A stretch of 64,000 bases of DNA. Origin: Solimicrobium silvestre. GTDB lineage: Bacteria; Pseudomonadota; Gammaproteobacteria; Burkholderiales; Burkholderiaceae_D. The position numbers and the translations under genes are program-made. The stretch lies in the NCBI RefSeq assembly GCF_002976435.1, contig NZ_PUGF01000006.1, positions 1 to 64,000 on the forward strand. The letters are read 5' to 3'. Each line of letters opens with the position of its first letter. Within the stretch, counting starts at the first letter, position 1. Below the pieces are notes generated by a model. That model saw only the letters and a program-made list of their open reading frames with translations, was not told the origin of the DNA and made no database searches. Positions 1 through 64,000 of the stretch are shown here, piece by piece.

Positions 1-87
1 GGAAATCCGCAAAAAGCGCCTATTTTGCGCCTCGACGTTCAAATCGAGACCAAACAAATTCGTCGTTTTATGCAAGTAAATCATTAA
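1..87 (+). CDS. Possible 3' end of a truncated gene
   Basis: Frame 1 is open from the first base and stops at TAA, giving 28 residues (ends QIRRFMQVNH). The peptide is charged and reads like a normal protein C-terminus, but it is too short to assign to a family. The start lies outside the window. It could also be a chance open frame. Confidence 0.35.
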   Translation, partial: GNPQKAPILRLDVQIETKQIRRFMQVNH

Positions 88-632
88 CTTACAAGCTCCT
101 GGCGTGAGAACGTTGGGACACTACTGATACAGAATAAACATTCACAAATCCATGGCTGCTTGCTAAAACCCGTCCCACAATTTTGTCCAGACATCAAATC
201 TTTCTGCGGGCGCTCAACAGAGTCCACGCTAGAAATTGCTGGCATTAATCAATAGTGTCAATCATGATCAAAGCGATCTACAAAGGTGATGATCGGTTCA
301 TGATAACTATTACTATTACCATCATCGCAAGGATGAATTTGATCTAATAGCGTATAAAACGTGCGAATTTTACACACTTAATTTTATTTTTCGAAACCAT
401 GTAGTCTGAAGCGTTTCTCATTGCTACAAAAAATCGCTTTGCTTCACCCTCATACTGAATCCTCATCACACATCGTCTACATGACGTTAAGTGCCATTAG
501 CACCTAAAATTTCAGGTTACAATAATCGATTAAGTTTTACATAAACTTGCAAACTCGGAATTATTTAAAATTACCTTGAATATAGATATTCAAAAAAGCC
601 AGCAATTAAAACAACAATAAAGGTAGTGCAAA
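88..632. other. Intergenic stretch without a recognised gene
   Basis: About 545 AT-rich bases lie between the possible gene end and the FAD-binding protein gene. No open frame with protein-like composition, RNA gene or clear terminator was seen on either strand. The promoter of the following gene presumably lies in the last 100 bases, where AAAGGTAGTG just before the ATG gives a ribosome binding site. Confidence 0.5.
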
Positions 633-2036
633 ATGACACCAAACAAGATAACAACCATCGCGATTATTGGAGCTGGCTTTAGTGGTGTGGCTACCGCTTT
701 GCATCTTCTCAAATTCGAATTAATAAAACCAATCAAAGTGATGTTGATCGATACGATTGAGTCATTCGGAAAAGGTTTGGCATATGTAACTGAAGATGAT
801 AATTTGGTTTTAAATGTTCCAATTGGTAATATGAGTTTATTTTCGGATCAGCCCAACGATTTTTTAGATTTTTGCCAAAAAATTGATGCGTCACTGAATT
901 CAGGTTCATTTGTGTTTAGACGAATTTATGGCGAATATTTACAGGCCAGATTACAACAAGCAAAAACAGACTATCCGCAAAATTTTATTAAATTAAAAGA
1001 TTTTGTTACGGGTATCTCGCAATCCAATAATTGCTTTATCTTAGACTTAAAATCAGGCTCGCAGGTACAAGCAGACAAAGTAGTCATGGCCTTCGGCCAT
1101 TTTCAATCGAAACCGTTGGCTGAAATTCTTCCTAAAAACGCAATTAATCCCGCGATAGATAACAATATTCTTTTAGATAGTTCATGGGATATATGTGCCC
1201 TTGATCGTTTGCGAACCGATCAGAATGTGCTGATCCTGGGCGCAGGTCATACTGCAATTGATACGTTGTTTCGGCTGGTATCTAAAGGGGTTCAGCGTAA
1301 AATATATTTAGTTTCACGCCATGGATATATGCCCAACGGGCACAGAAAAGCGGGGGAATTTATAAAATTACCGATCCTGACCAAAGAAATTGAAATTAAG
1401 GTGAAAGAAGAACTGAAGATTAACCCCACCATCAGAACACTCTTTTCAACTTTACGCCAACTTACAAAAAATCATATGGCGCAGCAGGGGAACTGGCGTG
1501 ATGTGATTACAAGCCTACGACAAATTACTCCTGAAATTTGGAGGGGACTTTCTGTAAAAGAAAGACGCCGTTTTTTGACTCATATTGTGCATCTTTGGGA
1601 TGTATTGCGCCATCGTATTGCGCCGGTAGCGATGCGGAGACTCGACCTTTTAATCGCATCTGGTAAAGTTGAAGTTATCGCCGGGCGAATTAAGCAACTC
1701 AATCCAGATGGAAATAGCATCAATGCCGTAATTTCTTTAAGAAGGACAAATCAGAATCAGGAGGTTAAGATCGGCTCAGTCATTAATTGTACCGGCCCAA
1801 ATTACGACATAAATAGAGTAATTAATCCATTGGTACGCCAATTGACTGAACTGAGAATATTACAACAAGATGAATTAAAATTAGGATTTAAGGTTGATGA
1901 GCAATACCGCTGCAGTCATATCCAACATCTTTACTATATTGGTCCTATGCTTAAAGCCAGTCATTGGGAAGCAATAGCGGTACCAGAATTACGTACCCAT
2001 GCTCTAAATTTGGCCAACATTCTTGTAGAGAGTTGA
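633..2036 (+). CDS. FAD/NAD(P)-binding protein, YdhS-like
   Basis: Predicted cytoplasmic flavoprotein of 467 residues. Residues 10-25 carry the dinucleotide-binding fold motif IIGAGFSGVATALHLL (GxGxxG), and a second Rossmann motif, LILGAGHTAIDTL, lies near residue 200, as expected for a two-dinucleotide FAD/NAD(P) enzyme. The size and the early 'GKGLAY' and 'LNVP' segments fit the COG4529 (E. coli YdhS) family, whose substrate is unknown to me. AAAGGTAG precedes the ATG. It stands alone, on the opposite strand to the glycan genes that follow, so a link to polysaccharide synthesis cannot be claimed. Family placement is fairly sure; function is not. Confidence 0.75.
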   Translation: MTPNKITTIAIIGAGFSGVATALHLLKFELIKPIKVMLIDTIESFGKGLAYVTEDDNLVLNVPIGNMSLFSDQPNDFLDFCQKIDASLNSGSFVFRRIYGEYLQARLQQAKTDYPQNFIKLKDFVTGISQSNNCFILDLKSGSQVQADKVVMAFGHFQSKPLAEILPKNAINPAIDNNILLDSSWDICALDRLRTDQNVLILGAGHTAIDTLFRLVSKGVQRKIYLVSRHGYMPNGHRKAGEFIKLPILTKEIEIKVKEELKINPTIRTLFSTLRQLTKNHMAQQGNWRDVITSLRQITPEIWRGLSVKERRRFLTHIVHLWDVLRHRIAPVAMRRLDLLIASGKVEVIAGRIKQLNPDGNSINAVISLRRTNQNQEVKIGSVINCTGPNYDINRVINPLVRQLTELRILQQDELKLGFKVDEQYRCSHIQHLYYIGPMLKASHWEAIAVPELRTHALNLANILVES

Positions 2037-2241
2037 TGCACAGAGCGTGAAATAGAGTCGACTTTAATTATGACTCTCTGTATGCCCCCACCTGTAACGG
2101 AATCGTATGTGTCACAGCGGGCAATCAAATAACCATTTAAACCGGGAAGGGCATCGCCATAAAAATTATAGCAGTTGGTATCGATTTGATAAAACCATTT
2201 TTTCCAGATTCATGGCATAGATAGTCAATTTTGGATGCGCG

Positions 2242-3138
2242 TCAACACTTGGGTATATCAGTTGAAGTTAATGCAAACTTACGCGGATTAAAACCAAAGT
2301 CTTGCTTGGCTTCTAGATGGTCAAAAACCATATCGCAATTCATTCGTTCCGCCATTGCACCCGACCATTTCCGGTAACGCGGCAAAATTCGCAACACGGT
2401 CACTGTCATGCTAAACATCCAAAGCGGAATAGATAACATACGTGGGCGCTTATCCAACGCAAAACAAATTCGGGAAACCATTTCACGATAAGTAAGAACT
2501 TCATCACCGGAAATATTGTATGCGTGATTTGCAGAAGAGGATGCACACAGGGCGTCAAAACAAGCCTCAGCTACATCTTGCGCATGAATCGGCTGACGTA
2601 GACCAGAGGCTTTCCCCAATAAGGGAAAAAAACCAAATCGACGAATAAAATTAGCTATCTCGCTTATATTTTTATCGCGCCCAAAACCATAAATTAATGT
2701 TGGCCGCAATATCACCCATTCAACACAGCGACTTTCAGCCCAAATTTGCAAACGCGCTTCAGCATCTGCCAACTGCTTAGATAAAATTCGTTCATTGCGA
2801 TCTGAGGAATTATCTTTGGTGAAGCGACTGGTTGAAGAAAGAGCCACCACTCGCCGCACGCAATGTGCTTCAAGTAAAGTGAAGTACTCTGGCAGCACAG
2901 CAATTGGCGCAAGACAAATCCAAAGAGGAATTTTATTTTCTGCAGCATTCTGTTGCATAGAATCTGCCTCAATCTGCAGCCATTTAATGCCACCAGTGAA
3001 CTGCGTAACTGTACGACGTGAAAAAGCAAACACCGACCTATCTGCTATTTCTAACTGCTGTAGAACGGACACGCCAACAAAACTAGTTGCACCCAGCACC
3101 CCAATAGCTTGGAACTTATTATTTTCAATTTCACTCAT
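2242..3138 (-). CDS. NAD(P)-dependent epimerase/dehydratase family protein
   Basis: Predicted short-chain dehydrogenase-type sugar or nucleotide-sugar modifying enzyme, 298 residues. The N-terminus has the Rossmann motif GVLGATSFVG, and RPTLIYGFGRD with LRQPIHAQDVAEACFDAL is typical of extended or atypical SDRs that act on nucleotide sugars or lipid-linked sugars. The start chosen is the ATG of MSEIENNKF, which overlaps the end of the upstream glycosyltransferase by eight bases; a longer GTG start would overlap it by about 90. It is the last gene of the minus-strand glycan run. A canonical YxxxK pair is not obvious, so it may be an atypical SDR. The substrate is unknown. Confidence 0.7.
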   Translation of the reverse strand: MSEIENNKFQAIGVLGATSFVGVSVLQQLEIADRSVFAFSRRTVTQFTGGIKWLQIEADSMQQNAAENKIPLWICLAPIAVLPEYFTLLEAHCVRRVVALSSTSRFTKDNSSDRNERILSKQLADAEARLQIWAESRCVEWVILRPTLIYGFGRDKNISEIANFIRRFGFFPLLGKASGLRQPIHAQDVAEACFDALCASSSANHAYNISGDEVLTYREMVSRICFALDKRPRMLSIPLWMFSMTVTVLRILPRYRKWSGAMAERMNCDMVFDHLEAKQDFGFNPRKFALTSTDIPKC

Positions 3139-4042
3139 ATCTACGTCTTTTAGAACGCAAGGCGTTTCTAAAATGTTGGGTTGAATGATGGGTAGCAACC
3201 ATTCCAAAGCGTAGCCATACACCTACCACGATCAACGCCATCAACGCACCGGGGTATTGATGACGAAAAAATTTATGATAAAACCGGATCATCCCCTTGT
3301 GCTTATGCCACTCAACAAACACCTTCTTATTCTTACCGCACGCACCTAATGCATGAGTAATTTTTGCAGTAGGGACAAACAAAATTTTCCAACCCTTTTG
3401 CCTAAAACGCATACACCAATCTAAATCTTCACAATGCAAAAAATAACCCTCATCCCACCCCCCAACATCCTGCATCACATCACGCCTAACCATCATACAA
3501 GCACCTGAAATTGCCTCGACCTCAATCGGATGGTCCGGAAGTTTTTGCTTATGCAAATGAAAATCATAGAACAATTTTGGCCATCGACCTGAAAAACGCA
3601 CCAAACCAAATGCCCGCACAAATGAGCGCCACGGAGTAGGGATTGCTCTCCGTCCACCCGCTTGCTCTGTACCATCCCAATTAACGAGTAAACCACCGAC
3701 CATTCCTACTTCCGCATCCTTACACATAGTCTCCAACAGACTTACTAACGCTCCAGGTTTAAAGGAGCAATCAGGATTCAGAAACAACAATATAGGTGCA
3801 GTGGCCTTGTTAGTGCCTTGATTACAAGCTGCGGCAAAACCAAGGTTAGTTACATTTTTAATTAGATGAACATTAGGTAGCCCAACTAGGGCATTCAAAC
3901 TCTGATCCGATGAAGCGTTATCAACAATTATAATTTCGATTTTCAATGGACAATTCAATAATGAATTGACGCAAGCATACAGCAGGTCACCGGCATTGTA
4001 GTTGACAATTACTGTTGAAATATCGAAATTCATTATTTCCAT
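3131..4042 (-). CDS. Glycosyltransferase family 2 (WbbL/rhamnosyltransferase-like)
   Basis: Predicted cytoplasmic GT-A glycosyltransferase of 303 residues that adds one sugar to the lipid-linked glycan. STVIVNYNAGDLLYACVNSL at the start, IIVDNASSDQS, NLGFAAACNQG and LFLNPDCSF are the nucleotide-sugar binding signatures of the WbbL-like GT2 group, many of which use dTDP-rhamnose; GYFLHCEDLDWCMRF holds the acidic catalytic region. dTDP-rhamnose genes are present in the same locus, so a rhamnosyltransferase role is reasonable but inferred. MNFDIS three codons in is an alternative start. It overlaps the following epimerase gene, suggesting co-translation. Confidence 0.85.
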   Translation of the reverse strand: MEIMNFDISTVIVNYNAGDLLYACVNSLLNCPLKIEIIIVDNASSDQSLNALVGLPNVHLIKNVTNLGFAAACNQGTNKATAPILLFLNPDCSFKPGALVSLLETMCKDAEVGMVGGLLVNWDGTEQAGGRRAIPTPWRSFVRAFGLVRFSGRWPKLFYDFHLHKQKLPDHPIEVEAISGACMMVRRDVMQDVGGWDEGYFLHCEDLDWCMRFRQKGWKILFVPTAKITHALGACGKNKKVFVEWHKHKGMIRFYHKFFRHQYPGALMALIVVGVWLRFGMVATHHSTQHFRNALRSKRRRYE

Positions 4043-4689
4043 TAACTTGAATCAAATCACTTATTAATACTCATAAACTAAAGGCCAATGTTTGATGTTA
4101 GGCGCAAAACATGATTTACAAACAACTTAGCTCTTAACAGGTATATATTATTTTTGCCATTAAATCCGTATTTCCATGCTTATTATAGTAAAAGGATGAG
4201 TTTTTAGTATTTTTTAAATAACTATTATAAAATGGATCAACAGATCCGGACGGCAGTTTAAGGCTTACCTAATCGAAAGATGAAGAGCTGGTAATGAGTA
4301 AGGTAAATGCACGATACTTATCGGCAAATAAAAAGCACAAGAATCTGGAGTTCCCTCAATCCAAGATCATTTATTAAAAAATTTGTTTGAAAATGCAAAT
4401 CGTATATTGCAATATTGGCAATGTAAAGCTAATTTATCCAGATTCCGATCCAGCCAATTAGATGCCAACTAAACTGGTTCAATTTAATGGTAGAATTACG
4501 AAATTGCAATAGCTAATTACATAAAAAATTTAAAATACTTTGAATTTAACGTCGTAATTTCACAAAATTACTAGCGCACTAACAAGTTAAACTAAAAAAT
4601 AATCTATTTCGCCACTGATTTATGCTAATGCATAATTTCCATTCACACTGAAAAATAAACAATTTTCCTAACTTAAACACACTATCAAT
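4043..4689. other. AT-rich divergent intergenic region
   Basis: About 650 bases separate a minus-strand glycosyltransferase and a plus-strand lipoprotein gene that point away from each other. The stretch is very AT-rich and has no open frame of protein-like composition. It must hold the promoter of the lipoprotein and possibly a promoter for the two distal glycan genes, but no convincing -35/-10 pair could be chosen by eye. Confidence 0.45.
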
Positions 4690-4704
4690 ATGACAATAAA
4701 TCAA

Positions 4705-5142
4705 ATGAAATCAGCAATTCTAGCACTAGCGGTTGCAGCGGCAACGTCCATCTCTGGTTGCGGCTCTGACAAATCAGAATTTGTCATTATTGCTGACGAT
4801 AACTGTGGAATAAATGCACCTTTAGGAAATACTCCATTTAACAGACAAACAGACCTGCTTCCATGGGGATGGGCATTCGACAAGGCAACTGGAACCGTAC
4901 CTGACCAAATTTTTATGCAAATAATTTCTGAAGATCATAAAAGTAGTACGAAAGCCACTATGAAACGAGCATCAAGGCCGGATGTTGCAAAAGCATTTGG
5001 CCTTCCAATTGATATGGCAGGGTACGGAGGTCAGATCGAAGTGAAAAATCTTCCTGCTGGGACTTACTCAGTTTCTATTGTACAAACATCTGGCAATAAA
5101 ACCATAGTTTGCACCAGTCCTTCAAAAATAATTTTGAATTAA
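4705..5142 (+). CDS. Small predicted lipoprotein of unknown function
   Basis: The start MKSAILALAVAAATSISGC is a lipoprotein signal: a Lys, a hydrophobic stretch and a lipobox (SISGC) with the Cys at residue 19. A second ATG five codons upstream would also give an ORF, but MKSAIL starts a cleaner signal peptide; neither has a good Shine-Dalgarno. The mature part is about 125 residues with conserved-looking blocks (LLPWGWAFDKATG, NLPAGTYSVSIV) that suggest a beta-sandwich domain. It lies alone and in reverse inside the glycan locus, its stop overlapping the stop of the neighbouring glycosyltransferase by four bases. I do not recognise the family. Confidence 0.6.
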   Translation: MKSAILALAVAAATSISGCGSDKSEFVIIADDNCGINAPLGNTPFNRQTDLLPWGWAFDKATGTVPDQIFMQIISEDHKSSTKATMKRASRPDVAKAFGLPIDMAGYGGQIEVKNLPAGTYSVSIVQTSGNKTIVCTSPSKIILN

Positions 5143-6089
5143 TCTAAAAAGATCGATTTATTGAGATGCTTCCAAATCACACCAATGGAAGCAACTCTTC
5201 TCTTTTGAATAAATTTTCTTTTACTCCACATTTTTGGCAATCCTGATAAAGCATCCCATTTTGCACTTAAAATTGCACCAGAATGCCCATTAAGTACAAA
5301 CCAAACAATGGAAATGAAATTTAAACCAATATGCAATGGGAGTAATATCCAGAATAAATACCCCGGCATATTCTTAATATACGTCCAAACCAGATTACGA
5401 TGTCCGTGGTAAATTGAAAAATCACTATGCTGGCCTCCCGTAGTTGCTGAACCGACGTGATGCACTACTGCATTAGGTACATACCTTGCCTTATGCCCAG
5501 CAAGTCGTAGGCGAAAACCCAAATCAATATCTTCCACGTAACAAAAATAGTCTTCATCAAACCCATCTACGTCAACTAATGCCTGCCGCCGATACAACGC
5601 AGCTGCAGCGCATGGAGAAAAAATCTCCATGGCCCGCAAATGTTTTTTTTGTTGCTTTACCCCATACCGATCTCGCCAAACTAATCCACTCAGGTGATAA
5701 CTATCGCCAATGCCGTCCAAAAATTCGGGATTGGCTTGACATAATTGCCGCGAACCAAAAGCCGCTACATCAGGGTAATTCGTAGCAGCAATAAGTAAAT
5801 TCTCAAGCCAATCTGACTCAGGAAAAGCATCTGGATTTAACAATGCAACAAATTCATCTTTGCACTCAGCAAGAGCACGGTTATTGCCTGCCGCAAAACC
5901 TAAATTAGAAGTCATTTGAAATAAAATAACATTTTCAAACGATTCAACATTTTTAGCAGAACCATCAAAACTCGCATTATCAACAACAATAACCTGCTTG
6001 GGTAAAACAGTTTGCAAACTTAAGTGTTGCAAACATTGTGTCAAAAGTGAAGAGCTATTCCAGTTAACAATAATTACAGTTACAGCCAT
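5139..6089 (-). CDS. Glycosyltransferase family 2 with C-terminal membrane segment
   Basis: Predicted GT-A glycosyltransferase of 316 residues. AVTVIIVNWNSSSLLTQCL, VIVVDNASFDGS, NLGFAAGNNRAL and FVALLNPDAFPE match WbbL-type rhamnosyltransferases, and DYFCYVEDIDLGFRLRLAGH is the usual C-terminal acidic motif. A hydrophobic segment (YLFWILLPLHIGLNFISIVWFVL, in two parts around residues 245-265) probably attaches it to the inner membrane. It resembles the glycosyltransferase two genes downstream in type and so may use the same donor. Separated by about 100 bases from the next glycosyltransferase upstream. Confidence 0.85.
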   Translation of the reverse strand: MAVTVIIVNWNSSSLLTQCLQHLSLQTVLPKQVIVVDNASFDGSAKNVESFENVILFQMTSNLGFAAGNNRALAECKDEFVALLNPDAFPESDWLENLLIAATNYPDVAAFGSRQLCQANPEFLDGIGDSYHLSGLVWRDRYGVKQQKKHLRAMEIFSPCAAAALYRRQALVDVDGFDEDYFCYVEDIDLGFRLRLAGHKARYVPNAVVHHVGSATTGGQHSDFSIYHGHRNLVWTYIKNMPGYLFWILLPLHIGLNFISIVWFVLNGHSGAILSAKWDALSGLPKMWSKRKFIQKRRVASIGVIWKHLNKSIFLD

Positions 6090-6190
6090 TGATAAATTTC
6101 CCGATTAAAGAGCATAATTTCCTGAGCTATTTTTTAATGAATCAATATATCAATGTAGATTTAAATTAAAGTTGACTACCTATTGCCACT

Positions 6191-7354
6191 TTAACTTCTC
6201 CGATTATTTAACGATTTCAAAACTTGATTAACGCTCAGTAGCTTCGCGCTAACAAATTTTAAAAAAAATTTCAATTGAAGTCCATTAAAGAAGCCCATAT
6301 TAGTTGCACTATTAATGCGCTCGCCCAAATTTACCGCTCGCTCAATAATAGTTCGATTCAGCGTACCTATCTCACCCATTTGTTGTTGGAACCAACGATC
6401 ATCTATTCGATAGGCAGTAACCATTACATCATAACATTTCTCTAGTCCAAGTATTTTAAACATATGTAATAAGCCAACTAATTTGTATGGTTTGCCTAAC
6501 CATTGGTTTTCTCTTAGAAAAAGAAGTCCTTTTTCAATTTCAAGATGTTCGTCGCTCGGTAGATTTTTAACTACTAACAAATCTGAAAAGCCATCGATAA
6601 GCTGTTCACGGGTAACATGCTCAAAAAAATCTTCCGCGATTAAAAAGTGTTCATTAATAGTTCTGGTCGAATTCACTTCCGTCTGGCTGCTTGCATTCTC
6701 TCCAGGTAATATTCGGAAATTGATCAACTCACGATCTGAAATAAATATCTCGTAATACTTAATTAAGCGTATCCACATTTCAAAATCAGGCAACTGACGA
6801 AGCCGATTGTTATACATTCCAAGTTCGTTATAACAAGTCTTACGTATCAACATAGTCGGATGACAAATACAGTTCCCAAGATCAAAAAATCTTCTCAACC
6901 ATTGACCTTGAGTACGATTTTCCTGATCAAAAACTGAACCAAATGGAAGTGTTTCCTTACCTATGCTTTCACCAGTTTTATCAATAAATTTCGCTCTGCC
7001 AAAACAAGCGCCAATCAAAGGATTATTTCGCAAAATTTGAACTTGGTACGCTAGCTTATCGCTACCGATCCAACTATCATCAGAATTTATTAATGCAATA
7101 AATTCGCCAGAAGCACGTTCAATTAACTCATTTGTTACGACACAAGCACCACGATTTACTTCATTCGGAAAGAATTGAATTCGTTGATCTTTGATTGAAG
7201 CAACAACTTCCCTCGTTCTATCAAAAGATCCATCGTCTGCAATCAAGAATTCGAAATCGACTCCTTGCTGCGCTAAAACGCTTTCAATAGCCTGCTTAAC
7301 AAAATCAGCATGGTTGTATGTCGCCATGATTACGGAAACCAATGGAGATGTCAT
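6191..7354 (-). CDS. Glycosyltransferase family 2
   Basis: 387-residue cytoplasmic GT-A enzyme. PLVSVIMATYNHADFVKQAI begins the fold; FLIADDGSFDRT binds the nucleotide, and ALINSDDSW holds the DxD-like metal site. CHPTMLIRK and LPDFEMWIRLI are typical acceptor-side motifs of this GT2 subgroup. About 150 residues follow the catalytic domain and have no recognisable domain. The start overlaps the stop of the upstream glycosyltransferase by four bases (ATGA), so the two are translationally coupled. Donor and acceptor sugars cannot be told from sequence. Confidence 0.85.
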   Translation of the reverse strand: MTSPLVSVIMATYNHADFVKQAIESVLAQQGVDFEFLIADDGSFDRTREVVASIKDQRIQFFPNEVNRGACVVTNELIERASGEFIALINSDDSWIGSDKLAYQVQILRNNPLIGACFGRAKFIDKTGESIGKETLPFGSVFDQENRTQGQWLRRFFDLGNCICHPTMLIRKTCYNELGMYNNRLRQLPDFEMWIRLIKYYEIFISDRELINFRILPGENASSQTEVNSTRTINEHFLIAEDFFEHVTREQLIDGFSDLLVVKNLPSDEHLEIEKGLLFLRENQWLGKPYKLVGLLHMFKILGLEKCYDVMVTAYRIDDRWFQQQMGEIGTLNRTIIERAVNLGERINSATNMGFFNGLQLKFFLKFVSAKLLSVNQVLKSLNNRRS

Positions 7355-8319
7355 ACTGCCCCCCTATGAAAAAAATTTACAATATATTTTTTAAGATTCG
7401 GTGGAATTAAGCCACGCATAAGTCCCATTACAAATGGCGGCAGCCAATCTACAACCTGTGCCAGTAATCCAGCAGGTGGATTTATCGCAGTAGAAACGAC
7501 ATGTATAAAATTTGATTTAGCGATCATATTTGTCAAATGATTTGATAAATTCTCAAACTCTGCATGATAGATGTGCTGGGTTAAAGCATCATAGCTGGGG
7601 ATTAATTCCAATTGCAGCTTGAGTTGTTCTATATGGGGAGTTTGCGACCAGACACCATTTGAATGCACACGATAGACAGACATTGGCTGCTCTAAAAAGC
7701 CAATCATACTTTTTTTGGCAATACAAATATTAACTATCCAATCGTAGGAACAAATATTAAATAATTCTTCTGGTAAATTTTCAAGTGCAGATTTTCTGTA
7801 CATGCAGGTAGAAAAATTTCCCACCAAATTATCAGCAATTAAATCCCGAGCCGTTACCAATCGGTGGTTATTACTAATGGCAACCCTTGGATAAAAAAGA
7901 TTGCGATTTTCCTCATAAACAAAATAATTTACAGAGCACAGATCACATTCCCAATGAGTATCGAGAAATTCAATTTGACGCTGAAGTTTAAAAGGACTGA
8001 CCCAATAATCATCTCCCTCAAGCACTGCTACATACTCACCAGAACAGGCCGAAAAAGCTCTTTGATAATTTTTTGTTATCCCTAAATTTTTTGTATTATC
8101 TAAATATTTGAAAATAAATTGATTGTTTTTACCTTCATAACTCTTAATAATATCTAATGTACTATCCTGAGAACAATCATCAGCAATAACAAGCTCCACT
8201 ACACCACAAATATTTTGCTGAAATAAACTTTGTAAGGCTTGATTCAAATATTTTTTATGATTATAAGTAACCAATAATACTGATAACTTAATCTCATGTG
8301 GTTTATTCATTTCATTCAT
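7351..8319 (-). CDS. Glycosyltransferase family 2
   Basis: 322-residue GT-A enzyme. KLSVLLVTYNHKKYLNQAL, LVIADDCSQDST and YVAVLEGDDYWVSPFKLQRQ are the hallmarks of the GT2 subgroup that adds sugars in O-antigen synthesis, with EGDDYW as the DxD-like motif. MNEMNK offers two start codons three residues apart. It is coupled to the following glycosyltransferase by a four-base overlap. About 130 bases separate it from the acyltransferase gene upstream, but both are likely in one transcript. Sugar specificity is unknown. Confidence 0.85.
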   Translation of the reverse strand: MNEMNKPHEIKLSVLLVTYNHKKYLNQALQSLFQQNICGVVELVIADDCSQDSTLDIIKSYEGKNNQFIFKYLDNTKNLGITKNYQRAFSACSGEYVAVLEGDDYWVSPFKLQRQIEFLDTHWECDLCSVNYFVYEENRNLFYPRVAISNNHRLVTARDLIADNLVGNFSTCMYRKSALENLPEELFNICSYDWIVNICIAKKSMIGFLEQPMSVYRVHSNGVWSQTPHIEQLKLQLELIPSYDALTQHIYHAEFENLSNHLTNMIAKSNFIHVVSTAINPPAGLLAQVVDWLPPFVMGLMRGLIPPNLKKYIVNFFHRGAV

Positions 8320-8448
8320 AAACGTTCCGCTATTTTTATTTAAATCTTAGTTTGATCGAATTATTTTAATGATATTTAAATCTATTAAATCAATATTGCC
8401 ATTTTAAAAACAAGTGCTTATCGAAATTTTCATAAATTAGAAATTTTT

Positions 8449-9144
8449 TTAATGACTATTATTTTCTGATTCCAATGGTTTATTTTTTTTTATTGGCCTT
8501 GCGGGGTTTCCTACCACGGTCACCCCATCAGGAACATCCTTGGTTACAACTGCCCCCATTCCAACTACGGCACCCTTACCAATCCTCAAAGGCTTATCAA
8601 TTTTACCTTCTTTAATTACTGCATTTGCTCCTATAAACGCGTAATCACCAACAATTACACGCCCATTACAACGGGCACCAGGTGACAATGTGACAAAATC
8701 GCCAATTACACAATCATGAGAAACAGATGAAAAAATATTTGCTTGAAAAAATTTTCCAATTTTCACATCCGATGTAATCATAGAATTTGGGCAAAATACA
8801 GATCCTATTCCAATTGAATTATTTTCCAAAAAATCGGCCCGAGGAGAGTGAATTTCAATAACTTCTGCTTTTCCTGCTACCATAGTGAACATAGCCTCAC
8901 GCGCTCGCCCATCACCAATTGCGATGTTAAAATATTTATCACCATCCAATGCAAAAAAATCATCCAATGAAATTAATGGATAACCATTTACTTTGGAATT
9001 TTCTGGTTCCCACGTTTCTACAAAATAAACATGAATTATTCCAGGTGGAACAGACAATGTTTTACATATACTTGATTTCACAAAGGGCATCACTTCCCGA
9101 CCTGATCCACCTGCACCAATTAATCCAAAAACTATTTTTTTCAT
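8449..9144 (-). CDS. PglD/NeuD/VioB-like sugar acyltransferase
   Basis: Predicted cytoplasmic acyltransferase of 231 residues that N- or O-acylates a nucleotide-linked amino sugar with acetyl-CoA. The N-terminal Rossmann-like part has GLIGAGGSGREV, and from residue ~95 there is a left-handed beta-helix of hexapeptide repeats (IGIGSVFCPNSMI, VIGDFVTLSPGA, IGKGAVVGMGAVV). SVSHDCVIGDF contains the probable catalytic His. It lies just downstream of a VioA-like aminotransferase, which suggests that the pair makes dTDP-4-acylamino-4,6-dideoxyglucose (VioA/VioB route). The pairing is inferred from context; the family is clear. Confidence 0.8.
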   Translation of the reverse strand: MKKIVFGLIGAGGSGREVMPFVKSSICKTLSVPPGIIHVYFVETWEPENSKVNGYPLISLDDFFALDGDKYFNIAIGDGRAREAMFTMVAGKAEVIEIHSPRADFLENNSIGIGSVFCPNSMITSDVKIGKFFQANIFSSVSHDCVIGDFVTLSPGARCNGRVIVGDYAFIGANAVIKEGKIDKPLRIGKGAVVGMGAVVTKDVPDGVTVVGNPARPIKKNKPLESENNSH

Positions 9145-9334
9145 AAATTAATTTTTAATATAGTCATATAATTCATTACTTAAATCTCAAAATCATTTTT
9201 CAACATAATACGTTGATTTTTTTACATTGAAATATGTTCGTAGCCACAACAGTTAAAACTATAAATTTGACTACAAATATCTTGAAGGGGGCATTCAAAT
9301 TTGTTGAAATGAACAATCAAACTGCGAAACATAA

Positions 9335-10447
9335 TTAAATAGCCAAAATAACTTCAATGACGCGGTTAATTTCTTCATTTGTTAATGCGGGATAAATAGG
9401 AAGGCACAACACTCTTGAAGCAGCATCCGACGCATTGGGTAAATTACTATGTTGCGCAGAAGGTAAGCTTCTATACATTGGGAAATCAGTAATTAATGGG
9501 TAAAAATAGCGGCGGGTAAAAATTCCATGATCTTTCATTTTTTGGAAAAGAGCATCTCTTGAAAGAGGATATGAATGAGAAACTAAAACAGGAAAGTAAG
9601 AATAATTTGCCACTACTTCACCACTATCCGATAAACATTGAATTCCCGAAACAGCGGCTAATCTTTCGCGGTAGATAGTATCAATTTCCTTTCTGCGCAC
9701 CAACGACTGATCCAAGTGCTTTAACTGTAACAATCCAAATGCAGCATTAATTTCACTCATTTTTCCATTTATGCCAGGTGCGACAACGGTCACCTCATCC
9801 ACAATGCCAAAATTCTTGAGCTGATCTATACGCTGTTTTGTTTTCAAGTCAGGGCATACTATTGCTCCACCTTCAAAGGTATTAAAAACTTTTGTTGCAT
9901 GAAAACTCAATACAGCTAAATCACCGTGCCTGAGAATGCTGCCGTTTTCATCCTTTACACCAAACGCATGCGCGGCATCATAGATCACTTTTAAATTATA
10001 AGTGTCGGCAATTTTTTGAATCGCCTTAACATCGCAAGGATGTCCATAACAATGTACTGGCATGATGGCAGTTGTTTGCGGAGTAATGGCCGCCTCAATC
10101 TTTGCCGGATCAAGATTGAGAGTTTCTGGATCAACGTCAACGAATACAGGCTTAATACCATTCCATAATAAAGAGTGCGCAGTCGCCACAAAAGAATATG
10201 GCGTTGTTATCACTTCGCCCGTAATACGCAATGACTGCAATGCAGTCACCAAGGCAATGGTACCATTGGTAAATAACGAAATATACTCAACACCTAAATG
10301 CTCACACAACTCTTTTTCCAATTGCTGATGGAAAGGCCCACCGTTGGTAAGTATTTTATTTGTCCAAATTTTTTCAAGATAAGGAATAAACTCATTCAAA
10401 GGAGGCAATAATGGCTGTGTAACGTAAATATTTGGATTTGTGCTCAT
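9335..10447 (-). CDS. DegT/DnrJ/EryC1/StrS aminotransferase, VioA-like
   Basis: PLP-dependent aminotransferase of 370 residues acting on a dTDP-4-keto-6-deoxy sugar. The start NIYVTQPLLPPLNEFIPYL is the typical opening of VioA-type enzymes (dTDP-4-amino-4,6-dideoxyglucose transaminase). FTNGTIALVTAL binds the cofactor phosphate, VIYDAAHAFG holds the PLP-ring Asp, and LSFHATKVFNTFEGGAI holds the Schiff-base Lys. Its substrate, dTDP-4-keto-6-deoxyglucose, is made by RfbA/RfbB in the same gene run. Followed after about 190 bases by a VioB/PglD-like acyltransferase. VioA identity is likely but not proven. Confidence 0.8.
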   Translation of the reverse strand: MSTNPNIYVTQPLLPPLNEFIPYLEKIWTNKILTNGGPFHQQLEKELCEHLGVEYISLFTNGTIALVTALQSLRITGEVITTPYSFVATAHSLLWNGIKPVFVDVDPETLNLDPAKIEAAITPQTTAIMPVHCYGHPCDVKAIQKIADTYNLKVIYDAAHAFGVKDENGSILRHGDLAVLSFHATKVFNTFEGGAIVCPDLKTKQRIDQLKNFGIVDEVTVVAPGINGKMSEINAAFGLLQLKHLDQSLVRRKEIDTIYRERLAAVSGIQCLSDSGEVVANYSYFPVLVSHSYPLSRDALFQKMKDHGIFTRRYFYPLITDFPMYRSLPSAQHSNLPNASDAASRVLCLPIYPALTNEEINRVIEVILAI

Positions 10448-10459
10448 ATTGTGTTTTAA

Positions 10460-12475
10460 TTAATTTTTAAATAATGTTGATATACGTTTTGCTATATTTT
10501 CGAACACGGTATTTTGGCATCTTTCCAATTCAACTTCTATCAGTTGAATTCGAGTCATTTGAGATTTATTGGTCATTTCAAGATCGGAAATATGAGCTCG
10601 TAACAACGTATGTTCTTTATCACAAGATAAAATATGATCGTTCTTATCTTTTAACGTCAGATCTAAATTACTTATTTGTTTTACCCGTGAGGACAGTTCC
10701 GATTCAACTTCGTGGATATGTTTAGCCTTATCAGTAATTGTCTTTTCCAGTCCAGCTATATGCTGTGTTCTTGATGACAGCTCAGACTCTACCCCTTGAA
10801 TATGATGAGTCTGATCTGTAATTGTCTGTTCTAAGCAAGCTACTTGTTGTTCCCTTGAAGACAGCTCTGACTCCACCCCTTGAATATGATTTGCCTGATC
10901 GGTAACTGTCTCTTCCAGTCCAGCTATATGCTGCGCCCTTAATGACAGCTCTGACTCTACCCCTTGAATATGATGAGCCTGATCGGTAATTGTCTGTTCT
11001 AATCCAGCTATATGCAGCGTCCTTGAAGACAGCTCTGACTCTACCCCTTGGATATGATTTGCCTGATCGGTAATTGTCTGCTCTAATCCGGCTATATGCC
11101 GTACCCTTGATGACAGCTCAGACTCCACCCCATGAATATGATGAACCTGATCGGTAATTGTCTGCTCTAATCCGGCTACATGCCGTGTCCTTGATGACAG
11201 CTCTGACTCTACTCCTTGAACATGATTGGCCTGATCGGTAATTGTCTGCTCTAATCCGGCTATATGCCGTGCCCTTGATGACAGCTCAGACTCCAACCCT
11301 TGAATATGATGAGCCTGATCGGTAATTGTCTGCTCTAATCCGGCTATATGCCGTGCCCTTGATGACAGCTCAGACTCCACCCCTTGAATATGATGAACCT
11401 GATCGGTAATTGTCTGCTCTAATCCGGCTACATGCCGTGTCCTTGATGACAGCTCTGACTCTACTCCTTGAACATGATTGGCCTGATCGGTAATTGTCTG
11501 TTCCAATCCCGCTACATGTTGCGTCCTCAACACCAGTTCTGACTTAACTTCACTTATACAGAGGGTTTGATTATGATTTTCAATCGTTTTTTGTCGGTTT
11601 TGCTTTAATAACTTATCCACTAACCTAAGCTGTGGTTTTGAATGCAAAAGCTCTTTGGACCACTTTTCAATTTTAAATATCAAAACGTTATCTTCAAATT
11701 TACTTTTTCCTGATGCAACTTCAAATAAGCTGCAATAAATTTCAGAAACTAGAGAAGGGCAACTTCCATCCAATAGTAAATCAGAAATTTGATAAGTTGT
11801 ATGCCGTAATTTTGGATCTAAAAATTCTGAAACATAATTTTGCAATTTTTTTTGATCAACCTTCAAGCCAAGATAATCTGCTAGCCGATTCAATTCTTGA
11901 TCTGGCATTTGCATAAGAAGATCGTAGTCAACTAATACCCTTTTACTATCAATACATCCCAATAAACTTGTGACAACGTAACTAAGCCACAAAAGATAAC
12001 TATGCTCGCGTTCAAAACCATCTCGCTTAACCAGTGATTGAACTACGCTAAGTGGGTTACGTACAGCAAAAACATAACTTACATCTAAGCTGCAATAATC
12101 AAATACAATTTTCCAAAACGGTAATAATTTAGCTACCCGTGGATCTTTGAAGCCAAAAACCGACTTTGTTCCAATTTTATCTCTGAGCAACGCTACTGCC
12201 CGTAACAAATAATTTTGCTTAGTTAAAAATTCAACGTCAATTTGCTCCAACTGTTCAAGACAATTCCAGTCACTATTAATTGCATTCAACATCTCAATAT
12301 TGAGCGCATTTAAGTCGATATCTTCCCAAAATCCTTTTGAATTGATCCCCTCAACACCTGGCATTATGCGGTCACCCAAGTCGACTCCAAGAACACTCAA
12401 ACCTCGTGTGATCGCACTCGTGCCACTACGGTGCATTCCTAAAACAACAATTAATTTTTTATCCAACTTTTCCAT
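10460..12475 (-). CDS. Sulfotransferase with long repeat-built coiled coil
   Basis: 671-residue protein with two parts. Residues ~8-260 form a sulfotransferase domain: VVLGMHRSGTSAITRGL is the PAPS 5'-phosphosulfate loop and FAVRNPLSVVQSLVKRDGF the 3'-phosphate loop; GFKDPR lies between. From residue 312 to 591 there are ten 28-residue repeats (consensus start SELSSRTRHIAGLEQTITDQ) plus a decayed eleventh, four heptads each, with aliphatic residues at every 'a' position: a long coiled coil. The ATG of MEKLDKK is preferred: AAGGA lies seven bases upstream, whereas a longer TTG start would run into wzt. It lies 25 bases after wzt. By analogy with WbdD (kinase/methyltransferase plus coiled-coil ruler next to Wzm/Wzt), it may sulfate the chain end and set chain length; this is inference. 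Confidence 0.85.
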   Translation of the reverse strand: MEKLDKKLIVVLGMHRSGTSAITRGLSVLGVDLGDRIMPGVEGINSKGFWEDIDLNALNIEMLNAINSDWNCLEQLEQIDVEFLTKQNYLLRAVALLRDKIGTKSVFGFKDPRVAKLLPFWKIVFDYCSLDVSYVFAVRNPLSVVQSLVKRDGFEREHSYLLWLSYVVTSLLGCIDSKRVLVDYDLLMQMPDQELNRLADYLGLKVDQKKLQNYVSEFLDPKLRHTTYQISDLLLDGSCPSLVSEIYCSLFEVASGKSKFEDNVLIFKIEKWSKELLHSKPQLRLVDKLLKQNRQKTIENHNQTLCISEVKSELVLRTQHVAGLEQTITDQANHVQGVESELSSRTRHVAGLEQTITDQVHHIQGVESELSSRARHIAGLEQTITDQAHHIQGLESELSSRARHIAGLEQTITDQANHVQGVESELSSRTRHVAGLEQTITDQVHHIHGVESELSSRVRHIAGLEQTITDQANHIQGVESELSSRTLHIAGLEQTITDQAHHIQGVESELSLRAQHIAGLEETVTDQANHIQGVESELSSREQQVACLEQTITDQTHHIQGVESELSSRTQHIAGLEKTITDKAKHIHEVESELSSRVKQISNLDLTLKDKNDHILSCDKEHTLLRAHISDLEMTNKSQMTRIQLIEVELERCQNTVFENIAKRISTLFKN
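10619..11542 (-). repeat. 84-bp tandem repeat array (10 units plus one decayed unit)
   Basis: Ten in-frame 84-base units (10703-11542) and a divergent eleventh (10619-10702) encode the coiled coil of the sulfotransferase protein. Units are very similar at DNA level (each carries a copy of CTGATCGGTAATTGTCTG or a one-base variant on the plus strand). A block starting at 11141 and one starting at 11393 are identical for over 100 bases, an offset of 252 = 3 x 84, which points to recent duplication of a three-unit block. All unit changes keep the frame. Confidence 0.95.
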
Positions 12476-12500
12476 AAATCCTTGTTGATTAATTGAAAAT

Positions 12501-13883
12501 TTATTGCAATTCAAGCTCTGGATAACAGAAAAAATCAACTACGCCAGTTGCCAAATCTTCCGATTCTGGAAGCACTCTGAACATGGCAAAATCGACCACG
12601 CGATGCAAATAAGTTTCATTGCCATTCACATCACCTAGCACGCCCGCATTTAAAAAATAGACACCAGGATTCAAAGAACAACAGAATCGAAATTCGACCC
12701 GATATGATGAGTCGGCATCAACAAAGGCAATACTAGTCTTAACTGCATGAGCAGAAATTCCGCCCCCCAGCTCTACCCCAGAAGTCGTTTTAATCATCAT
12801 ACCAAATCGAACACTGCTCGCACTACTTGAAAATTTAACGTTATATGCATAGCGATAAACTTTGCCTCGTACCAAATTATTAACCTGCTCTCCAGATATA
12901 TTCAATATCGCTGGCATACCAATATTAACCCCGCGGGATTCATATTCTATCGTGCTGCTCGGCTTCAAATTAAAGTCAAAATTTTCACGAATTTCAGTAA
13001 TATGTTTTGTTGAAAGTCTTTCTTCTATCGCATCATTAATCTCATTTTTGCTATTATCAATGGCAGATATAACATAATCATCCGCATGGCGGATTTGTTC
13101 ACGAATTGCATCGTATTTGTCAGCGGGGGCATAAAGCATTTTTTGGTAACGACCAACGATTTGTTTGGGTACACCTATTGCTAATTTCTCACCAGCATCC
13201 AATAACACAGCGCGATCACATAAATCAACAATCGTGCTTCCAGAATGTGACACAAACAAAATTGTCGCCCCACTAGCGCGAATTGCCTCAATACGAGAAA
13301 AACATTTTCTTTGAAATAATTCATCTCCGACAGAAAGTGCTTCATCGACAATTAATATTTCAGGATCTACATTTATAGCAACAGCAAAAGCCAAGCGCAC
13401 CATCATTCCGCTGGAATATGTTTTTGTTGGTTGCTCAACAAATTCACCAATATCAGCAAAAGCAAGAATATCATCGAACCTGGCATCAATTTCTGCCTTG
13501 CTTAAACCGAGTACAGTAGCATTCAGATAAACATTTTCTCGCCCAGTGAATTCAGGATTAAACCCAGCACCAAGTTCCAATAGCGCAGCAACTCGTCCAT
13601 AGGTTTGAATAGTTCCGCCGGTAGGATTAAGCGTTCCGCAAATCATCTGCAGTAATGTTGATTTACCACTGCCATTACGACCAATAATGCCGACTGTTTC
13701 CCCTTTTTTAACTTGAAAAGAAACCTCTTTCAATGCCCAAAATTCGTCAAAGTAATGTTTGGAAGATTTGCCAAATAAACGTCTTAGGCGAGGAAATATA
13801 AACTGTTTTAGCCGATCACGCGGACTGGAATAAACCTGAAAACATTTGCTCAAATTTTCAACTTGAATCGCAATTTCATTCAT
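12501..13883 (-). CDS. wzt: Polysaccharide ABC transporter ATPase Wzt with C-terminal glycan-binding domain
   Basis: 460-residue ATPase of the exporter that moves undecaprenyl-linked glycan across the inner membrane. Walker A GRNGSGKST is at residues 68-76, the signature YSSGMMVRLAF follows, and Walker B is ILIVDEALSVGD. After the ~245-residue nucleotide-binding domain comes a ~200-residue extension ending in a beta-rich domain (from about residue 300), as in Wzt proteins that recognise a chemically capped chain end before export. That extension matters here because the next gene is a possible capping sulfotransferase. It is separated from wzm by an unusual gap of 236 bases with no recognisable gene. 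Confidence 0.9.
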   Translation of the reverse strand: MNEIAIQVENLSKCFQVYSSPRDRLKQFIFPRLRRLFGKSSKHYFDEFWALKEVSFQVKKGETVGIIGRNGSGKSTLLQMICGTLNPTGGTIQTYGRVAALLELGAGFNPEFTGRENVYLNATVLGLSKAEIDARFDDILAFADIGEFVEQPTKTYSSGMMVRLAFAVAINVDPEILIVDEALSVGDELFQRKCFSRIEAIRASGATILFVSHSGSTIVDLCDRAVLLDAGEKLAIGVPKQIVGRYQKMLYAPADKYDAIREQIRHADDYVISAIDNSKNEINDAIEERLSTKHITEIRENFDFNLKPSSTIEYESRGVNIGMPAILNISGEQVNNLVRGKVYRYAYNVKFSSSASSVRFGMMIKTTSGVELGGGISAHAVKTSIAFVDADSSYRVEFRFCCSLNPGVYFLNAGVLGDVNGNETYLHRVVDFAMFRVLPESEDLATGVVDFFCYPELELQ

Positions 13884-14119
13884 GATTGCAAACCACCACT
13901 CAAATATCGTTCATTTCTCATATTATTTAGCTTATTTAATAATTTCACTTTTTTGTGAACAAATATTACTCACCCAAATATCTTTTGTGGCTTGTAATTC
14001 AATCCTGCCATTTCTACCTGCTGGCAGATTAAATGCTTTTTATCCAACCATTTTGCTACGAGCGACGTCGCAATGCATGTTATGCAAACCCATTTTTAGT
14101 CAATTTATTCAAATACTTA

Positions 14120-14974
14120 TCAAAGAACATCAGCAAAACCTTTTCTGGTTTTCTGAAAAAAAGTATATCCAGCCCAAAAAATAATGAGTGCCACAAGCGC
14201 ATATACCCCTAAGCCCACCCAATTTGGCTGAACACCCCACACCAATACATCACGAGCTTGTTCAATAATAAACGTAAGCGGATTTGCCATAATGAAGGGA
14301 CGAAATTGTTCAGGAACAGCAATAACTGGATAAAAAATTGGGGCCAAAAACATTAACACTGTAGTTAAAATAATAATTGTTTGACCAATATCGCGTAAAT
14401 AAACCCCCAGCGATGCCAATATCCATGCTAACCCTGTAATTAGGATTATCATCGGCAAAAGCACTAATGGAATAAAAACAATAGTCCAATGTAAATAACC
14501 ATTAAAAGCAACAAAGGCAATAAGCCAAACTGTAATACTGACCATACAATGAAACAAAGTCGAACCCAAAGCAATTACAGGTAAAATTTCCAAAGGAAAC
14601 ACAACTTTTTTGACGTAATTCACGTTGGATAAAATTAAACTTGGGGCGCGGTTTAACATTTCGGCAAATAAACCTTGCACGATTAATCCTACAAATAACA
14701 CCACGGCAAATTCAGTCTTACTTCCACTCGCCGACATCCCGCCCCAACGTGATTTAAAAATTTCAGAAAACACAAAGGTATACACAATCAACATAAAAAC
14801 TGGGTTGAAAAATGACCATGCCAAACCTAGGGCAGATCCTCTGTAGCGTCCTATAACTTCACGCTTACTCATCTGAAAAATCAATTGACGATTATGCCAG
14901 AGACTTTTTAATAATGAGGTGAAAGATACAGGTTGGTTAGCATGTGGATTTATTGCAATTGAGGATAATGTCAT
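14120..14974 (-). CDS. wzm: Polysaccharide ABC transporter permease Wzm
   Basis: 284-residue ABC-2 type permease, the membrane half of the Wzm/Wzt exporter. SKREVIGRYRGSALGLAWSF is the amphipathic N-terminal segment of the family, followed by about six membrane helices (for example MLIVYTFVFSEIF, LILITGLAWILASLGVYLRD and ALVALIIFWAGYTFF). The start [11 protein letters not shown] overlaps the rfbC stop as ATGA; a longer ATG start would overlap rfbC by 80 bases and is unlikely. Presence of Wzm/Wzt and absence of Wzx/Wzy mean the glycan is completed in the cytoplasm before export. Confidence 0.9.
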   Translation of the reverse strand: MTLSSIAINPHANQPVSFTSLLKSLWHNRQLIFQMSKREVIGRYRGSALGLAWSFFNPVFMLIVYTFVFSEIFKSRWGGMSASGSKTEFAVVLFVGLIVQGLFAEMLNRAPSLILSNVNYVKKVVFPLEILPVIALGSTLFHCMVSITVWLIAFVAFNGYLHWTIVFIPLVLLPMIILITGLAWILASLGVYLRDIGQTIIILTTVLMFLAPIFYPVIAVPEQFRPFIMANPLTFIIEQARDVLVWGVQPNWVGLGVYALVALIIFWAGYTFFQKTRKGFADVL

Positions 14975-15516
14975 TTGAAATACTCGGCATCTGCAAATAA
15001 TTTCGCGTCCAGATCTTTTGAGGATAATGCAGGAATACCTAAATTCGGCCATTTAATAGCAATTTCTGGGTCACTCCATAAAATACTGCGTTCAAACTCA
15101 GGGTTCCAATAATCTGTAGTTTTATACAAAAATTCCGCTGTTTCCGATGTCACCACAAAACCATGCGCAAACCCCTCTGGAATCCAAAACATCCGTTTAT
15201 TTTCGGCTGACAATTCCACGGATACATGCTTACCAAAGGTAGGTGAATTTTTACGGATATCCACAGCTACATCAAATACAGTTCCCTGCACTACTCGAAC
15301 CAATTTCCCTTGCGGTTGTTGAATTTGATAATGCAAACCACGCAAAACATTTTTAACCGAACAGCTATGATTGTCTTGTACAAAATCAACCTCACGCCCA
15401 ACTAACTCGTTAAATTTACGCTGATTAAAACTCTCAAAAAAGAAACCACGATCATCACCAAATACGCGTGGCTCCAAAATTAGCAGATCTGGAATAGATG
15501 TAGTTATTGCTTTCAT
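14971..15516 (-). CDS. rfbC: dTDP-4-dehydrorhamnose 3,5-epimerase
   Basis: 181-residue cupin enzyme, third step of dTDP-L-rhamnose synthesis: it epimerises C3 and C5 of dTDP-4-keto-6-deoxyglucose. [20 protein letters not shown] contains the active-site His region, and [11 protein letters not shown] and [12 protein letters not shown] are RmlC signatures. The length is normal for the family. Start and stop overlap the neighbouring genes by four bases each, so rfbA, rfbC and wzm are tightly coupled. Confidence 0.95.
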
Positions 15517-16403
15517 GGATAAACAACTTCCTTTAATACACGCAACAGATATTGACCGTAACCATTTTTAGCTAATGGCTGCGCTAATTTTTCTAATTGT
15601 TCTGCATTGATGAAATTTTTACGGAATGCAATTTCTTCAGGACAACAAATTTTCAATCCCTGACGATGTTCTATGGTTTGAATAAAATTACTTGCTTCCA
15701 TTAAACTTTCATGTGTCCCTGTATCTAACCAGGCGTATCCGCGTCCCATGATTTCCACATTGAGTTTTTCACGCTCCAGATAAATGCGATTTAAATCTGT
15801 AATTTCCAACTCACCCCGAGCTGACGGCTTTAAGCTTGAAGCAATATCGACAACCTGATTATCATAAAAATATAATCCTGTTACAGCGTAATTACTTTGT
15901 GGATTTTTGGGTTTTTCTTCTAGGCTAGTAGCGCGCCCTTGTGCATCAAAAGCTACCACCCCATAACGTTCTGGATCCTGAACATGGTAAGCAAACACCG
16001 TGGCACCATGTTCACGCTGCATGGCCTGGCTTAATTGAGCATCTAAATTATGACCATAAAAAATATTATCACCAAGCACCAACGCGCTTGGTGAATTACC
16101 AATAAATTCCTTACCAATAATAAACGCTTGCGCCAAACCATCTGGGCTTGGTTGAACTGCGTACTGAAGATTTAACCCCCACTCATGACCATCACCTAAC
16201 AACTGCTCAAAACGTGGTGTATCTTGTGGAGTTGAAATAATAAGAATGTCACGAATTCCCGCCATCATTAGTGTACTGAGAGGGTAGTAAATCATCGGTT
16301 TATCGTAAACAGGGAGTAACTGCTTAGAAACCGCTTGGGTTACAGGGTAAAGTCGCGTACCGGAACCACCGGCTAAGATAATCCCTTTGCGTTGTTTCAT
16401 CAT
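15513..16403 (-). CDS. rfbA: Glucose-1-phosphate thymidylyltransferase
   Basis: 296-residue nucleotidyltransferase that joins dTTP and glucose-1-phosphate to dTDP-glucose, the entry step for rhamnose and for the 4-amino-6-deoxy sugars whose aminotransferases are encoded nearby. [15 protein letters not shown] is the nucleotide-binding loop; [28 protein letters not shown] and [17 protein letters not shown] are RmlA signatures. Two adjacent ATG codons are possible starts; the first overlaps the rfbD stop (TAATG). Confidence 0.96.
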
Positions 16404-17299
16404 TATTTTTCACCTATTTCTGTCAGCATACGAGTTACACCTTTTTGCCAATGTGGAAGTTCTAAATTAAAAGTTTTTTTCAGTTTATGTGTATCTAAAC
16501 GCGAATTGAGTGGACGTGGCGCGGGTAAAGGATAAGCGCTGGTTGGAATTGGTTTTATCGCCTCTGCAGCTACCTTAATTGCCAATCCAGATTCACGTGC
16601 AGATTCAATGACAAAACGTGCATAGTCGTACCACGTAGTTTCACCACCAGCAACCAAATGGTACAAACTTTGCGCTTCTGGTGTTTTAAGTGCCTGCTGT
16701 ACGCAATGTGCGGTTACATCTGCCAGCAAATCAGCGCCCGTTGGCGCACCGATCTGATCATTAATCACATTTAACTGATCACGCTCTTGGGCCAATCGCA
16801 ACATGGTTTTAGCAAAATTTCCGCCTCGTGCAGCATATACCCAACTAGTTCTGAAAATAAGATGCTTACATCCAGAATTGAGAATGAATTCTTCACCCTC
16901 CCGTTTCGTTTTTCCGTAAACACTAAGAGGATGGGGCGCATCCGTTTCCTGCCAATGATGATCACCACTCCCATCGAAAACATAATCCGTTGAATAATGC
17001 ACGAGCAATGCGTCACAACGCGTTGCCTCTTCTGCTAACAGTGCAGGAGCTAACGCATTAACTTTTCGTGTATGCTCCTGATCTGTTTCCGCCTTATCAA
17101 CAGCGGTGTAGGCTGCCGCATTAACGATGATATCGGGGTTAATTTGGCGAATTGTTTGAGCAATGCCATCTAAATTTAATAGGTCACCACAATATTCAGT
17201 ACTTTGCGAACTAAGGGCAATTAGCTCACCTAAAGGAGCCAAGCTACGCTGCAGTTCCCATCCGACCTGGCCATTTTTACCCAATAATAGAATTTTCAC
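16403..17299 (-). CDS. rfbD: dTDP-4-dehydrorhamnose reductase
   Basis: 298-residue NADPH-dependent SDR that makes dTDP-L-rhamnose in the last step. [19 protein letters not shown] is the Rossmann motif, and [20 protein letters not shown] (YxxxK) and [14 protein letters not shown] are RmlD signatures. The start is taken as GTG, because GTGA then overlaps the rfbB stop by four bases, the same pattern as the other rfb junctions; a TTG two codons further up is possible but less likely. Confidence 0.95.
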
Positions 17300-18363
17300 G
17301 CACAACGCTCATTGTAGTTTTTTTCAACCCAAGCCCGGTATTCACCCGATTGAACGTTAGCGACCCATGGCTGGTTAACCAAGTACCAATCCACTGTTTT
17401 ACGTATGCCAGTCTCAAATGTTTCTGATGGTTTCCAGCCTAGTTCACGCTCTATTTTGCTGGCATCAATCGCATAGCGGCGGTCATGCCCCGGTCGATCC
17501 ACGACAGTAATTATTTGCTCTCTATAGCTCTTGCCTTCATCCCGCGGACGTAATTCGTCTAGCAGATCGCATAACGTATGGACAATTTCAATATTAGGTT
17601 TTTCGTTCCAGCCACCTACATTGTAAACTTCGCCCACTACCCCAGCCTCCAAAACACGGCAAATAGCACTACAGTGATCTTTAACATAGAGCCAATCACG
17701 GATTTGCTGACCATCACCATAGATTGGCAACGGCTTGCCTGCAAGTGCATTCACTATCATTAGAGGAATGAGTTTTTCTGGGAAGTGATACGGACCGTAG
17801 TTATTCGAACAGTTGGTCGTCAGTACAGGTAAGCCAAAGGTGTGATGATATGAACGGACTAAATGATCACTTGCAGCCTTACTCGCTGAATAAGGACTAT
17901 TGGGCTCATAACGATGTGTTTCGGTAAAAGCTGGCTCATCTTTTGTAAGCGAACCATAAACTTCATCGGTCGAAACGTGTAAAAAGCGGAATTGTTGTTT
18001 GGCATCACCTTGCAAATTAGCCCAGTAACCACGCACAGCTTCAAGTAAATGGAATGTGCCCACAATATTGGTTTGAATGAAATCTTCTGGCCCAAGAATT
18101 GAACGATCAACATGACTTTCTGCTGCAAAGTTAATAATGGCACGCGGTTGATGCTTGGCAAGTAATGCGGCCACCAATACAGAATCTCCAATGTCACCCT
18201 GTACAAAAATATGCCGATTATCCCCAATAAGCGAACTCAAATTTTCACGATTGCCGGCATAAGTAAGCGCATCCAGATTAATCACTGTTTCATCGGATTG
18301 GGAAAGCCAGTCCAGAACAAAATTTGAACCAATAAAGCCAGCACCGCCTGTTACTAATATCAT
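17296..18363 (-). CDS. rfbB: dTDP-glucose 4,6-dehydratase
   Basis: 355-residue extended SDR that turns dTDP-glucose into dTDP-4-keto-6-deoxyglucose, the branch point for rhamnose, Qui4N and Fuc4[20 protein letters not shown] binds [14 protein letters not shown] and [12 protein letters not shown] (YxxxK) carry the catalytic residues, and [18 protein letters not shown] is a family signature. It is the first gene of the long minus-strand run. AGGTG lies five bases upstream of the ATG, and a TATAAT box lies about 125 bases upstream. Confidence 0.97.
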
Positions 18364-18487
18364 TTAAACACCTAATTTTTAATTAAAGGGAAGCTGAACA
18401 AATTATCTGCGTAACAATTGCAACAACCCACCGCTTATTTTATTTTTAAGTTGCAAAATTAATTGTGCACCGCACTAAACTCCGCAC

Positions 18488-18493
18488 ATTATA
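18488..18493 (-). promoter_or_regulatory. Candidate -10 box of the rfb/glycan operon
   Basis: A perfect TATAAT on the minus strand lies about 125 bases upstream of the rfbB ATG in an AT-rich region. A matching -35 is weak (TTTCAA-like, short spacer). It would give a leader of about 115 bases. No JUMPstart/ops element was seen. Confidence 0.4.
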
Positions 18494-18659
18494 TTTGATT
18501 ACATCAGTTTGAAATCCGGCCTTGCGTAAGAAAGTATTAATTTTTCTTTTTTGTAGCTATTTAACCATTGCAACATTTCTCATAAATAAATTGATTTTAT
18601 GCAATCAAAACCCGCTTCTTAGGCGGAGCATATTATAGCGATGGATTAATGAAGTGGCT

Positions 18660-18677
18660 ATGCCCTATTTAGGGCAT
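18660..18677. other. Short perfect hairpin between divergent rfbB and cysC
   Basis: ATGCCCT and AGGGCAT form a perfect 7-bp stem with the loop ATTT. It lies in the divergent region between rfbB and cysC. There is no following T-run on either strand, so it is as likely to be a protein-binding palindrome or leader hairpin as a terminator. Confidence 0.35.
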
Positions 18678-18718
18678 TTGAACTACACAACGCCACATAA
18701 AATTAATTTATTACTAAT

Positions 18719-18792
18719 TTAACAGGGATTTTTACAAACTTTTTGCCCACAAATTTTGTTATGGGTTAAATTACACGAATTAACAGGGATTT
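18719..18792 (+). repeat. Direct repeat TTAACAGGGATTT upstream of cysC
   Basis: The 13-base sequence TTAACAGGGATTT occurs at 18719-18731 and again at 18780-18792, 61 bases apart, just before the cysC start. The copies may be a regulator-binding pair or the trace of a small duplication. The rest of the 470-base rfbB-cysC interval shows no gene. Confidence 0.5.
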
Positions 18793-18833
18793 ACGCACTC
18801 GCTACTAAACCGTTTTCAATTTCCATTAATTTC

Positions 18834-19469
18834 ATGCACATAACTACACGCACAATTCCAGTACAAAACCCAAACGAAAATAATGATAAGGTGTGCCCCA
18901 CAGAACATTTCACCATTACGCCAACAGATCGTGAAAAGCGCCAGGGGCATCACTCCAAAGTAATTTGGCTAACAGGATTGTCAGGTGCGGGCAAATCAAC
19001 AATCGCCAATGCCCTGGAAATTAAGCTGCATTTCGCCAATAAATTCACCTATATATTAGATGGCGACAACGTTCGTAAAAGTTTAAATAAAGACCTCGGA
19101 TTTGACGCACCTAGTCGCACAGAAAATATTCGCCGCATATCAGAAGTTGCCAACATGATGAGGGAAGCTGGCTTGATCGTCATCGTCACTGCAATCTCCC
19201 CTTTTCGGATTGATCGGGAACAGGCAAAAAAATGCATTGGATCTGAACATTTTATCGAAGTACATATCAGCACGCCGCTGCAGGTATGCGAACAAAGAGA
19301 CCCGAAAGGCCTTTATAAAAAATCAAGGTCAGGACAACTTTCCAACATGACCGGCATAGACAGCCCTTATGAATTACCTGAAAACCCGGCAATCGCGATA
19401 GACTCTAGCCGGACTGACATTGAAGCTAGTGCGGAACTTATTTTCAATTTAATCTACTCATCAGAATAA
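18834..19469 (+). CDS. cysC: Adenylylsulfate (APS) kinase
   Basis: 211-residue kinase that phosphorylates APS to PAPS, the sulfate donor of sulfotransferases. GLSGAGKST (residues 48-56) is the P-loop, YILDGDNVRKSLNKDLGF the APS-binding motif, and VTAISPFRIDREQAK holds the catalytic Ser; ELPENPAIAIDSS is a late family motif. The ATG of MHITTRT is preferred; an earlier TTG would add 26 unlikely residues. No cysD, cysN or other assimilation gene is adjacent, so this copy is probably for glycan sulfation, serving the sulfotransferase of the same locus. That link is inferred from context. Confidence 0.93.
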   Translation: MHITTRTIPVQNPNENNDKVCPTEHFTITPTDREKRQGHHSKVIWLTGLSGAGKSTIANALEIKLHFANKFTYILDGDNVRKSLNKDLGFDAPSRTENIRRISEVANMMREAGLIVIVTAISPFRIDREQAKKCIGSEHFIEVHISTPLQVCEQRDPKGLYKKSRSGQLSNMTGIDSPYELPENPAIAIDSSRTDIEASAELIFNLIYSSE

Positions 19470-19872
19470 CGCCCAAAAAATCACCAAGCCTATTTTTCTT
19501 TGGCACAATAATGGCTTGCATATCAGTGGCGCAACTGTAATCCTCAAACATGCTCGAGTCATAACATACCGGGTATATCAATTACTTAAATTTAATGGAA
19601 AATCATGCCACGATAAACTGGCGGGAAACATCAATCACTTCAATGAATTGACAATTATCTTGGCCTGAATTACCTACTTTCTCATCGACAATGGTTCTAA
19701 CTTCTTCCACTGATCACCTCGCTACATGTTTCAACTGCTTTGTCATGGCAGTTTCCTGTTTTTCAAATGCCGAGACTGTGTAAAAACTAAAAATAAATTT
19801 GAGCGCGAAAAAATCGACCTATTAAAACGATCGCTATTCAATTATTTTAATGTTGGGAATGGTTTCCCTACC
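19470..19872. other. Intergenic stretch downstream of cysC
   Basis: About 400 bases between the cysC stop and a strong terminator hairpin. No protein-like open frame, RNA gene or transposon end was recognised. It may be remnant DNA, since an insertion sequence follows directly. Confidence 0.4.
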
Positions 19873-19910
19873 CACGCTTTTTCAGAAAAAGCGTGCAATT
19901 TTTTGTTTTT
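19873..19910 (+). terminator. Intrinsic terminator downstream of cysC
   Basis: CACGCTTTTT and AAAAAGCGTG form a perfect 10-bp stem with a three-base loop, followed by CAATTTTTTGTTTTT. It would end cysC transcription and lies just outside the insertion sequence. Confidence 0.75.
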
Positions 19911-19918
19911 ACACATAG

Positions 19919-19930
19919 ATGGTCGCCCCC
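19919..19930 (+). repeat. Subterminal inverted repeat of the IS element (distal end)
   Basis: ATGGTCGCCCCC, the exact reverse complement of the repeat at 21290-21301. It marks the end downstream of the transposase gene. Confidence 0.9.
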
Positions 19931-20192
19931 ATTTTGCCAAGCTTTTATTCACTGATGTTAAGAAGGTAGAGATTGCAGCCATAGATCCGGACTTTTAATC
20001 AAGGCTGCCGCCTCTGTCCCTGATGGAATTTGCTGGTAGGTTCCTCAACAGTCTCTCGAGCTTTACGCTCCCTGTGTCAAATAGGTTTCACCTACCACGG
20101 TCTAACCTGTCTTGCCATCACTTCATAATTGCCTGTGCAATCGGTGGAGTTTTTCCTTTCTATCGTTTAATGCTTTAGCTTACAGCCTAACC
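19931..20192 (-). ncRNA. Candidate bridge (seek) RNA region of the IS1111-type element
   Basis: About 260 untranslated bases lie between the transposase stop and the distal inverted repeat. In IS1111-group elements the structured RNA that guides the DEDD recombinase is known to come from this side. The sequence can fold: TGGTAGGT (20034-20041) pairs with ACCTACCA (20090-20097), enclosing a GAGC/GCTC hairpin with a five-base loop (20058-20070). Exact ends and target/donor loops were not determined. Confidence 0.5.
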
Positions 20193-21221
20193 TTAATGAC
20201 CTGATGCAAAGTTAATCTGATATTTACGTTCGTGTGCCAAGAGCGCCCAAATGATCCGAGCATTTTTATTCGCCAAAGCGACTACGGCAACGTTGAAATT
20301 TCTGCGTTCCATCAGATTAGCCAACCAACTTCCCGCATGATGCACTTTGCGTTCAGCTGCCCGAAGAACGGATCTCGCGCCGTGTATCAGCAATGTCCTT
20401 AAATAAGAATCGCCGCGCTTACTTATTCCCAATAGCATCTGCTTACCGCCACTAGAATGCTGACGTGGCACCAACCCTAACCATGCAGCCAATTGCCGCC
20501 CATCTTTGAAGCACTTCGCATCGCCAATTGATGCCACGATCGCAGTTGCCGTTATCGGACCAACGCCAGGTATTTCTTCTAGTTTTTTACTTGCTTCGTT
20601 TTGTTTGTGCCAAATTTTAATTTGTACTTCTAATTCGCCAACTTGACGATCAAGTTCTTTTAAATGATCACCAAGTCGCTGGATTAATTGACAAAAAACT
20701 CCTGGAAGCTCATTTGCACATTCCTCCAGAATATGAGGAAGACGTTTTGTAACGTTGCAAATTCCCTGTCGTATCACAATGCAGTATTCAGACAATAAAT
20801 CGCGAATCTGATTGGCTTGAGCCGTGCGCGATTTAACGAAACCTTGGCGTGCTCGGTGCAAAGACAGCACTGACTGTTGCTCAACATTCTTGATCGGCAC
20901 AAACCGCATATTTGGTCTACCTACAGCTTCGCAAATTGCCTCAGCATCCGCTGCATCATTCTTATTCGTTTTAACGTAAGGCTTTACATATTGAGGAGCC
21001 ATTAATTTGACAGTGTGCCCTTGCGACTGCAATTTTCTCGCCCAATAGTGTGCGCTAGCGCAAGCTTCCATACCGACTAAGCAAGGACTTAATTTAATAA
21101 AAAATTCCAAAACTTGATCGCGCCTCAGGGCTTTTCTAAGTACGGCTTTCCCTTGATCATTCACCCCATGTACTTGAAATACGTTTTTTGCCAGATCAAT
21201 CCCGAATGTAGTAATCTTCAT
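20193..21221 (-). CDS. IS110-family (IS1111 group) transposase
   Basis: 342-residue serine/DEDD-type recombinase that moves the element. The N-terminal RuvC-like DEDD domain starts with TTFGIDLAKNVFQVHG and includes GMEACASAHYWARKLQ and KTNKNDAADAEAICEAV with catalytic acidic residues. The C-terminal Tnp20 domain has LEEIPGVGPITATAIVASIG and GLVPRQHSSGGKQMLLGISKRG in two parts, the latter containing the Ser used in strand exchange. The length is normal and no frameshift is seen, so it may be active. Confidence 0.95.
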   Translation of the reverse strand: MKITTFGIDLAKNVFQVHGVNDQGKAVLRKALRRDQVLEFFIKLSPCLVGMEACASAHYWARKLQSQGHTVKLMAPQYVKPYVKTNKNDAADAEAICEAVGRPNMRFVPIKNVEQQSVLSLHRARQGFVKSRTAQANQIRDLLSEYCIVIRQGICNVTKRLPHILEECANELPGVFCQLIQRLGDHLKELDRQVGELEVQIKIWHKQNEASKKLEEIPGVGPITATAIVASIGDAKCFKDGRQLAAWLGLVPRQHSSGGKQMLLGISKRGDSYLRTLLIHGARSVLRAAERKVHHAGSWLANLMERRNFNVAVVALANKNARIIWALLAHERKYQINFASGH

Positions 21222-21289
21222 TTTGGTCGCCTCTTTCAGTTAGTGGTACGTCGCGGTTCCACTTTGGCACAATGATGCCGTTTCCGGAA

Positions 21290-21301
21290 GGGGGCGACCA
21301 T
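21290..21301 (-). repeat. Subterminal inverted repeat of the IS element (transposase-proximal end)
   Basis: GGGGGCGACCAT, reverse complement of the repeat at 19919-19930, about 70 bases upstream of the transposase start. Confidence 0.9.
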
Positions 21302-21393
21302 TCCATTAGCCTCTGCCGAATGTAAACACATTTTTACGAACGTTAACAACCCCGAATATAGTAATATAGCAATTTTCCTGTCATTCAACGTCT

Positions 21394-22947
21394 ATGTATT
21401 TAACAACTAATAATAAGCATGCGCTATTTTTAACATTAGCTTTAGCCACTTTTATTGTTTCTACAATTTTTATATGGCAAGGAAATAAAGGATTCAGTTT
21501 ATGGGATGAGGGTTTTCTTTGGTATGGCGCTCAACGCACAATGCTAGGTGAGGTGCCAATTAGAGATTTCTTGGCCTATGACCCAGGTAGGTATTATTGG
21601 TCAGCAACTTTAATGAGTATATTTGGAAATAACGGCATTATCTCATTACGAGTTACCGTAGCAATATTCCAAACGTTTGGCTTATTCATAGGTCTTTTTC
21701 TAATTTCCATATCCACAAAAAAACAAAACCTCATTTATTTACTCTTATCTTGTGCAGTACTTTTCATATGGATGCTCCCAAGACACAAGCTATTTGATAT
21801 ATCATTATCAATATTTATTATTGGGATTTTGACTTTTCTCATTGAAAATCCAACAAATAAACGTTTTTTCATCACTGGATTTTGCATTGGTTTAATTGCA
21901 TTTTTTGGGCGAAATCATGGCCTTTATGCAGTACTCGGGATGATCGGTGTAATGCTTTGGTTAAACATTAAAAAAAACCAAAATATAAATTTTTTGAAAA
22001 ATTTTTTGGTTTGGATTACAGGTGTCATTATAGGTTTTTCACCTATGATTTTAATGATTGTATTCGTACCAGGATTCGCTCTTGCATTTTTGGATAGTAT
22101 CCGCTTTTTGTTTGAAATTAAAGCTACAAACCTCCCTCTTCCTATCCCTTGGCCTTGGTTAATTCAATTTAATACTTTACCGTTTAACGAATCTATACGA
22201 GGTTTTTTAGTTGGCATAATTTTTATCGGTGTTCTTGTCTTTGGAGTGTTATCCATTGCTTGGGTATTTTTGGGGAAAATTAAAAACAAACAAATTCCCT
22301 CCGCATTTGTCGCAACTTCATTTTTAGCTCTTCCATATGCACAATTCGCCTATTCCAGAGCGGATGTTAGTCATCTTGCCCAAGGTATTTTCCCATTTCT
22401 TATTGGCGGCTTAGTTCTTTTGTCCTCTCAACCCTCAAAAATTAAATGGTCAATAACGATAATGTTTTGTATAGGAAGTGTTTGGATATTGTTAGCATAT
22501 CAACCTGATTGGCAATGCATTGAAAACAAACAATGTGTGGAAATCAAAATTTCTAACAATAAACTGGAAGTAGATCCATCTACAGCAAATGACGTTGCTC
22601 TCTTACGTAAGCTAGTGAACCAATATGCGCCTAATAATGAAAGTTTTATTGCGGCTCCTTTCTGGCCAGGTGCATATGCATTGCTTGATCGCAAATCCCC
22701 GATGTGGGAAATTTACGCACTATTTCCCCGCTCACAAGCTTTCGAACAAACTGAAATCGAACGTATAAAAAAGACAAATCCTAGGTTTGCTATTGTTTTA
22801 GATATACCACTTGATGGGCACAACGAATTGCGTTTCAAGAACACTCATCCACTCATTCACCAGTATATTGTTGACAACTTCGATCTAATTCCTAACTCGC
22901 TCAATCAAACCTACCAAATTTACAAGTCTAAAGAGGGGAGTCTATGA
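21394..22947 (+). CDS. GT-C type membrane glycosyltransferase (GT39/ArnT-like)
   Basis: 517-residue polytopic inner-membrane protein with about ten hydrophobic helices. Just after the first helix lies [20 protein letters not shown], the acidic first periplasmic loop (D/E) typical of GT-C enzymes that take sugars from a polyprenyl-phosphate carrier; [15 protein letters not shown] follows. The C-terminal ~130 residues are soluble and periplasmic. It starts a tightly packed plus-strand operon that also encodes a GtrB/ArnC-like transferase and a small EamA-type transporter, so it probably adds the flipped sugar to the glycan in the periplasm. Acceptor and sugar are unknown. The family is recognised from topology and the loop motif, not from high identity. 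Confidence 0.75.
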
Positions 22948-23642
22948 AGAAAATCGCCATTCTTCAATCCAACTATATCCCTTGGAAGGGATATTTTGAC
23001 ATGATATCTGCCGTTGACGAGTTCATTCTCTACGACGACATGCAATACACGCGACGTGACTGGCGTAACCGCAACCAAATCAAGACACCGCAAGGATTAC
23101 TATGGATAACAGTTCCAGTTTTAGTCAAAGGTAAGTACCATCAAAAAATCAGGGATACTGAGATAAATGACAATGATTGGGCTGCAAACCATTGGAAAGC
23201 ATTGGTTCAAAACTATCGGCGTGCGCCACATTTTGAAGAAATTGCGTTATGGCTGGAACCGATTTATTTAACTAAGACCTATACCCATATCTCGCAACTT
23301 AATCGCAATCTAATTGAAGCTATTTGCAATTACTTGCATATAACAACTCGAATAACCAACTCATGGGACTATAACCTGCTTGATGATGGTAAAACTGAGC
23401 GTTTAGCCGATCTCTGCAAACAGGCAGGTGGCTCTGAATACATTTCAGGACCATCAGCCAAAGATTATGTTGAAGAGCGTGTATTCACCGATATGGAAAT
23501 ACAACTTAGTTGGTTTAACTATAATGACTATCCCGTATATCCACAACTTTGGGGAGAATTCACACATGGAGTCACCATTCTTGACCTTTTGTTTAATTGC
23601 GGGAAAGATGCTCATAAATATATGAGGCATGTGAGCCCATGA
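22944..23642 (+). CDS. WbqC-like family protein
   Basis: 232-residue cytoplasmic protein of the WbqC family (PF08889), found in O-antigen and exopolysaccharide loci; its reaction is not known to me. [40 protein letters not shown] and [10 protein letters not shown] are family signatures. It overlaps the preceding GT-C gene and the following glycosyltransferase by four bases each, so all three are likely made together. Confidence 0.88.
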
Positions 23643-24568
23643 AACTATCAATAGTTACTACACTCTATCAATCGGCATCCTATATCAATGAGTTTCATCG
23701 CAGAGTAAGTGCCGTTGCCAATCAACTAGTTGAAGAAAATTACGAAATTATTTTAGTAAATGATGGCTCTCCCGATAACAGTCTTGAGCTTGCTTTACAT
23801 CTTACCAAAAACGACAGCCATGTTGTCGTCATTGATCTTTCACGTAACTTCGGTCATCACAAGGCGATGATGACAGGGCTTGCTCATGCGAAGGGAGAAT
23901 TAGTATTACTCATTGACAGCGATTTGGAAGAAGAACCAGAATATCTAATTACATTCGCCGACAAAATGCTAAAGGAAGGCTGCGATGTAGTGTATGGAGT
24001 TCAAGAGAAGCGTAAGGGGAATTGGTTTGAACGCAGGAGTGGTCAGTTATTCTATCGTTTTTTTAAAGCGCTGACAGGCTTAGCGCTACCGGAAAACATA
24101 GTTACGGCAAGACTAATGACCCGTCGTTATGTTGCAGCTTTATTACAGCATAAGGAAAGAGAGGTTTTCATGGCCGGTCTATGGCATATCACTGGATTTG
24201 AACAACGCCCACACTTAGTAAAAAAACATAGCTGCAGTGAAACCACCTATACCTTCCGCAGAAAAATGTCTCTGCTAGTCAATTCAGTGACCTCATTTAG
24301 TAATGCACCGTTGGTCGGTATTTTCTATATTGGTGTTTCGATCTCCTTGGTTGCATTTTTTTACACTTGCTATCTTGCAATTCAATGGGCATTCCTTGCC
24401 AAGCCCTTAAGTGGTTGGACATCAGTCATGGCATCAATCTGGCTGTTGGGTGGAATGATCATTTCTTTTATCGGCGTGGTTGGTATTTATCTCTCTAAAA
24501 TATTTTCTGAAACCAAACAGCGCCCCTACACGATCATCAGGCAGATTTATGCTAAACAAAAAAACTGA
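23639..24568 (+). CDS. Polyprenyl-phosphate glycosyltransferase, GtrB/ArnC-like
   Basis: 309-residue GT2 enzyme with a cytoplasmic GT-A domain ([62 protein letters not shown] as the DxD region) followed by two membrane helices ([20 protein letters not shown] and the segment around [20 protein letters not shown]). This architecture is that of GtrB, ArnC and DPM1-like enzymes, which load a sugar from its nucleotide onto undecaprenyl phosphate. Together with the GT-C gene and the EamA-type transporter in the same operon it makes a three-component glycosylation system. Confidence 0.85.
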
Positions 24569-25178
24569 CCTATTAACCGAAATTGCGGAATATTACTCAA
24601 CCAAATTGGCAGAGCATGGTGAGACACCTCTCGGGGTTGATTGGAATGGCGAAGATAGTCAACTACTACGTTTTGAGCATCTATGTAAAATTATTGATCC
24701 AATAAACCGCTTTTCATTAAATGACCTGGGTTGTGGTTACGGAGCTCTTTATGACTTTCTTCTTAAAAAGTACACCCAATTATCCTATTCAGGAATCGAT
24801 GTTGCCGAAGTGATGATAAGTGCTGCTGAGCAACGCTATAAAGACCAACCTTTAGCTCGTTTTATTATTTCACACGAACCTGATCAAATTGCCGATTATT
24901 CGGTAGCAAGCGGTATCTTTAACGTCCGCTTGGACAAAACAGATGACGAATGGCTGTCTTATCTCAAAACCACTCTTGACGTACTGAATCACAGTAGCCG
25001 CAAAGGCTTCGCTTTCAACTGCTTAACTTCCTATTCGGACAAAGATAGAATGCGCGATTATCTATATTACGCAGACCCTTGTATATTATTTGATTTGTGC
25101 AAAAGTCGTTATTCTCGCAATGTTGCTCTACTTCATGATTACGGATTGTATGAGTTTACAATTTTAGTTAGGAAATAA
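24549..25178 (+). CDS. Class I SAM-dependent methyltransferase
   Basis: 209-residue cytoplasmic methyltransferase. Motif I is LNDLGCGYGALYDFLLKKY, followed by YSGIDVAEVMISAAEQRY (acidic residue that binds the SAM ribose). The start MLNKKTDLL overlaps the end of the glycosyltransferase gene by 20 bases; an earlier start would overlap by about 90. The operon position suggests that it methylates a sugar or sugar precursor. The target cannot be told from sequence. Confidence 0.85.
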   Translation: MLNKKTDLLTEIAEYYSTKLAEHGETPLGVDWNGEDSQLLRFEHLCKIIDPINRFSLNDLGCGYGALYDFLLKKYTQLSYSGIDVAEVMISAAEQRYKDQPLARFIISHEPDQIADYSVASGIFNVRLDKTDDEWLSYLKTTLDVLNHSSRKGFAFNCLTSYSDKDRMRDYLYYADPCILFDLCKSRYSRNVALLHDYGLYEFTILVRK

Positions 25179-25180
25179 AC

Positions 25181-25846
25181 ATGAAAAAATCTTTAGTAAT
25201 ATTTGGCGTCGGTGACATCGCCCAGCTTGCACATTTTTACTTTAATAGCGATTCAGAATATCAAGTTGTTGCTTTTACGGTTGACGCAGCCTATCTAACG
25301 AAAACAAATTTTTGCGGATTGCCTGTTATCGCCTTTGAGAAAATTGGAGAACATTACACACCAGACAATTACGAGGTTTTTGTTGCGCTCAGCTACTCCA
25401 AACTCAACGCTATACGCAAGGAAAAATATCTGCTCGCTAAAGCTTTGGGTTACCGGATAGCGAGCTACATTAGTTCTCGCGCCACTGTTTTAAATGAAGG
25501 ACGTATCGGTGAAAACTGTTTTATTTTCGAAGATAACACCATTCAACCGTTCGTTAACATTGGCAACAATGTTACGCTTTGGAGTGGTAATCACATTGGA
25601 CACCACTCCATTATCAAGGATCACTGCTTCATTGCCTCTCATGTGGTAATTTCAGGCGGTGTAGAGATTGGGGAGCAATGCTTTGTCGGGGTAAATGCAA
25701 CGCTGCGTGATCATATCAAAGTTGGCGAAAAATGCGTAATTGGTGCCGGAGCTTTACTGCTTTCCAACGCAGATCCGGAAGGTGTATATATTGGCCTTGA
25801 AACAAATCGATCAAAAGTGCCAAGTACGAGGCTAAGTCATATATGA
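25181..25846 (+). CDS. NeuD/PglD-like sugar acyltransferase
   Basis: 221-residue protein with an N-terminal Rossmann-like domain (LVIFGVGDIAQLAHFYF) and a C-terminal left-handed beta-helix (IGENCFIFEDNTIQPF, IGNNVTLWSGNHIGHHSII, VGVNATLRDHIKVGEKC). The His-rich NHIGHHS segment likely holds the catalytic base. Such enzymes acylate nucleotide-linked amino sugars; the WecE-type aminotransferase at the end of this cassette could supply the substrate. The stop overlaps the next start (ATGA). Confidence 0.82.
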   Translation: MKKSLVIFGVGDIAQLAHFYFNSDSEYQVVAFTVDAAYLTKTNFCGLPVIAFEKIGEHYTPDNYEVFVALSYSKLNAIRKEKYLLAKALGYRIASYISSRATVLNEGRIGENCFIFEDNTIQPFVNIGNNVTLWSGNHIGHHSIIKDHCFIASHVVISGGVEIGEQCFVGVNATLRDHIKVGEKCVIGAGALLLSNADPEGVYIGLETNRSKVPSTRLSHI

Positions 25847-26778
25847 GCACTAAATGGCAAAAACTTGGTCTATTGTATTGCCCTTCTGAGATTGGTCAAC
25901 ACCCCAAACTCTTATCACACGCATCAAATCCATTACCAGTGTTAATCGACGGGGATGTCTATCGCGTGTTTTTTAGCGGTAGAGACGCTGATAATAGATC
26001 ATCAGTAGGCGCCGTCGATGTCGATGTCGTCAAACATAAAATCGTTCAAGTTCATCGCCAGCCTTTTTTTGAGCATGGACAGGAAGGCAGTTTTTTTGCC
26101 GATGGCGTGAGCATTGGTAACTGCTACGAAATTGATGGTAAGCGTTACATGCTGTTTATGGGATGGCAAAACCCATTCAATAGGCACTGGCGCGGCGATA
26201 TTGGCCGACTTATCGTGAATTCTGATTTGACGCTAGAGTTAGATAGTGACACCCCCTTTATGTCCTTAGACGAAGTCGATCCCATTAGCCTTTCTTATCC
26301 ATGGGTGCTCAGGAATGAAAATGGTGGTTACAACATGTGGTATGGATCAACGACAACATGGGATGCTGGCAATAAAGAAATGCTGCACGTAATCAATTAC
26401 GCCTCATCTTCTGATGGAAATCACTGGGAACGTGAGGGCTTGGCCGTTCCATATGAACTTGGCACAGCTCAAGCTTTTTCAAGACCTACAGTAGCATATT
26501 ATGCTCAAGGATATGAAATGTGGTTTTCCTACCGTAGTGGATCAGATATGAAATACCGAATTGGATATGCCAATAGTAAAAATTCAAAGGAGTGGAAACT
26601 TCGATTGGAAGAGGCAGGAATTAATGTTTCCGCAGCTGGGTGGGATTCTGAAATGATTGAGTACCCATTCGTGTTCAAGCATAAAGGCATCAGATATATG
26701 TTGTATAATGGCAATTCTTACGGAAAAACTGGCTTTGGCTTAGCAATAGAGGAAGATGAGCATGGCGCGTCCAAGTGA
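25843..26778 (+). CDS. Five-bladed beta-propeller, glycoside hydrolase-like protein
   Basis: 311-residue protein whose repeated blocks (VLIDGDVYRVFFSGRD, YMLFMGWQNPF, YNMWYGSTTTW, YEMWFSYRSG, RYMLYNGNSYG) look like the blades of GH43/GH32/GH130-type five-bladed propellers. There is no signal peptide, so it would act in the cytoplasm. It lies between a sugar acyltransferase and a small transporter gene, both overlapping. It may trim or rearrange a sugar intermediate, or have lost catalysis; catalytic carboxylates were not assigned. Similar cytoplasmic propellers occur in O-antigen loci without known function. Confidence 0.7.
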   Translation: MSTKWQKLGLLYCPSEIGQHPKLLSHASNPLPVLIDGDVYRVFFSGRDADNRSSVGAVDVDVVKHKIVQVHRQPFFEHGQEGSFFADGVSIGNCYEIDGKRYMLFMGWQNPFNRHWRGDIGRLIVNSDLTLELDSDTPFMSLDEVDPISLSYPWVLRNENGGYNMWYGSTTTWDAGNKEMLHVINYASSSDGNHWEREGLAVPYELGTAQAFSRPTVAYYAQGYEMWFSYRSGSDMKYRIGYANSKNSKEWKLRLEEAGINVSAAGWDSEMIEYPFVFKHKGIRYMLYNGNSYGKTGFGLAIEEDEHGASK

Positions 26779-27136
26779 TTACATTTATATTTTGGCCACT
26801 ATAGGATTCACCGTTTATGGACAACTGATTCTTAAATGGCGTATTTCCCATTATGGACCGCTCCCAATGGCCCTATTAGAAAAGCTAAAGTTTTTGACAC
26901 TTCTTTTATTAGATCCCGCAATTTTTTCAGGATTTTTCGCAGGCTTTATTGCTTCACTCGCCTGGATGTCGGCAATGACAAAATTTGATTTGAGTCATGC
27001 ATACCCATTCATGAGTCTTAACTTCGTTGTGGTCCTGTTGCTGAGCGGCTGGTTCTTAAACGAACCAATTACTCTCCAAAAAACACTAGGTATCCTATTA
27101 ATTGTGGTTGGGACTGTGGTGGCCGCACGTGGCTGA
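26756..27136 (+). CDS. Small EamA/SMR-type transporter (ArnE-like flippase candidate)
   Basis: 126-residue integral membrane protein with four predicted helices (IYILATIGFTVYGQLILKW; LLLLDPAIFSGFFAGFIASL; YPFMSLNFVVVLLLSGWFL; LGILLIVVGTVVAARG). ALAW-like and HAYPFMSLNFV features match half-size EamA/ArnE proteins, which flip undecaprenyl-phosphate-linked sugars as dimers. It overlaps the propeller gene by 23 bases. In this operon it is the natural partner of the GtrB/ArnC-like and GT-C proteins. Assignment as a flippase is inferred from context. Confidence 0.78.
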   Translation: MSMARPSDYIYILATIGFTVYGQLILKWRISHYGPLPMALLEKLKFLTLLLLDPAIFSGFFAGFIASLAWMSAMTKFDLSHAYPFMSLNFVVVLLLSGWFLNEPITLQKTLGILLIVVGTVVAARG

Positions 27137-27537
27137 CTTAAGATCAATAGGCACGCCTTGGATGACTTAACTCACCAAGTTATCCTATGGAATGAAATCG
27201 TTTATCCAGTCTTGGGCGGAGTATCTTCTTTGGCATATAATTTAATGCCGTGGGTGCTTGACTTCTAGCACTTTTCCCCGTTAATTCCTTAGAAAAAAAC
27301 GACCATAGCATGAGTGATCTACTTGTAAGCGAAGGTGATATGACAATTATTGCTAATGAACAGCGTTTTAATTTTCTTAGTACTTATTACAAATGACATT
27401 TGCATGGAGATTTGACAGAGCTGTTGGTTCAAAAATACGGTTAAATTCAATTTAGCAGGTGTCGATGTGTGACTACTACATGACGATCACATTGTATATA
27501 AGTGAAATTCTTGAAGTACGACCCTAAGGAACAGGAT
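27137..27537. other. Intergenic stretch before the WecE-like gene
   Basis: About 400 bases with several stop-rich short frames only. One of them (ATG at 27310, 28 codons) has no recognisable match, and the stretch may contain decayed coding DNA. It separates the last gene of the glycan cassette from the aminotransferase gene, which has its own Shine-Dalgarno (AAGGA). Confidence 0.4.
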
Positions 27538-28689
27538 ATGACCAATAAACGAATCCCTTTTAACTGGCCACATATGACCGGAAAAGAGCTATATTACATC
27601 GCCGAGGCTCACTTTAATGGTCGCTTGGCAGGTGATGGCCCGTTCACAAAACTTTGCCATAACTGGCTTCAGGAGCGTACAGGCAGCAGTAAGGCTTTGT
27701 TGACCCACTCTTGCACTGCTTCTTTGGAAATGGCAGCCTTACTACTGGATATTCAGCCTGGGGATGAGATCATCATGCCATCCTACACGTTTGTTTCCAC
27801 CGCAAATGCATTCGTATTAAGAGGAGGCATTCCTGTTTTCATTGATATTCGTGAAGATACACTAAATATCAATGAGAGATTCATTGAACCTGCAATAACC
27901 CCACGCACTCGTGCGATTGTCCCTGTACATTACGCTGGCATTGCCTGCGAAATGGATACCATCATGTCAATTGCTAAGAATCATAATTTAAAGGTAGTTG
28001 AAGACGCTGCACAAGGCGTAATGGCGACTTATAAAGGGCGTGCTCTTGGTAGCATTGGTGATCTTGGTGCTTATAGTTTCCACGAAACAAAAAATGTAAT
28101 TTCAGGAGAAGGAGGGGCACTGCTGATTAACGACCATAAGCTTTCCTTACGTGCTGAAATTATTAGAGAAAAAGGTACTAATCGAAGCCAATTTTATCGA
28201 GGTGAAGTGGATAAATATACCTGGCAAGAAATAGGATCATCATTTTTACCCGGTGAATTAATTGCCGCATTTCTTTGGGCTCAATTTGAAGAAGCAGATA
28301 AAATTACACAAAAACGAATGGTAGCTTGGCAGCGATATCATGAGTTACTTGCCCCTCTGGAATCTAGTGGAGTAATTCGTCGTCCGGTTATTCCCAAAGA
28401 ATGCCATCATAATGCCCATATGTATTACGTAATACTTGGACCTGAAATCGATCGACAAAAAATATTGGATGTACTCAATCGCAATGACATTAATGCAGTC
28501 TTCCATTACGTTCCATTGCACTCATCTCCAGCAGGGCTTCGTTACGCAAGGGCGCATGGATCCCTTGAAATAACAAATAAACTATCTGAACGATTATTGC
28601 GTTTACCTCTTTGGGTAGATATTACAGAATCAAAGCAAAATAAAGTTATTGATGTCCTTAAAGAAGCAATTTATAGCGCCACACATTAG
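27538..28689 (+). CDS. wecE: dTDP-4-amino-4,6-dideoxygalactose transaminase
   Basis: 383-residue PLP enzyme that aminates dTDP-4-keto-6-deoxyglucose to dTDP-Fuc4N. It is strikingly similar to E. coli RffA/WecE by recall: LLTHSCTASLEMAALLLDIQ, IIMPSYTFVSTANAFVLRGG, IVPVHYAGIACEMDTIM and VVEDAAQGVMATYKGRALG. SFHETKNVISGEGG carries the Schiff-base Lys. The ATG of MTNKRIPFNWPH has AAGGA about nine bases upstream; a GTG 12 codons earlier lacks one. Its substrate comes from RfbA/RfbB of the same locus. It ends the polysaccharide region and is followed by a terminator. Confidence 0.9.
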   Translation: MTNKRIPFNWPHMTGKELYYIAEAHFNGRLAGDGPFTKLCHNWLQERTGSSKALLTHSCTASLEMAALLLDIQPGDEIIMPSYTFVSTANAFVLRGGIPVFIDIREDTLNINERFIEPAITPRTRAIVPVHYAGIACEMDTIMSIAKNHNLKVVEDAAQGVMATYKGRALGSIGDLGAYSFHETKNVISGEGGALLINDHKLSLRAEIIREKGTNRSQFYRGEVDKYTWQEIGSSFLPGELIAAFLWAQFEEADKITQKRMVAWQRYHELLAPLESSGVIRRPVIPKECHHNAHMYYVILGPEIDRQKILDVLNRNDINAVFHYVPLHSSPAGLRYARAHGSLEITNKLSERLLRLPLWVDITESKQNKVIDVLKEAIYSATH

Positions 28690-28710
28690 ATAAATATCCT
28701 ATAAAAAATA

Positions 28711-28732
28711 CCCGCAAACGCGGGCATTTTTC
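28711..28732 (+). terminator. Intrinsic terminator after wecE
   Basis: CCCGC and GCGGG form a GC stem around AAAC, followed by CATTTTTC; on the other strand the stem is followed by TATTTTTT, so it can act in both directions, ending wecE and the convergent secreted-protein gene. Confidence 0.75.
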
Positions 28733-28776
28733 AAAACACATTTCTAATTCTACAAATTTAATTAAACTAAATCAGC

Positions 28777-29232
28777 TTATTTATGTGTTTCTACATCATG
28801 AATAGCGTGCTCAGTAGCGTGGATAGCGGCATGGATATGATCCATCACACGGTGTTTCAACTCTCTTGTTTCTGGATTGTCTTCTTCGCCTGAAACATCA
28901 GATTCTGCTTTTTTCAACAATTCCAAAGCATGATGCAAACGACCTGGATGATCCATAGCAGCATCTTCATGCGGATGGTCATTCAAATTTTTGCCATCAT
29001 CAATCGCTGCTTTTTTAATTTCGCCGATAGCTTTATCAACTTCAGTAATTGCAACATCTTCTTGACCACTTACCGCTGCATCGCCTGGGCGGTGCTCTAA
29101 TTTCCAACGTGCATCACGCAAGTCGCTTAAAGCATGTAAATATGCAGGATGCTTACCTGGCAAATCGGCGTGCGCAGCTAGCGGCAACAATGCAGCAAAT
29201 AACAAGGCGAATAGTGGTTGTTTCAATTTCAT
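28777..29232 (-). CDS. Small secreted helical protein, unknown function
   Basis: 151 residues with a clear Sec signal peptide (KQPLFALLFAALLPLAAHAD, cleavage after AHA). The mature part is rich in His, Asp and Glu and has long amphipathic helices (YLHALSDLRDARWKLEHR; RLHHALELLKKAESDV; RVMDHIHAAIHATEHAIHDV), which suggests a periplasmic four-helix bundle, possibly metal binding because of its His content. GAGGAAAA precedes the ATG. I do not recognise a named family. Confidence 0.7.
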   Translation of the reverse strand: MKLKQPLFALLFAALLPLAAHADLPGKHPAYLHALSDLRDARWKLEHRPGDAAVSGQEDVAITEVDKAIGEIKKAAIDDGKNLNDHPHEDAAMDHPGRLHHALELLKKAESDVSGEEDNPETRELKHRVMDHIHAAIHATEHAIHDVETHK

Positions 29233-29472
29233 GATCAGATTTTCCTCTAGTTGTATAAATGTTGTATCACTAAAATAACTTCGTTATATAACAACGGTAA
29301 GCACCGTCTTCCCTTACCTGATTTCCTAACGATTAAAACATGGTTAGGATGACATATTAATTGCAAATTGACAACTAATTGGTGCAAGCTGGAGCACACG
29401 ATTACTCTCTAGCGCCTTCCAACTTGCACTTCTTTCCCGCTTTAAAGTCCCACAAGAACTTACTGCGAAAAA

Positions 29473-29814
29473 TTATTTACCAATAGCCTGGCTGTTCTGA
29501 TTCAACTGCTGATTCAAGGCTTTTTGATCGGTTTTAGTAATGTGACCGTGATCTTGTGAGGCCATGGCTTTTTCTTCGCCATGTATTGTTTTATCATTGG
29601 CGCGTAAATTGTGCGCTTGTGCCTTGGTGATTTCGCCTTCTTTAACTTCTTTAGTGATGCGTTTATTTTGATTTGCCAAACGGTCATTCACCTGATCGCG
29701 ACGTGGGTGATCTTTTTGCCATTGTGTTTCATCGGCAAAAGCAGAACTGGCCAACAGTGTGCTAACAGTGGCGATAGCGGCTAAAGTCATCATAATGCGA
29801 GTGCTGTTTTTCAT
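29473..29814 (-). CDS. Small periplasmic protein, unknown function
   Basis: 113 residues with a Sec signal peptide (MTLAAIATVSTLLASSAFAD). The mature part is short, charged and probably helical, with WQKDHPRRDQVNDRLANQNK and ITKAQAHNLRANDKTI; similar small proteins are common in Burkholderiales but uncharacterised as far as I know. AAGGGGAA precedes the ATG. It is about 240 bases from the other secreted-protein gene, so it probably has its own promoter. Confidence 0.7.
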   Translation of the reverse strand: MKNSTRIMMTLAAIATVSTLLASSAFADETQWQKDHPRRDQVNDRLANQNKRITKEVKEGEITKAQAHNLRANDKTIHGEEKAMASQDHGHITKTDQKALNQQLNQNSQAIGK

Positions 29815-30272
29815 GCTCTATTCCCCTTTAATCTGTGAGTTTGGTCTTACTTAGTGTCGTATTGTTCGACATGACTCATTAACGAGGCTTACCAAAACTG
29901 CGATGACCTGCATTACAATTTGTTTCAACTGTCCGCACTTCTCGCAAAACAAAATTTAACTTTAATCCATACCCCTGTATTTTATTTTAATACCAGGATA
30001 TTTACCAATATCTACTTTAGCCTTACTACATACTGTTGAAAAATTAATTTCCAATCAATGGGAAACCCATTGGGCACGTTAAATTTTATAAAAAAACATG
30101 AGAGTATATAAAATTCATCTTTTCACCCATAAAATACGTGTTTTTTTGACCAAGCTAGAGCAACTTCCACTTTCACCAAATAAGAATAAAACCGCGCTTT
30201 CACCCAGTAATTTCGTATCTACGAGGGAAAACATTTATAATCACGCGTTTGATGTATTTGCCGAGATAAATA
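29815..30272. other. Divergent intergenic region before fmdB
   Basis: About 460 bases between divergent genes. It must carry promoters for the small periplasmic protein and for the fmdB-aspS run. An 80-codon open frame crosses into fmdB in another frame and has no protein-like features, so no gene is called here. Confidence 0.45.
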
Positions 30273-30599
30273 ATGCCGATTTATGCTTACCGTTGCAACG
30301 AGTGTGGTTTTGCCAAAGATGTCTTGCAGAAAATGTCTGACCCTGTGCTCACCGATTGCCCTTCTTGCGGCAAATCTGAATTTAAAAAGCAAGTGACCGC
30401 CGCTGGCTTTCAGCTAAAAGGCTCGGGCTGGTATGTGACTGATTTTAAAGGCGCCTCAGGTGGGACGTCGGTAGCAGCATCTGACGCAAAAAAAACAGAC
30501 TCTGGCAAATCTGATTCTGCCAGCTCAGCGGCAACTACGACAGCAGCCGCAACCAGTTCTACGGAATCCAGCAGCACAACCCCAAGCGCCACCAAGTAG
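30273..30599 (+). CDS. FmdB-family zinc ribbon protein
   Basis: 108 residues. The first ~45 form a small zinc ribbon with two CxxC knuckles (YRCNECGFAKDV and TDCPSCGKSEF), the FmdB/CxxC_CXXC_SSSS family. The tail is Ser/Ala/Thr-rich and of low complexity. Function unknown; a regulatory or translation-linked role is often guessed. It is the first gene of the conserved fmdB - DUF502 - aspS order of betaproteobacteria. Confidence 0.9.
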   Translation: MPIYAYRCNECGFAKDVLQKMSDPVLTDCPSCGKSEFKKQVTAAGFQLKGSGWYVTDFKGASGGTSVAASDAKKTDSGKSDSASSAATTTAAATSSTESSSTTPSATK

Positions 30600-30613
30600 A
30601 AATCAAGCTCGCT

Positions 30614-31231
30614 ATGCTACGAAAATATTTTATTACCGGCTTACTGATATTAGTGCCCCTGTCGATTACCTTATGGGTAATTCATTCAGTGATCGGCCTG
30701 ATGGATCAGTCGCTGCTACTGCTACCGATGGAATGGCGGCCAGAAACTTTGCTGGGTATGCATATTCCTGGCGTCGGCACGATCCTGACTTTATTGATCA
30801 TTTTGGTCACCGGCTTATTGACCAGAAATTTTATCGGCAACTATGTGGTCGCCGGCTGGGAAGCATTATTAAATCGCATACCGATTGTGAATTCGATTTA
30901 CTCCAGCGTAAAACAAGTTTCCGACACGCTTTTTTCCAGCGATGGCAATGCGTTTAGAACTGCCGTGTTAGTGCAATATCCACGCGAGGGAATGTGGACC
31001 ATTGCCTTTGTTACCGGCACGCCCAGCTATGCAGTTCAACAGCATTTAACCGGTGACTATGTGAGTATTTACGTGCCGACCACGCCCAACCCGACTTCCG
31101 GATTTTTTTTGATGGTACCCAAAGCGGACGTCATCGAGTTGGATATGAGCGTTGATGTGGCCTTAAAACACATCGTGTCCATGGGCGTCGTTGCACCGGA
31201 ACAGCACAACATTAGTAAGCAACCTGATTAA
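30614..31231 (+). CDS. DUF502 family inner-membrane protein
   Basis: 205 residues with two N-terminal membrane helices (YFITGLLILVPLSITLWVI and GVGTILTLLIILVTGLL) and a soluble part. NRIPIVNSIYSSVKQVSDTL and YVPTTPNPTSGFFLMVPKAD are DUF502 signatures. The function is not known. It follows fmdB by 14 bases and precedes aspS, an order conserved in betaproteobacteria. Confidence 0.9.
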   Translation: MLRKYFITGLLILVPLSITLWVIHSVIGLMDQSLLLLPMEWRPETLLGMHIPGVGTILTLLIILVTGLLTRNFIGNYVVAGWEALLNRIPIVNSIYSSVKQVSDTLFSSDGNAFRTAVLVQYPREGMWTIAFVTGTPSYAVQQHLTGDYVSIYVPTTPNPTSGFFLMVPKADVIELDMSVDVALKHIVSMGVVAPEQHNISKQPD

Positions 31232-31309
31232 CGTAGGTCGGGCTTGCGATTTGTCAGCCCAACATGCTCAACCAAATGCTGGGCTGATAGCGCTTTAGCC
31301 CAGCCTACG
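31232..31309. repeat. REP-like double palindrome
   Basis: The DUF502-aspS gap is almost filled by two nested inverted repeats. The outer arms CGTAGGTCGGGCT (31232-31244) and AGCCCAGCCTACG (31297-31309) pair with two mismatches. The inner arms TCAGCCCAACAT (31254-31265) and ATGCTGGGCTGA (31276-31287) pair with one. This is the form of REP/BIME-like elements with GTAGG...CCTAC ends, which are usually present in many genomic copies. Confidence 0.7.
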
Positions 31310-31351
31310 AATTTTGATTCGAATTTTTATCTATTAACTGGAACTATCATT

Positions 31352-33157
31352 ATGTCCATGCGAACTCATTACTGCGGCCAAACTACCGAAGCCGCGCTAG
31401 ATCAAACCGTTAGCTTATGCGGCTGGGTACACCGTCGTCGCGACCACGGCGGCGTTATTTTTATTGATTTACGTGACCGCGAAGGTTTGGTGCAAGTCGT
31501 TTGCGCACCGGAACAAGCCGAAGTATTTGCTGCAGCCGAAACAGTGCGTAATGAATTCTGCTTACGCATCACCGGTGTAGTTAGAAATCGCCCGGAAGGC
31601 ACCGTCAATTCCAATTTAAAATCCGGCAAAATTGAAGTGTTGTGCCAGGTATTGGAAGTGTTGAATGCGTCGGTAACTCCACCGTTCCAATTAGATGACG
31701 ATAATTTATCTGAAACCACGCGCTTAACACATCGCGTATTGGATTTGCGTCGCCCGCAAATGCAAAACAATTTGCGCCTGCGTCATAAAGTTACGATGGA
31801 AGTACGTCGTTACTTAGATGCGTTAGGTTTTATCGACGTTGAAACGCCGATGCTCACCAAATCAACGCCAGAAGGCGCACGTGATTATTTGGTGCCGTCA
31901 CGCGTGAATGCCGGTCAATTTTTCGCCCTGCCGCAATCCCCGCAATTGTTTAAACAATTGCTGATGGTGGCCAACTTTGATCGCTACTACCAAATCACCA
32001 AATGCTTCCGCGATGAAGATTTACGCGCGGACCGTCAGCCTGAATTTACCCAGATCGATTGCGAAACTTCGTTCATGTCAGAACAAGAAATCCGCGATTT
32101 ATTTGAAGACATGATTCGCCTGATCTTTAAAAACTGTTTGTCGGTTGATTTAGATAGCCAGTTCCCAGTCATGGACTACAGCACCGCAATGGGTATGTAC
32201 GGTTCCGACAAACCTGATATGCGCGTTAAATTAGAATTCACCGAACTCACCTCCGTCATGAAGGACGTGGACTTTAAAGTGTTCTCCGGTGCGGCAAATA
32301 TGGTCGGCGGTCGCGTAGTTGGTTTGCGCGTTCCAGGCGGCGGCGCAATGCCACGTTCAGAAATTGACGCTTACACGCAATTCGTTAGTATCTACGGCGC
32401 AAAGGGCTTGGCTTACATCAAGGTCAATGACAAAGCGGCGGGTCGTGAAGGCTTGCAATCACCTATCGTTAAAAACCTGCACGACGCGGCATTAGCCCAA
32501 ATCATCGAACTCACCGGCGCACAAAACGGTGATTTGATTTTCTTTGGTGCGGATAAAGCCAAAGTCGTCAACGACGCTATCGGCGCGTTGCGCGTCAAAA
32601 TTGGTCATAGCGATTTCGGTAAATCAAACGGCTTATTTGAAAACGTGTGGAAACCATTATGGGTTGTTGACTTCCCGATGTTTGAATACGATGAAGACAG
32701 CGCACGCTGGTTTGCTTGCCATCATCCGTTCACCGCACCAAAAGACGGCCATGAAGAATTGTTAGAAACAGATCCAGGCAACTGCATCGCCAAAGCCTAC
32801 GATTTAGTCTTGAACGGCTGGGAAATGGGCGGCGGTTCAATCCGTATCCATAAAGCCGATGTACAAAGCAAAGTATTCCGCGCCTTAAACATTGACGCCG
32901 AAGAAGCCCAACTCAAATTTGGCTTCTTGTTGGATGCATTGCAATACGGCGCTCCTCCGCATGGCGGCTTGGCGTTTGGTTTGGATCGTATCGTGACGAT
33001 GATGGCGGGTGCTGAATCTATCCGTGACGTGATTGCCTTCCCTAAAACCCAACGCGCACAATGTTTGCTGACACAAGCACCATCTGGCGTGGATGAAAAA
33101 CAACTGCGTGAGTTGCACATTCGTTTGCGTGCGACTGAACCGGTAGTTAAGGCTTAA
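31352..33157 (+). CDS. aspS: Aspartyl-tRNA synthetase
   Basis: 601-residue class II tRNA synthetase, the usual bacterial length. The N-terminal OB-fold has [20 protein letters not shown]. Class II motif 2 is [20 protein letters not shown], and motif 3 is [18 protein letters not shown]. The GAD insertion domain typical of bacterial AspRS lies in between (about residues 290-420). The ATG of MSMRTHYC is chosen because it gives the conserved N-terminus; an upstream ATG would translate the palindromic element. Confidence 0.97.
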
Positions 33158-33200
33158 GCCCCAAGGTGAAAACCACTTCGGTAAATTTGTTGTAATGAGA

Positions 33201-33234
33201 AAAGGCGCGCAGTTTTACTGTCGCGCCTTTTTTT
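33201..33234 (+). terminator. Intrinsic terminator after aspS
   Basis: AAAGGCGCG and CGCGCCTTT form a 9-bp stem with a 12-base loop, followed by a T-run. It lies between aspS and nudB; the nudB start is only 20 bases further, so nudB needs read-through or a promoter inside. Confidence 0.8.
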
Positions 33235-33253
33235 ATTGATTAAAAGTCCTAGA

Positions 33254-33703
33254 ATGAATAAACAGTACAAAATCCCTGAATCCGTATTAGTCATCATTCA
33301 TACCGTTGATTTACAGGTATTAATCATGGAGCGCGCTGACCAGGAAAAATTTTGGCAATCCGTTACCGGCTCTAAAGATGATTTAAATGAAACATACGCG
33401 GCAACAGCTGCGCGTGAAGTACAAGAAGAAACCGGTTTGGATGCGGCGCAATTCAAATTAACTGACTGGCAGTTGCAGAATGTGTATGAAATTTACCCGA
33501 TCTGGCGACATCGCTATGCGCCCGGTGTTACGCAAAACACGGAACATGTGTTTGCACTGACTTTGCCTCAAATTGTGCCCATCACCTTAGCACCAGGAGA
33601 GCATCGCCAATATCGTTGGCTACCCTACAAGGAAGCGGCAGATTGTTGTTTTTCATCATCCAATGCCGAAGCTATTTTGCAATTACCTCATCGCATAAAT
33701 TAA
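33254..33703 (+). CDS. nudB: Dihydroneopterin triphosphate diphosphatase
   Basis: 149-residue Nudix hydrolase. The Nudix box G-x5-E-x7-REV-x-EE-x-GL is complete (GSKDDLNETYAATAAREVQE, then ETGL). NudB removes pyrophosphate from dihydroneopterin triphosphate in folate synthesis. The position directly after aspS is that of nudB in many betaproteobacteria. The ATG of MNKQYKIPESVLV is used; an earlier TTG lies in the terminator. Confidence 0.88.
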   Translation: MNKQYKIPESVLVIIHTVDLQVLIMERADQEKFWQSVTGSKDDLNETYAATAAREVQEETGLDAAQFKLTDWQLQNVYEIYPIWRHRYAPGVTQNTEHVFALTLPQIVPITLAPGEHRQYRWLPYKEAADCCFSSSNAEAILQLPHRIN

Positions 33704-33722
33704 ATCCAAGCCAAAACCAACC

Positions 33723-34484
33723 ATGAAACTGCACATAGCCACTTACAACATACACAAAGGCGTCAGTTGGTTTGCTCAGAAGCCGCGCATACACGATATG
33801 CGCGCAGCCCTGCAAAGTTTAGATGCTGATTTATTGTTTTTGCAAGAAGTACAAGGTCAGCATGATCGCCGCGCACAGCGCCACGAACACTGGCCCAGCG
33901 AAGGCCAGCATGACTACATAGCAGGGGACCGGCGTCAGGCCGCATATGGTATGAATGCAACTTACCAACACGGTCATCACGGCAACGCGTTACTCAGCCG
34001 CTATCCCATTCTGCATTACAAAAACCAGGACGTATCCGATCATCGCTTCGAAGAACGCGGTATTTTGCATTGCGTCGTACAAATGCTTGAAAAAGAAGTG
34101 CATTGCTATGTAGTTCATTTCGGCTTGTTCGCAGCAGGTAGACGCCGTCAAACCGATCTGTTAATTCAGTCTATACACAGCGGAACTCCACCTGATGCGC
34201 CCTTAATTATCGCCGGTGATTTTAACGATTGGCGCAATCACCTCAGCGAACCGTTACGCCAGCAATTAGGTGTTGAGGAAGTATTTGAGCATTTATCTAT
34301 TCAACGGATTGGCCGCCCAAAACAAGCGAAAGCCGCGATGACTTTCCCGGTAGGTGCTCCATTTTTGCCCTTAGACCGCATCTACGTGCGCGGAATACAA
34401 ATTAAATCGGCTAAAGTTTTACAAGGCTCGCCATGGGCCAGACTATCCGATCACGCGCCACTCACCGCTGATTTGGAGTTATGA
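33723..34484 (+). CDS. Endonuclease/exonuclease/phosphatase family protein
   Basis: 253 residues with all core motifs of the DNase I-like fold: ATYNIHKG (Asn), LFLQEVQ (metal-binding Glu), APLIIAGDFNDW (Asp, Asn) and LSDHAPLTADL (Asp-His). There is no signal peptide. Its substrate could be nucleic acid or a phosphorylated small molecule or lipid. It lies in front of the cardiolipin synthase gene, a conserved pairing in Burkholderiales. Confidence 0.9.
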   Translation: MKLHIATYNIHKGVSWFAQKPRIHDMRAALQSLDADLLFLQEVQGQHDRRAQRHEHWPSEGQHDYIAGDRRQAAYGMNATYQHGHHGNALLSRYPILHYKNQDVSDHRFEERGILHCVVQMLEKEVHCYVVHFGLFAAGRRRQTDLLIQSIHSGTPPDAPLIIAGDFNDWRNHLSEPLRQQLGVEEVFEHLSIQRIGRPKQAKAAMTFPVGAPFLPLDRIYVRGIQIKSAKVLQGSPWARLSDHAPLTADLEL

Positions 34485-34561
34485 ACGATAGTAGCTCTGA
34501 ATTGTTTTAAGAACTTCAACTCGTTTTACGTTAACATTGCGTTAACACAAATGAGGATTAC

Positions 34562-35731
34562 ATGGGATTACAACGCAACGTTATTTTTACCGAACAAAAC
34601 CAGCTCACACTATTAAACAGTGGTGGTGAGTTTTTTCCTGCGTTAATCAGCGCCATCGACTCGGCACAAGTTGAAATCTATTTAGAAACCTACCTGTTCT
34701 CAGAAGACATTACCGGAAAATTAGTGCATGACGCGCTGTGTCGCGCCGCGCAACGCCATGTTAGCGTTTATGTCATCGTTGATTGGTTAGGCACAGGAAA
34801 TACCCGCTCAGCCGAACTAGGGCGCAGCTTCACCGCCTGTGGTGTGCAATTCCGCCGTTTTAATCCCTGGTTCCGACGTGGCTTTGCCCGAACTCATCGT
34901 AAATTATTCGTCGCAGATCAACGACTCGCCATCATTGGCGGCATCAATATTAATCACGATTTATTCGCCGAGGGTGAGCATAAACGCACCCTGCCTTTCC
35001 CGCGCTGGGACTTTGCAACCAGTGTCTCCGGCCCTTTAGTGGCTGAAATACATCAACTGATGTCGGATCAATGGAAAAAAGTAGGTAAATTAGATTGGCT
35101 CAAACGACTTGAGCTATTGACCGCAAAAAAAGCGGCAACTGCCCAGCCACGTGCACCAATCGTAGCTGGCTTAGCTCCGCGCGACAATTTCCTATATCGC
35201 CGAACGATACAAAAAGCATATTTATATGCGCTAGGTAACGCCAGGCATCAGGCAATCATCGCCACGCCCTACTTTGCACCAGGTCGAAAATTTCGCAATG
35301 CCTTAATTAGCGCAGCCAGACGCGGCGTGCAGGTAACGCTGCTAATTGGTTGCGGTGACTTTAGACTTCAGGACGCAGTCGCGCATTCGTATTACCCAAA
35401 ACTGCTCAAACATGGCGTTCAAATTGTTGAATATCGAAAATCCCAACTGCACGCCAAGGTAGCCGTAGTCGATAATGAATGGGCCACAATCGGTTCGTGC
35501 AATTGCGATGGGCTGAGTTTATTTATCAATCAAGAAGCCAATATATTAATAAAAGACCACGAATTTTCATCTCAGTTATCTGCCGCCATTTTGCAAGGTG
35601 TTGCTGATGGGGTGAAGATTAATCTCGCGGATTATGAAAATATTTCTTGGCAGCGAAAATTTTGGTACGGCTGTTCGTTTTTTATCTATAGTTCCATAAT
35701 AAGATTAATTGCAGTTGAAGATTTTATGTAA
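34562..35731 (+). CDS. clsB: Cardiolipin synthase B (phospholipase D family)
   Basis: 389-residue PLD-superfamily enzyme that joins two phospholipids at the inner membrane to make cardiolipin. There are two HKD motifs: THRKLFVADQRLAIIGGINI near residue 118 and LHAKVAVVDNEWATIGSCN near residue 300. The hydrophobic C-terminus (WYGCSFFIYSSIIRLIAV) may bind the membrane. GAGGATTAC before the ATG is a good ribosome binding site. The length and lack of an N-terminal membrane domain fit ClsB rather than ClsA. Confidence 0.9.
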   Translation: MGLQRNVIFTEQNQLTLLNSGGEFFPALISAIDSAQVEIYLETYLFSEDITGKLVHDALCRAAQRHVSVYVIVDWLGTGNTRSAELGRSFTACGVQFRRFNPWFRRGFARTHRKLFVADQRLAIIGGININHDLFAEGEHKRTLPFPRWDFATSVSGPLVAEIHQLMSDQWKKVGKLDWLKRLELLTAKKAATAQPRAPIVAGLAPRDNFLYRRTIQKAYLYALGNARHQAIIATPYFAPGRKFRNALISAARRGVQVTLLIGCGDFRLQDAVAHSYYPKLLKHGVQIVEYRKSQLHAKVAVVDNEWATIGSCNCDGLSLFINQEANILIKDHEFSSQLSAAILQGVADGVKINLADYENISWQRKFWYGCSFFIYSSIIRLIAVEDFM

Positions 35732-35810
35732 AATTTATCACTTATTTTCCTCAATAAAGAATCACGCCCGAGTAGATAATAGATTCTCTCCTCTAAAGCC
35801 CAATTCCCAT

Positions 35811-35853
35811 TTGACATTTACCTTGCCGTGAATAATAGTACGGTCGTTCGATT
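35811..35853 (+). promoter_or_regulatory. Promoter with overlapping palindromic operator for the beta-oxidation operon
   Basis: A consensus -35 TTGACA lies at 35811-35816, and an AT-rich -10 region follows after 16-17 bases. Exactly there begins a 20-base imperfect palindrome, AATAGTACG-GT-CGTTCGATT, with seven of nine pairs matching. A TetR-type dimer bound there would block RNA polymerase. The TetR gene is the first gene downstream (start about 60 bases away), so autoregulation is likely. Confidence 0.55.
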
Positions 35854-35911
35854 AATTTTTTAATCAATTTAATATTTATCGTAAAAAACCACCAACAGGC
35901 TTTAACAAACC

Positions 35912-36577
35912 ATGAATCCCCCAGCAAAAATCATGCGTAAAGGCGAACTAACCCGCGCTGCCATTCTAGAGGCAGCATTGCAGGTTGCGTCGCGTGATGG
36001 TTTAGAGGGACTGACTATCGGTTTGTTGGCGGATCAGATGCACATGAGTAAATCGGGGGTTTTTGCGCATTTTGGATCGCGTGAAGATTTACAAATTGAT
36101 GTGATCAAACTTTATCACGCCAATTTTGAACACGAAGTGTTCTACCCAAGCCTGAAACAAAAACGCGGTTTGCCACGCTTAACTTCCATGTTTTTATTAT
36201 GGGTTAATCGCGTTTCGGTCGAAGTTGCGTCAGGCTGTATTTATATCAGCGGCGCGGTGGAATACGATGACCGGCCGGGCGAATTACGTGAAAAATTATC
36301 ATGGATGGTCACCACCTGGCAGCAAGCCTTGCGGCGCGCCACGGTGCAAGCAATAGACTGCGGCGATTTAAAGTCAGATACCGATCCCGATCAGCTGGTA
36401 TTTGAAATGTACGGTTTAATTTTAGCGCTGCATCACGATGCACGCTTTCTAAAAATACCTGGCAGCTTTGAGCGCGCGCAAAATGGATTTGAACGTTTGA
36501 TTAAGCATTATGGCAGCACCGTTATGGTAGATCCCGTAGATCCTCTGCCAAAAGAACAAGCACTTTTTACTAACTGA
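35912..36577 (+). CDS. TetR/AcrR family transcriptional regulator
   Basis: 221 residues. The N-terminal HTH is residues ~13-58: LTRAAILEAALQVASRDGLE, then LTIGLLADQMHMSKSGVFAH and FGSREDL. The C-terminal ligand domain is of the TetR_C type seen in fatty-acid and acyl-CoA responsive repressors. It starts the beta-oxidation operon, 41 bases before the acyl-CoA dehydrogenase gene, so an acyl-CoA is the probable inducer (inferred). An internal ATG (MRKGELTR) is an alternative start. Confidence 0.9.
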   Translation: MNPPAKIMRKGELTRAAILEAALQVASRDGLEGLTIGLLADQMHMSKSGVFAHFGSREDLQIDVIKLYHANFEHEVFYPSLKQKRGLPRLTSMFLLWVNRVSVEVASGCIYISGAVEYDDRPGELREKLSWMVTTWQQALRRATVQAIDCGDLKSDTDPDQLVFEMYGLILALHHDARFLKIPGSFERAQNGFERLIKHYGSTVMVDPVDPLPKEQALFTN

Positions 36578-36618
36578 TTTATCAACTTAGCTATTTCTAA
36601 TTTTTTCAGGAGAACATC

Positions 36619-38409
36619 ATGGGTCAATACATTGCACCAATGCGCGACATGCAATTCGTCTTACACGAGTTACTGCATGTTGAAGATGAGTTAAAACAAT
36701 TGCCGAAACATGCGGAAATTGATGCTGACATCATTAACCAAGTGTTAGAAGAAGGCGGCAAATTTACTTCGCAAGTATTGTTCCCATTGAATCACTCCGG
36801 CGACCGCGAAGGCTGCCACTACAATAAAGAAGATCAAAGCGTCACAACACCAAAAGGCTTTAAAGCAGCCTACGAACAATACGTTGCGGCAGGCTGGCCT
36901 GCATTGTCATGCGATCCTGAATTCGGCGGACAAGGTTTGCCATTGGTGATCAACAACTCGTTCTACGAGATGATGAACTCCTCCAACCAAGCCTGGACGA
37001 TGTACCCTGGTTTGTCGCACGGCGCTTACGAATGCATTCACCATCACGGCACGCCAGAACAACAAGCCCTGTACTTACCTAAGCTGATTTCCGGCGAATG
37101 GACAGGCACTATGTGCTTAACTGAATCGCACTGCGGTACAGATTTAGGTATGTTGCGCAGCAAAGCTGAACCACAAGCAGACGGCTCTTACAAAATTACC
37201 GGCAACAAGATTTTCATCTCAGCTGGCGAACACGACATGGCAAAAAACATCGTGCATTTAGTATTAGCACGTTTGCCTGGCGCACCAGAAGGCTCCAAAG
37301 GAATTTCCCTATTCATCACGCCAAAATATTTACCAAATGCAGATGGCACAGTCGGCGCACGTAATCCGATTACCTGCGGCGCGATTGAAGAAAAAATGGG
37401 TATCCACGGAAACTCAACCTGCCAGATGAATCTGGACGGCGCGACCGGTTGGTTAATCGGCGGCCCGAACAAAGGTTTGCAAGCGATGTTTGTGTTCATG
37501 AACGCAGCACGTTTAGGCGTTGGTATGCAAGGTTTGGGCATTACCGAAATCGCTTACCAAAACGCCTTGGTCTACGCCAAAGACCGGATTCAAATGCGTA
37601 GCTTATCGGGCGTAAAAGCTCCAGAAAAAGCCGCTGATCCTATCATCGTGCATCCTGATGTTCGTCGTATGTTGTTAACTGCAAAAGCCTATGCCGAAGG
37701 CGCACGTGCTTTCTGTTCTTACGTTGCGCTGCAATTGGATAAAGAACTGAATCATCCGGACGAAGAAGTGCGTAAAGATTGCGCAGATCAAGTCGCGTTG
37801 CTGACTCCGATCATTAAAGCCTTCATCACCGACAACGCCTGGATTTCTACTTCAGAGTGTTTGCAAGTATACGGAGGCCATGGCTTTATCGCTGAATGGG
37901 GCATGGAACAATACGTGCGCGATGCCCGTATTAACATGATTTACGAAGGCACTAACACCATCCAGTCATTAGACTTATTAGGTCGTAAAATTTTGATGGA
38001 TAACGGCGCAAAACTCCGTAAGTTTGGCGCGCAAGTACAAGCATTTGTAGAAGCTAACGGTACTGATGAAGCGATGAGCGAATTCATTACACCATTGGCT
38101 GATTTGGGCGACAAGGTCACTAAACTGACTATGGAAATCGGCATGAAAGCGTTCCAGAACCCAGATGAAGTTGGTGCAGCAGCAGTACCTTATTTGCGCG
38201 TAGTTGGCCACATGGTTTACGCTTACTTTTTTGCACAAATGGCTAAGATTGCTTTGGCCAAAGAAGATTCAGGCGATACTTTCTACAAAGCGAAACTGGC
38301 TACTGCCCGTTTTTACTTTGCGCGTTTGTTACCTGAGACAGCGACATTAATTCGTCAAGCCCGTTCTGGCTCGGCAAATCTGATGGCGCTTGACGCTGAT
38401 TTGTTTTAA
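36619..38409 (+). CDS. Acyl-CoA dehydrogenase (long, C-terminally extended type)
   Basis: 596-residue flavoprotein that introduces the trans-2 double bond into acyl-CoA, the first step of beta-oxidation. WTGTMCLTESHCGTDLGMLR binds FAD, and YVRDARINMIYEGTNTIQSL contains the catalytic Glu. The extra ~130 C-terminal residues (from ~460) are those of the DmdC-like/long acyl-CoA dehydrogenase group. AGGAGA precedes the ATG. Chain-length preference cannot be read from sequence. Confidence 0.93.
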   Translation: MGQYIAPMRDMQFVLHELLHVEDELKQLPKHAEIDADIINQVLEEGGKFTSQVLFPLNHSGDREGCHYNKEDQSVTTPKGFKAAYEQYVAAGWPALSCDPEFGGQGLPLVINNSFYEMMNSSNQAWTMYPGLSHGAYECIHHHGTPEQQALYLPKLISGEWTGTMCLTESHCGTDLGMLRSKAEPQADGSYKITGNKIFISAGEHDMAKNIVHLVLARLPGAPEGSKGISLFITPKYLPNADGTVGARNPITCGAIEEKMGIHGNSTCQMNLDGATGWLIGGPNKGLQAMFVFMNAARLGVGMQGLGITEIAYQNALVYAKDRIQMRSLSGVKAPEKAADPIIVHPDVRRMLLTAKAYAEGARAFCSYVALQLDKELNHPDEEVRKDCADQVALLTPIIKAFITDNAWISTSECLQVYGGHGFIAEWGMEQYVRDARINMIYEGTNTIQSLDLLGRKILMDNGAKLRKFGAQVQAFVEANGTDEAMSEFITPLADLGDKVTKLTMEIGMKAFQNPDEVGAAAVPYLRVVGHMVYAYFFAQMAKIALAKEDSGDTFYKAKLATARFYFARLLPETATLIRQARSGSANLMALDADLF

Positions 38410-38415
38410 TTAAGA

Positions 38416-38449
38416 TGAAGGGCGTTTTGCAGTGCTAAAGCGCCCTTCA
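38416..38449 (+). terminator. Hairpin between acyl-CoA dehydrogenase and fused dehydrogenase/hydratase genes
   Basis: TGAAGGGCG and CGCCCTTCA form a perfect 9-bp stem with a 16-base loop and no T-run. It is more likely an mRNA-stabilising or attenuating hairpin inside the operon than a full terminator. Confidence 0.5.
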
Positions 38450-38484
38450 ATCATTACAAACTTGAAGTTTTGATGAGGCTAAAA

Positions 38485-40875
38485 ATGACTAATTTCATAG
38501 TAAAAAAAGTCGCCGTTTTAGGCGCAGGGGTAATGGGTGCACAAATTGCTGCACATTGCGTTAATGCCAAAGTACCTGTCGTATTATTTGATTTGCCAGC
38601 TAAAGAAGGCCCTAAAAATGGCATCGTGTTACGCGCCATTGAAAACCTGAAAAAACTCAATCCAGCTCCGCTCGGTAATAAAGACGACGCAGCTTACATT
38701 GAAGTCGCCAACTACGAAGACAACCTGGAATTATTAGCCGGTTGCGACCTGATTATTGAAGCAATTGCTGAACGTATGGATTGGAAACACGATCTGTACA
38801 AAAAAGTAGCGCCGCACATTGCACCAAACGCGATTTTCGCTTCGAACACTTCCGGCTTGTCGATCACCGCTTTGTCAGAAGGCTTTGATGCGGAATTAAA
38901 AGCCCGTTTCTGCGGCGTGCATTTCTTCAACCCACCGCGCTACATGCACTTGGTTGAGTTAATTCCAACCGTAACCACCGCGCCAGCGATTATCGATCAG
39001 TTAGAAGGTTTCCTGACGACGACATTAGGTAAGGGCGTAGTTCGCGCGAAAGACACACCTAACTTCATCGCTAACCGTGTTGGTATTTTCGGTATGTTAG
39101 CCACCATGTACGAAGCTGAAAAATTTGGGCTTTCCGTGGACGTGGTCGATGATTTAACCGGCAAAAAATTGGGTCGCGCTTCATCAGGTACATTCCGTAC
39201 TGCTGACGTGGTTGGTTTGGACACAATGGGTCATGTTATCAAGACCATGCAAGACACCTTGCAAGACGATCCATTCTTCTCCGTCTACAAAACACCTGAA
39301 GTCCTGACTAAATTGATCGCCGCTGGCGCATTAGGTCAAAAATCCGGTGCCGGTTTCTACAAAAAAGTTGGTAAAGATATTCAGCGTTTAGATTTCGCTA
39401 CAGCACAGTACGTGACTGGCGGCGCTAAGGCCGATGATTTGGTTGGTCGGATTTTAAAAGAAAAAGATCCTGTCAAAAAAATGAAATCGTTACGTGAATC
39501 AACGAATCCACAAGCACAATTCTTGTGGGCGATTTTCCGTGATGCTTTCCATTACATTGCCGTTCATCTCGACACTGTGGCAGACAATGCACGTGACATC
39601 GATTTCGCAATGCGTTGGGGCTTTGGCTGGCAAGTCGGTCCATTTGAAACATGGCAGGCTTCTGGCTGGCAGCAAGTGGCTGGTTGGGTAAAAGAAGATA
39701 TCGACGCAGGCAAAGCTATTTGCTCAGCACCATTACCAGCTTGGGTATTTGAAGGTGAGCGTACAGGCGTTCATACCGCTGAAGGTTCATGGTCAGCAAC
39801 CAGCAAAACCTATGTACCGCGTTCTACTTTGCCGGTATATCAACGTCAGGCTTTCCGCGCCACCGTTTTGGGTGAAGGCGCTGCAACGGGCACAACAGCT
39901 GGCACGACATTCTTTGAAGACGATTCAGTACGCATCTGGCATCAGAATGACGATGTATTGATTTTCTCGATGAAAACCAAAATGCACGTCATTGGCCCAG
40001 GAGTTATCGCCGGTATGGAAATGGCCTTGGCTGAAGCTGAGAAAAATTTCAAAGGTTTAGTAATCTGGTCAGCCGATGCAGCCGAAGGCGGCGCGTTCTC
40101 AGCCGGTGCCGATTTGCAATCGATGTTGCCATTGTTTATGTCGGGCGGCGTAAAAGCAATTGAACCGATGGTCGCCAAACTGCAACAAGCTCACATGGCA
40201 TTGAAATACGCTAACGTGCCAGTAGTAGCAGCGGTTGCCGGTTTAGCTTTAGGTGGCGGTTGTGAATTGATGATGCACACAGCAAAACGCGTTGCTAGCA
40301 TTGAATCCTACATTGGTCTGGTTGAAGTCGGTGTTGGCTTGATACCTGCCGGTGGTGGTTTGAAAGAAGCCGCAGTTCGTGCCGCAGCCGATGCTAAAGG
40401 TACAGACTTACTGCAATTCCTGAAAAACTACTTCACCAATGCAGCGACTGCCGCCGTATCCAAATCAGCGTTAGAAGCTAAAAAAATGGGTTACCTGTCT
40501 GCTGACGACGTGATTGTATTTAATCCGTATGAATTGCTGCACGTAGCGAAAGTAGAAGCCCGCGCCATGTTTGACGCCGGTTATCGCGCTCCACTGAAAG
40601 CGCAAATCCCGGTCGGCGGACGTTACAGTATGGCGACCATTACGGCGCAATTAGTTAACATGCGCGACGGTGGTTTTATCTCGGCACATGACTACAAACT
40701 CGGCGCCATGATTGCAGAAATCGTCTCTGGCGGCGAAATTGAAAATGGCAGCATCGTGAATGAACAATGGTTGCTGGATTTAGAACGCAAAGCCTTTATG
40801 GAATTGCTGAACCATCCAAAAACGCAGGAACGTATCATGGGTATGATGCAGACCGGCAAACCAGTTCGTAACTAA
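38485..40875 (+). CDS. 3-hydroxyacyl-CoA dehydrogenase / enoyl-CoA hydratase fusion
   Basis: 796-residue bifunctional beta-oxidation enzyme, FadN/FadB-like in content with the dehydrogenase first. VAVLGAGVMGAQIAAHCVNA binds NAD; SNTSGLSITALSE and GVHFFNPPRYMHLVELIPT follow in the dehydrogenase domain (to ~residue 400). The enoyl-CoA hydratase domain is near residues 490-700, with GGAFSAGADLQSM and VVAAVAGLALGGGCELMMHT as oxyanion-hole segments. GAGG lies before the ATG of MTNFIVKK, so that start is chosen over two upstream ones. Confidence 0.92.
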   Translation: MTNFIVKKVAVLGAGVMGAQIAAHCVNAKVPVVLFDLPAKEGPKNGIVLRAIENLKKLNPAPLGNKDDAAYIEVANYEDNLELLAGCDLIIEAIAERMDWKHDLYKKVAPHIAPNAIFASNTSGLSITALSEGFDAELKARFCGVHFFNPPRYMHLVELIPTVTTAPAIIDQLEGFLTTTLGKGVVRAKDTPNFIANRVGIFGMLATMYEAEKFGLSVDVVDDLTGKKLGRASSGTFRTADVVGLDTMGHVIKTMQDTLQDDPFFSVYKTPEVLTKLIAAGALGQKSGAGFYKKVGKDIQRLDFATAQYVTGGAKADDLVGRILKEKDPVKKMKSLRESTNPQAQFLWAIFRDAFHYIAVHLDTVADNARDIDFAMRWGFGWQVGPFETWQASGWQQVAGWVKEDIDAGKAICSAPLPAWVFEGERTGVHTAEGSWSATSKTYVPRSTLPVYQRQAFRATVLGEGAATGTTAGTTFFEDDSVRIWHQNDDVLIFSMKTKMHVIGPGVIAGMEMALAEAEKNFKGLVIWSADAAEGGAFSAGADLQSMLPLFMSGGVKAIEPMVAKLQQAHMALKYANVPVVAAVAGLALGGGCELMMHTAKRVASIESYIGLVEVGVGLIPAGGGLKEAAVRAAADAKGTDLLQFLKNYFTNAATAAVSKSALEAKKMGYLSADDVIVFNPYELLHVAKVEARAMFDAGYRAPLKAQIPVGGRYSMATITAQLVNMRDGGFISAHDYKLGAMIAEIVSGGEIENGSIVNEQWLLDLERKAFMELLNHPKTQERIMGMMQTGKPVRN

Positions 40876-40903
40876 GCTAAGCCACTAATCGGAGCAATGA
40901 AAA

Positions 40904-42100
40904 ATGACTAAACAACTTCAAGACGCTTACATCGTCGCTGCCACCCGCACCCCAATTGGCAAATCTGGTCGCGGCATGTTCAAAAATACTCGTCCAGATG
41001 ATTTGCTGGTACGGGTACTGCAATCCGCTTTGGCACAAGTGCCGAATCTGGATCCTAAATTAATCGAAGACGCTATCGTCGGCTGTTCTTTCCCAGAAGC
41101 CGAACAAGGTAGCAACCTGGCCCGTATGGCCGTGTTGCTGGCTGGCTTGCCACAAACAGTGGGCGGCGTAACGATTAACCGCTTCTGCGCTTCCGGCATT
41201 ACTGCGGTAGCGATGGCAGCTGACCGGATTCGCGTTGGCCAAGCCGACGTGATGATTGCTGCTGGTGCAGAATCGATGTCGATGGTCCCGATGATGGGTC
41301 ACCATCCTTCCATCAATATGGGTGTTTTCAAAGATGAAAACATTGGCATGGCCTACGGTATGGGTTTAACTGCTGAAAAAGTAGCGCAGCAATGGAAAGT
41401 ATCGCGTGAAGATCAAGATGCGTTTGCCCTGCAATCACATCAACGCGCGATTGCTGCCCAAAATGCTGGTTATTTTGATGCAGAAACTACGTCAGTAGAA
41501 ATCATCGAACGCATCCCGAATTTTGCAACTGGTCAAATCGAATTAAAAACACGTACCGTCAATCGCGATGAAGGTGCACGCCCAGATACATCATTAGAAG
41601 GTCTGGCGAAACTGAAAGCCGTATTCGCAGCAAAGGGTACTGTTACCGCGGGCAATAGCTCACAAACGTCAGACGGCGCAGGCGCATTAATTTTGGTCAG
41701 CGAAAAAATCCTGAAGCAATTCAACCTGACTCCGTTGGCACGTTTTGCGTCCTTCGCAGTACGTGGCGTACCACCGGAGATCATGGGTATCGGCCCTAAA
41801 GAAGCCATCCCTGCCGCTTGCCGCGCAGCGGGTATTACCCAAGATCAAATCGACTGGTTTGAATTGAACGAAGCCTTTGCAGCACAATCGTTAGCGGTAG
41901 TAAGAGATTTAGGCTTAGATCCGGCCAAGGTCAATCCAATGGGCGGCGCAATCGCATTAGGCCACCCACTTGGCGCAACCGGCGCAATTCGTTCCGCCAC
42001 CGCCATCCACGCTATGCATCGTAACAACCTGAAATACAGTATGGTAACGATGTGCGTTGGTACCGGTATGGGCGCCGCTGGTATTTTTGAGCGTATGTAA
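40904..42100 (+). CDS. fadA: Acetyl-CoA C-acyltransferase (3-ketoacyl-CoA thiolase)
   Basis: 398-residue thiolase that cleaves 3-ketoacyl-CoA to acetyl-CoA and a shortened acyl-CoA, the last step of the spiral. VTINRFCASGITAVAMAADR holds the nucleophilic Cys (near residue 92), GGAIALGHPLGATGAI the catalytic His, and CVGTGMGAAGIFE the second Cys. It is 28 bases after the fused dehydrogenase/hydratase gene with GGAG before the start, so both subunits of the trifunctional complex are co-expressed. Confidence 0.94.
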   Translation: MTKQLQDAYIVAATRTPIGKSGRGMFKNTRPDDLLVRVLQSALAQVPNLDPKLIEDAIVGCSFPEAEQGSNLARMAVLLAGLPQTVGGVTINRFCASGITAVAMAADRIRVGQADVMIAAGAESMSMVPMMGHHPSINMGVFKDENIGMAYGMGLTAEKVAQQWKVSREDQDAFALQSHQRAIAAQNAGYFDAETTSVEIIERIPNFATGQIELKTRTVNRDEGARPDTSLEGLAKLKAVFAAKGTVTAGNSSQTSDGAGALILVSEKILKQFNLTPLARFASFAVRGVPPEIMGIGPKEAIPAACRAAGITQDQIDWFELNEAFAAQSLAVVRDLGLDPAKVNPMGGAIALGHPLGATGAIRSATAIHAMHRNNLKYSMVTMCVGTGMGAAGIFERM

Positions 42101-42110
42101 TAAGTAGAAT

Positions 42111-42140
42111 AAAATAAGCCGCCTTGCGCGGCTTATTTTT
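42111..42140 (+). terminator. Intrinsic terminator after the thiolase gene
   Basis: AAAATAAGCCGC and GCGGCTTATTTT form a 12-bp stem with a five-base loop, ending in a T-run. It separates the thiolase gene from the enoyl-CoA hydratase gene, which may be read by partial read-through. Confidence 0.85.
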
Positions 42141-42183
42141 TATGGCCATTCACAACAAATTGAAGCAAACAAAGGAACTGCAA

Positions 42184-42963
42184 ATGGATATTCTAACTAA
42201 CAAAGAAAACAGCATACTCACCATCACCTTTAATCGCCCAGAAAAAAAGAATGCGATCACCGGTGCCATGTATCAAACCATGGCTGACGCACTACGCGCC
42301 GCCGAAACCGATAACGAAGTACGCGTTATATTACTCACCGGATCAGATAGCATTTTCACTGCTGGAAATGACCTGGAAGACTTTATGAAAAACGCCGCGC
42401 AATTTGTCAGCGGTGATGCGGAAAATACCCCAGTGGTTCAATTCATGCGCGCCTTAAGCAGTGCACAAAAACCAGTGATTGCCGCCGTAGCAGGCTTAGG
42501 CGTCGGCATCGGCACCACCCTGTTAATGCATTGCGATTTAGTATATTTGGCCGATAACGCCAAACTCACTATGCCATTTTCTCAACTCGGTTTATGCCCT
42601 GAATTCTCTTCCAGTATCCTGCTACAAAAAATTGCCGGCTACCATCGCGCAGCCGAAAAACTCATGCTAGGCGAAGCATTTAGTGCGCAAGAAGCGTTGG
42701 AAATGGGCATGGCAAACAAGGTCGTTCCAGCCGCAGAATTGTTAGCCTACGCCAACCAGCAAGCCAGCAAGTTAGTCGCCCTGCCAGCTGCGTCATTACG
42801 TGCCACTAAACGCTTGATGAAAGCTAGCCAAACCAGTTTAGTCAATGAAGTGATGCAAGGCGAATTGCAGCAATTTGGGAAGATGTTGAATGGACCGGAA
42901 GCCAAAGAAGCGTTTATGGCCTTCTTCCAAAAACGTAAGCCGGATTTTAGCCAGTTTTCTTGA
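42184..42963 (+). CDS. Enoyl-CoA hydratase/isomerase family protein
   Basis: 259-residue crotonase-fold enzyme. ILTITFNRPEKKNAITGAMY, ILLTGSDSIFTAGNDLEDF and VIAAVAGLGVGIGTTLLMHC are the core motifs and form the oxyanion hole. It could hydrate enoyl-CoA or isomerise double bonds of unsaturated fatty acids. AAAGGAACTG precedes the chosen ATG; an upstream start would read through the terminator. It is the last gene of the beta-oxidation group. Confidence 0.9.
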   Translation: MDILTNKENSILTITFNRPEKKNAITGAMYQTMADALRAAETDNEVRVILLTGSDSIFTAGNDLEDFMKNAAQFVSGDAENTPVVQFMRALSSAQKPVIAAVAGLGVGIGTTLLMHCDLVYLADNAKLTMPFSQLGLCPEFSSSILLQKIAGYHRAAEKLMLGEAFSAQEALEMGMANKVVPAAELLAYANQQASKLVALPAASLRATKRLMKASQTSLVNEVMQGELQQFGKMLNGPEAKEAFMAFFQKRKPDFSQFS

Positions 42964-42987
42964 ATTGAACTGAGCAGTTGTTACTAA

Positions 42988-43017
42988 ACATAGCCGGTCA
43001 CAATTGACCGGCTATGT
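42988..43017. terminator. Hairpin between convergent hydratase and miaA genes
   Basis: ACATAGCCGGTCA and TGACCGGCTATGT form a perfect 13-bp stem with a CAAT loop. There is no clear T-run. Its position between convergent genes suggests a bidirectional terminator. The remaining ~250 bases up to miaA hold no recognisable gene. Confidence 0.6.
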
Positions 43018-43265
43018 TACGTTCAAATGCTGCTTACGTGCGCCGAAGCTGCGTGAATCCTGCAAACTCCCATTCCCTCAGGGCCATGAACAAACCCGTG
43101 CCACGCTTCTGACTTAACGGTGCTGCAGCAGATTCTTCGTGCAGGCTCGCCAATTTACTGCGCAACTCAAGCTGGAATTGCGACGGGAAAACAAATGGAC
43201 GCGTAAAATTTTTCAAAAAATAGGAGGGTGTATTTTAAATACTGCTCAAAAAGACGAATTTCTCC

Positions 43266-44207
43266 CTATTTACTCCGATAATTCCATCGCTCCAACTGCT
43301 GCAACATCGTCTGAATCACATCCGGCTGCAAACAATCCAGCACGATCCGTTCTGGCATAGAGCGTAGCCAAGTGAGTTGGCGTTTAGCCAGTTGTCGGGT
43401 GGCGATGATGCCACGTTCGCGTAACTCGGCCAAATCATATACACCATCCAAATACTCCCACGCTTGCCGATAACCGACGCAGCGCATCGACGGCATGTTT
43501 AAATTCAAATCTCCGCGTGCGCGTAATGCGCATACTTCGTCTAGAAAGCCTTGCTGCAACATCACATCAAAACGCTGCGCTATGCGTTGATGCAAAACGC
43601 TACGCTCGCTCGGCTCCAATGAAAATGCATGAATATTCAATGGCGGTTCAATCGTAGTTTGTTGCGCAAAAAGAGTAGATAAAGGCTGACCAGTAAGTTC
43701 AATAACTTCTAACGCACGCTGGATGCGCTGAGTATCGCCAGGCGGCAATCTGGTTGCCGTGATCGGATCTAACAACGCTAATCTAGCGTGCAGACTTTGC
43801 ACGCCATTCGCAGCGATTTCTGCATCTAATCTGGCTCGAATTTCCAGATTGGCGGGAGGTAAATCACCCAAGCCATTCATCAATACTTTGAAATACATCA
43901 TGGTGCCGCCAACTAATAATGGCACGTTGCCGCGCGCGCTTATTTGCTGCACTAATTCCATCACATCGGTTTGAAATTGGGCGACCGAATAGGCTTCGGC
44001 CGGATCAATAATGTCGATTAAATGATGCGGCACGGCGGCCAGTTCAGCGGCACTCGGCTTGGCGGAACCGATGTCCATCTGGCGGTATATCAGCGCTGAA
44101 TCAACCGAAATAATTTCACACGGCAGATGTTGCGCCAACGCCAATGCGGCAGCGGTTTTTCCTGAGGCGGTTGGCCCCATGATGGCGATAACGTTAGGAG
44201 TCATCAT
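43266..44207 (-). CDS. miaA: tRNA dimethylallyltransferase
   Basis: 313-residue enzyme that adds a dimethylallyl group to A37 of tRNAs reading UNN codons. [18 protein letters not shown] is the P-loop, [19 protein letters not shown] the conserved DSxxxY region, and [11 protein letters not shown] and [16 protein letters not shown] are further signatures. Its start overlaps the mutL stop by four bases, the normal mutL-miaA coupling. Confidence 0.97.
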
Positions 44208-46063
44208 TGACCGCGCAAAAATAATTTATCTAAATCGCCCAGTGCCAATTGCACCCAGGTTGGCCGGCCATGATTGCATTGGTCGGCCCGTTCGGTGTGT
44301 TCCATTTGGCGTAACAAGGCGTTCATTTCTACGGTAGTTAAACTGCGATTGGCCCTCACTGCGCTATGGCAAGCCAAAGTGCCGAGCATTTCATTACGTC
44401 GCTCAAGCAGCACCCGCGACGCACCGAATTCGCCGACATCACGCAGTACATCACGCGCTAACGATTCGGCATCGGCGTTTTTTAACAGACTAGGAATGGC
44501 ACGCACCGCTAAGGTGGTGGGCGACAATACCGCCATTTCAAACCCCAATGAACGTAATACATCTTGCTGCTCTTCGACCACGCTAACAGCTTGTGGGTCG
44601 GCATAAAAAGTTACGGGTATTAGTAAATTTTGCACCGTCATTGCACCTTCGTCCAAGGCATTTTTTAATTGCTCATACAAAATTCGTTCATGCGCGGCAT
44701 GCATATCGACCAACACCATACCGCGACTATTTTGCGCTAAAACAAAAATACCGTGCAATTGCGCCAACGCAAAACCAAGCGGAAATTCATCTGTGTCAGT
44801 CTCTGGTTTTATTGTTGTGAACTGGCTTAAATTAGTGAGCCCTACGTTCGTGTTTTGGTACGGTGTTGGTGTTGTATCAGGTGCTGTAAATAAAGCTCCA
44901 TATGTCGCCGTGGATTGTGCTACGCCATAACCATTTGAACGTTGAAATAAAGCCTGTTGCGATTGCCCATCAGGGCGCCATGCATTGGCAGAAGTTGTTG
45001 GAATAGGTTGATTAGCATCATATAAAACCGCCGCTGGCAACGGCGCTGGTGCAGTCCCGAAGGCAGTCGCCGAAGTATGCGACAACGCTGCTTGCACCGC
45101 ATGAAACACAAACTGATGCACGGCGCGGCCATCTCTAAACCGCACTTCAATTTTTGAGGGATGTACATTCACATCGACCAACGATGGATCAAGCTGCAAA
45201 GCCAGCACATAACTCGGATAACGGTCGCCGTGCAGGACGTCTTGATACGCCGCACGCACTGCATGCGTCAACAATTTATCACGTACAAAACGGCCATTTA
45301 CATAAAAAAACTGTGCATCCGCGCGGGCTTTGGAAGCAGTCGGCAAACCGGCAAAACCATGCAGGCGCAACGGGCCGGCGGAATGATCTATCGCCAATCG
45401 TGCTTCGGCAAATTCAGCGCCCATAATATGTGCGCTGCGTTTATCCATGCTGGCGATATTCCAGTGATCTACGGTTTTACCATTGTGGGTTAAGGTAAAT
45501 GTTACGTCGGGTCGCGCTAGGGCCAAACGGCGCACCACATCGGCACAATGACCAAATTCGGTCTGATCGGTTTTTAAAAATTTACGTCGCGCCGGCGTGT
45601 TGTAGTACAGCTCTTGCACATCAACTGTGGTGCCCGGCGCGCCGGAAGTTGGGCTCACTACGCCGTTTTCAATTTGAAATGCATGTTCTGCGTCCGCCGT
45701 ACGCGAACTCATCATGAATTGCGACACTGAGGCAATCGAGGCTAAGGCTTCGCCACGGAACCCGAGTGTAGCGACATTTTCTAAATCCGTGAGCGAGGCA
45801 ATTTTTGAGGTCGCATGGCGCGCCACAGCTAATGGCAACTGTTCAGGTGCAATCCCACGGCCATTATCGGTAATTGCAATCCGCTTAACGCCGCCTTGAT
45901 CCAAGCGTACCGTAATTTGGGTAGCACCGGCATCCAGCGCATTTTCCAATAATTCTTTAACAACTGCGGAAGGACGTTCCACCACTTCGCCAGCGGCGAT
46001 TTGGGAGATTAAATTGTCAGGCAAAGCCTGAATTGGGCGAATTTGGGAGTGTGATTGCGTCAT
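44204..46063 (-). CDS. mutL: DNA mismatch repair protein MutL
   Basis: 619-residue GHKL ATPase that links MutS recognition to MutH/UvrD or nuclease action. The N-terminal ATPase has [30 protein letters not shown] and [18 protein letters not shown] low-complexity linker rich in Gln, Thr and Asn (about residues 340-430) leads to a C-terminal dimerisation domain with [14 protein letters not shown] and [12 protein letters not shown]. The length is normal for the family. Confidence 0.97.
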
Positions 46064-46145
46064 AGAGCAGAATTATAAATCGTATTATTAATTGTAAATT
46101 GCGAATCTTAGATAGTGTATGATTTCGGCTCCACAAAGGAGAACT

Positions 46146-46790
46146 ATGGATTTCATGCAATTTTTCAACATGATTTTACATGTTGACAAGACTCTAGGCC
46201 TATTCATCGCACAATATGGCACATTAATCTATGTCATTTTGTTTGCCATTGTTTTTTGCGAAACGGGGTTAATCGTTTTGCCATTTTTACCGGGCGATTC
46301 GCTGTTATTTATCGCTGGTACTTTTTGTGCTACAGGGGCTATAGATCCCTGGTTATTATGCGTATTGTTAATTACCGCAGCGATATTGGGAAACACCGTT
46401 AATTACTGGGTCGGAAGTGCTATCGGACATAAAGTATATGAGCGCGATTACGCCTGGCTAGATAAAGACGCACTGAAAAAAACCCATTCCTTTTATGAAA
46501 AACACGGTGGTAAAACTATCGTATTGGCGCGGTTTATTCCTATCGTCCGAACTTTCGCACCATTTGTAGCAGGTGTGTCAGACATGACGCACAAAAACTT
46601 CCAGATTTTTAATGTGATCGGCGCTGTTATATGGGTCGTCTTATTAGTCATGGCAGGCTTCTTTTTAGGGGACATCCCAATCTTGCGCGACCATTTAAAT
46701 ACTGTAGTCTTAATCGGCGTAGGTGCTGCAGTGGTGCCATTATTACTTGGTGCTGCCTGGAAGTTATTTAAGAACTTAACAGCAAATTAA
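46146..46790 (+). CDS. DedA family membrane protein
   Basis: 214-residue inner-membrane protein of the DedA/SNARE-associated family, thought to move polyprenyl-phosphate or phospholipids across the membrane. VLPFLPGDSLLFIAGTF holds the conserved acidic motif, and VLARFIPIVRTFAPFVAGVS the two conserved Arg. About four to five hydrophobic segments. AAAGGAGAAC precedes the ATG of MDFMQFF. Confidence 0.92.
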   Translation: MDFMQFFNMILHVDKTLGLFIAQYGTLIYVILFAIVFCETGLIVLPFLPGDSLLFIAGTFCATGAIDPWLLCVLLITAAILGNTVNYWVGSAIGHKVYERDYAWLDKDALKKTHSFYEKHGGKTIVLARFIPIVRTFAPFVAGVSDMTHKNFQIFNVIGAVIWVVLLVMAGFFLGDIPILRDHLNTVVLIGVGAAVVPLLLGAAWKLFKNLTAN

Positions 46791-46796
46791 TAAATA

Positions 46797-46829
46797 CATG
46801 GGGCGGCCACCCTTTGTGACCGCCCCATG
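46797..46829. terminator. Bidirectional hairpin between dedA and the poly-Gln lipoprotein gene
   Basis: CATGGGGCGG and CCGCCCCATG form a 10-bp stem that extends by CAC/GTG after one mismatch. There is no T-run. The genes on both sides converge on it. Confidence 0.6.
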
Positions 46830-46856
46830 CACCGTACGACACAGCTTTAATTCAAA

Positions 46857-48290
46857 CTATTCCTTGCGCTCATGTTCGCGCTCTTGCTTTTCAATTTCCT
46901 CTTTCGATCGATTTTCAGCTGGCTTATTTGGCTTGACTTCTTGAGCAGGTTTACCAACTGACTGCTGCCTCTCTTCCTTCAGCCTTTCCTGCTGTTGTTG
47001 TTGCTGTTGTTGTTGCTGTTGTTGTTGTTGTTGTTGTTGTTGTTGCTGTTGCTGCTGCTTTTCCTGTTGCAGCCTTTGCTGCTGTTGCTGTTGCTGTTGC
47101 TGTTGTTGCTGCTTTTCTTGTTGCTGCTGTTGCTGTTTTTCTTGCTGTTGCTTCTCTTCCTGTAGCTTTTCCATATTCCGCTGCTCATTTGCTGCTGGTT
47201 GCGCTGGGTTCGAGCGTTGCTGCTGATATCGCTCTTCCTGCTCAGAAGGTATCGGTGCTGGCGTAACATGCTGAGGTACCGCAGGAGCTGCTATTGGCTG
47301 CGGATGCGATGGTGCAGCCTGCGTTTGTTGCGGATGTGGAGCTACCATTGCAGGTGACACTTCAGAATGCACAACTTGCGGTGGCGGAAGAGCTACTGGC
47401 TGACGTCCTGCCACATAAGCAGGTATCGACTTAGACGATGCAGGTTGCGGCGCGTAGGCTTTTACTACCGGCGTCATTGCAGCAGCCAAGTGCGGCTGAG
47501 CTGGGACCGAATTATTAAATGCTTGTCCGTTGGCCGTCGTACCAGCTGGAGCAACAACCGTCACGTTAGTAACATTAGTAACGTTGGTGACGTTATAAAC
47601 ATTTTTAACATTATTCGTAACGCTGTTATTGACATTATTGTTCACAGTAATGCGCATACCTTGACGAATAATCGGAGGTGCACTGGTCACAACAGCAGGG
47701 GCCGTACCAATTGGAGCGGGAACGATCAATCCAAAATGCGAACCAGGCGGTGGTGGCACAAATACACCTTCAGGCCCCATAGGACGCGGACCAGCAATAA
47801 TGCCCACAGCAACAATACCAATCGCAATATTAATACCCATCGGCGGCGCGACAAAAGCCACGCCAGGAGCTGCCCAAAATCCATTAACAAACACAACTGA
47901 TCCACCACGATTTTCATAGTAGGGATTAATCCAACCATAACCCGGGTGCGGAGGTGGGGCCCAACGGCCATGCGCCCAAACCCAGTTTCCTTCCCAGACC
48001 CAATACCCGCCAGTCCAGATTGCACCGTCATAAGGCATCATCGGCGGAGATTCAACCAACATCGGCGGCGGTGCCCACGCGACCAAAACAGGAGCAGGCT
48101 GATACTGCGGCGGCTCAACATAAACACTCACTACCGGCTGAGGAGCTGGGGCTTGATAAACCACTTCTGCGGGTGCGTAGCTAGGTTGTGCATATTGCGG
48201 GTACTGTGGAGATTGCTGAACATACATGTGAGCAGGTTCTACCACACATCCACTCAGCAACACTGCTGTGCCGATGATAAGTTTTTTCAA
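46857..48290 (-). CDS. Poly-glutamine, proline-rich lipoprotein
   Basis: 477 residues. TTG is the likely start codon: GGAG lies seven bases before it, and the product then begins with a lipoprotein signal (KKLIIGTAVLLSGC, lipobox LLSGC). The next part is Pro/Tyr/Gln-rich, followed by a Trp-rich block (GGYWVWEGNWVWAHGRWAPP) like YXWGXW repeats, an Asn/Val-rich stretch with NVTNVTNVTNVT, and, after residue ~340, long Gln runs broken by EK/RL, ending in a charged tail. It looks like an outer-membrane-attached, largely disordered surface or envelope protein. Function unknown. A GTG 14 codons upstream is a weaker start. Confidence 0.72.
   Translation of the reverse strand: MKKLIIGTAVLLSGCVVEPAHMYVQQSPQYPQYAQPSYAPAEVVYQAPAPQPVVSVYVEPPQYQPAPVLVAWAPPPMLVESPPMMPYDGAIWTGGYWVWEGNWVWAHGRWAPPPHPGYGWINPYYENRGGSVVFVNGFWAAPGVAFVAPPMGINIAIGIVAVGIIAGPRPMGPEGVFVPPPPGSHFGLIVPAPIGTAPAVVTSAPPIIRQGMRITVNNNVNNSVTNNVKNVYNVTNVTNVTNVTVVAPAGTTANGQAFNNSVPAQPHLAAAMTPVVKAYAPQPASSKSIPAYVAGRQPVALPPPQVVHSEVSPAMVAPHPQQTQAAPSHPQPIAAPAVPQHVTPAPIPSEQEERYQQQRSNPAQPAANEQRNMEKLQEEKQQQEKQQQQQQEKQQQQQQQQQQQQRLQQEKQQQQQQQQQQQQQQQQQQQQQQQERLKEERQQSVGKPAQEVKPNKPAENRSKEEIEKQEREHERKE
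46987..47160 (-). repeat. CAA/CAG triplet repeat coding for poly-Gln
   Basis: Dense CAA/CAG triplets (TTG/CTG on the plus strand), interrupted by a few AAG, GAA and CTG codons, encode the Gln runs of the lipoprotein. The longest run is over 20 Gln. Such a tract can change length by slippage without shifting the frame. Confidence 0.9.
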
Positions 48291-48390
48291 ATTTTTCTCC
48301 AAAAATGGATAGTAAAGCTCAGCATCGAGCACGCGGTAAATTCATAGAAGCTATAAAAACGACTTGCAGGAAGGTTTGGTTGACTAGACG

Positions 48391-48786
48391 CTATCGATCA
48401 GCCGGATGACTTACACCGTCAAAGGTCTGAATCTCGCCAAGCTCAAATGGATTCACTCCTTCTAAACATCCAACGTTATAGCCGTATTCTTTTGGATTTG
48501 AGCGCCGTTGATGATGTGTGTAGATACCGCAATTGGAGCAGAAATAATGTTTGGCGGTATTGGTATTGAATTGATACAACTTCAATACATCGTGACCTTT
48601 AATAATGGTAATACCGGAAAGCAGAACCGACGCTACGATAGCGCCCTTTCTGCGGCAGATTGAACAATCGCAGCGACGCGGATTAACTATTCCATCAGGT
48701 AATGCAAGTAGCAATTCAACTGCCCCGCAATGGCAGGTGGCTTTATGCTTGGCGTTGATTACGGTAGTTCCGACTGTTTTGATCAT
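48391..48786 (-). CDS. GFA-family zinc protein
   Basis: 131 residues of the glutathione-dependent formaldehyde-activating (GFA/CENP-V) fold. The zinc ligands are visible: ATCHCGAVEL, RRCDCSICRRKGA and YFCSNCGIYTHH. Proteins of this family are mostly uncharacterised, and formaldehyde activation itself should not be assumed. It lies 20 bases after the amiC stop, in the same direction. Confidence 0.9.
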   Translation of the reverse strand: MIKTVGTTVINAKHKATCHCGAVELLLALPDGIVNPRRCDCSICRRKGAIVASVLLSGITIIKGHDVLKLYQFNTNTAKHYFCSNCGIYTHHQRRSNPKEYGYNVGCLEGVNPFELGEIQTFDGVSHPADR

Positions 48787-48806
48787 GCTAATTCTTTCAA
48801 AAACGA

Positions 48807-50225
48807 TTAAGTCAGGCGATTTTTAGCCAACGGTGGCTTTTTAGCGAAATACCGATTTATCCCTTTTAAAATCGCATCCGCCATCTGATTTTGATAATTC
48901 TCATCAGTTAACTTTGCCTCTTCTTCCGGGTTAGAAATAAAAGCAGTCTCAATCAACACGCTAGGAATATCCGGCGCTTTTAACACCGCAAAACCCGCTT
49001 GCTCAACCGAACCTTTATGCAAGCGATTGATGCCGCCAATTTCATTTAAAATCGCACTGCCTAACTTTAAGCTGTCGCTAATTTGCGCGGTGGTTGAAAG
49101 ATCTAACAACACGCTGGCAAGCTGTTTATCGTGGTTTTTAATATTGACGCCACCGATCAGATCGGCAGAGTTTTCTTTATTCGCCAACCAACGCGCCGCA
49201 GTAGAACTGGCACCTTTGTCGGACAAAGCAAAGACCGAAGAACCACGCGCGCTGCTTTCAATAAATGCATCGGCATGAATTGACATAAATAGATCAGCCT
49301 GAACCTTGCGCGCCTTTTCAACCCGAACGTTGAGCGGCACAAAAAAATCGGCATCCCGCGTTAAAAATACCCGCATATTGGGCTGCGTCTCTATCTTGGC
49401 TTTTAATCGTTTGGCAATCGACAACACCACATCTTTTTCACGGCTTCCGCCGCGACCAATGGCGCCCGGGTCTTCACCACCGTGACCGGGATCGAGTGCA
49501 ATGGTGATCATGCGCGTTAGTTGCGGCACATTTTTTAAATCTGGCGCAGTCTGCAGAGGTTGCTCTGGATTCGGGTTTAATTTTGGTTGCGGCATTGCTT
49601 GCGCTTGCGGTGCTTGCAATTGTGGCGCTTGTAATTGCGGCTGGGGTTGCATAGTCTGCTGAGATTCATCACCCAACGTGGCAACCGGTGCGTCTTGCAA
49701 CCACTGCCCTTTTTCAATTAAAGCAGCAATCGGATCAACCGGATTAACCGGATACAAATCAAACACTAAACGATATTTATATTCGCCGACCGGCTTCAAG
49801 GTAAATACCTGTGGGTTGATTTCTTCTTTAAGATCAAAAACCAGTCGCACTACATTAGGGCGATTTTGCCCCACCCTTACCTGTTTAATATAGGGATCAT
49901 TCGATTGAATTTTAGCGATGATTTCTTTTAAGGTGGAATTCAATTCCAAACCTTCAATATCCACCACCATGCGCAGTGGATCTTTCACGATAAACTGGGT
50001 CGCGTTTAGCTCAACATCACCTTCCAATGTGACGCGCGTATATTCCTCAGCAGGCCAAACCCGCACGGCCAAAATTTGTGCCGCGTACGAAAGTTTAGGA
50101 ACTAAAACGGAAAGTAGCAACGTAGCGCCACTTTGTAAAAAAATACGGCGGGAGCGTTTTTGTTTGTTTAATTTCTTATCCATCTGCGTTACAGATTCGG
50201 AGCGAAATTGAGTTGGTTCAGACAT
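48807..50225 (-). CDS. amiC: N-acetylmuramoyl-L-alanine amidase with AMIN domain
   Basis: 472-residue periplasmic amidase that splits septal peptidoglycan during cell separation. The N-terminus has a twin-arginine signal (SRRIFLQ, then a hydrophobic stretch ending SYAA). An AMIN domain (~residues 50-160) targets the septum, and a Pro/Gln linker leads to the Amidase_3 domain with zinc ligands in ALDPGHGGEDPGAIG, MSIHADAF and LIETAFISNPEEE. AAGGAAG just before the first ATG supports this start, giving a 37-base overlap with tsaE. Confidence 0.93.
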   Translation of the reverse strand: MSEPTQFRSESVTQMDKKLNKQKRSRRIFLQSGATLLLSVLVPKLSYAAQILAVRVWPAEEYTRVTLEGDVELNATQFIVKDPLRMVVDIEGLELNSTLKEIIAKIQSNDPYIKQVRVGQNRPNVVRLVFDLKEEINPQVFTLKPVGEYKYRLVFDLYPVNPVDPIAALIEKGQWLQDAPVATLGDESQQTMQPQPQLQAPQLQAPQAQAMPQPKLNPNPEQPLQTAPDLKNVPQLTRMITIALDPGHGGEDPGAIGRGGSREKDVVLSIAKRLKAKIETQPNMRVFLTRDADFFVPLNVRVEKARKVQADLFMSIHADAFIESSARGSSVFALSDKGASSTAARWLANKENSADLIGGVNIKNHDKQLASVLLDLSTTAQISDSLKLGSAILNEIGGINRLHKGSVEQAGFAVLKAPDIPSVLIETAFISNPEEEAKLTDENYQNQMADAILKGINRYFAKKPPLAKNRLT

Positions 50226-50674
50226 GCACTTCCTTTCTCCGATAATGCCCGTAATTCTACATGGCGGCCAGTGCCTGCGACAGTTAAAAATACTTCTAAA
50301 TCAGGGGCTGGTAAAACGCCATCGCCATTTTCAGGCCATTCCACCACACAGATTGTTGAATGATTAAAAACGTCTCTAAATCCGGCCTCTAAAAACTCTT
50401 CCGGACTGGTCATTCGATATAAATCGAAATGCATAATCGTGACTGTTTGCCCCGACAATTGCACTTCATAAGGCTCAGCCAAGGTATAGGTTGGACTTTT
50501 TACATGGCCCTCATAGCCAGCGGCATGCAACAATGCACGAGTCAGCGCGGTTTTACCTGCGCCTAAATCACCATGCAGATAAATGACTAAGCCAGGAACG
50601 AGTTGACGGGCCAAACAACGCCCAAGGGCGTCTGTTGCGGCTTCGTTTTTTAATTGGGTTTTATAGTGCGGCAT
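50189..50674 (-). CDS. tsaE: tRNA threonylcarbamoyladenosine biosynthesis ATPase TsaE
   Basis: 161-residue P-loop ATPase of the t6A37 tRNA modification complex. LHGDLGAGKTALTRALL is Walker A, and VKSPTYTLAEPYE and IMHFDLYRM are TsaE signatures. It is followed by amiC with an overlap, and divergent from queG; this order is conserved in betaproteobacteria. Confidence 0.96.
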   Translation of the reverse strand: MPHYKTQLKNEAATDALGRCLARQLVPGLVIYLHGDLGAGKTALTRALLHAAGYEGHVKSPTYTLAEPYEVQLSGQTVTIMHFDLYRMTSPEEFLEAGFRDVFNHSTICVVEWPENGDGVLPAPDLEVFLTVAGTGRHVELRALSEKGSACLNQLNFAPNL

Positions 50675-50720
50675 CTCGTAAAATACGGTTATTTACTTCT
50701 AGAATATTATTTTAATCAGC

Positions 50721-51821
50721 ATGATAAACGACAATTACCCTTTTCTGGCACTTAGCATTAAGGCATGGGGCCAAGAATTGGGATTTTCTGATGTCCGCAT
50801 CTCGGACGTTGACCTTTCCCAGCATGAAGCGGGGCTTTCTGCCTGGTTAGCCGCTGGTTATCATGGTGAAATGGAGTACATGGCAGCGCACGGAATGAAG
50901 CGTGCCCGACCTGCCGAATTAGTTCCCGGGGCGCTGCGCGCCATCATGGTTCGGATGGATTATTTACCACCAGAAAGTCCGCCAAATTGGCGCAATGTAG
51001 AACATCAACGCGCCCAACAAGCTGGGCAAGCAATTATTTCACTCTATGCCCGCGGGCGCGATTATCACAAGGTGTTGCGTGGACGTTTGCAAGAACTGGC
51101 TAACCGGATTGAAGTTGAAGTGGGCGAATTCGGTTACCGTGTGTTTACCGATTCAGCACCGGTCATGGAAGTAGCGCTAGCAGAAAAAGCAGGGTTAGGC
51201 TGGCGCGGGAAACACACGTTGCTACTGAACAGGCAGGCCGGGTCACTCTTTTTTATTGGTGAAATCATCACCGACTTGCCACTGCCCGTTGATCCCCCCG
51301 TCACCCCGCATTGCGGCCAATGCACTGCCTGCATCACCAGTTGCCCGACCCAGGCAATTTTAGCTCCCTATAAATTAGATGCGCGGCGCTGTATTTCTTA
51401 CCTCACTATCGAACTCAAAACCAGCATCCCAATTGAACTGCGCCCACTCATCGGTAACCGCGTTTATGGCTGCGATGATTGCCAACTGTGCTGCCCGTGG
51501 AATAAATTTGCCCAAGTCAGCGAACAAGCTGATTTTGCCGTCAGGAATGGCTTGGATAATGCCAGCTTAATCGATCTGTTTAGCTGGAGCGAAGCGGACT
51601 TTATGAAGAAACTGGAAGGTAGCCCGATAAGACGAATAGGCTACATCAGCTGGTTGCGCAATTTGGCAGTTGGTTTAGGTAACGCAAAACGTGAGCTCTC
51701 TATGCATCAAATGGATACCAGTGAGCTTGATTCTGCATTACAGAAACAGATATCGCACCCATCCGAAATAGTACGTGAGCATGTACTTTGGGCACTGCAA
51801 CAAACGGCAATAGTTGCTTGA
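50721..51821 (+). CDS. queG: Epoxyqueuosine reductase
   Basis: 366-residue cobalamin- and iron-sulfur-dependent enzyme, last step of queuosine tRNA modification. Two 4Fe-4S motifs are seen: CGQCTACITSCPTQAI and CDDCQLCCPWNKFA. YHGEMEYMA and FTDSAPVMEVALAEKAGLGW are QueG signatures. The length is normal. Only about 45 bases separate it from the divergent tsaE gene. Confidence 0.96.
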   Translation: MINDNYPFLALSIKAWGQELGFSDVRISDVDLSQHEAGLSAWLAAGYHGEMEYMAAHGMKRARPAELVPGALRAIMVRMDYLPPESPPNWRNVEHQRAQQAGQAIISLYARGRDYHKVLRGRLQELANRIEVEVGEFGYRVFTDSAPVMEVALAEKAGLGWRGKHTLLLNRQAGSLFFIGEIITDLPLPVDPPVTPHCGQCTACITSCPTQAILAPYKLDARRCISYLTIELKTSIPIELRPLIGNRVYGCDDCQLCCPWNKFAQVSEQADFAVRNGLDNASLIDLFSWSEADFMKKLEGSPIRRIGYISWLRNLAVGLGNAKRELSMHQMDTSELDSALQKQISHPSEIVREHVLWALQQTAIVA

Positions 51822-51841
51822 ATAAGCCCACTTGAATAACT

Positions 51842-52474
51842 CTATTTGAGTAAGCCGGCCAACTCCACCGCCGTTTTCACTTCCATTTTGTCAAAAATAT
51901 TCGCCCGGTGTACTTCCACCGTGCGCATGCTAATGCCTAACTGATCAGCAATCAGTTTGTTCATTTTCCCCAACAAAATCAGGTCAAGCACTTCACGTTC
52001 ACGGGTAGTTAAATTCGCTAAACGCTGATACACCACCGCCATTTCACCTGCTTGCCGAGATAACTCCAAGGCCTCTTGCACGCGATCAAACAAAGCGTTG
52101 TCATTAAATGGTTTTTCAAAAAAATCAAACGCGCCACGTTTTAAGGCATCCACCGCCATCGGTACATCACCATGTCCGGTAATAAAAATAACGGGCAGAC
52201 GTTTACTTATTGGCAGCTCGGCTAGCAGATCAAACGTGGCAATACCACTGATTCCTGCCATACGCACATCGAGCAAAACGCAGTCACCTTTGGGGTCAAA
52301 GCTAAATTGGGCAGCATGCTCGGCAGCTGTTCCTGAGCCATTTCTTCCATAGCTAGCCAATGCGCCAAGAAATTGTTCACCGCTTGCGTAGGCTACGCAA
52401 GGCAGTTGGCGTGACTTGGCCATCCACACTAAGGCGTCGCGTAAATCGGCATCATCATCAACGATATGTAACAT
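51842..52474 (-). CDS. FixJ/DctR-type response regulator
   Basis: 210 residues. The receiver domain has acidic DDDADLRD and the phospho-acceptor Asp in CVLLDVRMAG, with a Lys in FFEKPFND. The C-terminal LuxR-type HTH is LTTREREVLDLILLGKMNKL followed by IADQLGISMRTVEVHRANIF. It is two bases after its histidine kinase gene. The nearby TRAP binding-protein gene is the probable target (inferred). Confidence 0.93.
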   Translation of the reverse strand: MLHIVDDDADLRDALVWMAKSRQLPCVAYASGEQFLGALASYGRNGSGTAAEHAAQFSFDPKGDCVLLDVRMAGISGIATFDLLAELPISKRLPVIFITGHGDVPMAVDALKRGAFDFFEKPFNDNALFDRVQEALELSRQAGEMAVVYQRLANLTTREREVLDLILLGKMNKLIADQLGISMRTVEVHRANIFDKMEVKTAVELAGLLK

Positions 52475-52476
52475 GT

Positions 52477-54489
52477 CTATCCTTCTATAGTAGAGCTACT
52501 CTCAATGGCCGGGAGAGTAAAACAAAAAATTGTACCGCCCGTTGGATTGGCGCGGAATGTAAGCTGCCCACCATGAAATTCAATGATGGTACGGCAAATG
52601 TTTAAGCCCATTCCCATTCCTTCCGCCTTGGTTGAAAAGAACGGGGAAAACAAGCGATCGACTACATCTTGGTCCATGCCAGCACCATGATCGATCACTT
52701 CAACTTGCACATAATTGCCATATTTTTTTACTTCAATTTGCAATATGCGCTGCTGCAGGGTTAATTCCTGCATCGCTTGCAAGGCATTGCGGGTTAAATT
52801 AAGTATGACTTGTTCTAATGAAATTGAATCGACCAAGACATCCGGCAAGGGATGTTCAATATAAATTTGCACATTAATCAGATACGATTTAGCCTGCAAT
52901 TCGATTAACGGTAGAACACTATTAAATACCGCTTTTAGCTGCATCTGAGTACGATTAGGTTCACGTTTTACGACAAAGTCATGCACGCTGCGGATAATTT
53001 GTCCGGCACGTTGCGCCTGATTTTGCATTTGGATTAACGCCGGTTGCAACACGCTTGGTTCAACATCACCCATTTTCATCATATTCAATGCGCCAGTGGC
53101 ATAACTGGAAATTGCCGCCAACGGCTGATTTAATTCATGCGCCATTACGGAAGCTAATTCTCCCATAGTAGAAAGTCGGGCACTACTTTCTAATCTTTCT
53201 TCATGCTGTCGCAAAATTTGCTCAGCCTGTTTTCGGTCGCTGATATCTAAAATAGAACCCATCCAGCCTGTTTGCATGCCATCGTCATCCAGCAAAGCCG
53301 ATTCATAAATCAACACTGGAATCAGGTGACCATCGGCATGTTTATACACTGTCTCAAAACCGCTTAAAGACATATTTTTACCCATGATAGGTAAACGTTT
53401 CTGATAACTATCAATCGCTTCGGCAGCCCAAAATGGCAATGGCGCCTTTTGCCCAACCAGTTGTTGCTCGGTATAGCCAACCATGTCGCAGAAAGCAGGG
53501 TTCACGTAGACCAGCCGCCCGTCCAGGCTTCTTACCCGTAAGCCGGTAACCAACGATTTTTCCATTGCGCTACGAAATGCCATTTGCTCCCGCAATGCAG
53601 TTTCAGCCGCCTGACGACGCAAAATATCACGCCACAATGCCCATAAGCTCCACACAAGACCTAAGCCCAATAACACTACCGCCGCCACTAAATAGTTAGA
53701 TAACAATCTAGGCGTACTTTTAATGCTATTAATTTTCAATATTAAATTCACGCCGGATAAATCCAGGTTCCGGCTATGGGTATAAACGTTATGCCCGTAA
53801 CCGCCATCGGCGCGCATGGCAAATACGATGTCGTCAATATCGGTCAAACTAATTTCATTATCTTTAGCAAACCACCATGGAACCAATTTTTCTAAAATTT
53901 CTGACATTTCGTAACTAACAACTAAACTACCTATGTAACGATTATGTCGAAAAAGCGGTAAATGATAGTCCATTAAAATAACGGAATCTTCGCCTTCCTG
54001 GGTAGCTGGCTGTGCATACTGAGGTGTTTCGCTAGAGCGCGCATGCACGATAGCTTGCTTTGAATACAATGAAAAATCAGCAGGGGTAAAGGGACGCGTA
54101 CTAAACCGCACCTGGTCTTTGGCATCCAACCAAATTAATTGATGTAACTCAGGATGCTTTTGAATAAGTGCTGAAAATCGCGCTTTTAACTGTTCAGGAG
54201 CAACACTATTAGCGATAATATCGTCGCCTAAAACGCGTAAGCTATCTTCGTTTCTAATTAATTGAAATCGAATTCCTTGTTCAACCCACAACGTATCTGC
54301 GATTAATTGTTGCTGTCGGTCTTCAAATTCAATTTTTTGGGAGCGCCAAGGAAGTAGAATTAATACTGGCAATAAAAGTATTGCAAGCAATATGGGCGGA
54401 ACCCAATGTTGCTTAATAAACGGGGAGCGCGTTCTTGAAATGTGGTTATCCACAATGGTTATTGGTTTTGGCAATTTTAAAATAGGCAC
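52477..54489 (-). CDS. DctB-like membrane sensor histidine kinase
   Basis: 670 residues: membrane helix near 31-48 (PPILLAILLLPVLILLPW), a periplasmic sensor of ~230 residues, second helix near 275-295 (LVAAVVLLGLGLVWSLWALW), PAS domain (~320-440, LRVRSLDGRLVYVNPAFCDM), HisKA with phospho-His in MGELASVMAHELNQPLAAIS, and a HATPase with DHGAGMDQDVV and GMGMGLNICRTII. It senses an external solute and phosphorylates the adjacent FixJ-type regulator. The start used is GTG, only 26 bases from the divergent TRAP gene; a shorter start is possible. Confidence 0.9.
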   Translation of the reverse strand: MPILKLPKPITIVDNHISRTRSPFIKQHWVPPILLAILLLPVLILLPWRSQKIEFEDRQQQLIADTLWVEQGIRFQLIRNEDSLRVLGDDIIANSVAPEQLKARFSALIQKHPELHQLIWLDAKDQVRFSTRPFTPADFSLYSKQAIVHARSSETPQYAQPATQEGEDSVILMDYHLPLFRHNRYIGSLVVSYEMSEILEKLVPWWFAKDNEISLTDIDDIVFAMRADGGYGHNVYTHSRNLDLSGVNLILKINSIKSTPRLLSNYLVAAVVLLGLGLVWSLWALWRDILRRQAAETALREQMAFRSAMEKSLVTGLRVRSLDGRLVYVNPAFCDMVGYTEQQLVGQKAPLPFWAAEAIDSYQKRLPIMGKNMSLSGFETVYKHADGHLIPVLIYESALLDDDGMQTGWMGSILDISDRKQAEQILRQHEERLESSARLSTMGELASVMAHELNQPLAAISSYATGALNMMKMGDVEPSVLQPALIQMQNQAQRAGQIIRSVHDFVVKREPNRTQMQLKAVFNSVLPLIELQAKSYLINVQIYIEHPLPDVLVDSISLEQVILNLTRNALQAMQELTLQQRILQIEVKKYGNYVQVEVIDHGAGMDQDVVDRLFSPFFSTKAEGMGMGLNICRTIIEFHGGQLTFRANPTGGTIFCFTLPAIESSSTIEG

Positions 54490-54515
54490 TTTACTAAGAA
54501 CAGAGACTGAAGAAA

Positions 54516-55520
54516 ATGCTGCGCATCCGACATTATGCCTTGATATTTATGGCACTAGCTATGATAACTGGGAGCAACTATGCCCAGACGACGATTGTAA
54601 TCAAGTTCAGCCATGTTGTCGCCAATGACTCGCCCAAAGGATTGGCGGCTATCCATTTCAAAGAATTAGCCGAAAAAATGACCAAAGGCCGGGTACGAGT
54701 TGACGTGTACCCGAACAGCAAACTTTACAAAGACAATGAAGAGTTGGAAGCCTTGCAACTTGGTGTAGTGCAAATGCTGGCGCCCTCGCTTTCCAAACTT
54801 TCCGCCTTAGGCTTCCATGAATTTGAGGTATTTGACCTGCCTTATTTATTCCCCAATAAAGAAGCGTTGCACCGCGTAACGCAAGGTCCGATTGGCCGCG
54901 ACTTATTGAGCAGGCTTGAAACCAAAAATATTGTTGGCTTGGGCATTTGGGATAACGGTTTTAAAAGCATGTCGGCCAACAAGCCTATCCACACGCCAGA
55001 CGACATGCGCGGTTTAAAAATGCGCATCCAACCCTCCAAAGTAATAGCGACCCAAATGCGCGACTTGGGTGCAACGCCACTTACCTTATCATTTACTTAT
55101 GCGATTGATTCTTTACGCTTTGGCTTAGCCGATGGCACTGAAAATCCGCCATCCAATTTTTACATGATGCAATTCATCGATTTGCAAAAATACTTAACCT
55201 TAACCAATCATGGCTATTTAGGTTATGCCGTCATCGTGAATAAAAAATTCTGGGAAGATTTGCCTGCTGAAATTCGAGTCCAACTCAGCAGTGCAATGAA
55301 TGAAACTACTAAATTTGCCAATGCCATGGCGCAACAACAAAACGAATTAGACTTGGCGGCCATTAGAAGCTCTGGCAAAACCACCGTCTACGAACTGACG
55401 GAAGCGGAACGAATTCAGTGGCGCAAAGCTTTGCTTCCCGTGCAACAGCAAATGGAAACGCGTATTGGAAAAGAGACACTAAATGCAGTGACTCAAGAAG
55501 TTGGTAATTCACATGAATGA
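54516..55520 (+). CDS. TRAP transporter solute-binding protein, DctP family
   Basis: 334 residues with a Sec signal (YALIFMALAMITGSNYAQ). IVIKFSHVVANDSPKGLAA, LEALQLGVVQMLAPSLSKL and MRGLKMRIQPSKV (Arg that binds the solute carboxylate) are DctP motifs, so a dicarboxylate or similar acid is expected. No dctQ or dctM membrane gene follows or lies elsewhere in the window; downstream is a candidate small RNA and ogt. It may feed a transporter encoded elsewhere or serve the divergent histidine kinase as a sensing partner. Confidence 0.92.
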   Translation: MLRIRHYALIFMALAMITGSNYAQTTIVIKFSHVVANDSPKGLAAIHFKELAEKMTKGRVRVDVYPNSKLYKDNEELEALQLGVVQMLAPSLSKLSALGFHEFEVFDLPYLFPNKEALHRVTQGPIGRDLLSRLETKNIVGLGIWDNGFKSMSANKPIHTPDDMRGLKMRIQPSKVIATQMRDLGATPLTLSFTYAIDSLRFGLADGTENPPSNFYMMQFIDLQKYLTLTNHGYLGYAVIVNKKFWEDLPAEIRVQLSSAMNETTKFANAMAQQQNELDLAAIRSSGKTTVYELTEAERIQWRKALLPVQQQMETRIGKETLNAVTQEVGNSHE

Positions 55521-55612
55521 AATACGCAATTAATTTTTTAGCTATTTTTTAAACGATTTTCCGCATATTTACCACAATTTATAAATTGATGTATTTCACA
55601 TGTAACATGAAT

Positions 55613-55641
55613 TTGCATATATAAAAGCGCTGTGATATCTT
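55613..55641 (+). promoter_or_regulatory. Promoter of the candidate small RNA
   Basis: TTGCAT, exactly 17 bases, then TATCTT: a sigma-70-like -35/-10 pair with the ideal spacer. Transcription would begin near 55648. Confidence 0.5.
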
Positions 55642-55647
55642 TGCTCC

Positions 55648-55799
55648 CAATGTGAGTTTAGCGGGTGTATAAAAATCGGAGTTATCCGACACAACATCGA
55701 GGAGACCGCGTTTTAATATAGCTGAGCATGCAAAGCATGACATTAGCAAAAAGCGCGAAAGTAGTTTTTAAAGGCGTATCTTCGGATACGCCTTTTTTG
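55648..55799 (+). ncRNA. Candidate small RNA between the TRAP gene and ogt
   Basis: About 150 bases between a sigma-70-like promoter and a strong terminator with no convincing open frame. The predicted RNA contains a hairpin TCGGA-gtta-TCCGA, another CATGC-aaa-GCATG, and a terminator with a UUCG tetraloop. It does not resemble 6S, tmRNA, RNase P or SRP RNA by eye. It could instead be the leader of ogt with early termination. Confidence 0.5.
55770..55799 (+). terminator. Strong intrinsic terminator with UUCG loop
   Basis: GGCGTATC and GATACGCC form an 8-bp stem closed by TTCG, flanked by AAA/TTT, and followed by six T. It ends the candidate small RNA. Confidence 0.9.
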
Positions 55800-55853
55800 T
55801 ATCTAGTTTTAGTATCATCATATATACAATAAATTTCCGACTGGTGCCGCTCA

Positions 55854-56342
55854 ATGAATAAAGATACCTGGTTCTGCGCTGTCATTCCGGCGCCCTTTGG
55901 TGCAGTGGGAATTCGTACTGAAGCGGGTTTATTACGAGAGCTTGAGTATCTTCCGGCTAGCCACGCTCTGCAAGAACCGGCAACAGCATTAACCCAAGAA
56001 GTAACACATCAAATTCAGTGCTATTTTGAAAATCCAGCCTTTCAATTTACCGTCCCATTAGCACCCATTGGCACCGAACATCAGCGCAAAGTATGGCAAG
56101 CTATCTCTCAGATTCCTCTCGGCCAAGTAATTAACTACGGCCAAATTGCCAAACAGATTGCGTCTGCACCGCGCGCGGTTGGGCAAGCCTGTGGAGCAAA
56201 TTGGTACCCAATAATTATTCCCTGCCATCGGGTGACCGCCGCAAAAGGTTTAGGTGGATTTGCCCATCATAGTGAAGTGGCTGGCTTTCACTTAACGGTG
56301 AAACGCTGGTTATTAGCACATGAAGGTGTACATGGTTATTAA
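55854..56342 (+). CDS. ogt: Methylated-DNA-protein-cysteine methyltransferase
   Basis: 162-residue suicide repair protein that removes O6-methyl from guanine. The acceptor Cys is in IIPCHRVTA; KVWQAISQIPLGQVINYGQI and ASAPRAVGQACGANW form the DNA-binding helix and Arg finger. The length is normal for Ogt. It overlaps xerD by 11 bases. Confidence 0.94.
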   Translation: MNKDTWFCAVIPAPFGAVGIRTEAGLLRELEYLPASHALQEPATALTQEVTHQIQCYFENPAFQFTVPLAPIGTEHQRKVWQAISQIPLGQVINYGQIAKQIASAPRAVGQACGANWYPIIIPCHRVTAAKGLGGFAHHSEVAGFHLTVKRWLLAHEGVHGY

Positions 56343-57234
56343 TCCATTAATGCAATCTGAAATTGATGAATTTTGCGACACACTTTGGTTGGAAGACGGC
56401 TTATCAAAAAACACACTGGAAGCCTATCGCCGCGACCTGACTTTATTTGCAAAATGGCGCACATCCAAAGAACATGATTCATTAATCAACGCGAGTGCGG
56501 CTGAGATAAATCAGTACACCAGTTACCTTCATGAAAGCAGCAAAGCAACAACTGCCAACCGCCGCTTAGCCGTTTTTAAACGATTTTACCAACACGCTTT
56601 ACGCCAGCAAAAAATTAAAGCTGATCCTACTTTAAAAATCGCTTCAGCCAAAACACCGACCCGCAATATTCAAACCCTGAGCGAAGCCCAGGTTGAAGCG
56701 TTATTAGCCGCACCAAACCACTCAACAGAACTCGGCCTGCGTGACCGATGCATGTTGGAATTAATGTACGCCAGCGGCCTGCGCGTGACTGAATTAGTTT
56801 TACTGAAAATGCAGGAAGTCAGTTTGAATGACAACGTACTGCGCATCACAGGCAAAGGTGACAAAACCCGTCTGGTTCCATTTGGTGAAATCGCCAGCAG
56901 CTGGATTAGCCGTTATTTAAAAGAAGCTCGCCCGTTAATTATGAAAGGTCAAATTGACGATGCTTTATTCGTCACCGCACGCGGCGGTGCCATGACACGG
57001 CAAATGTTTTGGATAATGATAAAAAAATACAGTCTGCAAGCAGAGATTAACGCCCCACTCTCTCCCCACACGTTAAGACACGCCTTTGCCACTCACCTGA
57101 TTAACCACGGCGCCGATTTGCGTGTAGTGCAGCTACTGCTCGGCCATTCGGATATAACGACGACCCAAATTTATACGCACGTTGCGCGAGAACGGTTGAA
57201 GCGGCTGCATAAGGAACATCATCCTCGCGGGTGA
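56332..57234 (+). CDS. xerD: Tyrosine recombinase XerD
   Basis: 300-residue site-specific recombinase that resolves chromosome dimers at dif with XerC. The N-terminal SAM-like domain (WLEDGLSKNTLEAYRRDL) binds DNA. The catalytic residues are Arg in ASGLRVTELV, Lys in ITGKGDKTRLVP, HTLRHAFATHL, LLGHSDITTTQIYTHV with the nucleophilic Tyr. AAGG lies before the ATG of MVINPLM, which is preferred to an ATG four codons earlier. Confidence 0.95.
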   Translation: MVINPLMQSEIDEFCDTLWLEDGLSKNTLEAYRRDLTLFAKWRTSKEHDSLINASAAEINQYTSYLHESSKATTANRRLAVFKRFYQHALRQQKIKADPTLKIASAKTPTRNIQTLSEAQVEALLAAPNHSTELGLRDRCMLELMYASGLRVTELVLLKMQEVSLNDNVLRITGKGDKTRLVPFGEIASSWISRYLKEARPLIMKGQIDDALFVTARGGAMTRQMFWIMIKKYSLQAEINAPLSPHTLRHAFATHLINHGADLRVVQLLLGHSDITTTQIYTHVARERLKRLHKEHHPRG

Positions 57235-57395
57235 GTTCATTAAAAATCGATGTCTGACCTTCCAAAATAGCAGCAAGATGAGGCTGTTTCAGGTAATCCA
57301 AACAAAGCCCCGTTTTATCTACAGCTAGTTATAATTCTAATTCCTCAACCAATGAGGAAAAATAAGCTAACGTCCAACAACGCAAGGCCACTAAT

Positions 57396-57893
57396 ATGAG
57401 CCACCAAAAACACATCTCCGAAACGCCTGCCACGCAATTTTTACGCAAGTCTGGCATTACGTTTACTGAACATCCCTACACTTACGAAGAACGCGGCGGC
57501 ACCACTGTTTCGGCGCGTGAATTGGGTGTGGATGAACATTGCGTCATTAAAACCCTGGTGATGCAGAATGAGGCGGGGAAGCCGTTGATTGTGCTAATGC
57601 ATGGTGACTGTACAGTTTCCACCAAAAACCTGGCGCGCCAGATTGGCTGCAAGAGTGTCGCGCCGTGTAGTCCCGATATTGCGCAACGTCATAGCGGTTA
57701 TCAGGTAGGCGGCACTTCGCCGTTTGGGACTAAAAAAGCCTTGCCTGTTTATGTGGAAAAAGCTATTTTAGATTTACCAAAAATTTATATAAATGGTGGA
57801 CGGCGTGGTTATTTGGTGGGAATTGCTCCGCAAATTTTGATTGAAACGCTGCAAGCTAAAGCGGTTGAATGCGCGCTCGCACAAGCTAGTTAA
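57396..57893 (+). CDS. ybaK: Cys-tRNA(Pro)/Cys-tRNA(Cys) deacylase YbaK/EbsC
   Basis: 165-residue trans-editing protein that hydrolyses mischarged Cys-tRNA(Pro). TPATQFLRKSGITFTEHPYT, VIKTLVMQ, VSTKNLARQIGCKSV and HSGYQVGGTSPFGTKKALPV are YbaK signatures, with the conserved Lys in VIKTL. The gene stands alone, about 160 bases after xerD. Confidence 0.94.
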   Translation: MSHQKHISETPATQFLRKSGITFTEHPYTYEERGGTTVSARELGVDEHCVIKTLVMQNEAGKPLIVLMHGDCTVSTKNLARQIGCKSVAPCSPDIAQRHSGYQVGGTSPFGTKKALPVYVEKAILDLPKIYINGGRRGYLVGIAPQILIETLQAKAVECALAQAS

Positions 57894-57953
57894 ATGTTTG
57901 ATTTCATTAATCGAGTGCCTGACAATATCATTTCAATTTAGGCGAAATATTTT

Positions 57954-58940
57954 ATGAAAAACCTGCTCGCAGCTCTTCTTTCTCTTCTAGTTTTTAACTC
58001 AGCATCAGCCGCAACAACGGATGAAACTACTTCATCTTTTTCAGCGCCTGCGCATCGGGTTACTTTTGAATTCCACAGCGCATTTTTAATGAATCTGCAT
58101 CACGTTTTGGTTGATGCTGCCGTTCATGATGGCAAGCTTGAGACATTACCTTGGCAAGAAAAACCAAGCGCCGCTGAGTGGCAAACTTTGCAGAACGCAG
58201 TAACTTTTTATCGGGATAATTACGCAAAGCGCAGCCTGTTATTTGATAAAACCATGACCGACATTAAAGTAGCATTAAGCGTGGACGATACGCGCCGCGA
58301 TGCAACTGGTTTAAATTTACCTCCCGACCTGATCGCTGTACTGAACAGTGTTGCGCCAATCTATGCGCGCGGTCTGTGGTCAATTCAAGACCGCAGCAAC
58401 CAGCTATGGATACAACAGGCTAAATCGCTTGATGCGTTGTATGGCGCCGAAGTGCAAGCTGGGATTGAGCATTACCTGCAACATGGCTTCCCGCTCACAC
58501 CAGTACGCGATGACGTGGTAGTGGAAACCGGGGATAGAAGAGGCGCCTATACCGATGAGCAAACGGTACTGCCAAGTGGCCGGGCTGACTATTCTGGGCT
58601 GGCAACGCTGGAAATGCTGTACCACGAAGCGTCGCATATTAATGTGACCGATACATTGAGTGATGCAATTGACGCTAGGTTAAAGGCGACTGATCGATCA
58701 GATAAATTCCAGTTATGGCATGCGGTGCAGTTTTATACGGTTGGTAAAGTGGTTCAGGACGTGTACAAGCAACGAGCTAATCTTGATTACCGGCCTTATG
58801 CGGATAAAAACGGGGTATATCAGCGCGGCTGGTCTATTTTCGTGCCATCGCTGAATGATATTTGGCTGCCTTATATGAACGGAAAATCAACACTGCAAGA
58901 AGCCGTTACGGCGATGGTGGACAAACTTCCGGCTACTTAA
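57954..58940 (+). CDS. Secreted protein with HExxH motif, putative metallopeptidase
   Basis: 328 residues with a Sec signal (NLLAALLSLLVFNSASAA). Near the middle, LEMLYHEASHINVTDTLSD contains H224-E225-A-S-H228, the zinc-binding HExxH of zincin metallopeptidases, in a predicted helix; the third ligand was not identified. WHAVQFYTVGKVVQDVYK follows. The rest is helical with no domain I recognise. It may be a periplasmic metallopeptidase or an inactive relative; function unknown. Confidence 0.7.
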   Translation: MKNLLAALLSLLVFNSASAATTDETTSSFSAPAHRVTFEFHSAFLMNLHHVLVDAAVHDGKLETLPWQEKPSAAEWQTLQNAVTFYRDNYAKRSLLFDKTMTDIKVALSVDDTRRDATGLNLPPDLIAVLNSVAPIYARGLWSIQDRSNQLWIQQAKSLDALYGAEVQAGIEHYLQHGFPLTPVRDDVVVETGDRRGAYTDEQTVLPSGRADYSGLATLEMLYHEASHINVTDTLSDAIDARLKATDRSDKFQLWHAVQFYTVGKVVQDVYKQRANLDYRPYADKNGVYQRGWSIFVPSLNDIWLPYMNGKSTLQEAVTAMVDKLPAT

Positions 58941-59107
58941 GTTGACGCATTTGATCAGATTAAACCCCATACTCCCAAGGCTTCTTGAAAAGAAGCTGTC
59001 TTGCACTACACTAAATTGAGCAGATAATCTGCTGCTGGTCGCTTGGTCTTTGCTACGTCAGATCAAGCGCTTAAGTGTTTAACTTCCCATTTAGCAAAGG
59101 TTGGACT

Positions 59108-60475
59108 GTGAGTATGCCAATGCACGCGATCGCCGATGAGATTCCCGATAAGTTTATTGCCAAGTGGCAAAATACGACCAACGTCATGGCCGATATTTTT
59201 GATGTGCCCGCTGGCTTAATTATGCGTGTCCTGCCGGAGCAAATTGAAGTTCTGGTGTCTAGCCATACCGCTAAAAATCCCTATGAAGCGAAGGAAAAGG
59301 CAAACCTGCATACCGGCTTGTACTGTGAAACCGTGATGGCTAGTCGCACGATCTTGCAAGTGCCAAATGCACTGCTGGATGAACATTGGAACCACAATCC
59401 AGATGTTGCGCTGAACATGATTTCCTACCTTGGGGTTCCGCTGATGCTACCTAACGAGGAAGTATTCGGGACGATCTGTGTGTTAGACAACAAAACGCGC
59501 TCGTATCAAACCAAATATATAGATTTGCTGTGGGAAATTAAAAAAAGCATTGAGGCCGATTTTAAGATCATTGAACAGCAAGCGAAACTTCAAGCTAGTT
59601 ACGCTGAAGTGCTGCAAGCCATTGAAAGCCAAAAAAGAGATGCCGTAAAACTGGAGCAGGCGAATACAGAGTTAAGCATTGCGCTCGCCTCATTGACAAA
59701 AATGCAGTGCGAACTGGTGCGAGCAGAAACGATGGCGGCCTTGGGTTCGTTAGTAGCAGGCGTTTCCCACGAACTCAACACACCGCTTGGCAATAGCATG
59801 ATGGCCGCGAGTTCGTTGCAATATCAAGTTGCGACATTGGCGGCTGAACTACCCAAAGGCATCACGCGCGGACGTATTAACGAATTCGTTGCCACATTGG
59901 GCGAGGCCGCAGATATTTTGATGCGTAGCTTGAGCCGTACTGCAGACATGGTGAGCAGTTTCAAGCAGGTCGCTGTAGATCAAACCAGCTTGAATCACCG
60001 CAGCTTTTCCTTAAAGGCGACCATCGCTGACATCCTGATGACATTGACTTCACCTATCAGCGAGAGTCAAGTCGTGGTCGAAAGTGATATTCCTGCCATG
60101 ATCACGATGGATAGCTACCCGGGCCCGCTTTGCCAGATATTGAGCATTCTGATCAGTAATTCAATTATGCATGCGTTCGTTGGTCGCACTCACGGCAAAA
60201 TCACGGTCAGCGCTGAGTTGCAGGAAGATGACATGGTTCGCTTAATTATCTGCGACGACGGAATTGGTATACCTAAAGCCAATTTAGCACGTGTATTTGA
60301 TCCTTTTTTTACTACCGCAATGGGGCACGGCGGTAGCGGGCTGGGATTACACATCGCGTATAACCTTGCTCATTCCGCTCTGCGCGGCACTATCGTCGTT
60401 GAAAGCTTGCCAGATCAAGGAGCGCGTTTCACACTTACCCTGCCTAGAGTTGCTCCTGTTACAGAGCTTAAATAG
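59108..60475 (+). CDS. Soluble GAF-domain sensor histidine kinase
   Basis: 455 residues without membrane helices, so a cytoplasmic sensor. Residues ~15-165 look like a GAF domain (TGLYCETVMASRTILQVP, YLGVPLMLPNEEVFGTICVL). A coiled coil leads to a HisKA-like segment with His221 in GSLVAGVSHELNTPLGNSMM and a HATPase with CDDGIGIPKANLARVFDPFF and GSGLGLHIAYNLAH. GTG is preferred as start because AAAGG precedes it; an earlier frame start adds 11 residues. No response regulator gene is adjacent. Confidence 0.88.
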   Translation: MSMPMHAIADEIPDKFIAKWQNTTNVMADIFDVPAGLIMRVLPEQIEVLVSSHTAKNPYEAKEKANLHTGLYCETVMASRTILQVPNALLDEHWNHNPDVALNMISYLGVPLMLPNEEVFGTICVLDNKTRSYQTKYIDLLWEIKKSIEADFKIIEQQAKLQASYAEVLQAIESQKRDAVKLEQANTELSIALASLTKMQCELVRAETMAALGSLVAGVSHELNTPLGNSMMAASSLQYQVATLAAELPKGITRGRINEFVATLGEAADILMRSLSRTADMVSSFKQVAVDQTSLNHRSFSLKATIADILMTLTSPISESQVVVESDIPAMITMDSYPGPLCQILSILISNSIMHAFVGRTHGKITVSAELQEDDMVRLIICDDGIGIPKANLARVFDPFFTTAMGHGGSGLGLHIAYNLAHSALRGTIVVESLPDQGARFTLTLPRVAPVTELK

Positions 60476-60613
60476 GTTTCAAACTCCTGCATCGGAGATT
60501 AGCCAGCATTCACACCCCACCCATGCCATGTGACAAGTGTCGCAAATAATTCTTGACGCAATGTGACTTATGTCACACAATCGCTTCATTGGTCACAAAC
60601 CGGAGCTGATTTG

Positions 60614-60988
60614 ATGTCTATTCCATCCATTACCGAACTGAGTCTGCTAAAAGCGCTGTGGAAGCAGCAGCCGCTCAGCGCTCGCGAAATTCACGAAAGC
60701 GTTGTTGAGGAACTGAACTGGTCGTTTTCATCTACCCGCAAAACACTTGAACGCATGCTGGAAAAGCAGATGGTTAGCCAGCAAACCCTGCACGGGGTTT
60801 TGGTCTATCAGCCGAGCCTGGACAAAGTCAACACACTAGCCGCCTTCGCACATGATTTCGGTCGACGCGTGATGGAGATGGATGCGCCGTTACCCGTCAA
60901 TATGTTCACTGGCAGTAAACTGGTCGATCAGCGCGAGTTAGCTGAACTGGAACAATTGTTGCGTGACTGGCCGACAGATCAGGAGTAA
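60614..60988 (+). CDS. BlaI/MecI/CopY family transcriptional repressor
   Basis: 124 residues. The winged HTH (ITELSLLKALWKQQPLSARE, then TRKTLERMLEKQMVSQQ) matches BlaI/MecI. In such systems the repressor is inactivated when its partner, an M56 membrane peptidase, is activated. The partner gene follows after two bases. GGAG precedes the ATG of MSIPSI. Target genes probably include this pair and perhaps the TonB receptor gene downstream. Confidence 0.9.
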   Translation: MSIPSITELSLLKALWKQQPLSAREIHESVVEELNWSFSSTRKTLERMLEKQMVSQQTLHGVLVYQPSLDKVNTLAAFAHDFGRRVMEMDAPLPVNMFTGSKLVDQRELAELEQLLRDWPTDQE

Positions 60989-60990
60989 TC

Positions 60991-62589
60991 ATGAACGAGA
61001 TCATCACTAATTTTTCTTTGTTATTCCTGCAAGCCAGCATCAGTTGCACGGTCGTCGCATTGATTGTGTGGGGCGTGTTAGCACTCGCTGTGCGAATATG
61101 GCCGGGCTTGTCGATTCAACGTTCGGTATGGTTGCTGGCGCAAGTGGCAATTGGCGTTGCCTTCTTGTTGGTTTGGGTACCGCAAACTGCGCATCTGAGC
61201 ATCCTCCCTACCTTTACTATTGCGGCAACCAGCAAACACGACATGCCAACACATATCGATATGGCGCGTCCAATTGTGGAGCAAACAAAATTAACAGATC
61301 CAGCAAGCGACGAGGAAGTTGGTACTTTTAACGTGACTCACCTTGCATGGATTTGGTTGGCAGTGTACAGCGCAGGATTAGCGCTCAACCTAACGCGCTG
61401 GTTGCTGGCAAAACGTAAGCTACAGGCTTTGCTTACGACTTCTGAAGTGCTAACTGGTGAGGCGTTGCGTACACATCCGGCGCTAAACGAATTACCTGAA
61501 TATGCACTAAACCGCGTGCAAATAATGGAGACCAGTGCGGCAGTGTCACCGATGTTAGTCGGGGTTGGGCTCAACAAGACGACGCGCTTGTTGCTGCCGC
61601 AGCACTTGCGTAGTTTTAACACTGAACAACAACGCTTAATTGTCGCCCACGAGCTAACTCACTGGCGCCGGCATGATCTGCTATTCCTACATCTGAGCAC
61701 ACTATTGCAAACTCTATTCTGGTTCAATCCAATATTGCGCAGCCTCGGTAAGCGACTGAATTGGGCGCAGGAATTAGGCTGCGATCAGCAAGTGTTGACT
61801 GGTCGCTCGCAACAGCAGCGTCAACACTATGCGGCAGCTCTGGTTGGGCAATTAAAAGCGCAGCAAGCCCTGTTCGACACAGCTCTTCCTGCACTGGCAT
61901 TCGGCGCAATGCAAGGCGCCACACTTGCCACCCGCATTAATTTAATCCGACGCAATACCTTGCCAAACTCAAACTGGCTTAGCAAATACACAGTCGCGGC
62001 TGGACTGGCTGGTGTGCTAATTTGCAGCATGTTATTGCAACCGGCTTTTGCCTTGCATGATGAATCCGTTGATCTGTCCACCAGTGTTGTAACGAATCAG
62101 AATGCGCATGCTACTGAATCAACTGCCACGTTACCGCAGTGGAGCAATCCAGTCAGCGACGTACACATTAATGCGTTCTACGGAGTGCAAGGCAAGCTGA
62201 CCCCAAACGGACATCACGGAATTGATTTCTCTGCCAAGCTGGGCACTCCGGTATTAGCAATGGCGGACGGCACGGTTATCGCCTCTACTGAGCAATGGGA
62301 AAACGATCCGCATTACGGACGTGGACGTGTCGTGGTGATTCAGCATCCAGATAATTTGCGTTCGCTTTACGCCCATCTGGGCAGCAGCACAGTAAAAGTC
62401 GGCGACGTCATCAAGGCCGGACAAGTGATTGCCTATTCAGGCGCGAGCGGCAAAGTTACCGGTCCGCACTTGCATGTAGAAGCCTGGCAAGGTGAGCAGT
62501 TGATCGACCCGCAGCGCCTGCTGGCAGGATTGGACGAACATGCATCCCAGTCGGCATTGCGGGCACGTAACGCGATCAAAATGAACTAG
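60991..62589 (+). CDS. M56 (BlaR1-like) membrane peptidase fused to an M23 peptidase domain
   Basis: 532 residues. The N-terminal part has three membrane helices (to ~residue 145), then the M56 zinc site HELTH (residues 220-224) in VAHELTHWRRHDLL, LFWFNPILRSLGKRLNWAQE with LGCDQQV, and a fourth helix (~330-350, VAAGLAGVLICSMLLQPAFA). In place of the penicillin-binding domain of BlaR1 comes a periplasmic M23/LytM domain: H408-xxx-D412 in HHGIDFSAKLG and H493-L-H495 in GPHLHVEAW. All zinc ligands of both sites are present, so both may be active. It is coupled to a BlaI-type repressor gene. A peptidoglycan-linked signalling protease or cell-wall remodeller is inferred. Confidence 0.88.
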   Translation: MNEIITNFSLLFLQASISCTVVALIVWGVLALAVRIWPGLSIQRSVWLLAQVAIGVAFLLVWVPQTAHLSILPTFTIAATSKHDMPTHIDMARPIVEQTKLTDPASDEEVGTFNVTHLAWIWLAVYSAGLALNLTRWLLAKRKLQALLTTSEVLTGEALRTHPALNELPEYALNRVQIMETSAAVSPMLVGVGLNKTTRLLLPQHLRSFNTEQQRLIVAHELTHWRRHDLLFLHLSTLLQTLFWFNPILRSLGKRLNWAQELGCDQQVLTGRSQQQRQHYAAALVGQLKAQQALFDTALPALAFGAMQGATLATRINLIRRNTLPNSNWLSKYTVAAGLAGVLICSMLLQPAFALHDESVDLSTSVVTNQNAHATESTATLPQWSNPVSDVHINAFYGVQGKLTPNGHHGIDFSAKLGTPVLAMADGTVIASTEQWENDPHYGRGRVVVIQHPDNLRSLYAHLGSSTVKVGDVIKAGQVIAYSGASGKVTGPHLHVEAWQGEQLIDPQRLLAGLDEHASQSALRARNAIKMN

Positions 62590-62700
62590 CTTCTAACCGC
62601 GGCCGCCGCCGTGCTAACCCCCTATTAATCTTCACGCAAACTGCATCGCGCTGGCCTAGCCAGTGCGGCGTCAGCGTACCCAAATTCGAAAAAAATTAAC

Positions 62701-64000
62701 ATGAAAATACGCTATCCTGCGCTGCTCGCACTGACCAACTTCGTCATGTTATACGGAGCAACTTACGCCAGTGACGATCTGGTCAATATAGTAAATGTGG
62801 AAGCGGCTCACTATGACCAGCGCCATCAAGAAACTGCCAGCATTATTGTAGTGAACCATGATGATTTATTACGCTTTGGCGATACCAGTTTAGCTGATGC
62901 CCTGAAGCGCATTCCCGGCATCAGCATCGGCGGCGCTGGAAGTGGACTCAATGGCGAACGCGCCGGCGAAATTCGCCTGCATGGATTAGGTGGGGGTTAC
63001 ACGCAAATTATGTTGAATGGCGTGGTAGCACCAAATGGCTTTACGCTGGAATCATTGTCACCTGAGTTGATTGAACGTGTTGAAATCATGCCGACAGCGT
63101 CCGCCGAGCTGGGCGCGCAAGGCATCGCGGGTACGATCAACATCATCCTAAGAAAATCCGTAGCCCATCCGCGCCGCGAATTCAAACTAGAGCTGGGCGA
63201 ACAAGATGGCGCACGCAGTTCTCAACTCATGCCCACGCTCAGCGGCGAAGTGGCAGGTACACTTAATAATGTGGACTACGTTGTGGTGGGAACGCTCAGC
63301 CGCACGCGATTAACAACGAGCACAGAGATTGACACCAGTGCAGCGGATGGCTACCCCGCCGCCATCGATACACTGCATCGTTTAACGCAGGAACAAAAAG
63401 ACAGCCGCACCGACAACCTGAATCTGACACCCAGATTCACTTTTCATCTGAGCGACGACGACAGTTTAACTTCACAAAGTTATATCAACGCCAAACATGC
63501 AACGGTTGCACAGACCGACCAAGACACGACTCTGCTTGGCACAACTAGTCAGTACCCAGCCAGCGACAGACAATTCGATTTGGAATCAACCGTTCTACGC
63601 AGCGATCTTAACTGGACTCACACCTTCGATGAAGATACGCGCTTCACACTGAAAGCCGGTGCCAGCGATAGTTTCCGCCATTCCGACTTCCGCTTCTTTG
63701 GCACAGATGGCAGCGCCGATGGTAGCGGCTTACATCTGGTACAAGCGGGTATTAACGAATATGGAATTACTCTGGCCGGGAATCTCAACTTTTCACTTAC
63801 GCCAACCCACGCAATAACGCTAGGTTGGGACGGCGCGCAAACACGACGCAGTGAAAGCCGGATGGAGCAGGATTATGTTCCTGCCACGCTGCAGAACCCG
63901 CCTGCCGCCACACAAAATGATCGCTACGACGGTACCATAACGCGGGGCGCTTTGTTTGTGCAGGACGACTGGGACATCAGCGCAGCTTGGTCATTGTCCG
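62701..64000 (+). CDS. TonB-dependent outer-membrane receptor (5' part)
   Basis: The first 433 codons are open to the window end. A Sec signal (LALTNFVMLYGATYAS) is followed by a plug domain: IVVNHDDLLRFGDTSLADAL, KRIPGISIGGAG, GEIRLHGLGGGYTQIMLNG and ERVEIMPTASAELGAQGIAG with TINIIL. Beta-barrel strands follow (TPRFTFHLSDD-like segments). The substrate is unknown; there is no obvious siderophore or B12 marker. It follows the BlaI/M56-M23 pair by 111 bases and may be controlled by it. The gene is cut by the window edge. Confidence 0.9.
   Translation, partial: MKIRYPALLALTNFVMLYGATYASDDLVNIVNVEAAHYDQRHQETASIIVVNHDDLLRFGDTSLADALKRIPGISIGGAGSGLNGERAGEIRLHGLGGGYTQIMLNGVVAPNGFTLESLSPELIERVEIMPTASAELGAQGIAGTINIILRKSVAHPRREFKLELGEQDGARSSQLMPTLSGEVAGTLNNVDYVVVGTLSRTRLTTSTEIDTSAADGYPAAIDTLHRLTQEQKDSRTDNLNLTPRFTFHLSDDDSLTSQSYINAKHATVAQTDQDTTLLGTTSQYPASDRQFDLESTVLRSDLNWTHTFDEDTRFTLKAGASDSFRHSDFRFFGTDGSADGSGLHLVQAGINEYGITLAGNLNFSLTPTHAITLGWDGAQTRRSESRMEQDYVPATLQNPPAATQNDRYDGTITRGALFVQDDWDISAAWSLS

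Follow-up and report, generated by a model that had tools for sequence, protein, structure and literature searches.

A putative three-component glycosylation cassette that combines its own amino-sugar genes with exchangeable parts

Eight open reading frames at 21394-28689 of a 64,000-nucleotide stretch of Solimicrobium silvestre DNA (the window) probably, with a likelihood that we put near 0.7, form a horizontally spread three-component extracytoplasmic glycosylation cassette, predicted from family matches and structure models to make Fuc4N, tailor it, put it on undecaprenyl phosphate, flip it and add it to a polysaccharide. In the order of reactions that we infer, RmlA and RmlB would provide dTDP-4-keto-6-deoxyglucose, which WecE would convert to dTDP-Fuc4N. 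NeuD (with the propeller protein), WbqC and the methyltransferase would then tailor the sugar by N-acylation, perhaps via an amino-acid amide, and by O-methylation, the exact acyl and methyl groups being presumptive. Transfer of the sugar onto undecaprenyl phosphate would fall to an ArnC/GtrB-like enzyme and its flipping to EamA, which probably works as a dimer; the GT-C enzyme is predicted to add it to the polysaccharide outside the inner membrane. The analysis bears directly on the identities of the families, the GT-C fold, the recurrence of the cassette and the exchange of parts in its slots. The general mechanism is already known; the novelty lies in joining a sugar kit to three-component glycosylation, which adds to it a self-contained amino-sugar branch.

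The original prediction had named eight genes and their families, and open reading frame and family searches found each of them in its place, with a matching family or, for the GT-C protein, a matching fold. With their neighbours in the window they are:

12501..15052, minus strand: Wzm and Wzt, the latter ending in a carbohydrate-binding domain; together they may export the acceptor glycan (Wzt_C PF14524 7e-27, ABC_tran, ABC2_membrane)
14971..18363, minus strand: rmlC, rmlA, rmlD and rmlB (TIGR01221, TIGR01207, TIGR01214 and TIGR01181, each over cut-off)
about 170 bases upstream of the cassette: IS110 transposase
21394..22947, plus strand: GT-C glycosyltransferase of 517 aa, predicted to add the sugar to the acceptor glycan
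22944..23642, plus strand: WbqC family protein, 232 aa (PF08889 3e-83)
23639..24568, plus strand: GT2 polyprenyl-phosphate sugar transferase of GtrB/ArnC type (PF00535 2e-29)
24549..25178, plus strand: SAM methyltransferase, predicted sugar O-methyltransferase (PF08242 1e-7)
25181..25846, plus strand: NeuD/PglD-like left-handed beta-helix acyltransferase, predicted N-acetylation (TIGR03570)
25843..26778, plus strand: five-bladed propeller of the GH130/GH43/GH32 kind, adjoining NeuD (profile A7)
26756..27136, plus strand: half-size EamA (SMR-like), predicted flippase for the undecaprenyl-phosphate sugar (PF00892 2e-11, over cut-off)
27250..27474, plus strand: decayed C-terminus of a membrane protein of about 540 aa, working name GTC3
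27502..28689 (reading frame; probable ATG 27538), plus strand: WecE, dTDP-4-amino-4,6-dideoxygalactose transaminase (makes dTDP-Fuc4N)

The methyltransferase starts at ATG 24549, the listed TTG frame from 24480 being too long. Because the first seven genes overlap their neighbours (by 4, 4, 20, 4 and 23 bases) or sit 2 bases apart, they look coupled, whereas 365 bases separate them from the aminotransferase frame. The proposal of one coupled operon appears to hold for seven genes; the aminotransferase stands outside this unit, behind a gene scar.

We assigned the GT-C enzyme by its fold, since sequence families gave no match: a Pfam and NCBIfam search with the protein found nothing at E 0.1 or better, and a search with its profile against the sequences of solved structures found nothing at E 1 or better. 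In a Foldseek search with its AF2 model (pLDDT 94.5), the first 32 rows were all GT-C-fold chains (ArnT 5f15, TM 0.57), and VIA gave Z scores of 18.1 for Pmt1-Pmt2 and 15.2 for ArnT. Relatives were taken as the best 80 of 133, and 61 of these 80 together with the window's protein made up alignment A5. D38, D58, R66 and H327 are invariant among its 62 rows, and E39, which forms an acidic pair with D38 after helix 1, is kept in at least 90%. Lack of a catalytic acidic loop residue had been named beforehand as grounds for rejecting the prediction; the D38-E39 pair is present in the alignment, in keeping with the acidic residue that GT-C transferases of three-component systems have in their first outer loop. 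Conservation of D38, E39 and R66 among the scan matches is partly selected, because the peptides L[WQ]DEGFLW and YD[PV]GRY[YF]W were used in the scan, and D38-E39 is also found in L009 and L010, both recovered without peptide patterns.

Among solved structures the GT2 protein scored 165 bits against sll0501 (5ekp, which we take to be GtrB) and 134 bits against ArnC (9hwj). It carries two C-terminal hydrophobic stretches by hydropathy, from 223 and 263, and fits the description of the polyprenyl-phosphate sugar synthase with a C-terminal membrane anchor of three-component systems. EamA, with only three stretches under the same rule, had been called ArnE-like; it is indeed a half-size EamA, but its nearest model is ArnF (49.7 bits, 4e-13) rather than ArnE (30.1), both scores lying under the cut-off. 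The Arn pathway employs two EamA halves, ArnE and ArnF. That the cassette has a single half was counted against the main explanation.

Among 23 core loci (from the best 80 of 133 relatives), EamA is found in nine, GtrA in ten, neither in four and both in none (Fisher P 0.0016, a figure that ignores the relatedness of the loci); a second methyltransferase accompanies GtrA in its ten loci. The EamA (34%) and formyltransferase (29%) of L015 were excluded by hand as weak, on the opposite strand and outside the cassette, and the EamA of L026 (41%, 58 residues, about 9 kb from the GT-C gene) fell under the 55% limit set for the counts. Since L026 has no GtrA, the exclusion is independent of it. Scoring over the PF00892 cut-off and exchanging its slot with GtrA, the proposed Gtr flippase, EamA matches the small flippase (GtrA, SMR/EamA or MATE) of three-component systems, and the swap supports the lone half in that role. 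We counted at least five flippase changes on a tree of 19 cassettes (18 labelled rows, labels assigned by hand; alignment A4 is without L009, L010, L014 and L023), a count that depends mainly on one firm pair, L062/L063, because little of the backbone is resolved (stars on 4 of the 16 inner branches). Overall, the trio of GT-C enzyme, polyprenyl-phosphate glycosyltransferase and half-size EamA alongside sugar-tailoring genes, as originally predicted, is borne out by family and fold matches.

The aminotransferase, previously described as ArnB-like in role, turned out to be WecE, with 650.7 bits for TIGR02379 (cut-off 434.85) and, among structures, 510 and 500 bits for WecE 4piw and 6blg versus 161 for ArnB. 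We rejected the ArnB identity, as WecE scores far higher than the 206 bits of the ArnB model (cut-off 631). The genome holds four WecE matches, and the cassette gene is the sole copy above the cut-off. Because the aminotransferase is WecE, the predicted pathway leads to 4-amino-4,6-dideoxy-D-galactose (Fuc4N), not to an Ara4N-like sugar, and RmlA and RmlB are predicted to supply its substrate, dTDP-4-keto-6-deoxyglucose. It is quite improbable that the WecE product instead feeds neighbouring cytoplasmic glycosyltransferases and that the sugar added by the GT-C trio is a plain hexose, a division to which the scar between WecE and the coupled genes would lend itself, as would the glucose known for GtrB-type enzymes (PMC11127046, Fig. 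1 legend). However, WecE (at least 60% of its length) lies near the set in 20 of the 23 core loci and also on two of three plasmids.

A Fuc4N cassette of this kind can be set beside several known systems. The enterobacterial common antigen route to dTDP-Fuc4NAc runs through RmlA, RmlB, WecE and WecD; the cassette has the same aminotransferase family and precursor, with a NeuD/PglD-like protein in place of WecD and a sugar predicted to pass to undecaprenyl phosphate via the GtrB-like enzyme, not to lipid III. The Arn pathway (ArnABCDEFT) places L-Ara4N on lipid A. The cassette resembles it in its ArnC-like, ArnF-like and ArnT-fold parts and in an amino sugar that would be acyl-protected (a formyl variant in sister cassettes), but has WecE for ArnB, one flippase half and another sugar, and family searches of the eight proteins found neither ArnA nor ArnD among them. 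As described in PMC11127046, Gtr O-antigen glucosylation (GtrA/GtrB/Gtr*) and Klebsiella galactosylation on an ABC-exported O antigen likewise use a GtrB-like GT2, a small flippase and a GT-C enzyme, and GtrA itself occupies the flippase slot in sister cassettes; unlike them, the cassette has its own WecE, NeuD, methyltransferase, WbqC and propeller, and a sugar predicted to derive from Fuc4N rather than being Glc or Gal. The Citrobacter youngae GT136 pentofuranose systems of the same source are similar in post-polymerisation addition, a Wzm/Wzt O-antigen locus and a sugar-changing accessory enzyme, but use PRPP-derived Und-P-Ribf and a MATE flippase, both absent from the cassette.

The NeuD-like protein exceeds the curated cut-off (TIGR03570, 180.5 bits versus 160.8), and its nearest solved structure is the 4-amino-sugar acetyltransferase 3bss, a UDP-N-acetylbacillosamine N-acetyltransferase (E 4e-14; also 2npo and 2vhe). 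The protein is closest to PglD. Profile A7 of the propeller matches the 1,2-beta-oligomannan phosphorylase 9fj8 (E 1.5e-8), and the protein may act as a phosphorylase or transferase like those of GH130, or serve as a scaffold. NeuD and propeller share their distribution, 13 of the 23 core loci, with a propeller remnant in one, and never occur with the formyltransferase (full length in L042 and L078, partial in L044 and L045), an exclusion expected if both acylate the amine. Natural swaps of this kind, like that of EamA for GtrA, mark genes that may share a job. A search that started from the methyltransferase rather than from GT-C matched 12 genomes out of 369, one of them that of the window; in the five other matches at 58-72% identity, WbqC was adjacent in all five and ArnC in four.

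WbqC (PF08889), reported as uncharacterised, may carry out ATP-dependent addition of an amino acid, as an amide, to the 4-amino sugar. Its AF2 model (pLDDT 93.3) had BshC 4wbd as top VIA match (Z 13.8, rmsd 3.2, 218 of 232 residues aligned; next 7.8), and no Foldseek match reached E 0.001. BshC adds cysteine to an amino sugar via an amide in bacillithiol synthesis; the two proteins may share a fold, to judge by the model, and, on our reading of WbqC, would both form an amide on an amino sugar. They differ in size (232 aa versus 538-558 aa for six BshC) and have no detectable sequence relationship: hhalign of WbqC against six Bacilli BshC gave a probability of 0.2% and E 0.31, in a different region, and its local mode, its use with alternatives and its global mode yielded nothing. 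As these profile comparisons gave nothing, we restrict the claim to the predicted fold. Pfam found PF08889 in 27/27 rows of the WbqC alignment and any second family in at most one, and blastn against E. coli genomes returned no match, which is uninformative at such distance. We suggest tentatively, on the strength of the model, that WbqC may be a BshC-fold amide former that attaches an amino acid to 4-amino-4,6-dideoxy sugars, dTDP- or lipid-linked, at their 4-amino group, with capping of that amino acid by NeuD or formyltransferase to follow and the cassette acting as a plug-in kit. If true, the kit would donate N-aminoacyl, O-methyl Fuc4N to surface glycans in several phyla, and a widespread family without a function would gain a concrete, testable one. 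The amino-acyl reading compares two O antigens, one of them that of coli O121, which we take to be alike. Cited beside it is PMC3210612 (with its reference 147), on the coli O121 O antigen.

Whether the eight families keep company in other genomes had been named as a point on which the prediction would stand or fall, and they do, beyond what chance would give: L016, L020, L034, L043 and L062 all repeat the families and their order, apart from one or two additional membrane-protein genes ahead of WecE and, in L062, a NeuD split in two. L033 has this order too, with the propeller reduced to 46 residues. The set recurs in unrelated bacteria: in proteobacteria, in MAGs of deltaproteobacteria and cyanobacteria, and on plasmids of rhizobia, among them a conjugative plasmid of Rhizobium sp. 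Q54 (L122) on which it has its own rmlB, rmlA and wecE. Statements on plasmids cover three of four records at 60% or more, the fourth, H1, being without annotation; this GT-C is absent from all three plasmid cassettes examined, which was counted against the main explanation. Presumably the cassette spread horizontally, and a module that moves on conjugative plasmids could alter the surface antigens of environmental bacteria. The original remark that the gene set was not a recognised one was fair: widely as it recurs, we found no description of this sugar kit with its swappable parts in the open papers searched.

The 365-base gap before WecE is a scar in which the end of a membrane-protein gene survives in decayed form; some relatives keep this gene, GTC3, between flippase and WecE. 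GTC3 of L034 matches the gap by tblastn (E 7e-9, with internal stops), and blastn of the gap against L016 gave 67% over 162 columns. GTC2 and GTC3 are working names only, because Pfam found nothing on the tested proteins; hydropathy marks 8-10 hydrophobic stretches in two GTC2 proteins and seven in two GTC3. The decay of GTC3 may mean that the cassette has lost some or all of its activity in the window, which was counted against the main explanation. We consider it unlikely that the copy in the window is a remnant in decay, no longer making its product. Such decay would agree with the state of GTC3, the IS110 transposase just upstream, WbqC remnants after GT-C in L019, L025, L030 and L031, the WbqC-WecE fusion of L023 and the WecE remnant of L017, but all eight listed genes are open at full length and GTC3-free cassettes exist elsewhere (L020, L042).

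For a working cassette, we infer that the acceptor is most likely the O-polysaccharide exported by the neighbouring Wzm/Wzt. It is rather less probable that the acceptor is another one (lipid A/core, a glycoprotein or pilin, or a Wzx/Wzy glycan), the proximity of Wzm/Wzt then reflecting mere clustering of surface-glycan genes. ArnT, which modifies lipid A, gives this alternative a model, and Wzm and Wzt were both matched beside just 13 of 80 GT-C loci (best 80 of 133) and 4 of 23 core loci, counting up to 10 kb each side of GT-C on contigs some of which are shorter; with so few, the acceptor could be something other than an ABC-exported glycan. An ABC-exported O antigen does have precedent as a target of three-component systems (PMC11127046). 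Against the other acceptors stands L016, where Wzt (74%), Wzm (71%) and a sulfotransferase-like protein (47% over 379 aa), all in common with the window, lie beside the same cassette; these common genes indicate a working link between the cassette and Wzm/Wzt.

The cassette at 21394-28689 is real and recurrent, and it occurs on plasmids as well. All eight ORFs of the original prediction (GT-C, WbqC, GT2, methyltransferase, NeuD, propeller, EamA and WecE) lie where it placed them. Its single coupled operon holds for the first seven genes, which look like one coupled unit because neighbours overlap or sit 2 bases apart, but not for the aminotransferase, whose ORF starts 365 bases later with a probable start at the ATG at 27538. 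Pfam and NCBIfam recognised the WbqC, GT2, methyltransferase, NeuD-type hexapeptide acyltransferase, EamA and DegT/WecE aminotransferase families; the propeller gave weak matches only, and the first protein (GT-C, 517 aa) gave none.

Searching species genomes with the GT-C alignment yielded 133 relatives. The analysis continued with the best 80 of these and flanks of at most 10 kb per side. Among these 80, tblastn found the eight families in the window's order in five loci, bearing out the co-occurrence on which the original prediction depended:
L016, Deltaproteobacteria MAG
L020, Desulfocapsaceae MAG
L034, Pusillimonas
L043, Gammaproteobacteria MAG
L062, Synechococcales MAG (NeuD split in two pieces)
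All five have additional membrane-protein genes ahead of WecE. A Pseudomonas koreensis locus (L033) shares the order, with a 46-residue remnant as its propeller. Core cassettes, defined by WbqC at ≥50% identity over 80% or methyltransferase at ≥50% over 35%, numbered 23 of 82 loci (the best 80 of 133 plus L009 and L010, the window uncounted); at ≥60% coverage they held WbqC (22/23), the ArnC-type GT2 (21/23), WecE (20/23), methyltransferase (17/23) and NeuD (13/23). With the methyltransferase as sole query, 12 of 369 genomes of the class matched, the window's included. Within 1.5-kb flanks, the other matches at ≥58% identity had WbqC adjoining in five of five and ArnC in four of five, and three of six weak matches (29–36%) had a WbqC of 30–35% identity. 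The independent methyltransferase and WbqC anchors agree on the cassette. Two putative viral contigs from IMG/VR (L012, L013) have adjacent WbqC, NeuD and propeller genes plus a PhyH-like gene.

WbqC as sole query matched 66 plasmid records, four at 60–80%, and gene orders were read from three of these four. The Peteryoungia plasmid carries WbqC-GT2-MT-NeuD-propeller-EamA, with WecE absent from the stretch; that of Rhizobium sp. Q54, typed conjugative, carries WbqC-GT2-MT-NeuD-propeller-GtrA-MT2-rmlB-rmlA-WecE; and in Neorhizobium WbqC, GT2, MT, rmlA, WecE and RmlB are interspersed with other genes. The window's type of GT-C was absent from all three, and in Neorhizobium inspection by eye showed a different protein, long, hydrophobic and with an early DD pair, overlapping the WbqC start. 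This pattern would fit a GT-C that is the part matched to the local acceptor. Compared with L016 or L020, the window shows 77–83% identity in WbqC, ArnC, NeuD, EamA and WecE versus 61–63% in the GT-C, which suggests horizontal spread of the cassette. Directly upstream in the window lies a transposase:
20193-21221 (-), IS110 family
IS110 genes also sit beside the plasmid cassettes of L120 and L122.

Many relatives have one or two long membrane proteins between flippase and WecE, of ~540 aa (GTC3) and ~750 aa (GTC2), with no Pfam match in those tested. The window retains a trace:
27250-27474, GTC3 C-terminus remnant (tblastn E 7e-9, internal stops)
Since the gap before WecE keeps this stop-interrupted end and matches L016 (67% over 162 columns), where GTC3 is itself in pieces, the window has lost a gene here. 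Other, different losses occur in L017, L019, L023, L025, L030 and L031. In L023 (11511-12254) the final part of WbqC resembles the WecE C-terminus by eye, apparently a deletion joining both cassette ends.

Some slots of the cassette are swappable. In the 23 core loci (from the best 80 of 133 plus L009/L010), the flippase slot held EamA in nine, GtrA in ten, both in none and neither in four; a second methyltransferase accompanied GtrA in 10/10 and EamA in 0/9, and NeuD and propeller occurred in the same 13 loci, one propeller being a remnant. L042 and L078 have a full-length formyltransferase, L044 and L045 a partial one (loci from the best 80 of 133), and it never stands alongside NeuD; its identity comes from Pfam (PF00551) for the L078 protein only. 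On a largely unresolved WbqC+ArnC+WecE tree of 19 cassettes flippase type changes at least five times; L062 and L063, which are firmly supported sisters (100/100), have different flippases. Because GtrA, the proposed flippase of Gtr systems (PMC11127046), takes EamA's slot elsewhere, the exchange argues that the lone EamA half would be the flippase.

The GT-C protein had no relative among solved-structure sequences (one chance-level row, E 0.49). Its predicted fold (517 aa, aligned with 61 relatives; pLDDT 94.5) returned GT-C-fold chains in the first 32 Foldseek rows: oligosaccharyltransferases and complexes containing them, AftA/B/D, Emb, ArnT (5f15, TM 0.57) and ALG enzymes. The rows include three chains of GPI transamidase, whose U subunit is GT-C-like. 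VIA-align gave Z 18.1 for Pmt1-Pmt2 (349 aligned, 4.3 Å) and 15.2 for ArnT (399 aligned, 4.9 Å). After helix 1 comes an acidic pair (D38-E39), as the predicted GT-C identity demands. D38, D58, R66 and H327 were invariant in 62/62 rows and E39 was kept in ≥90%, conservation that partly reflects selection because two peptide patterns, L[WQ]DEGFLW and YD[PV]GRY[YF]W, served to pick the loci; L009 and L010, found without these, retain all five residues.

Among solved structures the GT2 matched sll0501 (5ekp, a GtrB; 165 bits) and ArnC (9hwj; 134 bits). The predicted ArnE-like transporter does belong to EamA, with ArnF rather than ArnE as nearest model (49.7 bits, below the cut-off of 99). NeuD matched UDP-N-acetylbacillosamine N-acetyltransferase (3bss) and two similar structures, and the propeller profile matched GH130-type 1,2-beta-oligomannan phosphorylase (1.5e-8) and other five-bladed glycosidases. 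The ArnB-like role proposed for the aminotransferase gave way to a WecE assignment: it scored 650.7 bits against the WecE model (cut-off 434.85), the only one of the genome's four matches above cut-off, and 510 and 500 bits against WecE structures versus 161 for ArnB. Together with rmlA and rmlB (15513-18363, both above their family cut-offs), this leads us to predict dTDP-Fuc4N as the product. The same glycan region has a second hexapeptide acyltransferase and second DegT aminotransferase (8449-10447, -; TIGR02379 149 bits, below cut-off), a pair that suggests another amino sugar.

The WbqC model (pLDDT 93.3) aligned best with BshC (4wbd; Z 13.8, rmsd 3.2, 218/232 aligned), the standout among 1000 chains; tRNA synthetases and phosphopantetheine adenylyltransferases followed at Z 7.8 and below. 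Foldseek alone found nothing at E 0.001 or better, and WbqC and BshC sequence profiles did not align. BshC joins cysteine to the amino sugar of glucosaminyl-malate through an amide bond. Both the window and the EPS273 locus place WbqC together with a WecE-type aminotransferase; PMC5532660, which describes the EPS273 locus, terms the family functionally uncharacterised and takes the name WbqC from the cluster of Shigella dysenteriae 7. PMC3210612 gives the Shigella-like E. coli O121 as its reference for N-acetylglycyl-substituted Qui4N. Given the BshC-like predicted fold, these partners and the N-acetylglycyl case, amino-acid addition is our best guess for WbqC, held as less likely than not; no paper naming both BshC and WbqC was found in the literature searched.

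The glycan neighbourhood includes:
12501-15052, Wzm/Wzt
10460-12538 (-), 692-aa protein beside Wzt, sulfotransferase-like N-terminus (PF00685, 23.7 bits, cut-off 22)
18756-19469 (+), APS kinase (PF01583), nearby
Wzm and Wzt matched together in 13 of the best 80 of 133 GT-C loci and in 4/23 core loci. A Wzm/Wzt-exported glycan is a plausible candidate acceptor, because L016 has counterparts of both window proteins (71% and 74% identity) on the same cassette side in the same orientation, and because PMC11127046 places a Citrobacter youngae three-component system in a Wzm/Wzt O-antigen locus and cites a galactose system for ABC-dependent Klebsiella O antigens. The predicted mechanism is of a known kind; the sugar kit and modular design are new to us, and no description of them was found in open PubMed Central text. 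The sulfotransferase-like N-terminal part has homologues in 8/13 Wzm+Wzt loci (L016, L030, L069, L072, L074, L080, L087 and L089, from the best 80 of 133). With its long repetitive coiled coil and place beside Wzt, the 692-aa protein resembles WbdD-type chain terminators, which have a coiled-coil ruler and are paired with a Wzt bearing a carbohydrate-binding domain (PMC11127046), but here the cap may be sulfate. In L025 its place is occupied by an end-of-locus ORF (1-6751, -) with methyltransferase, coiled-coil and several glycosyltransferase domains, adjoining Wzt/Wzm.
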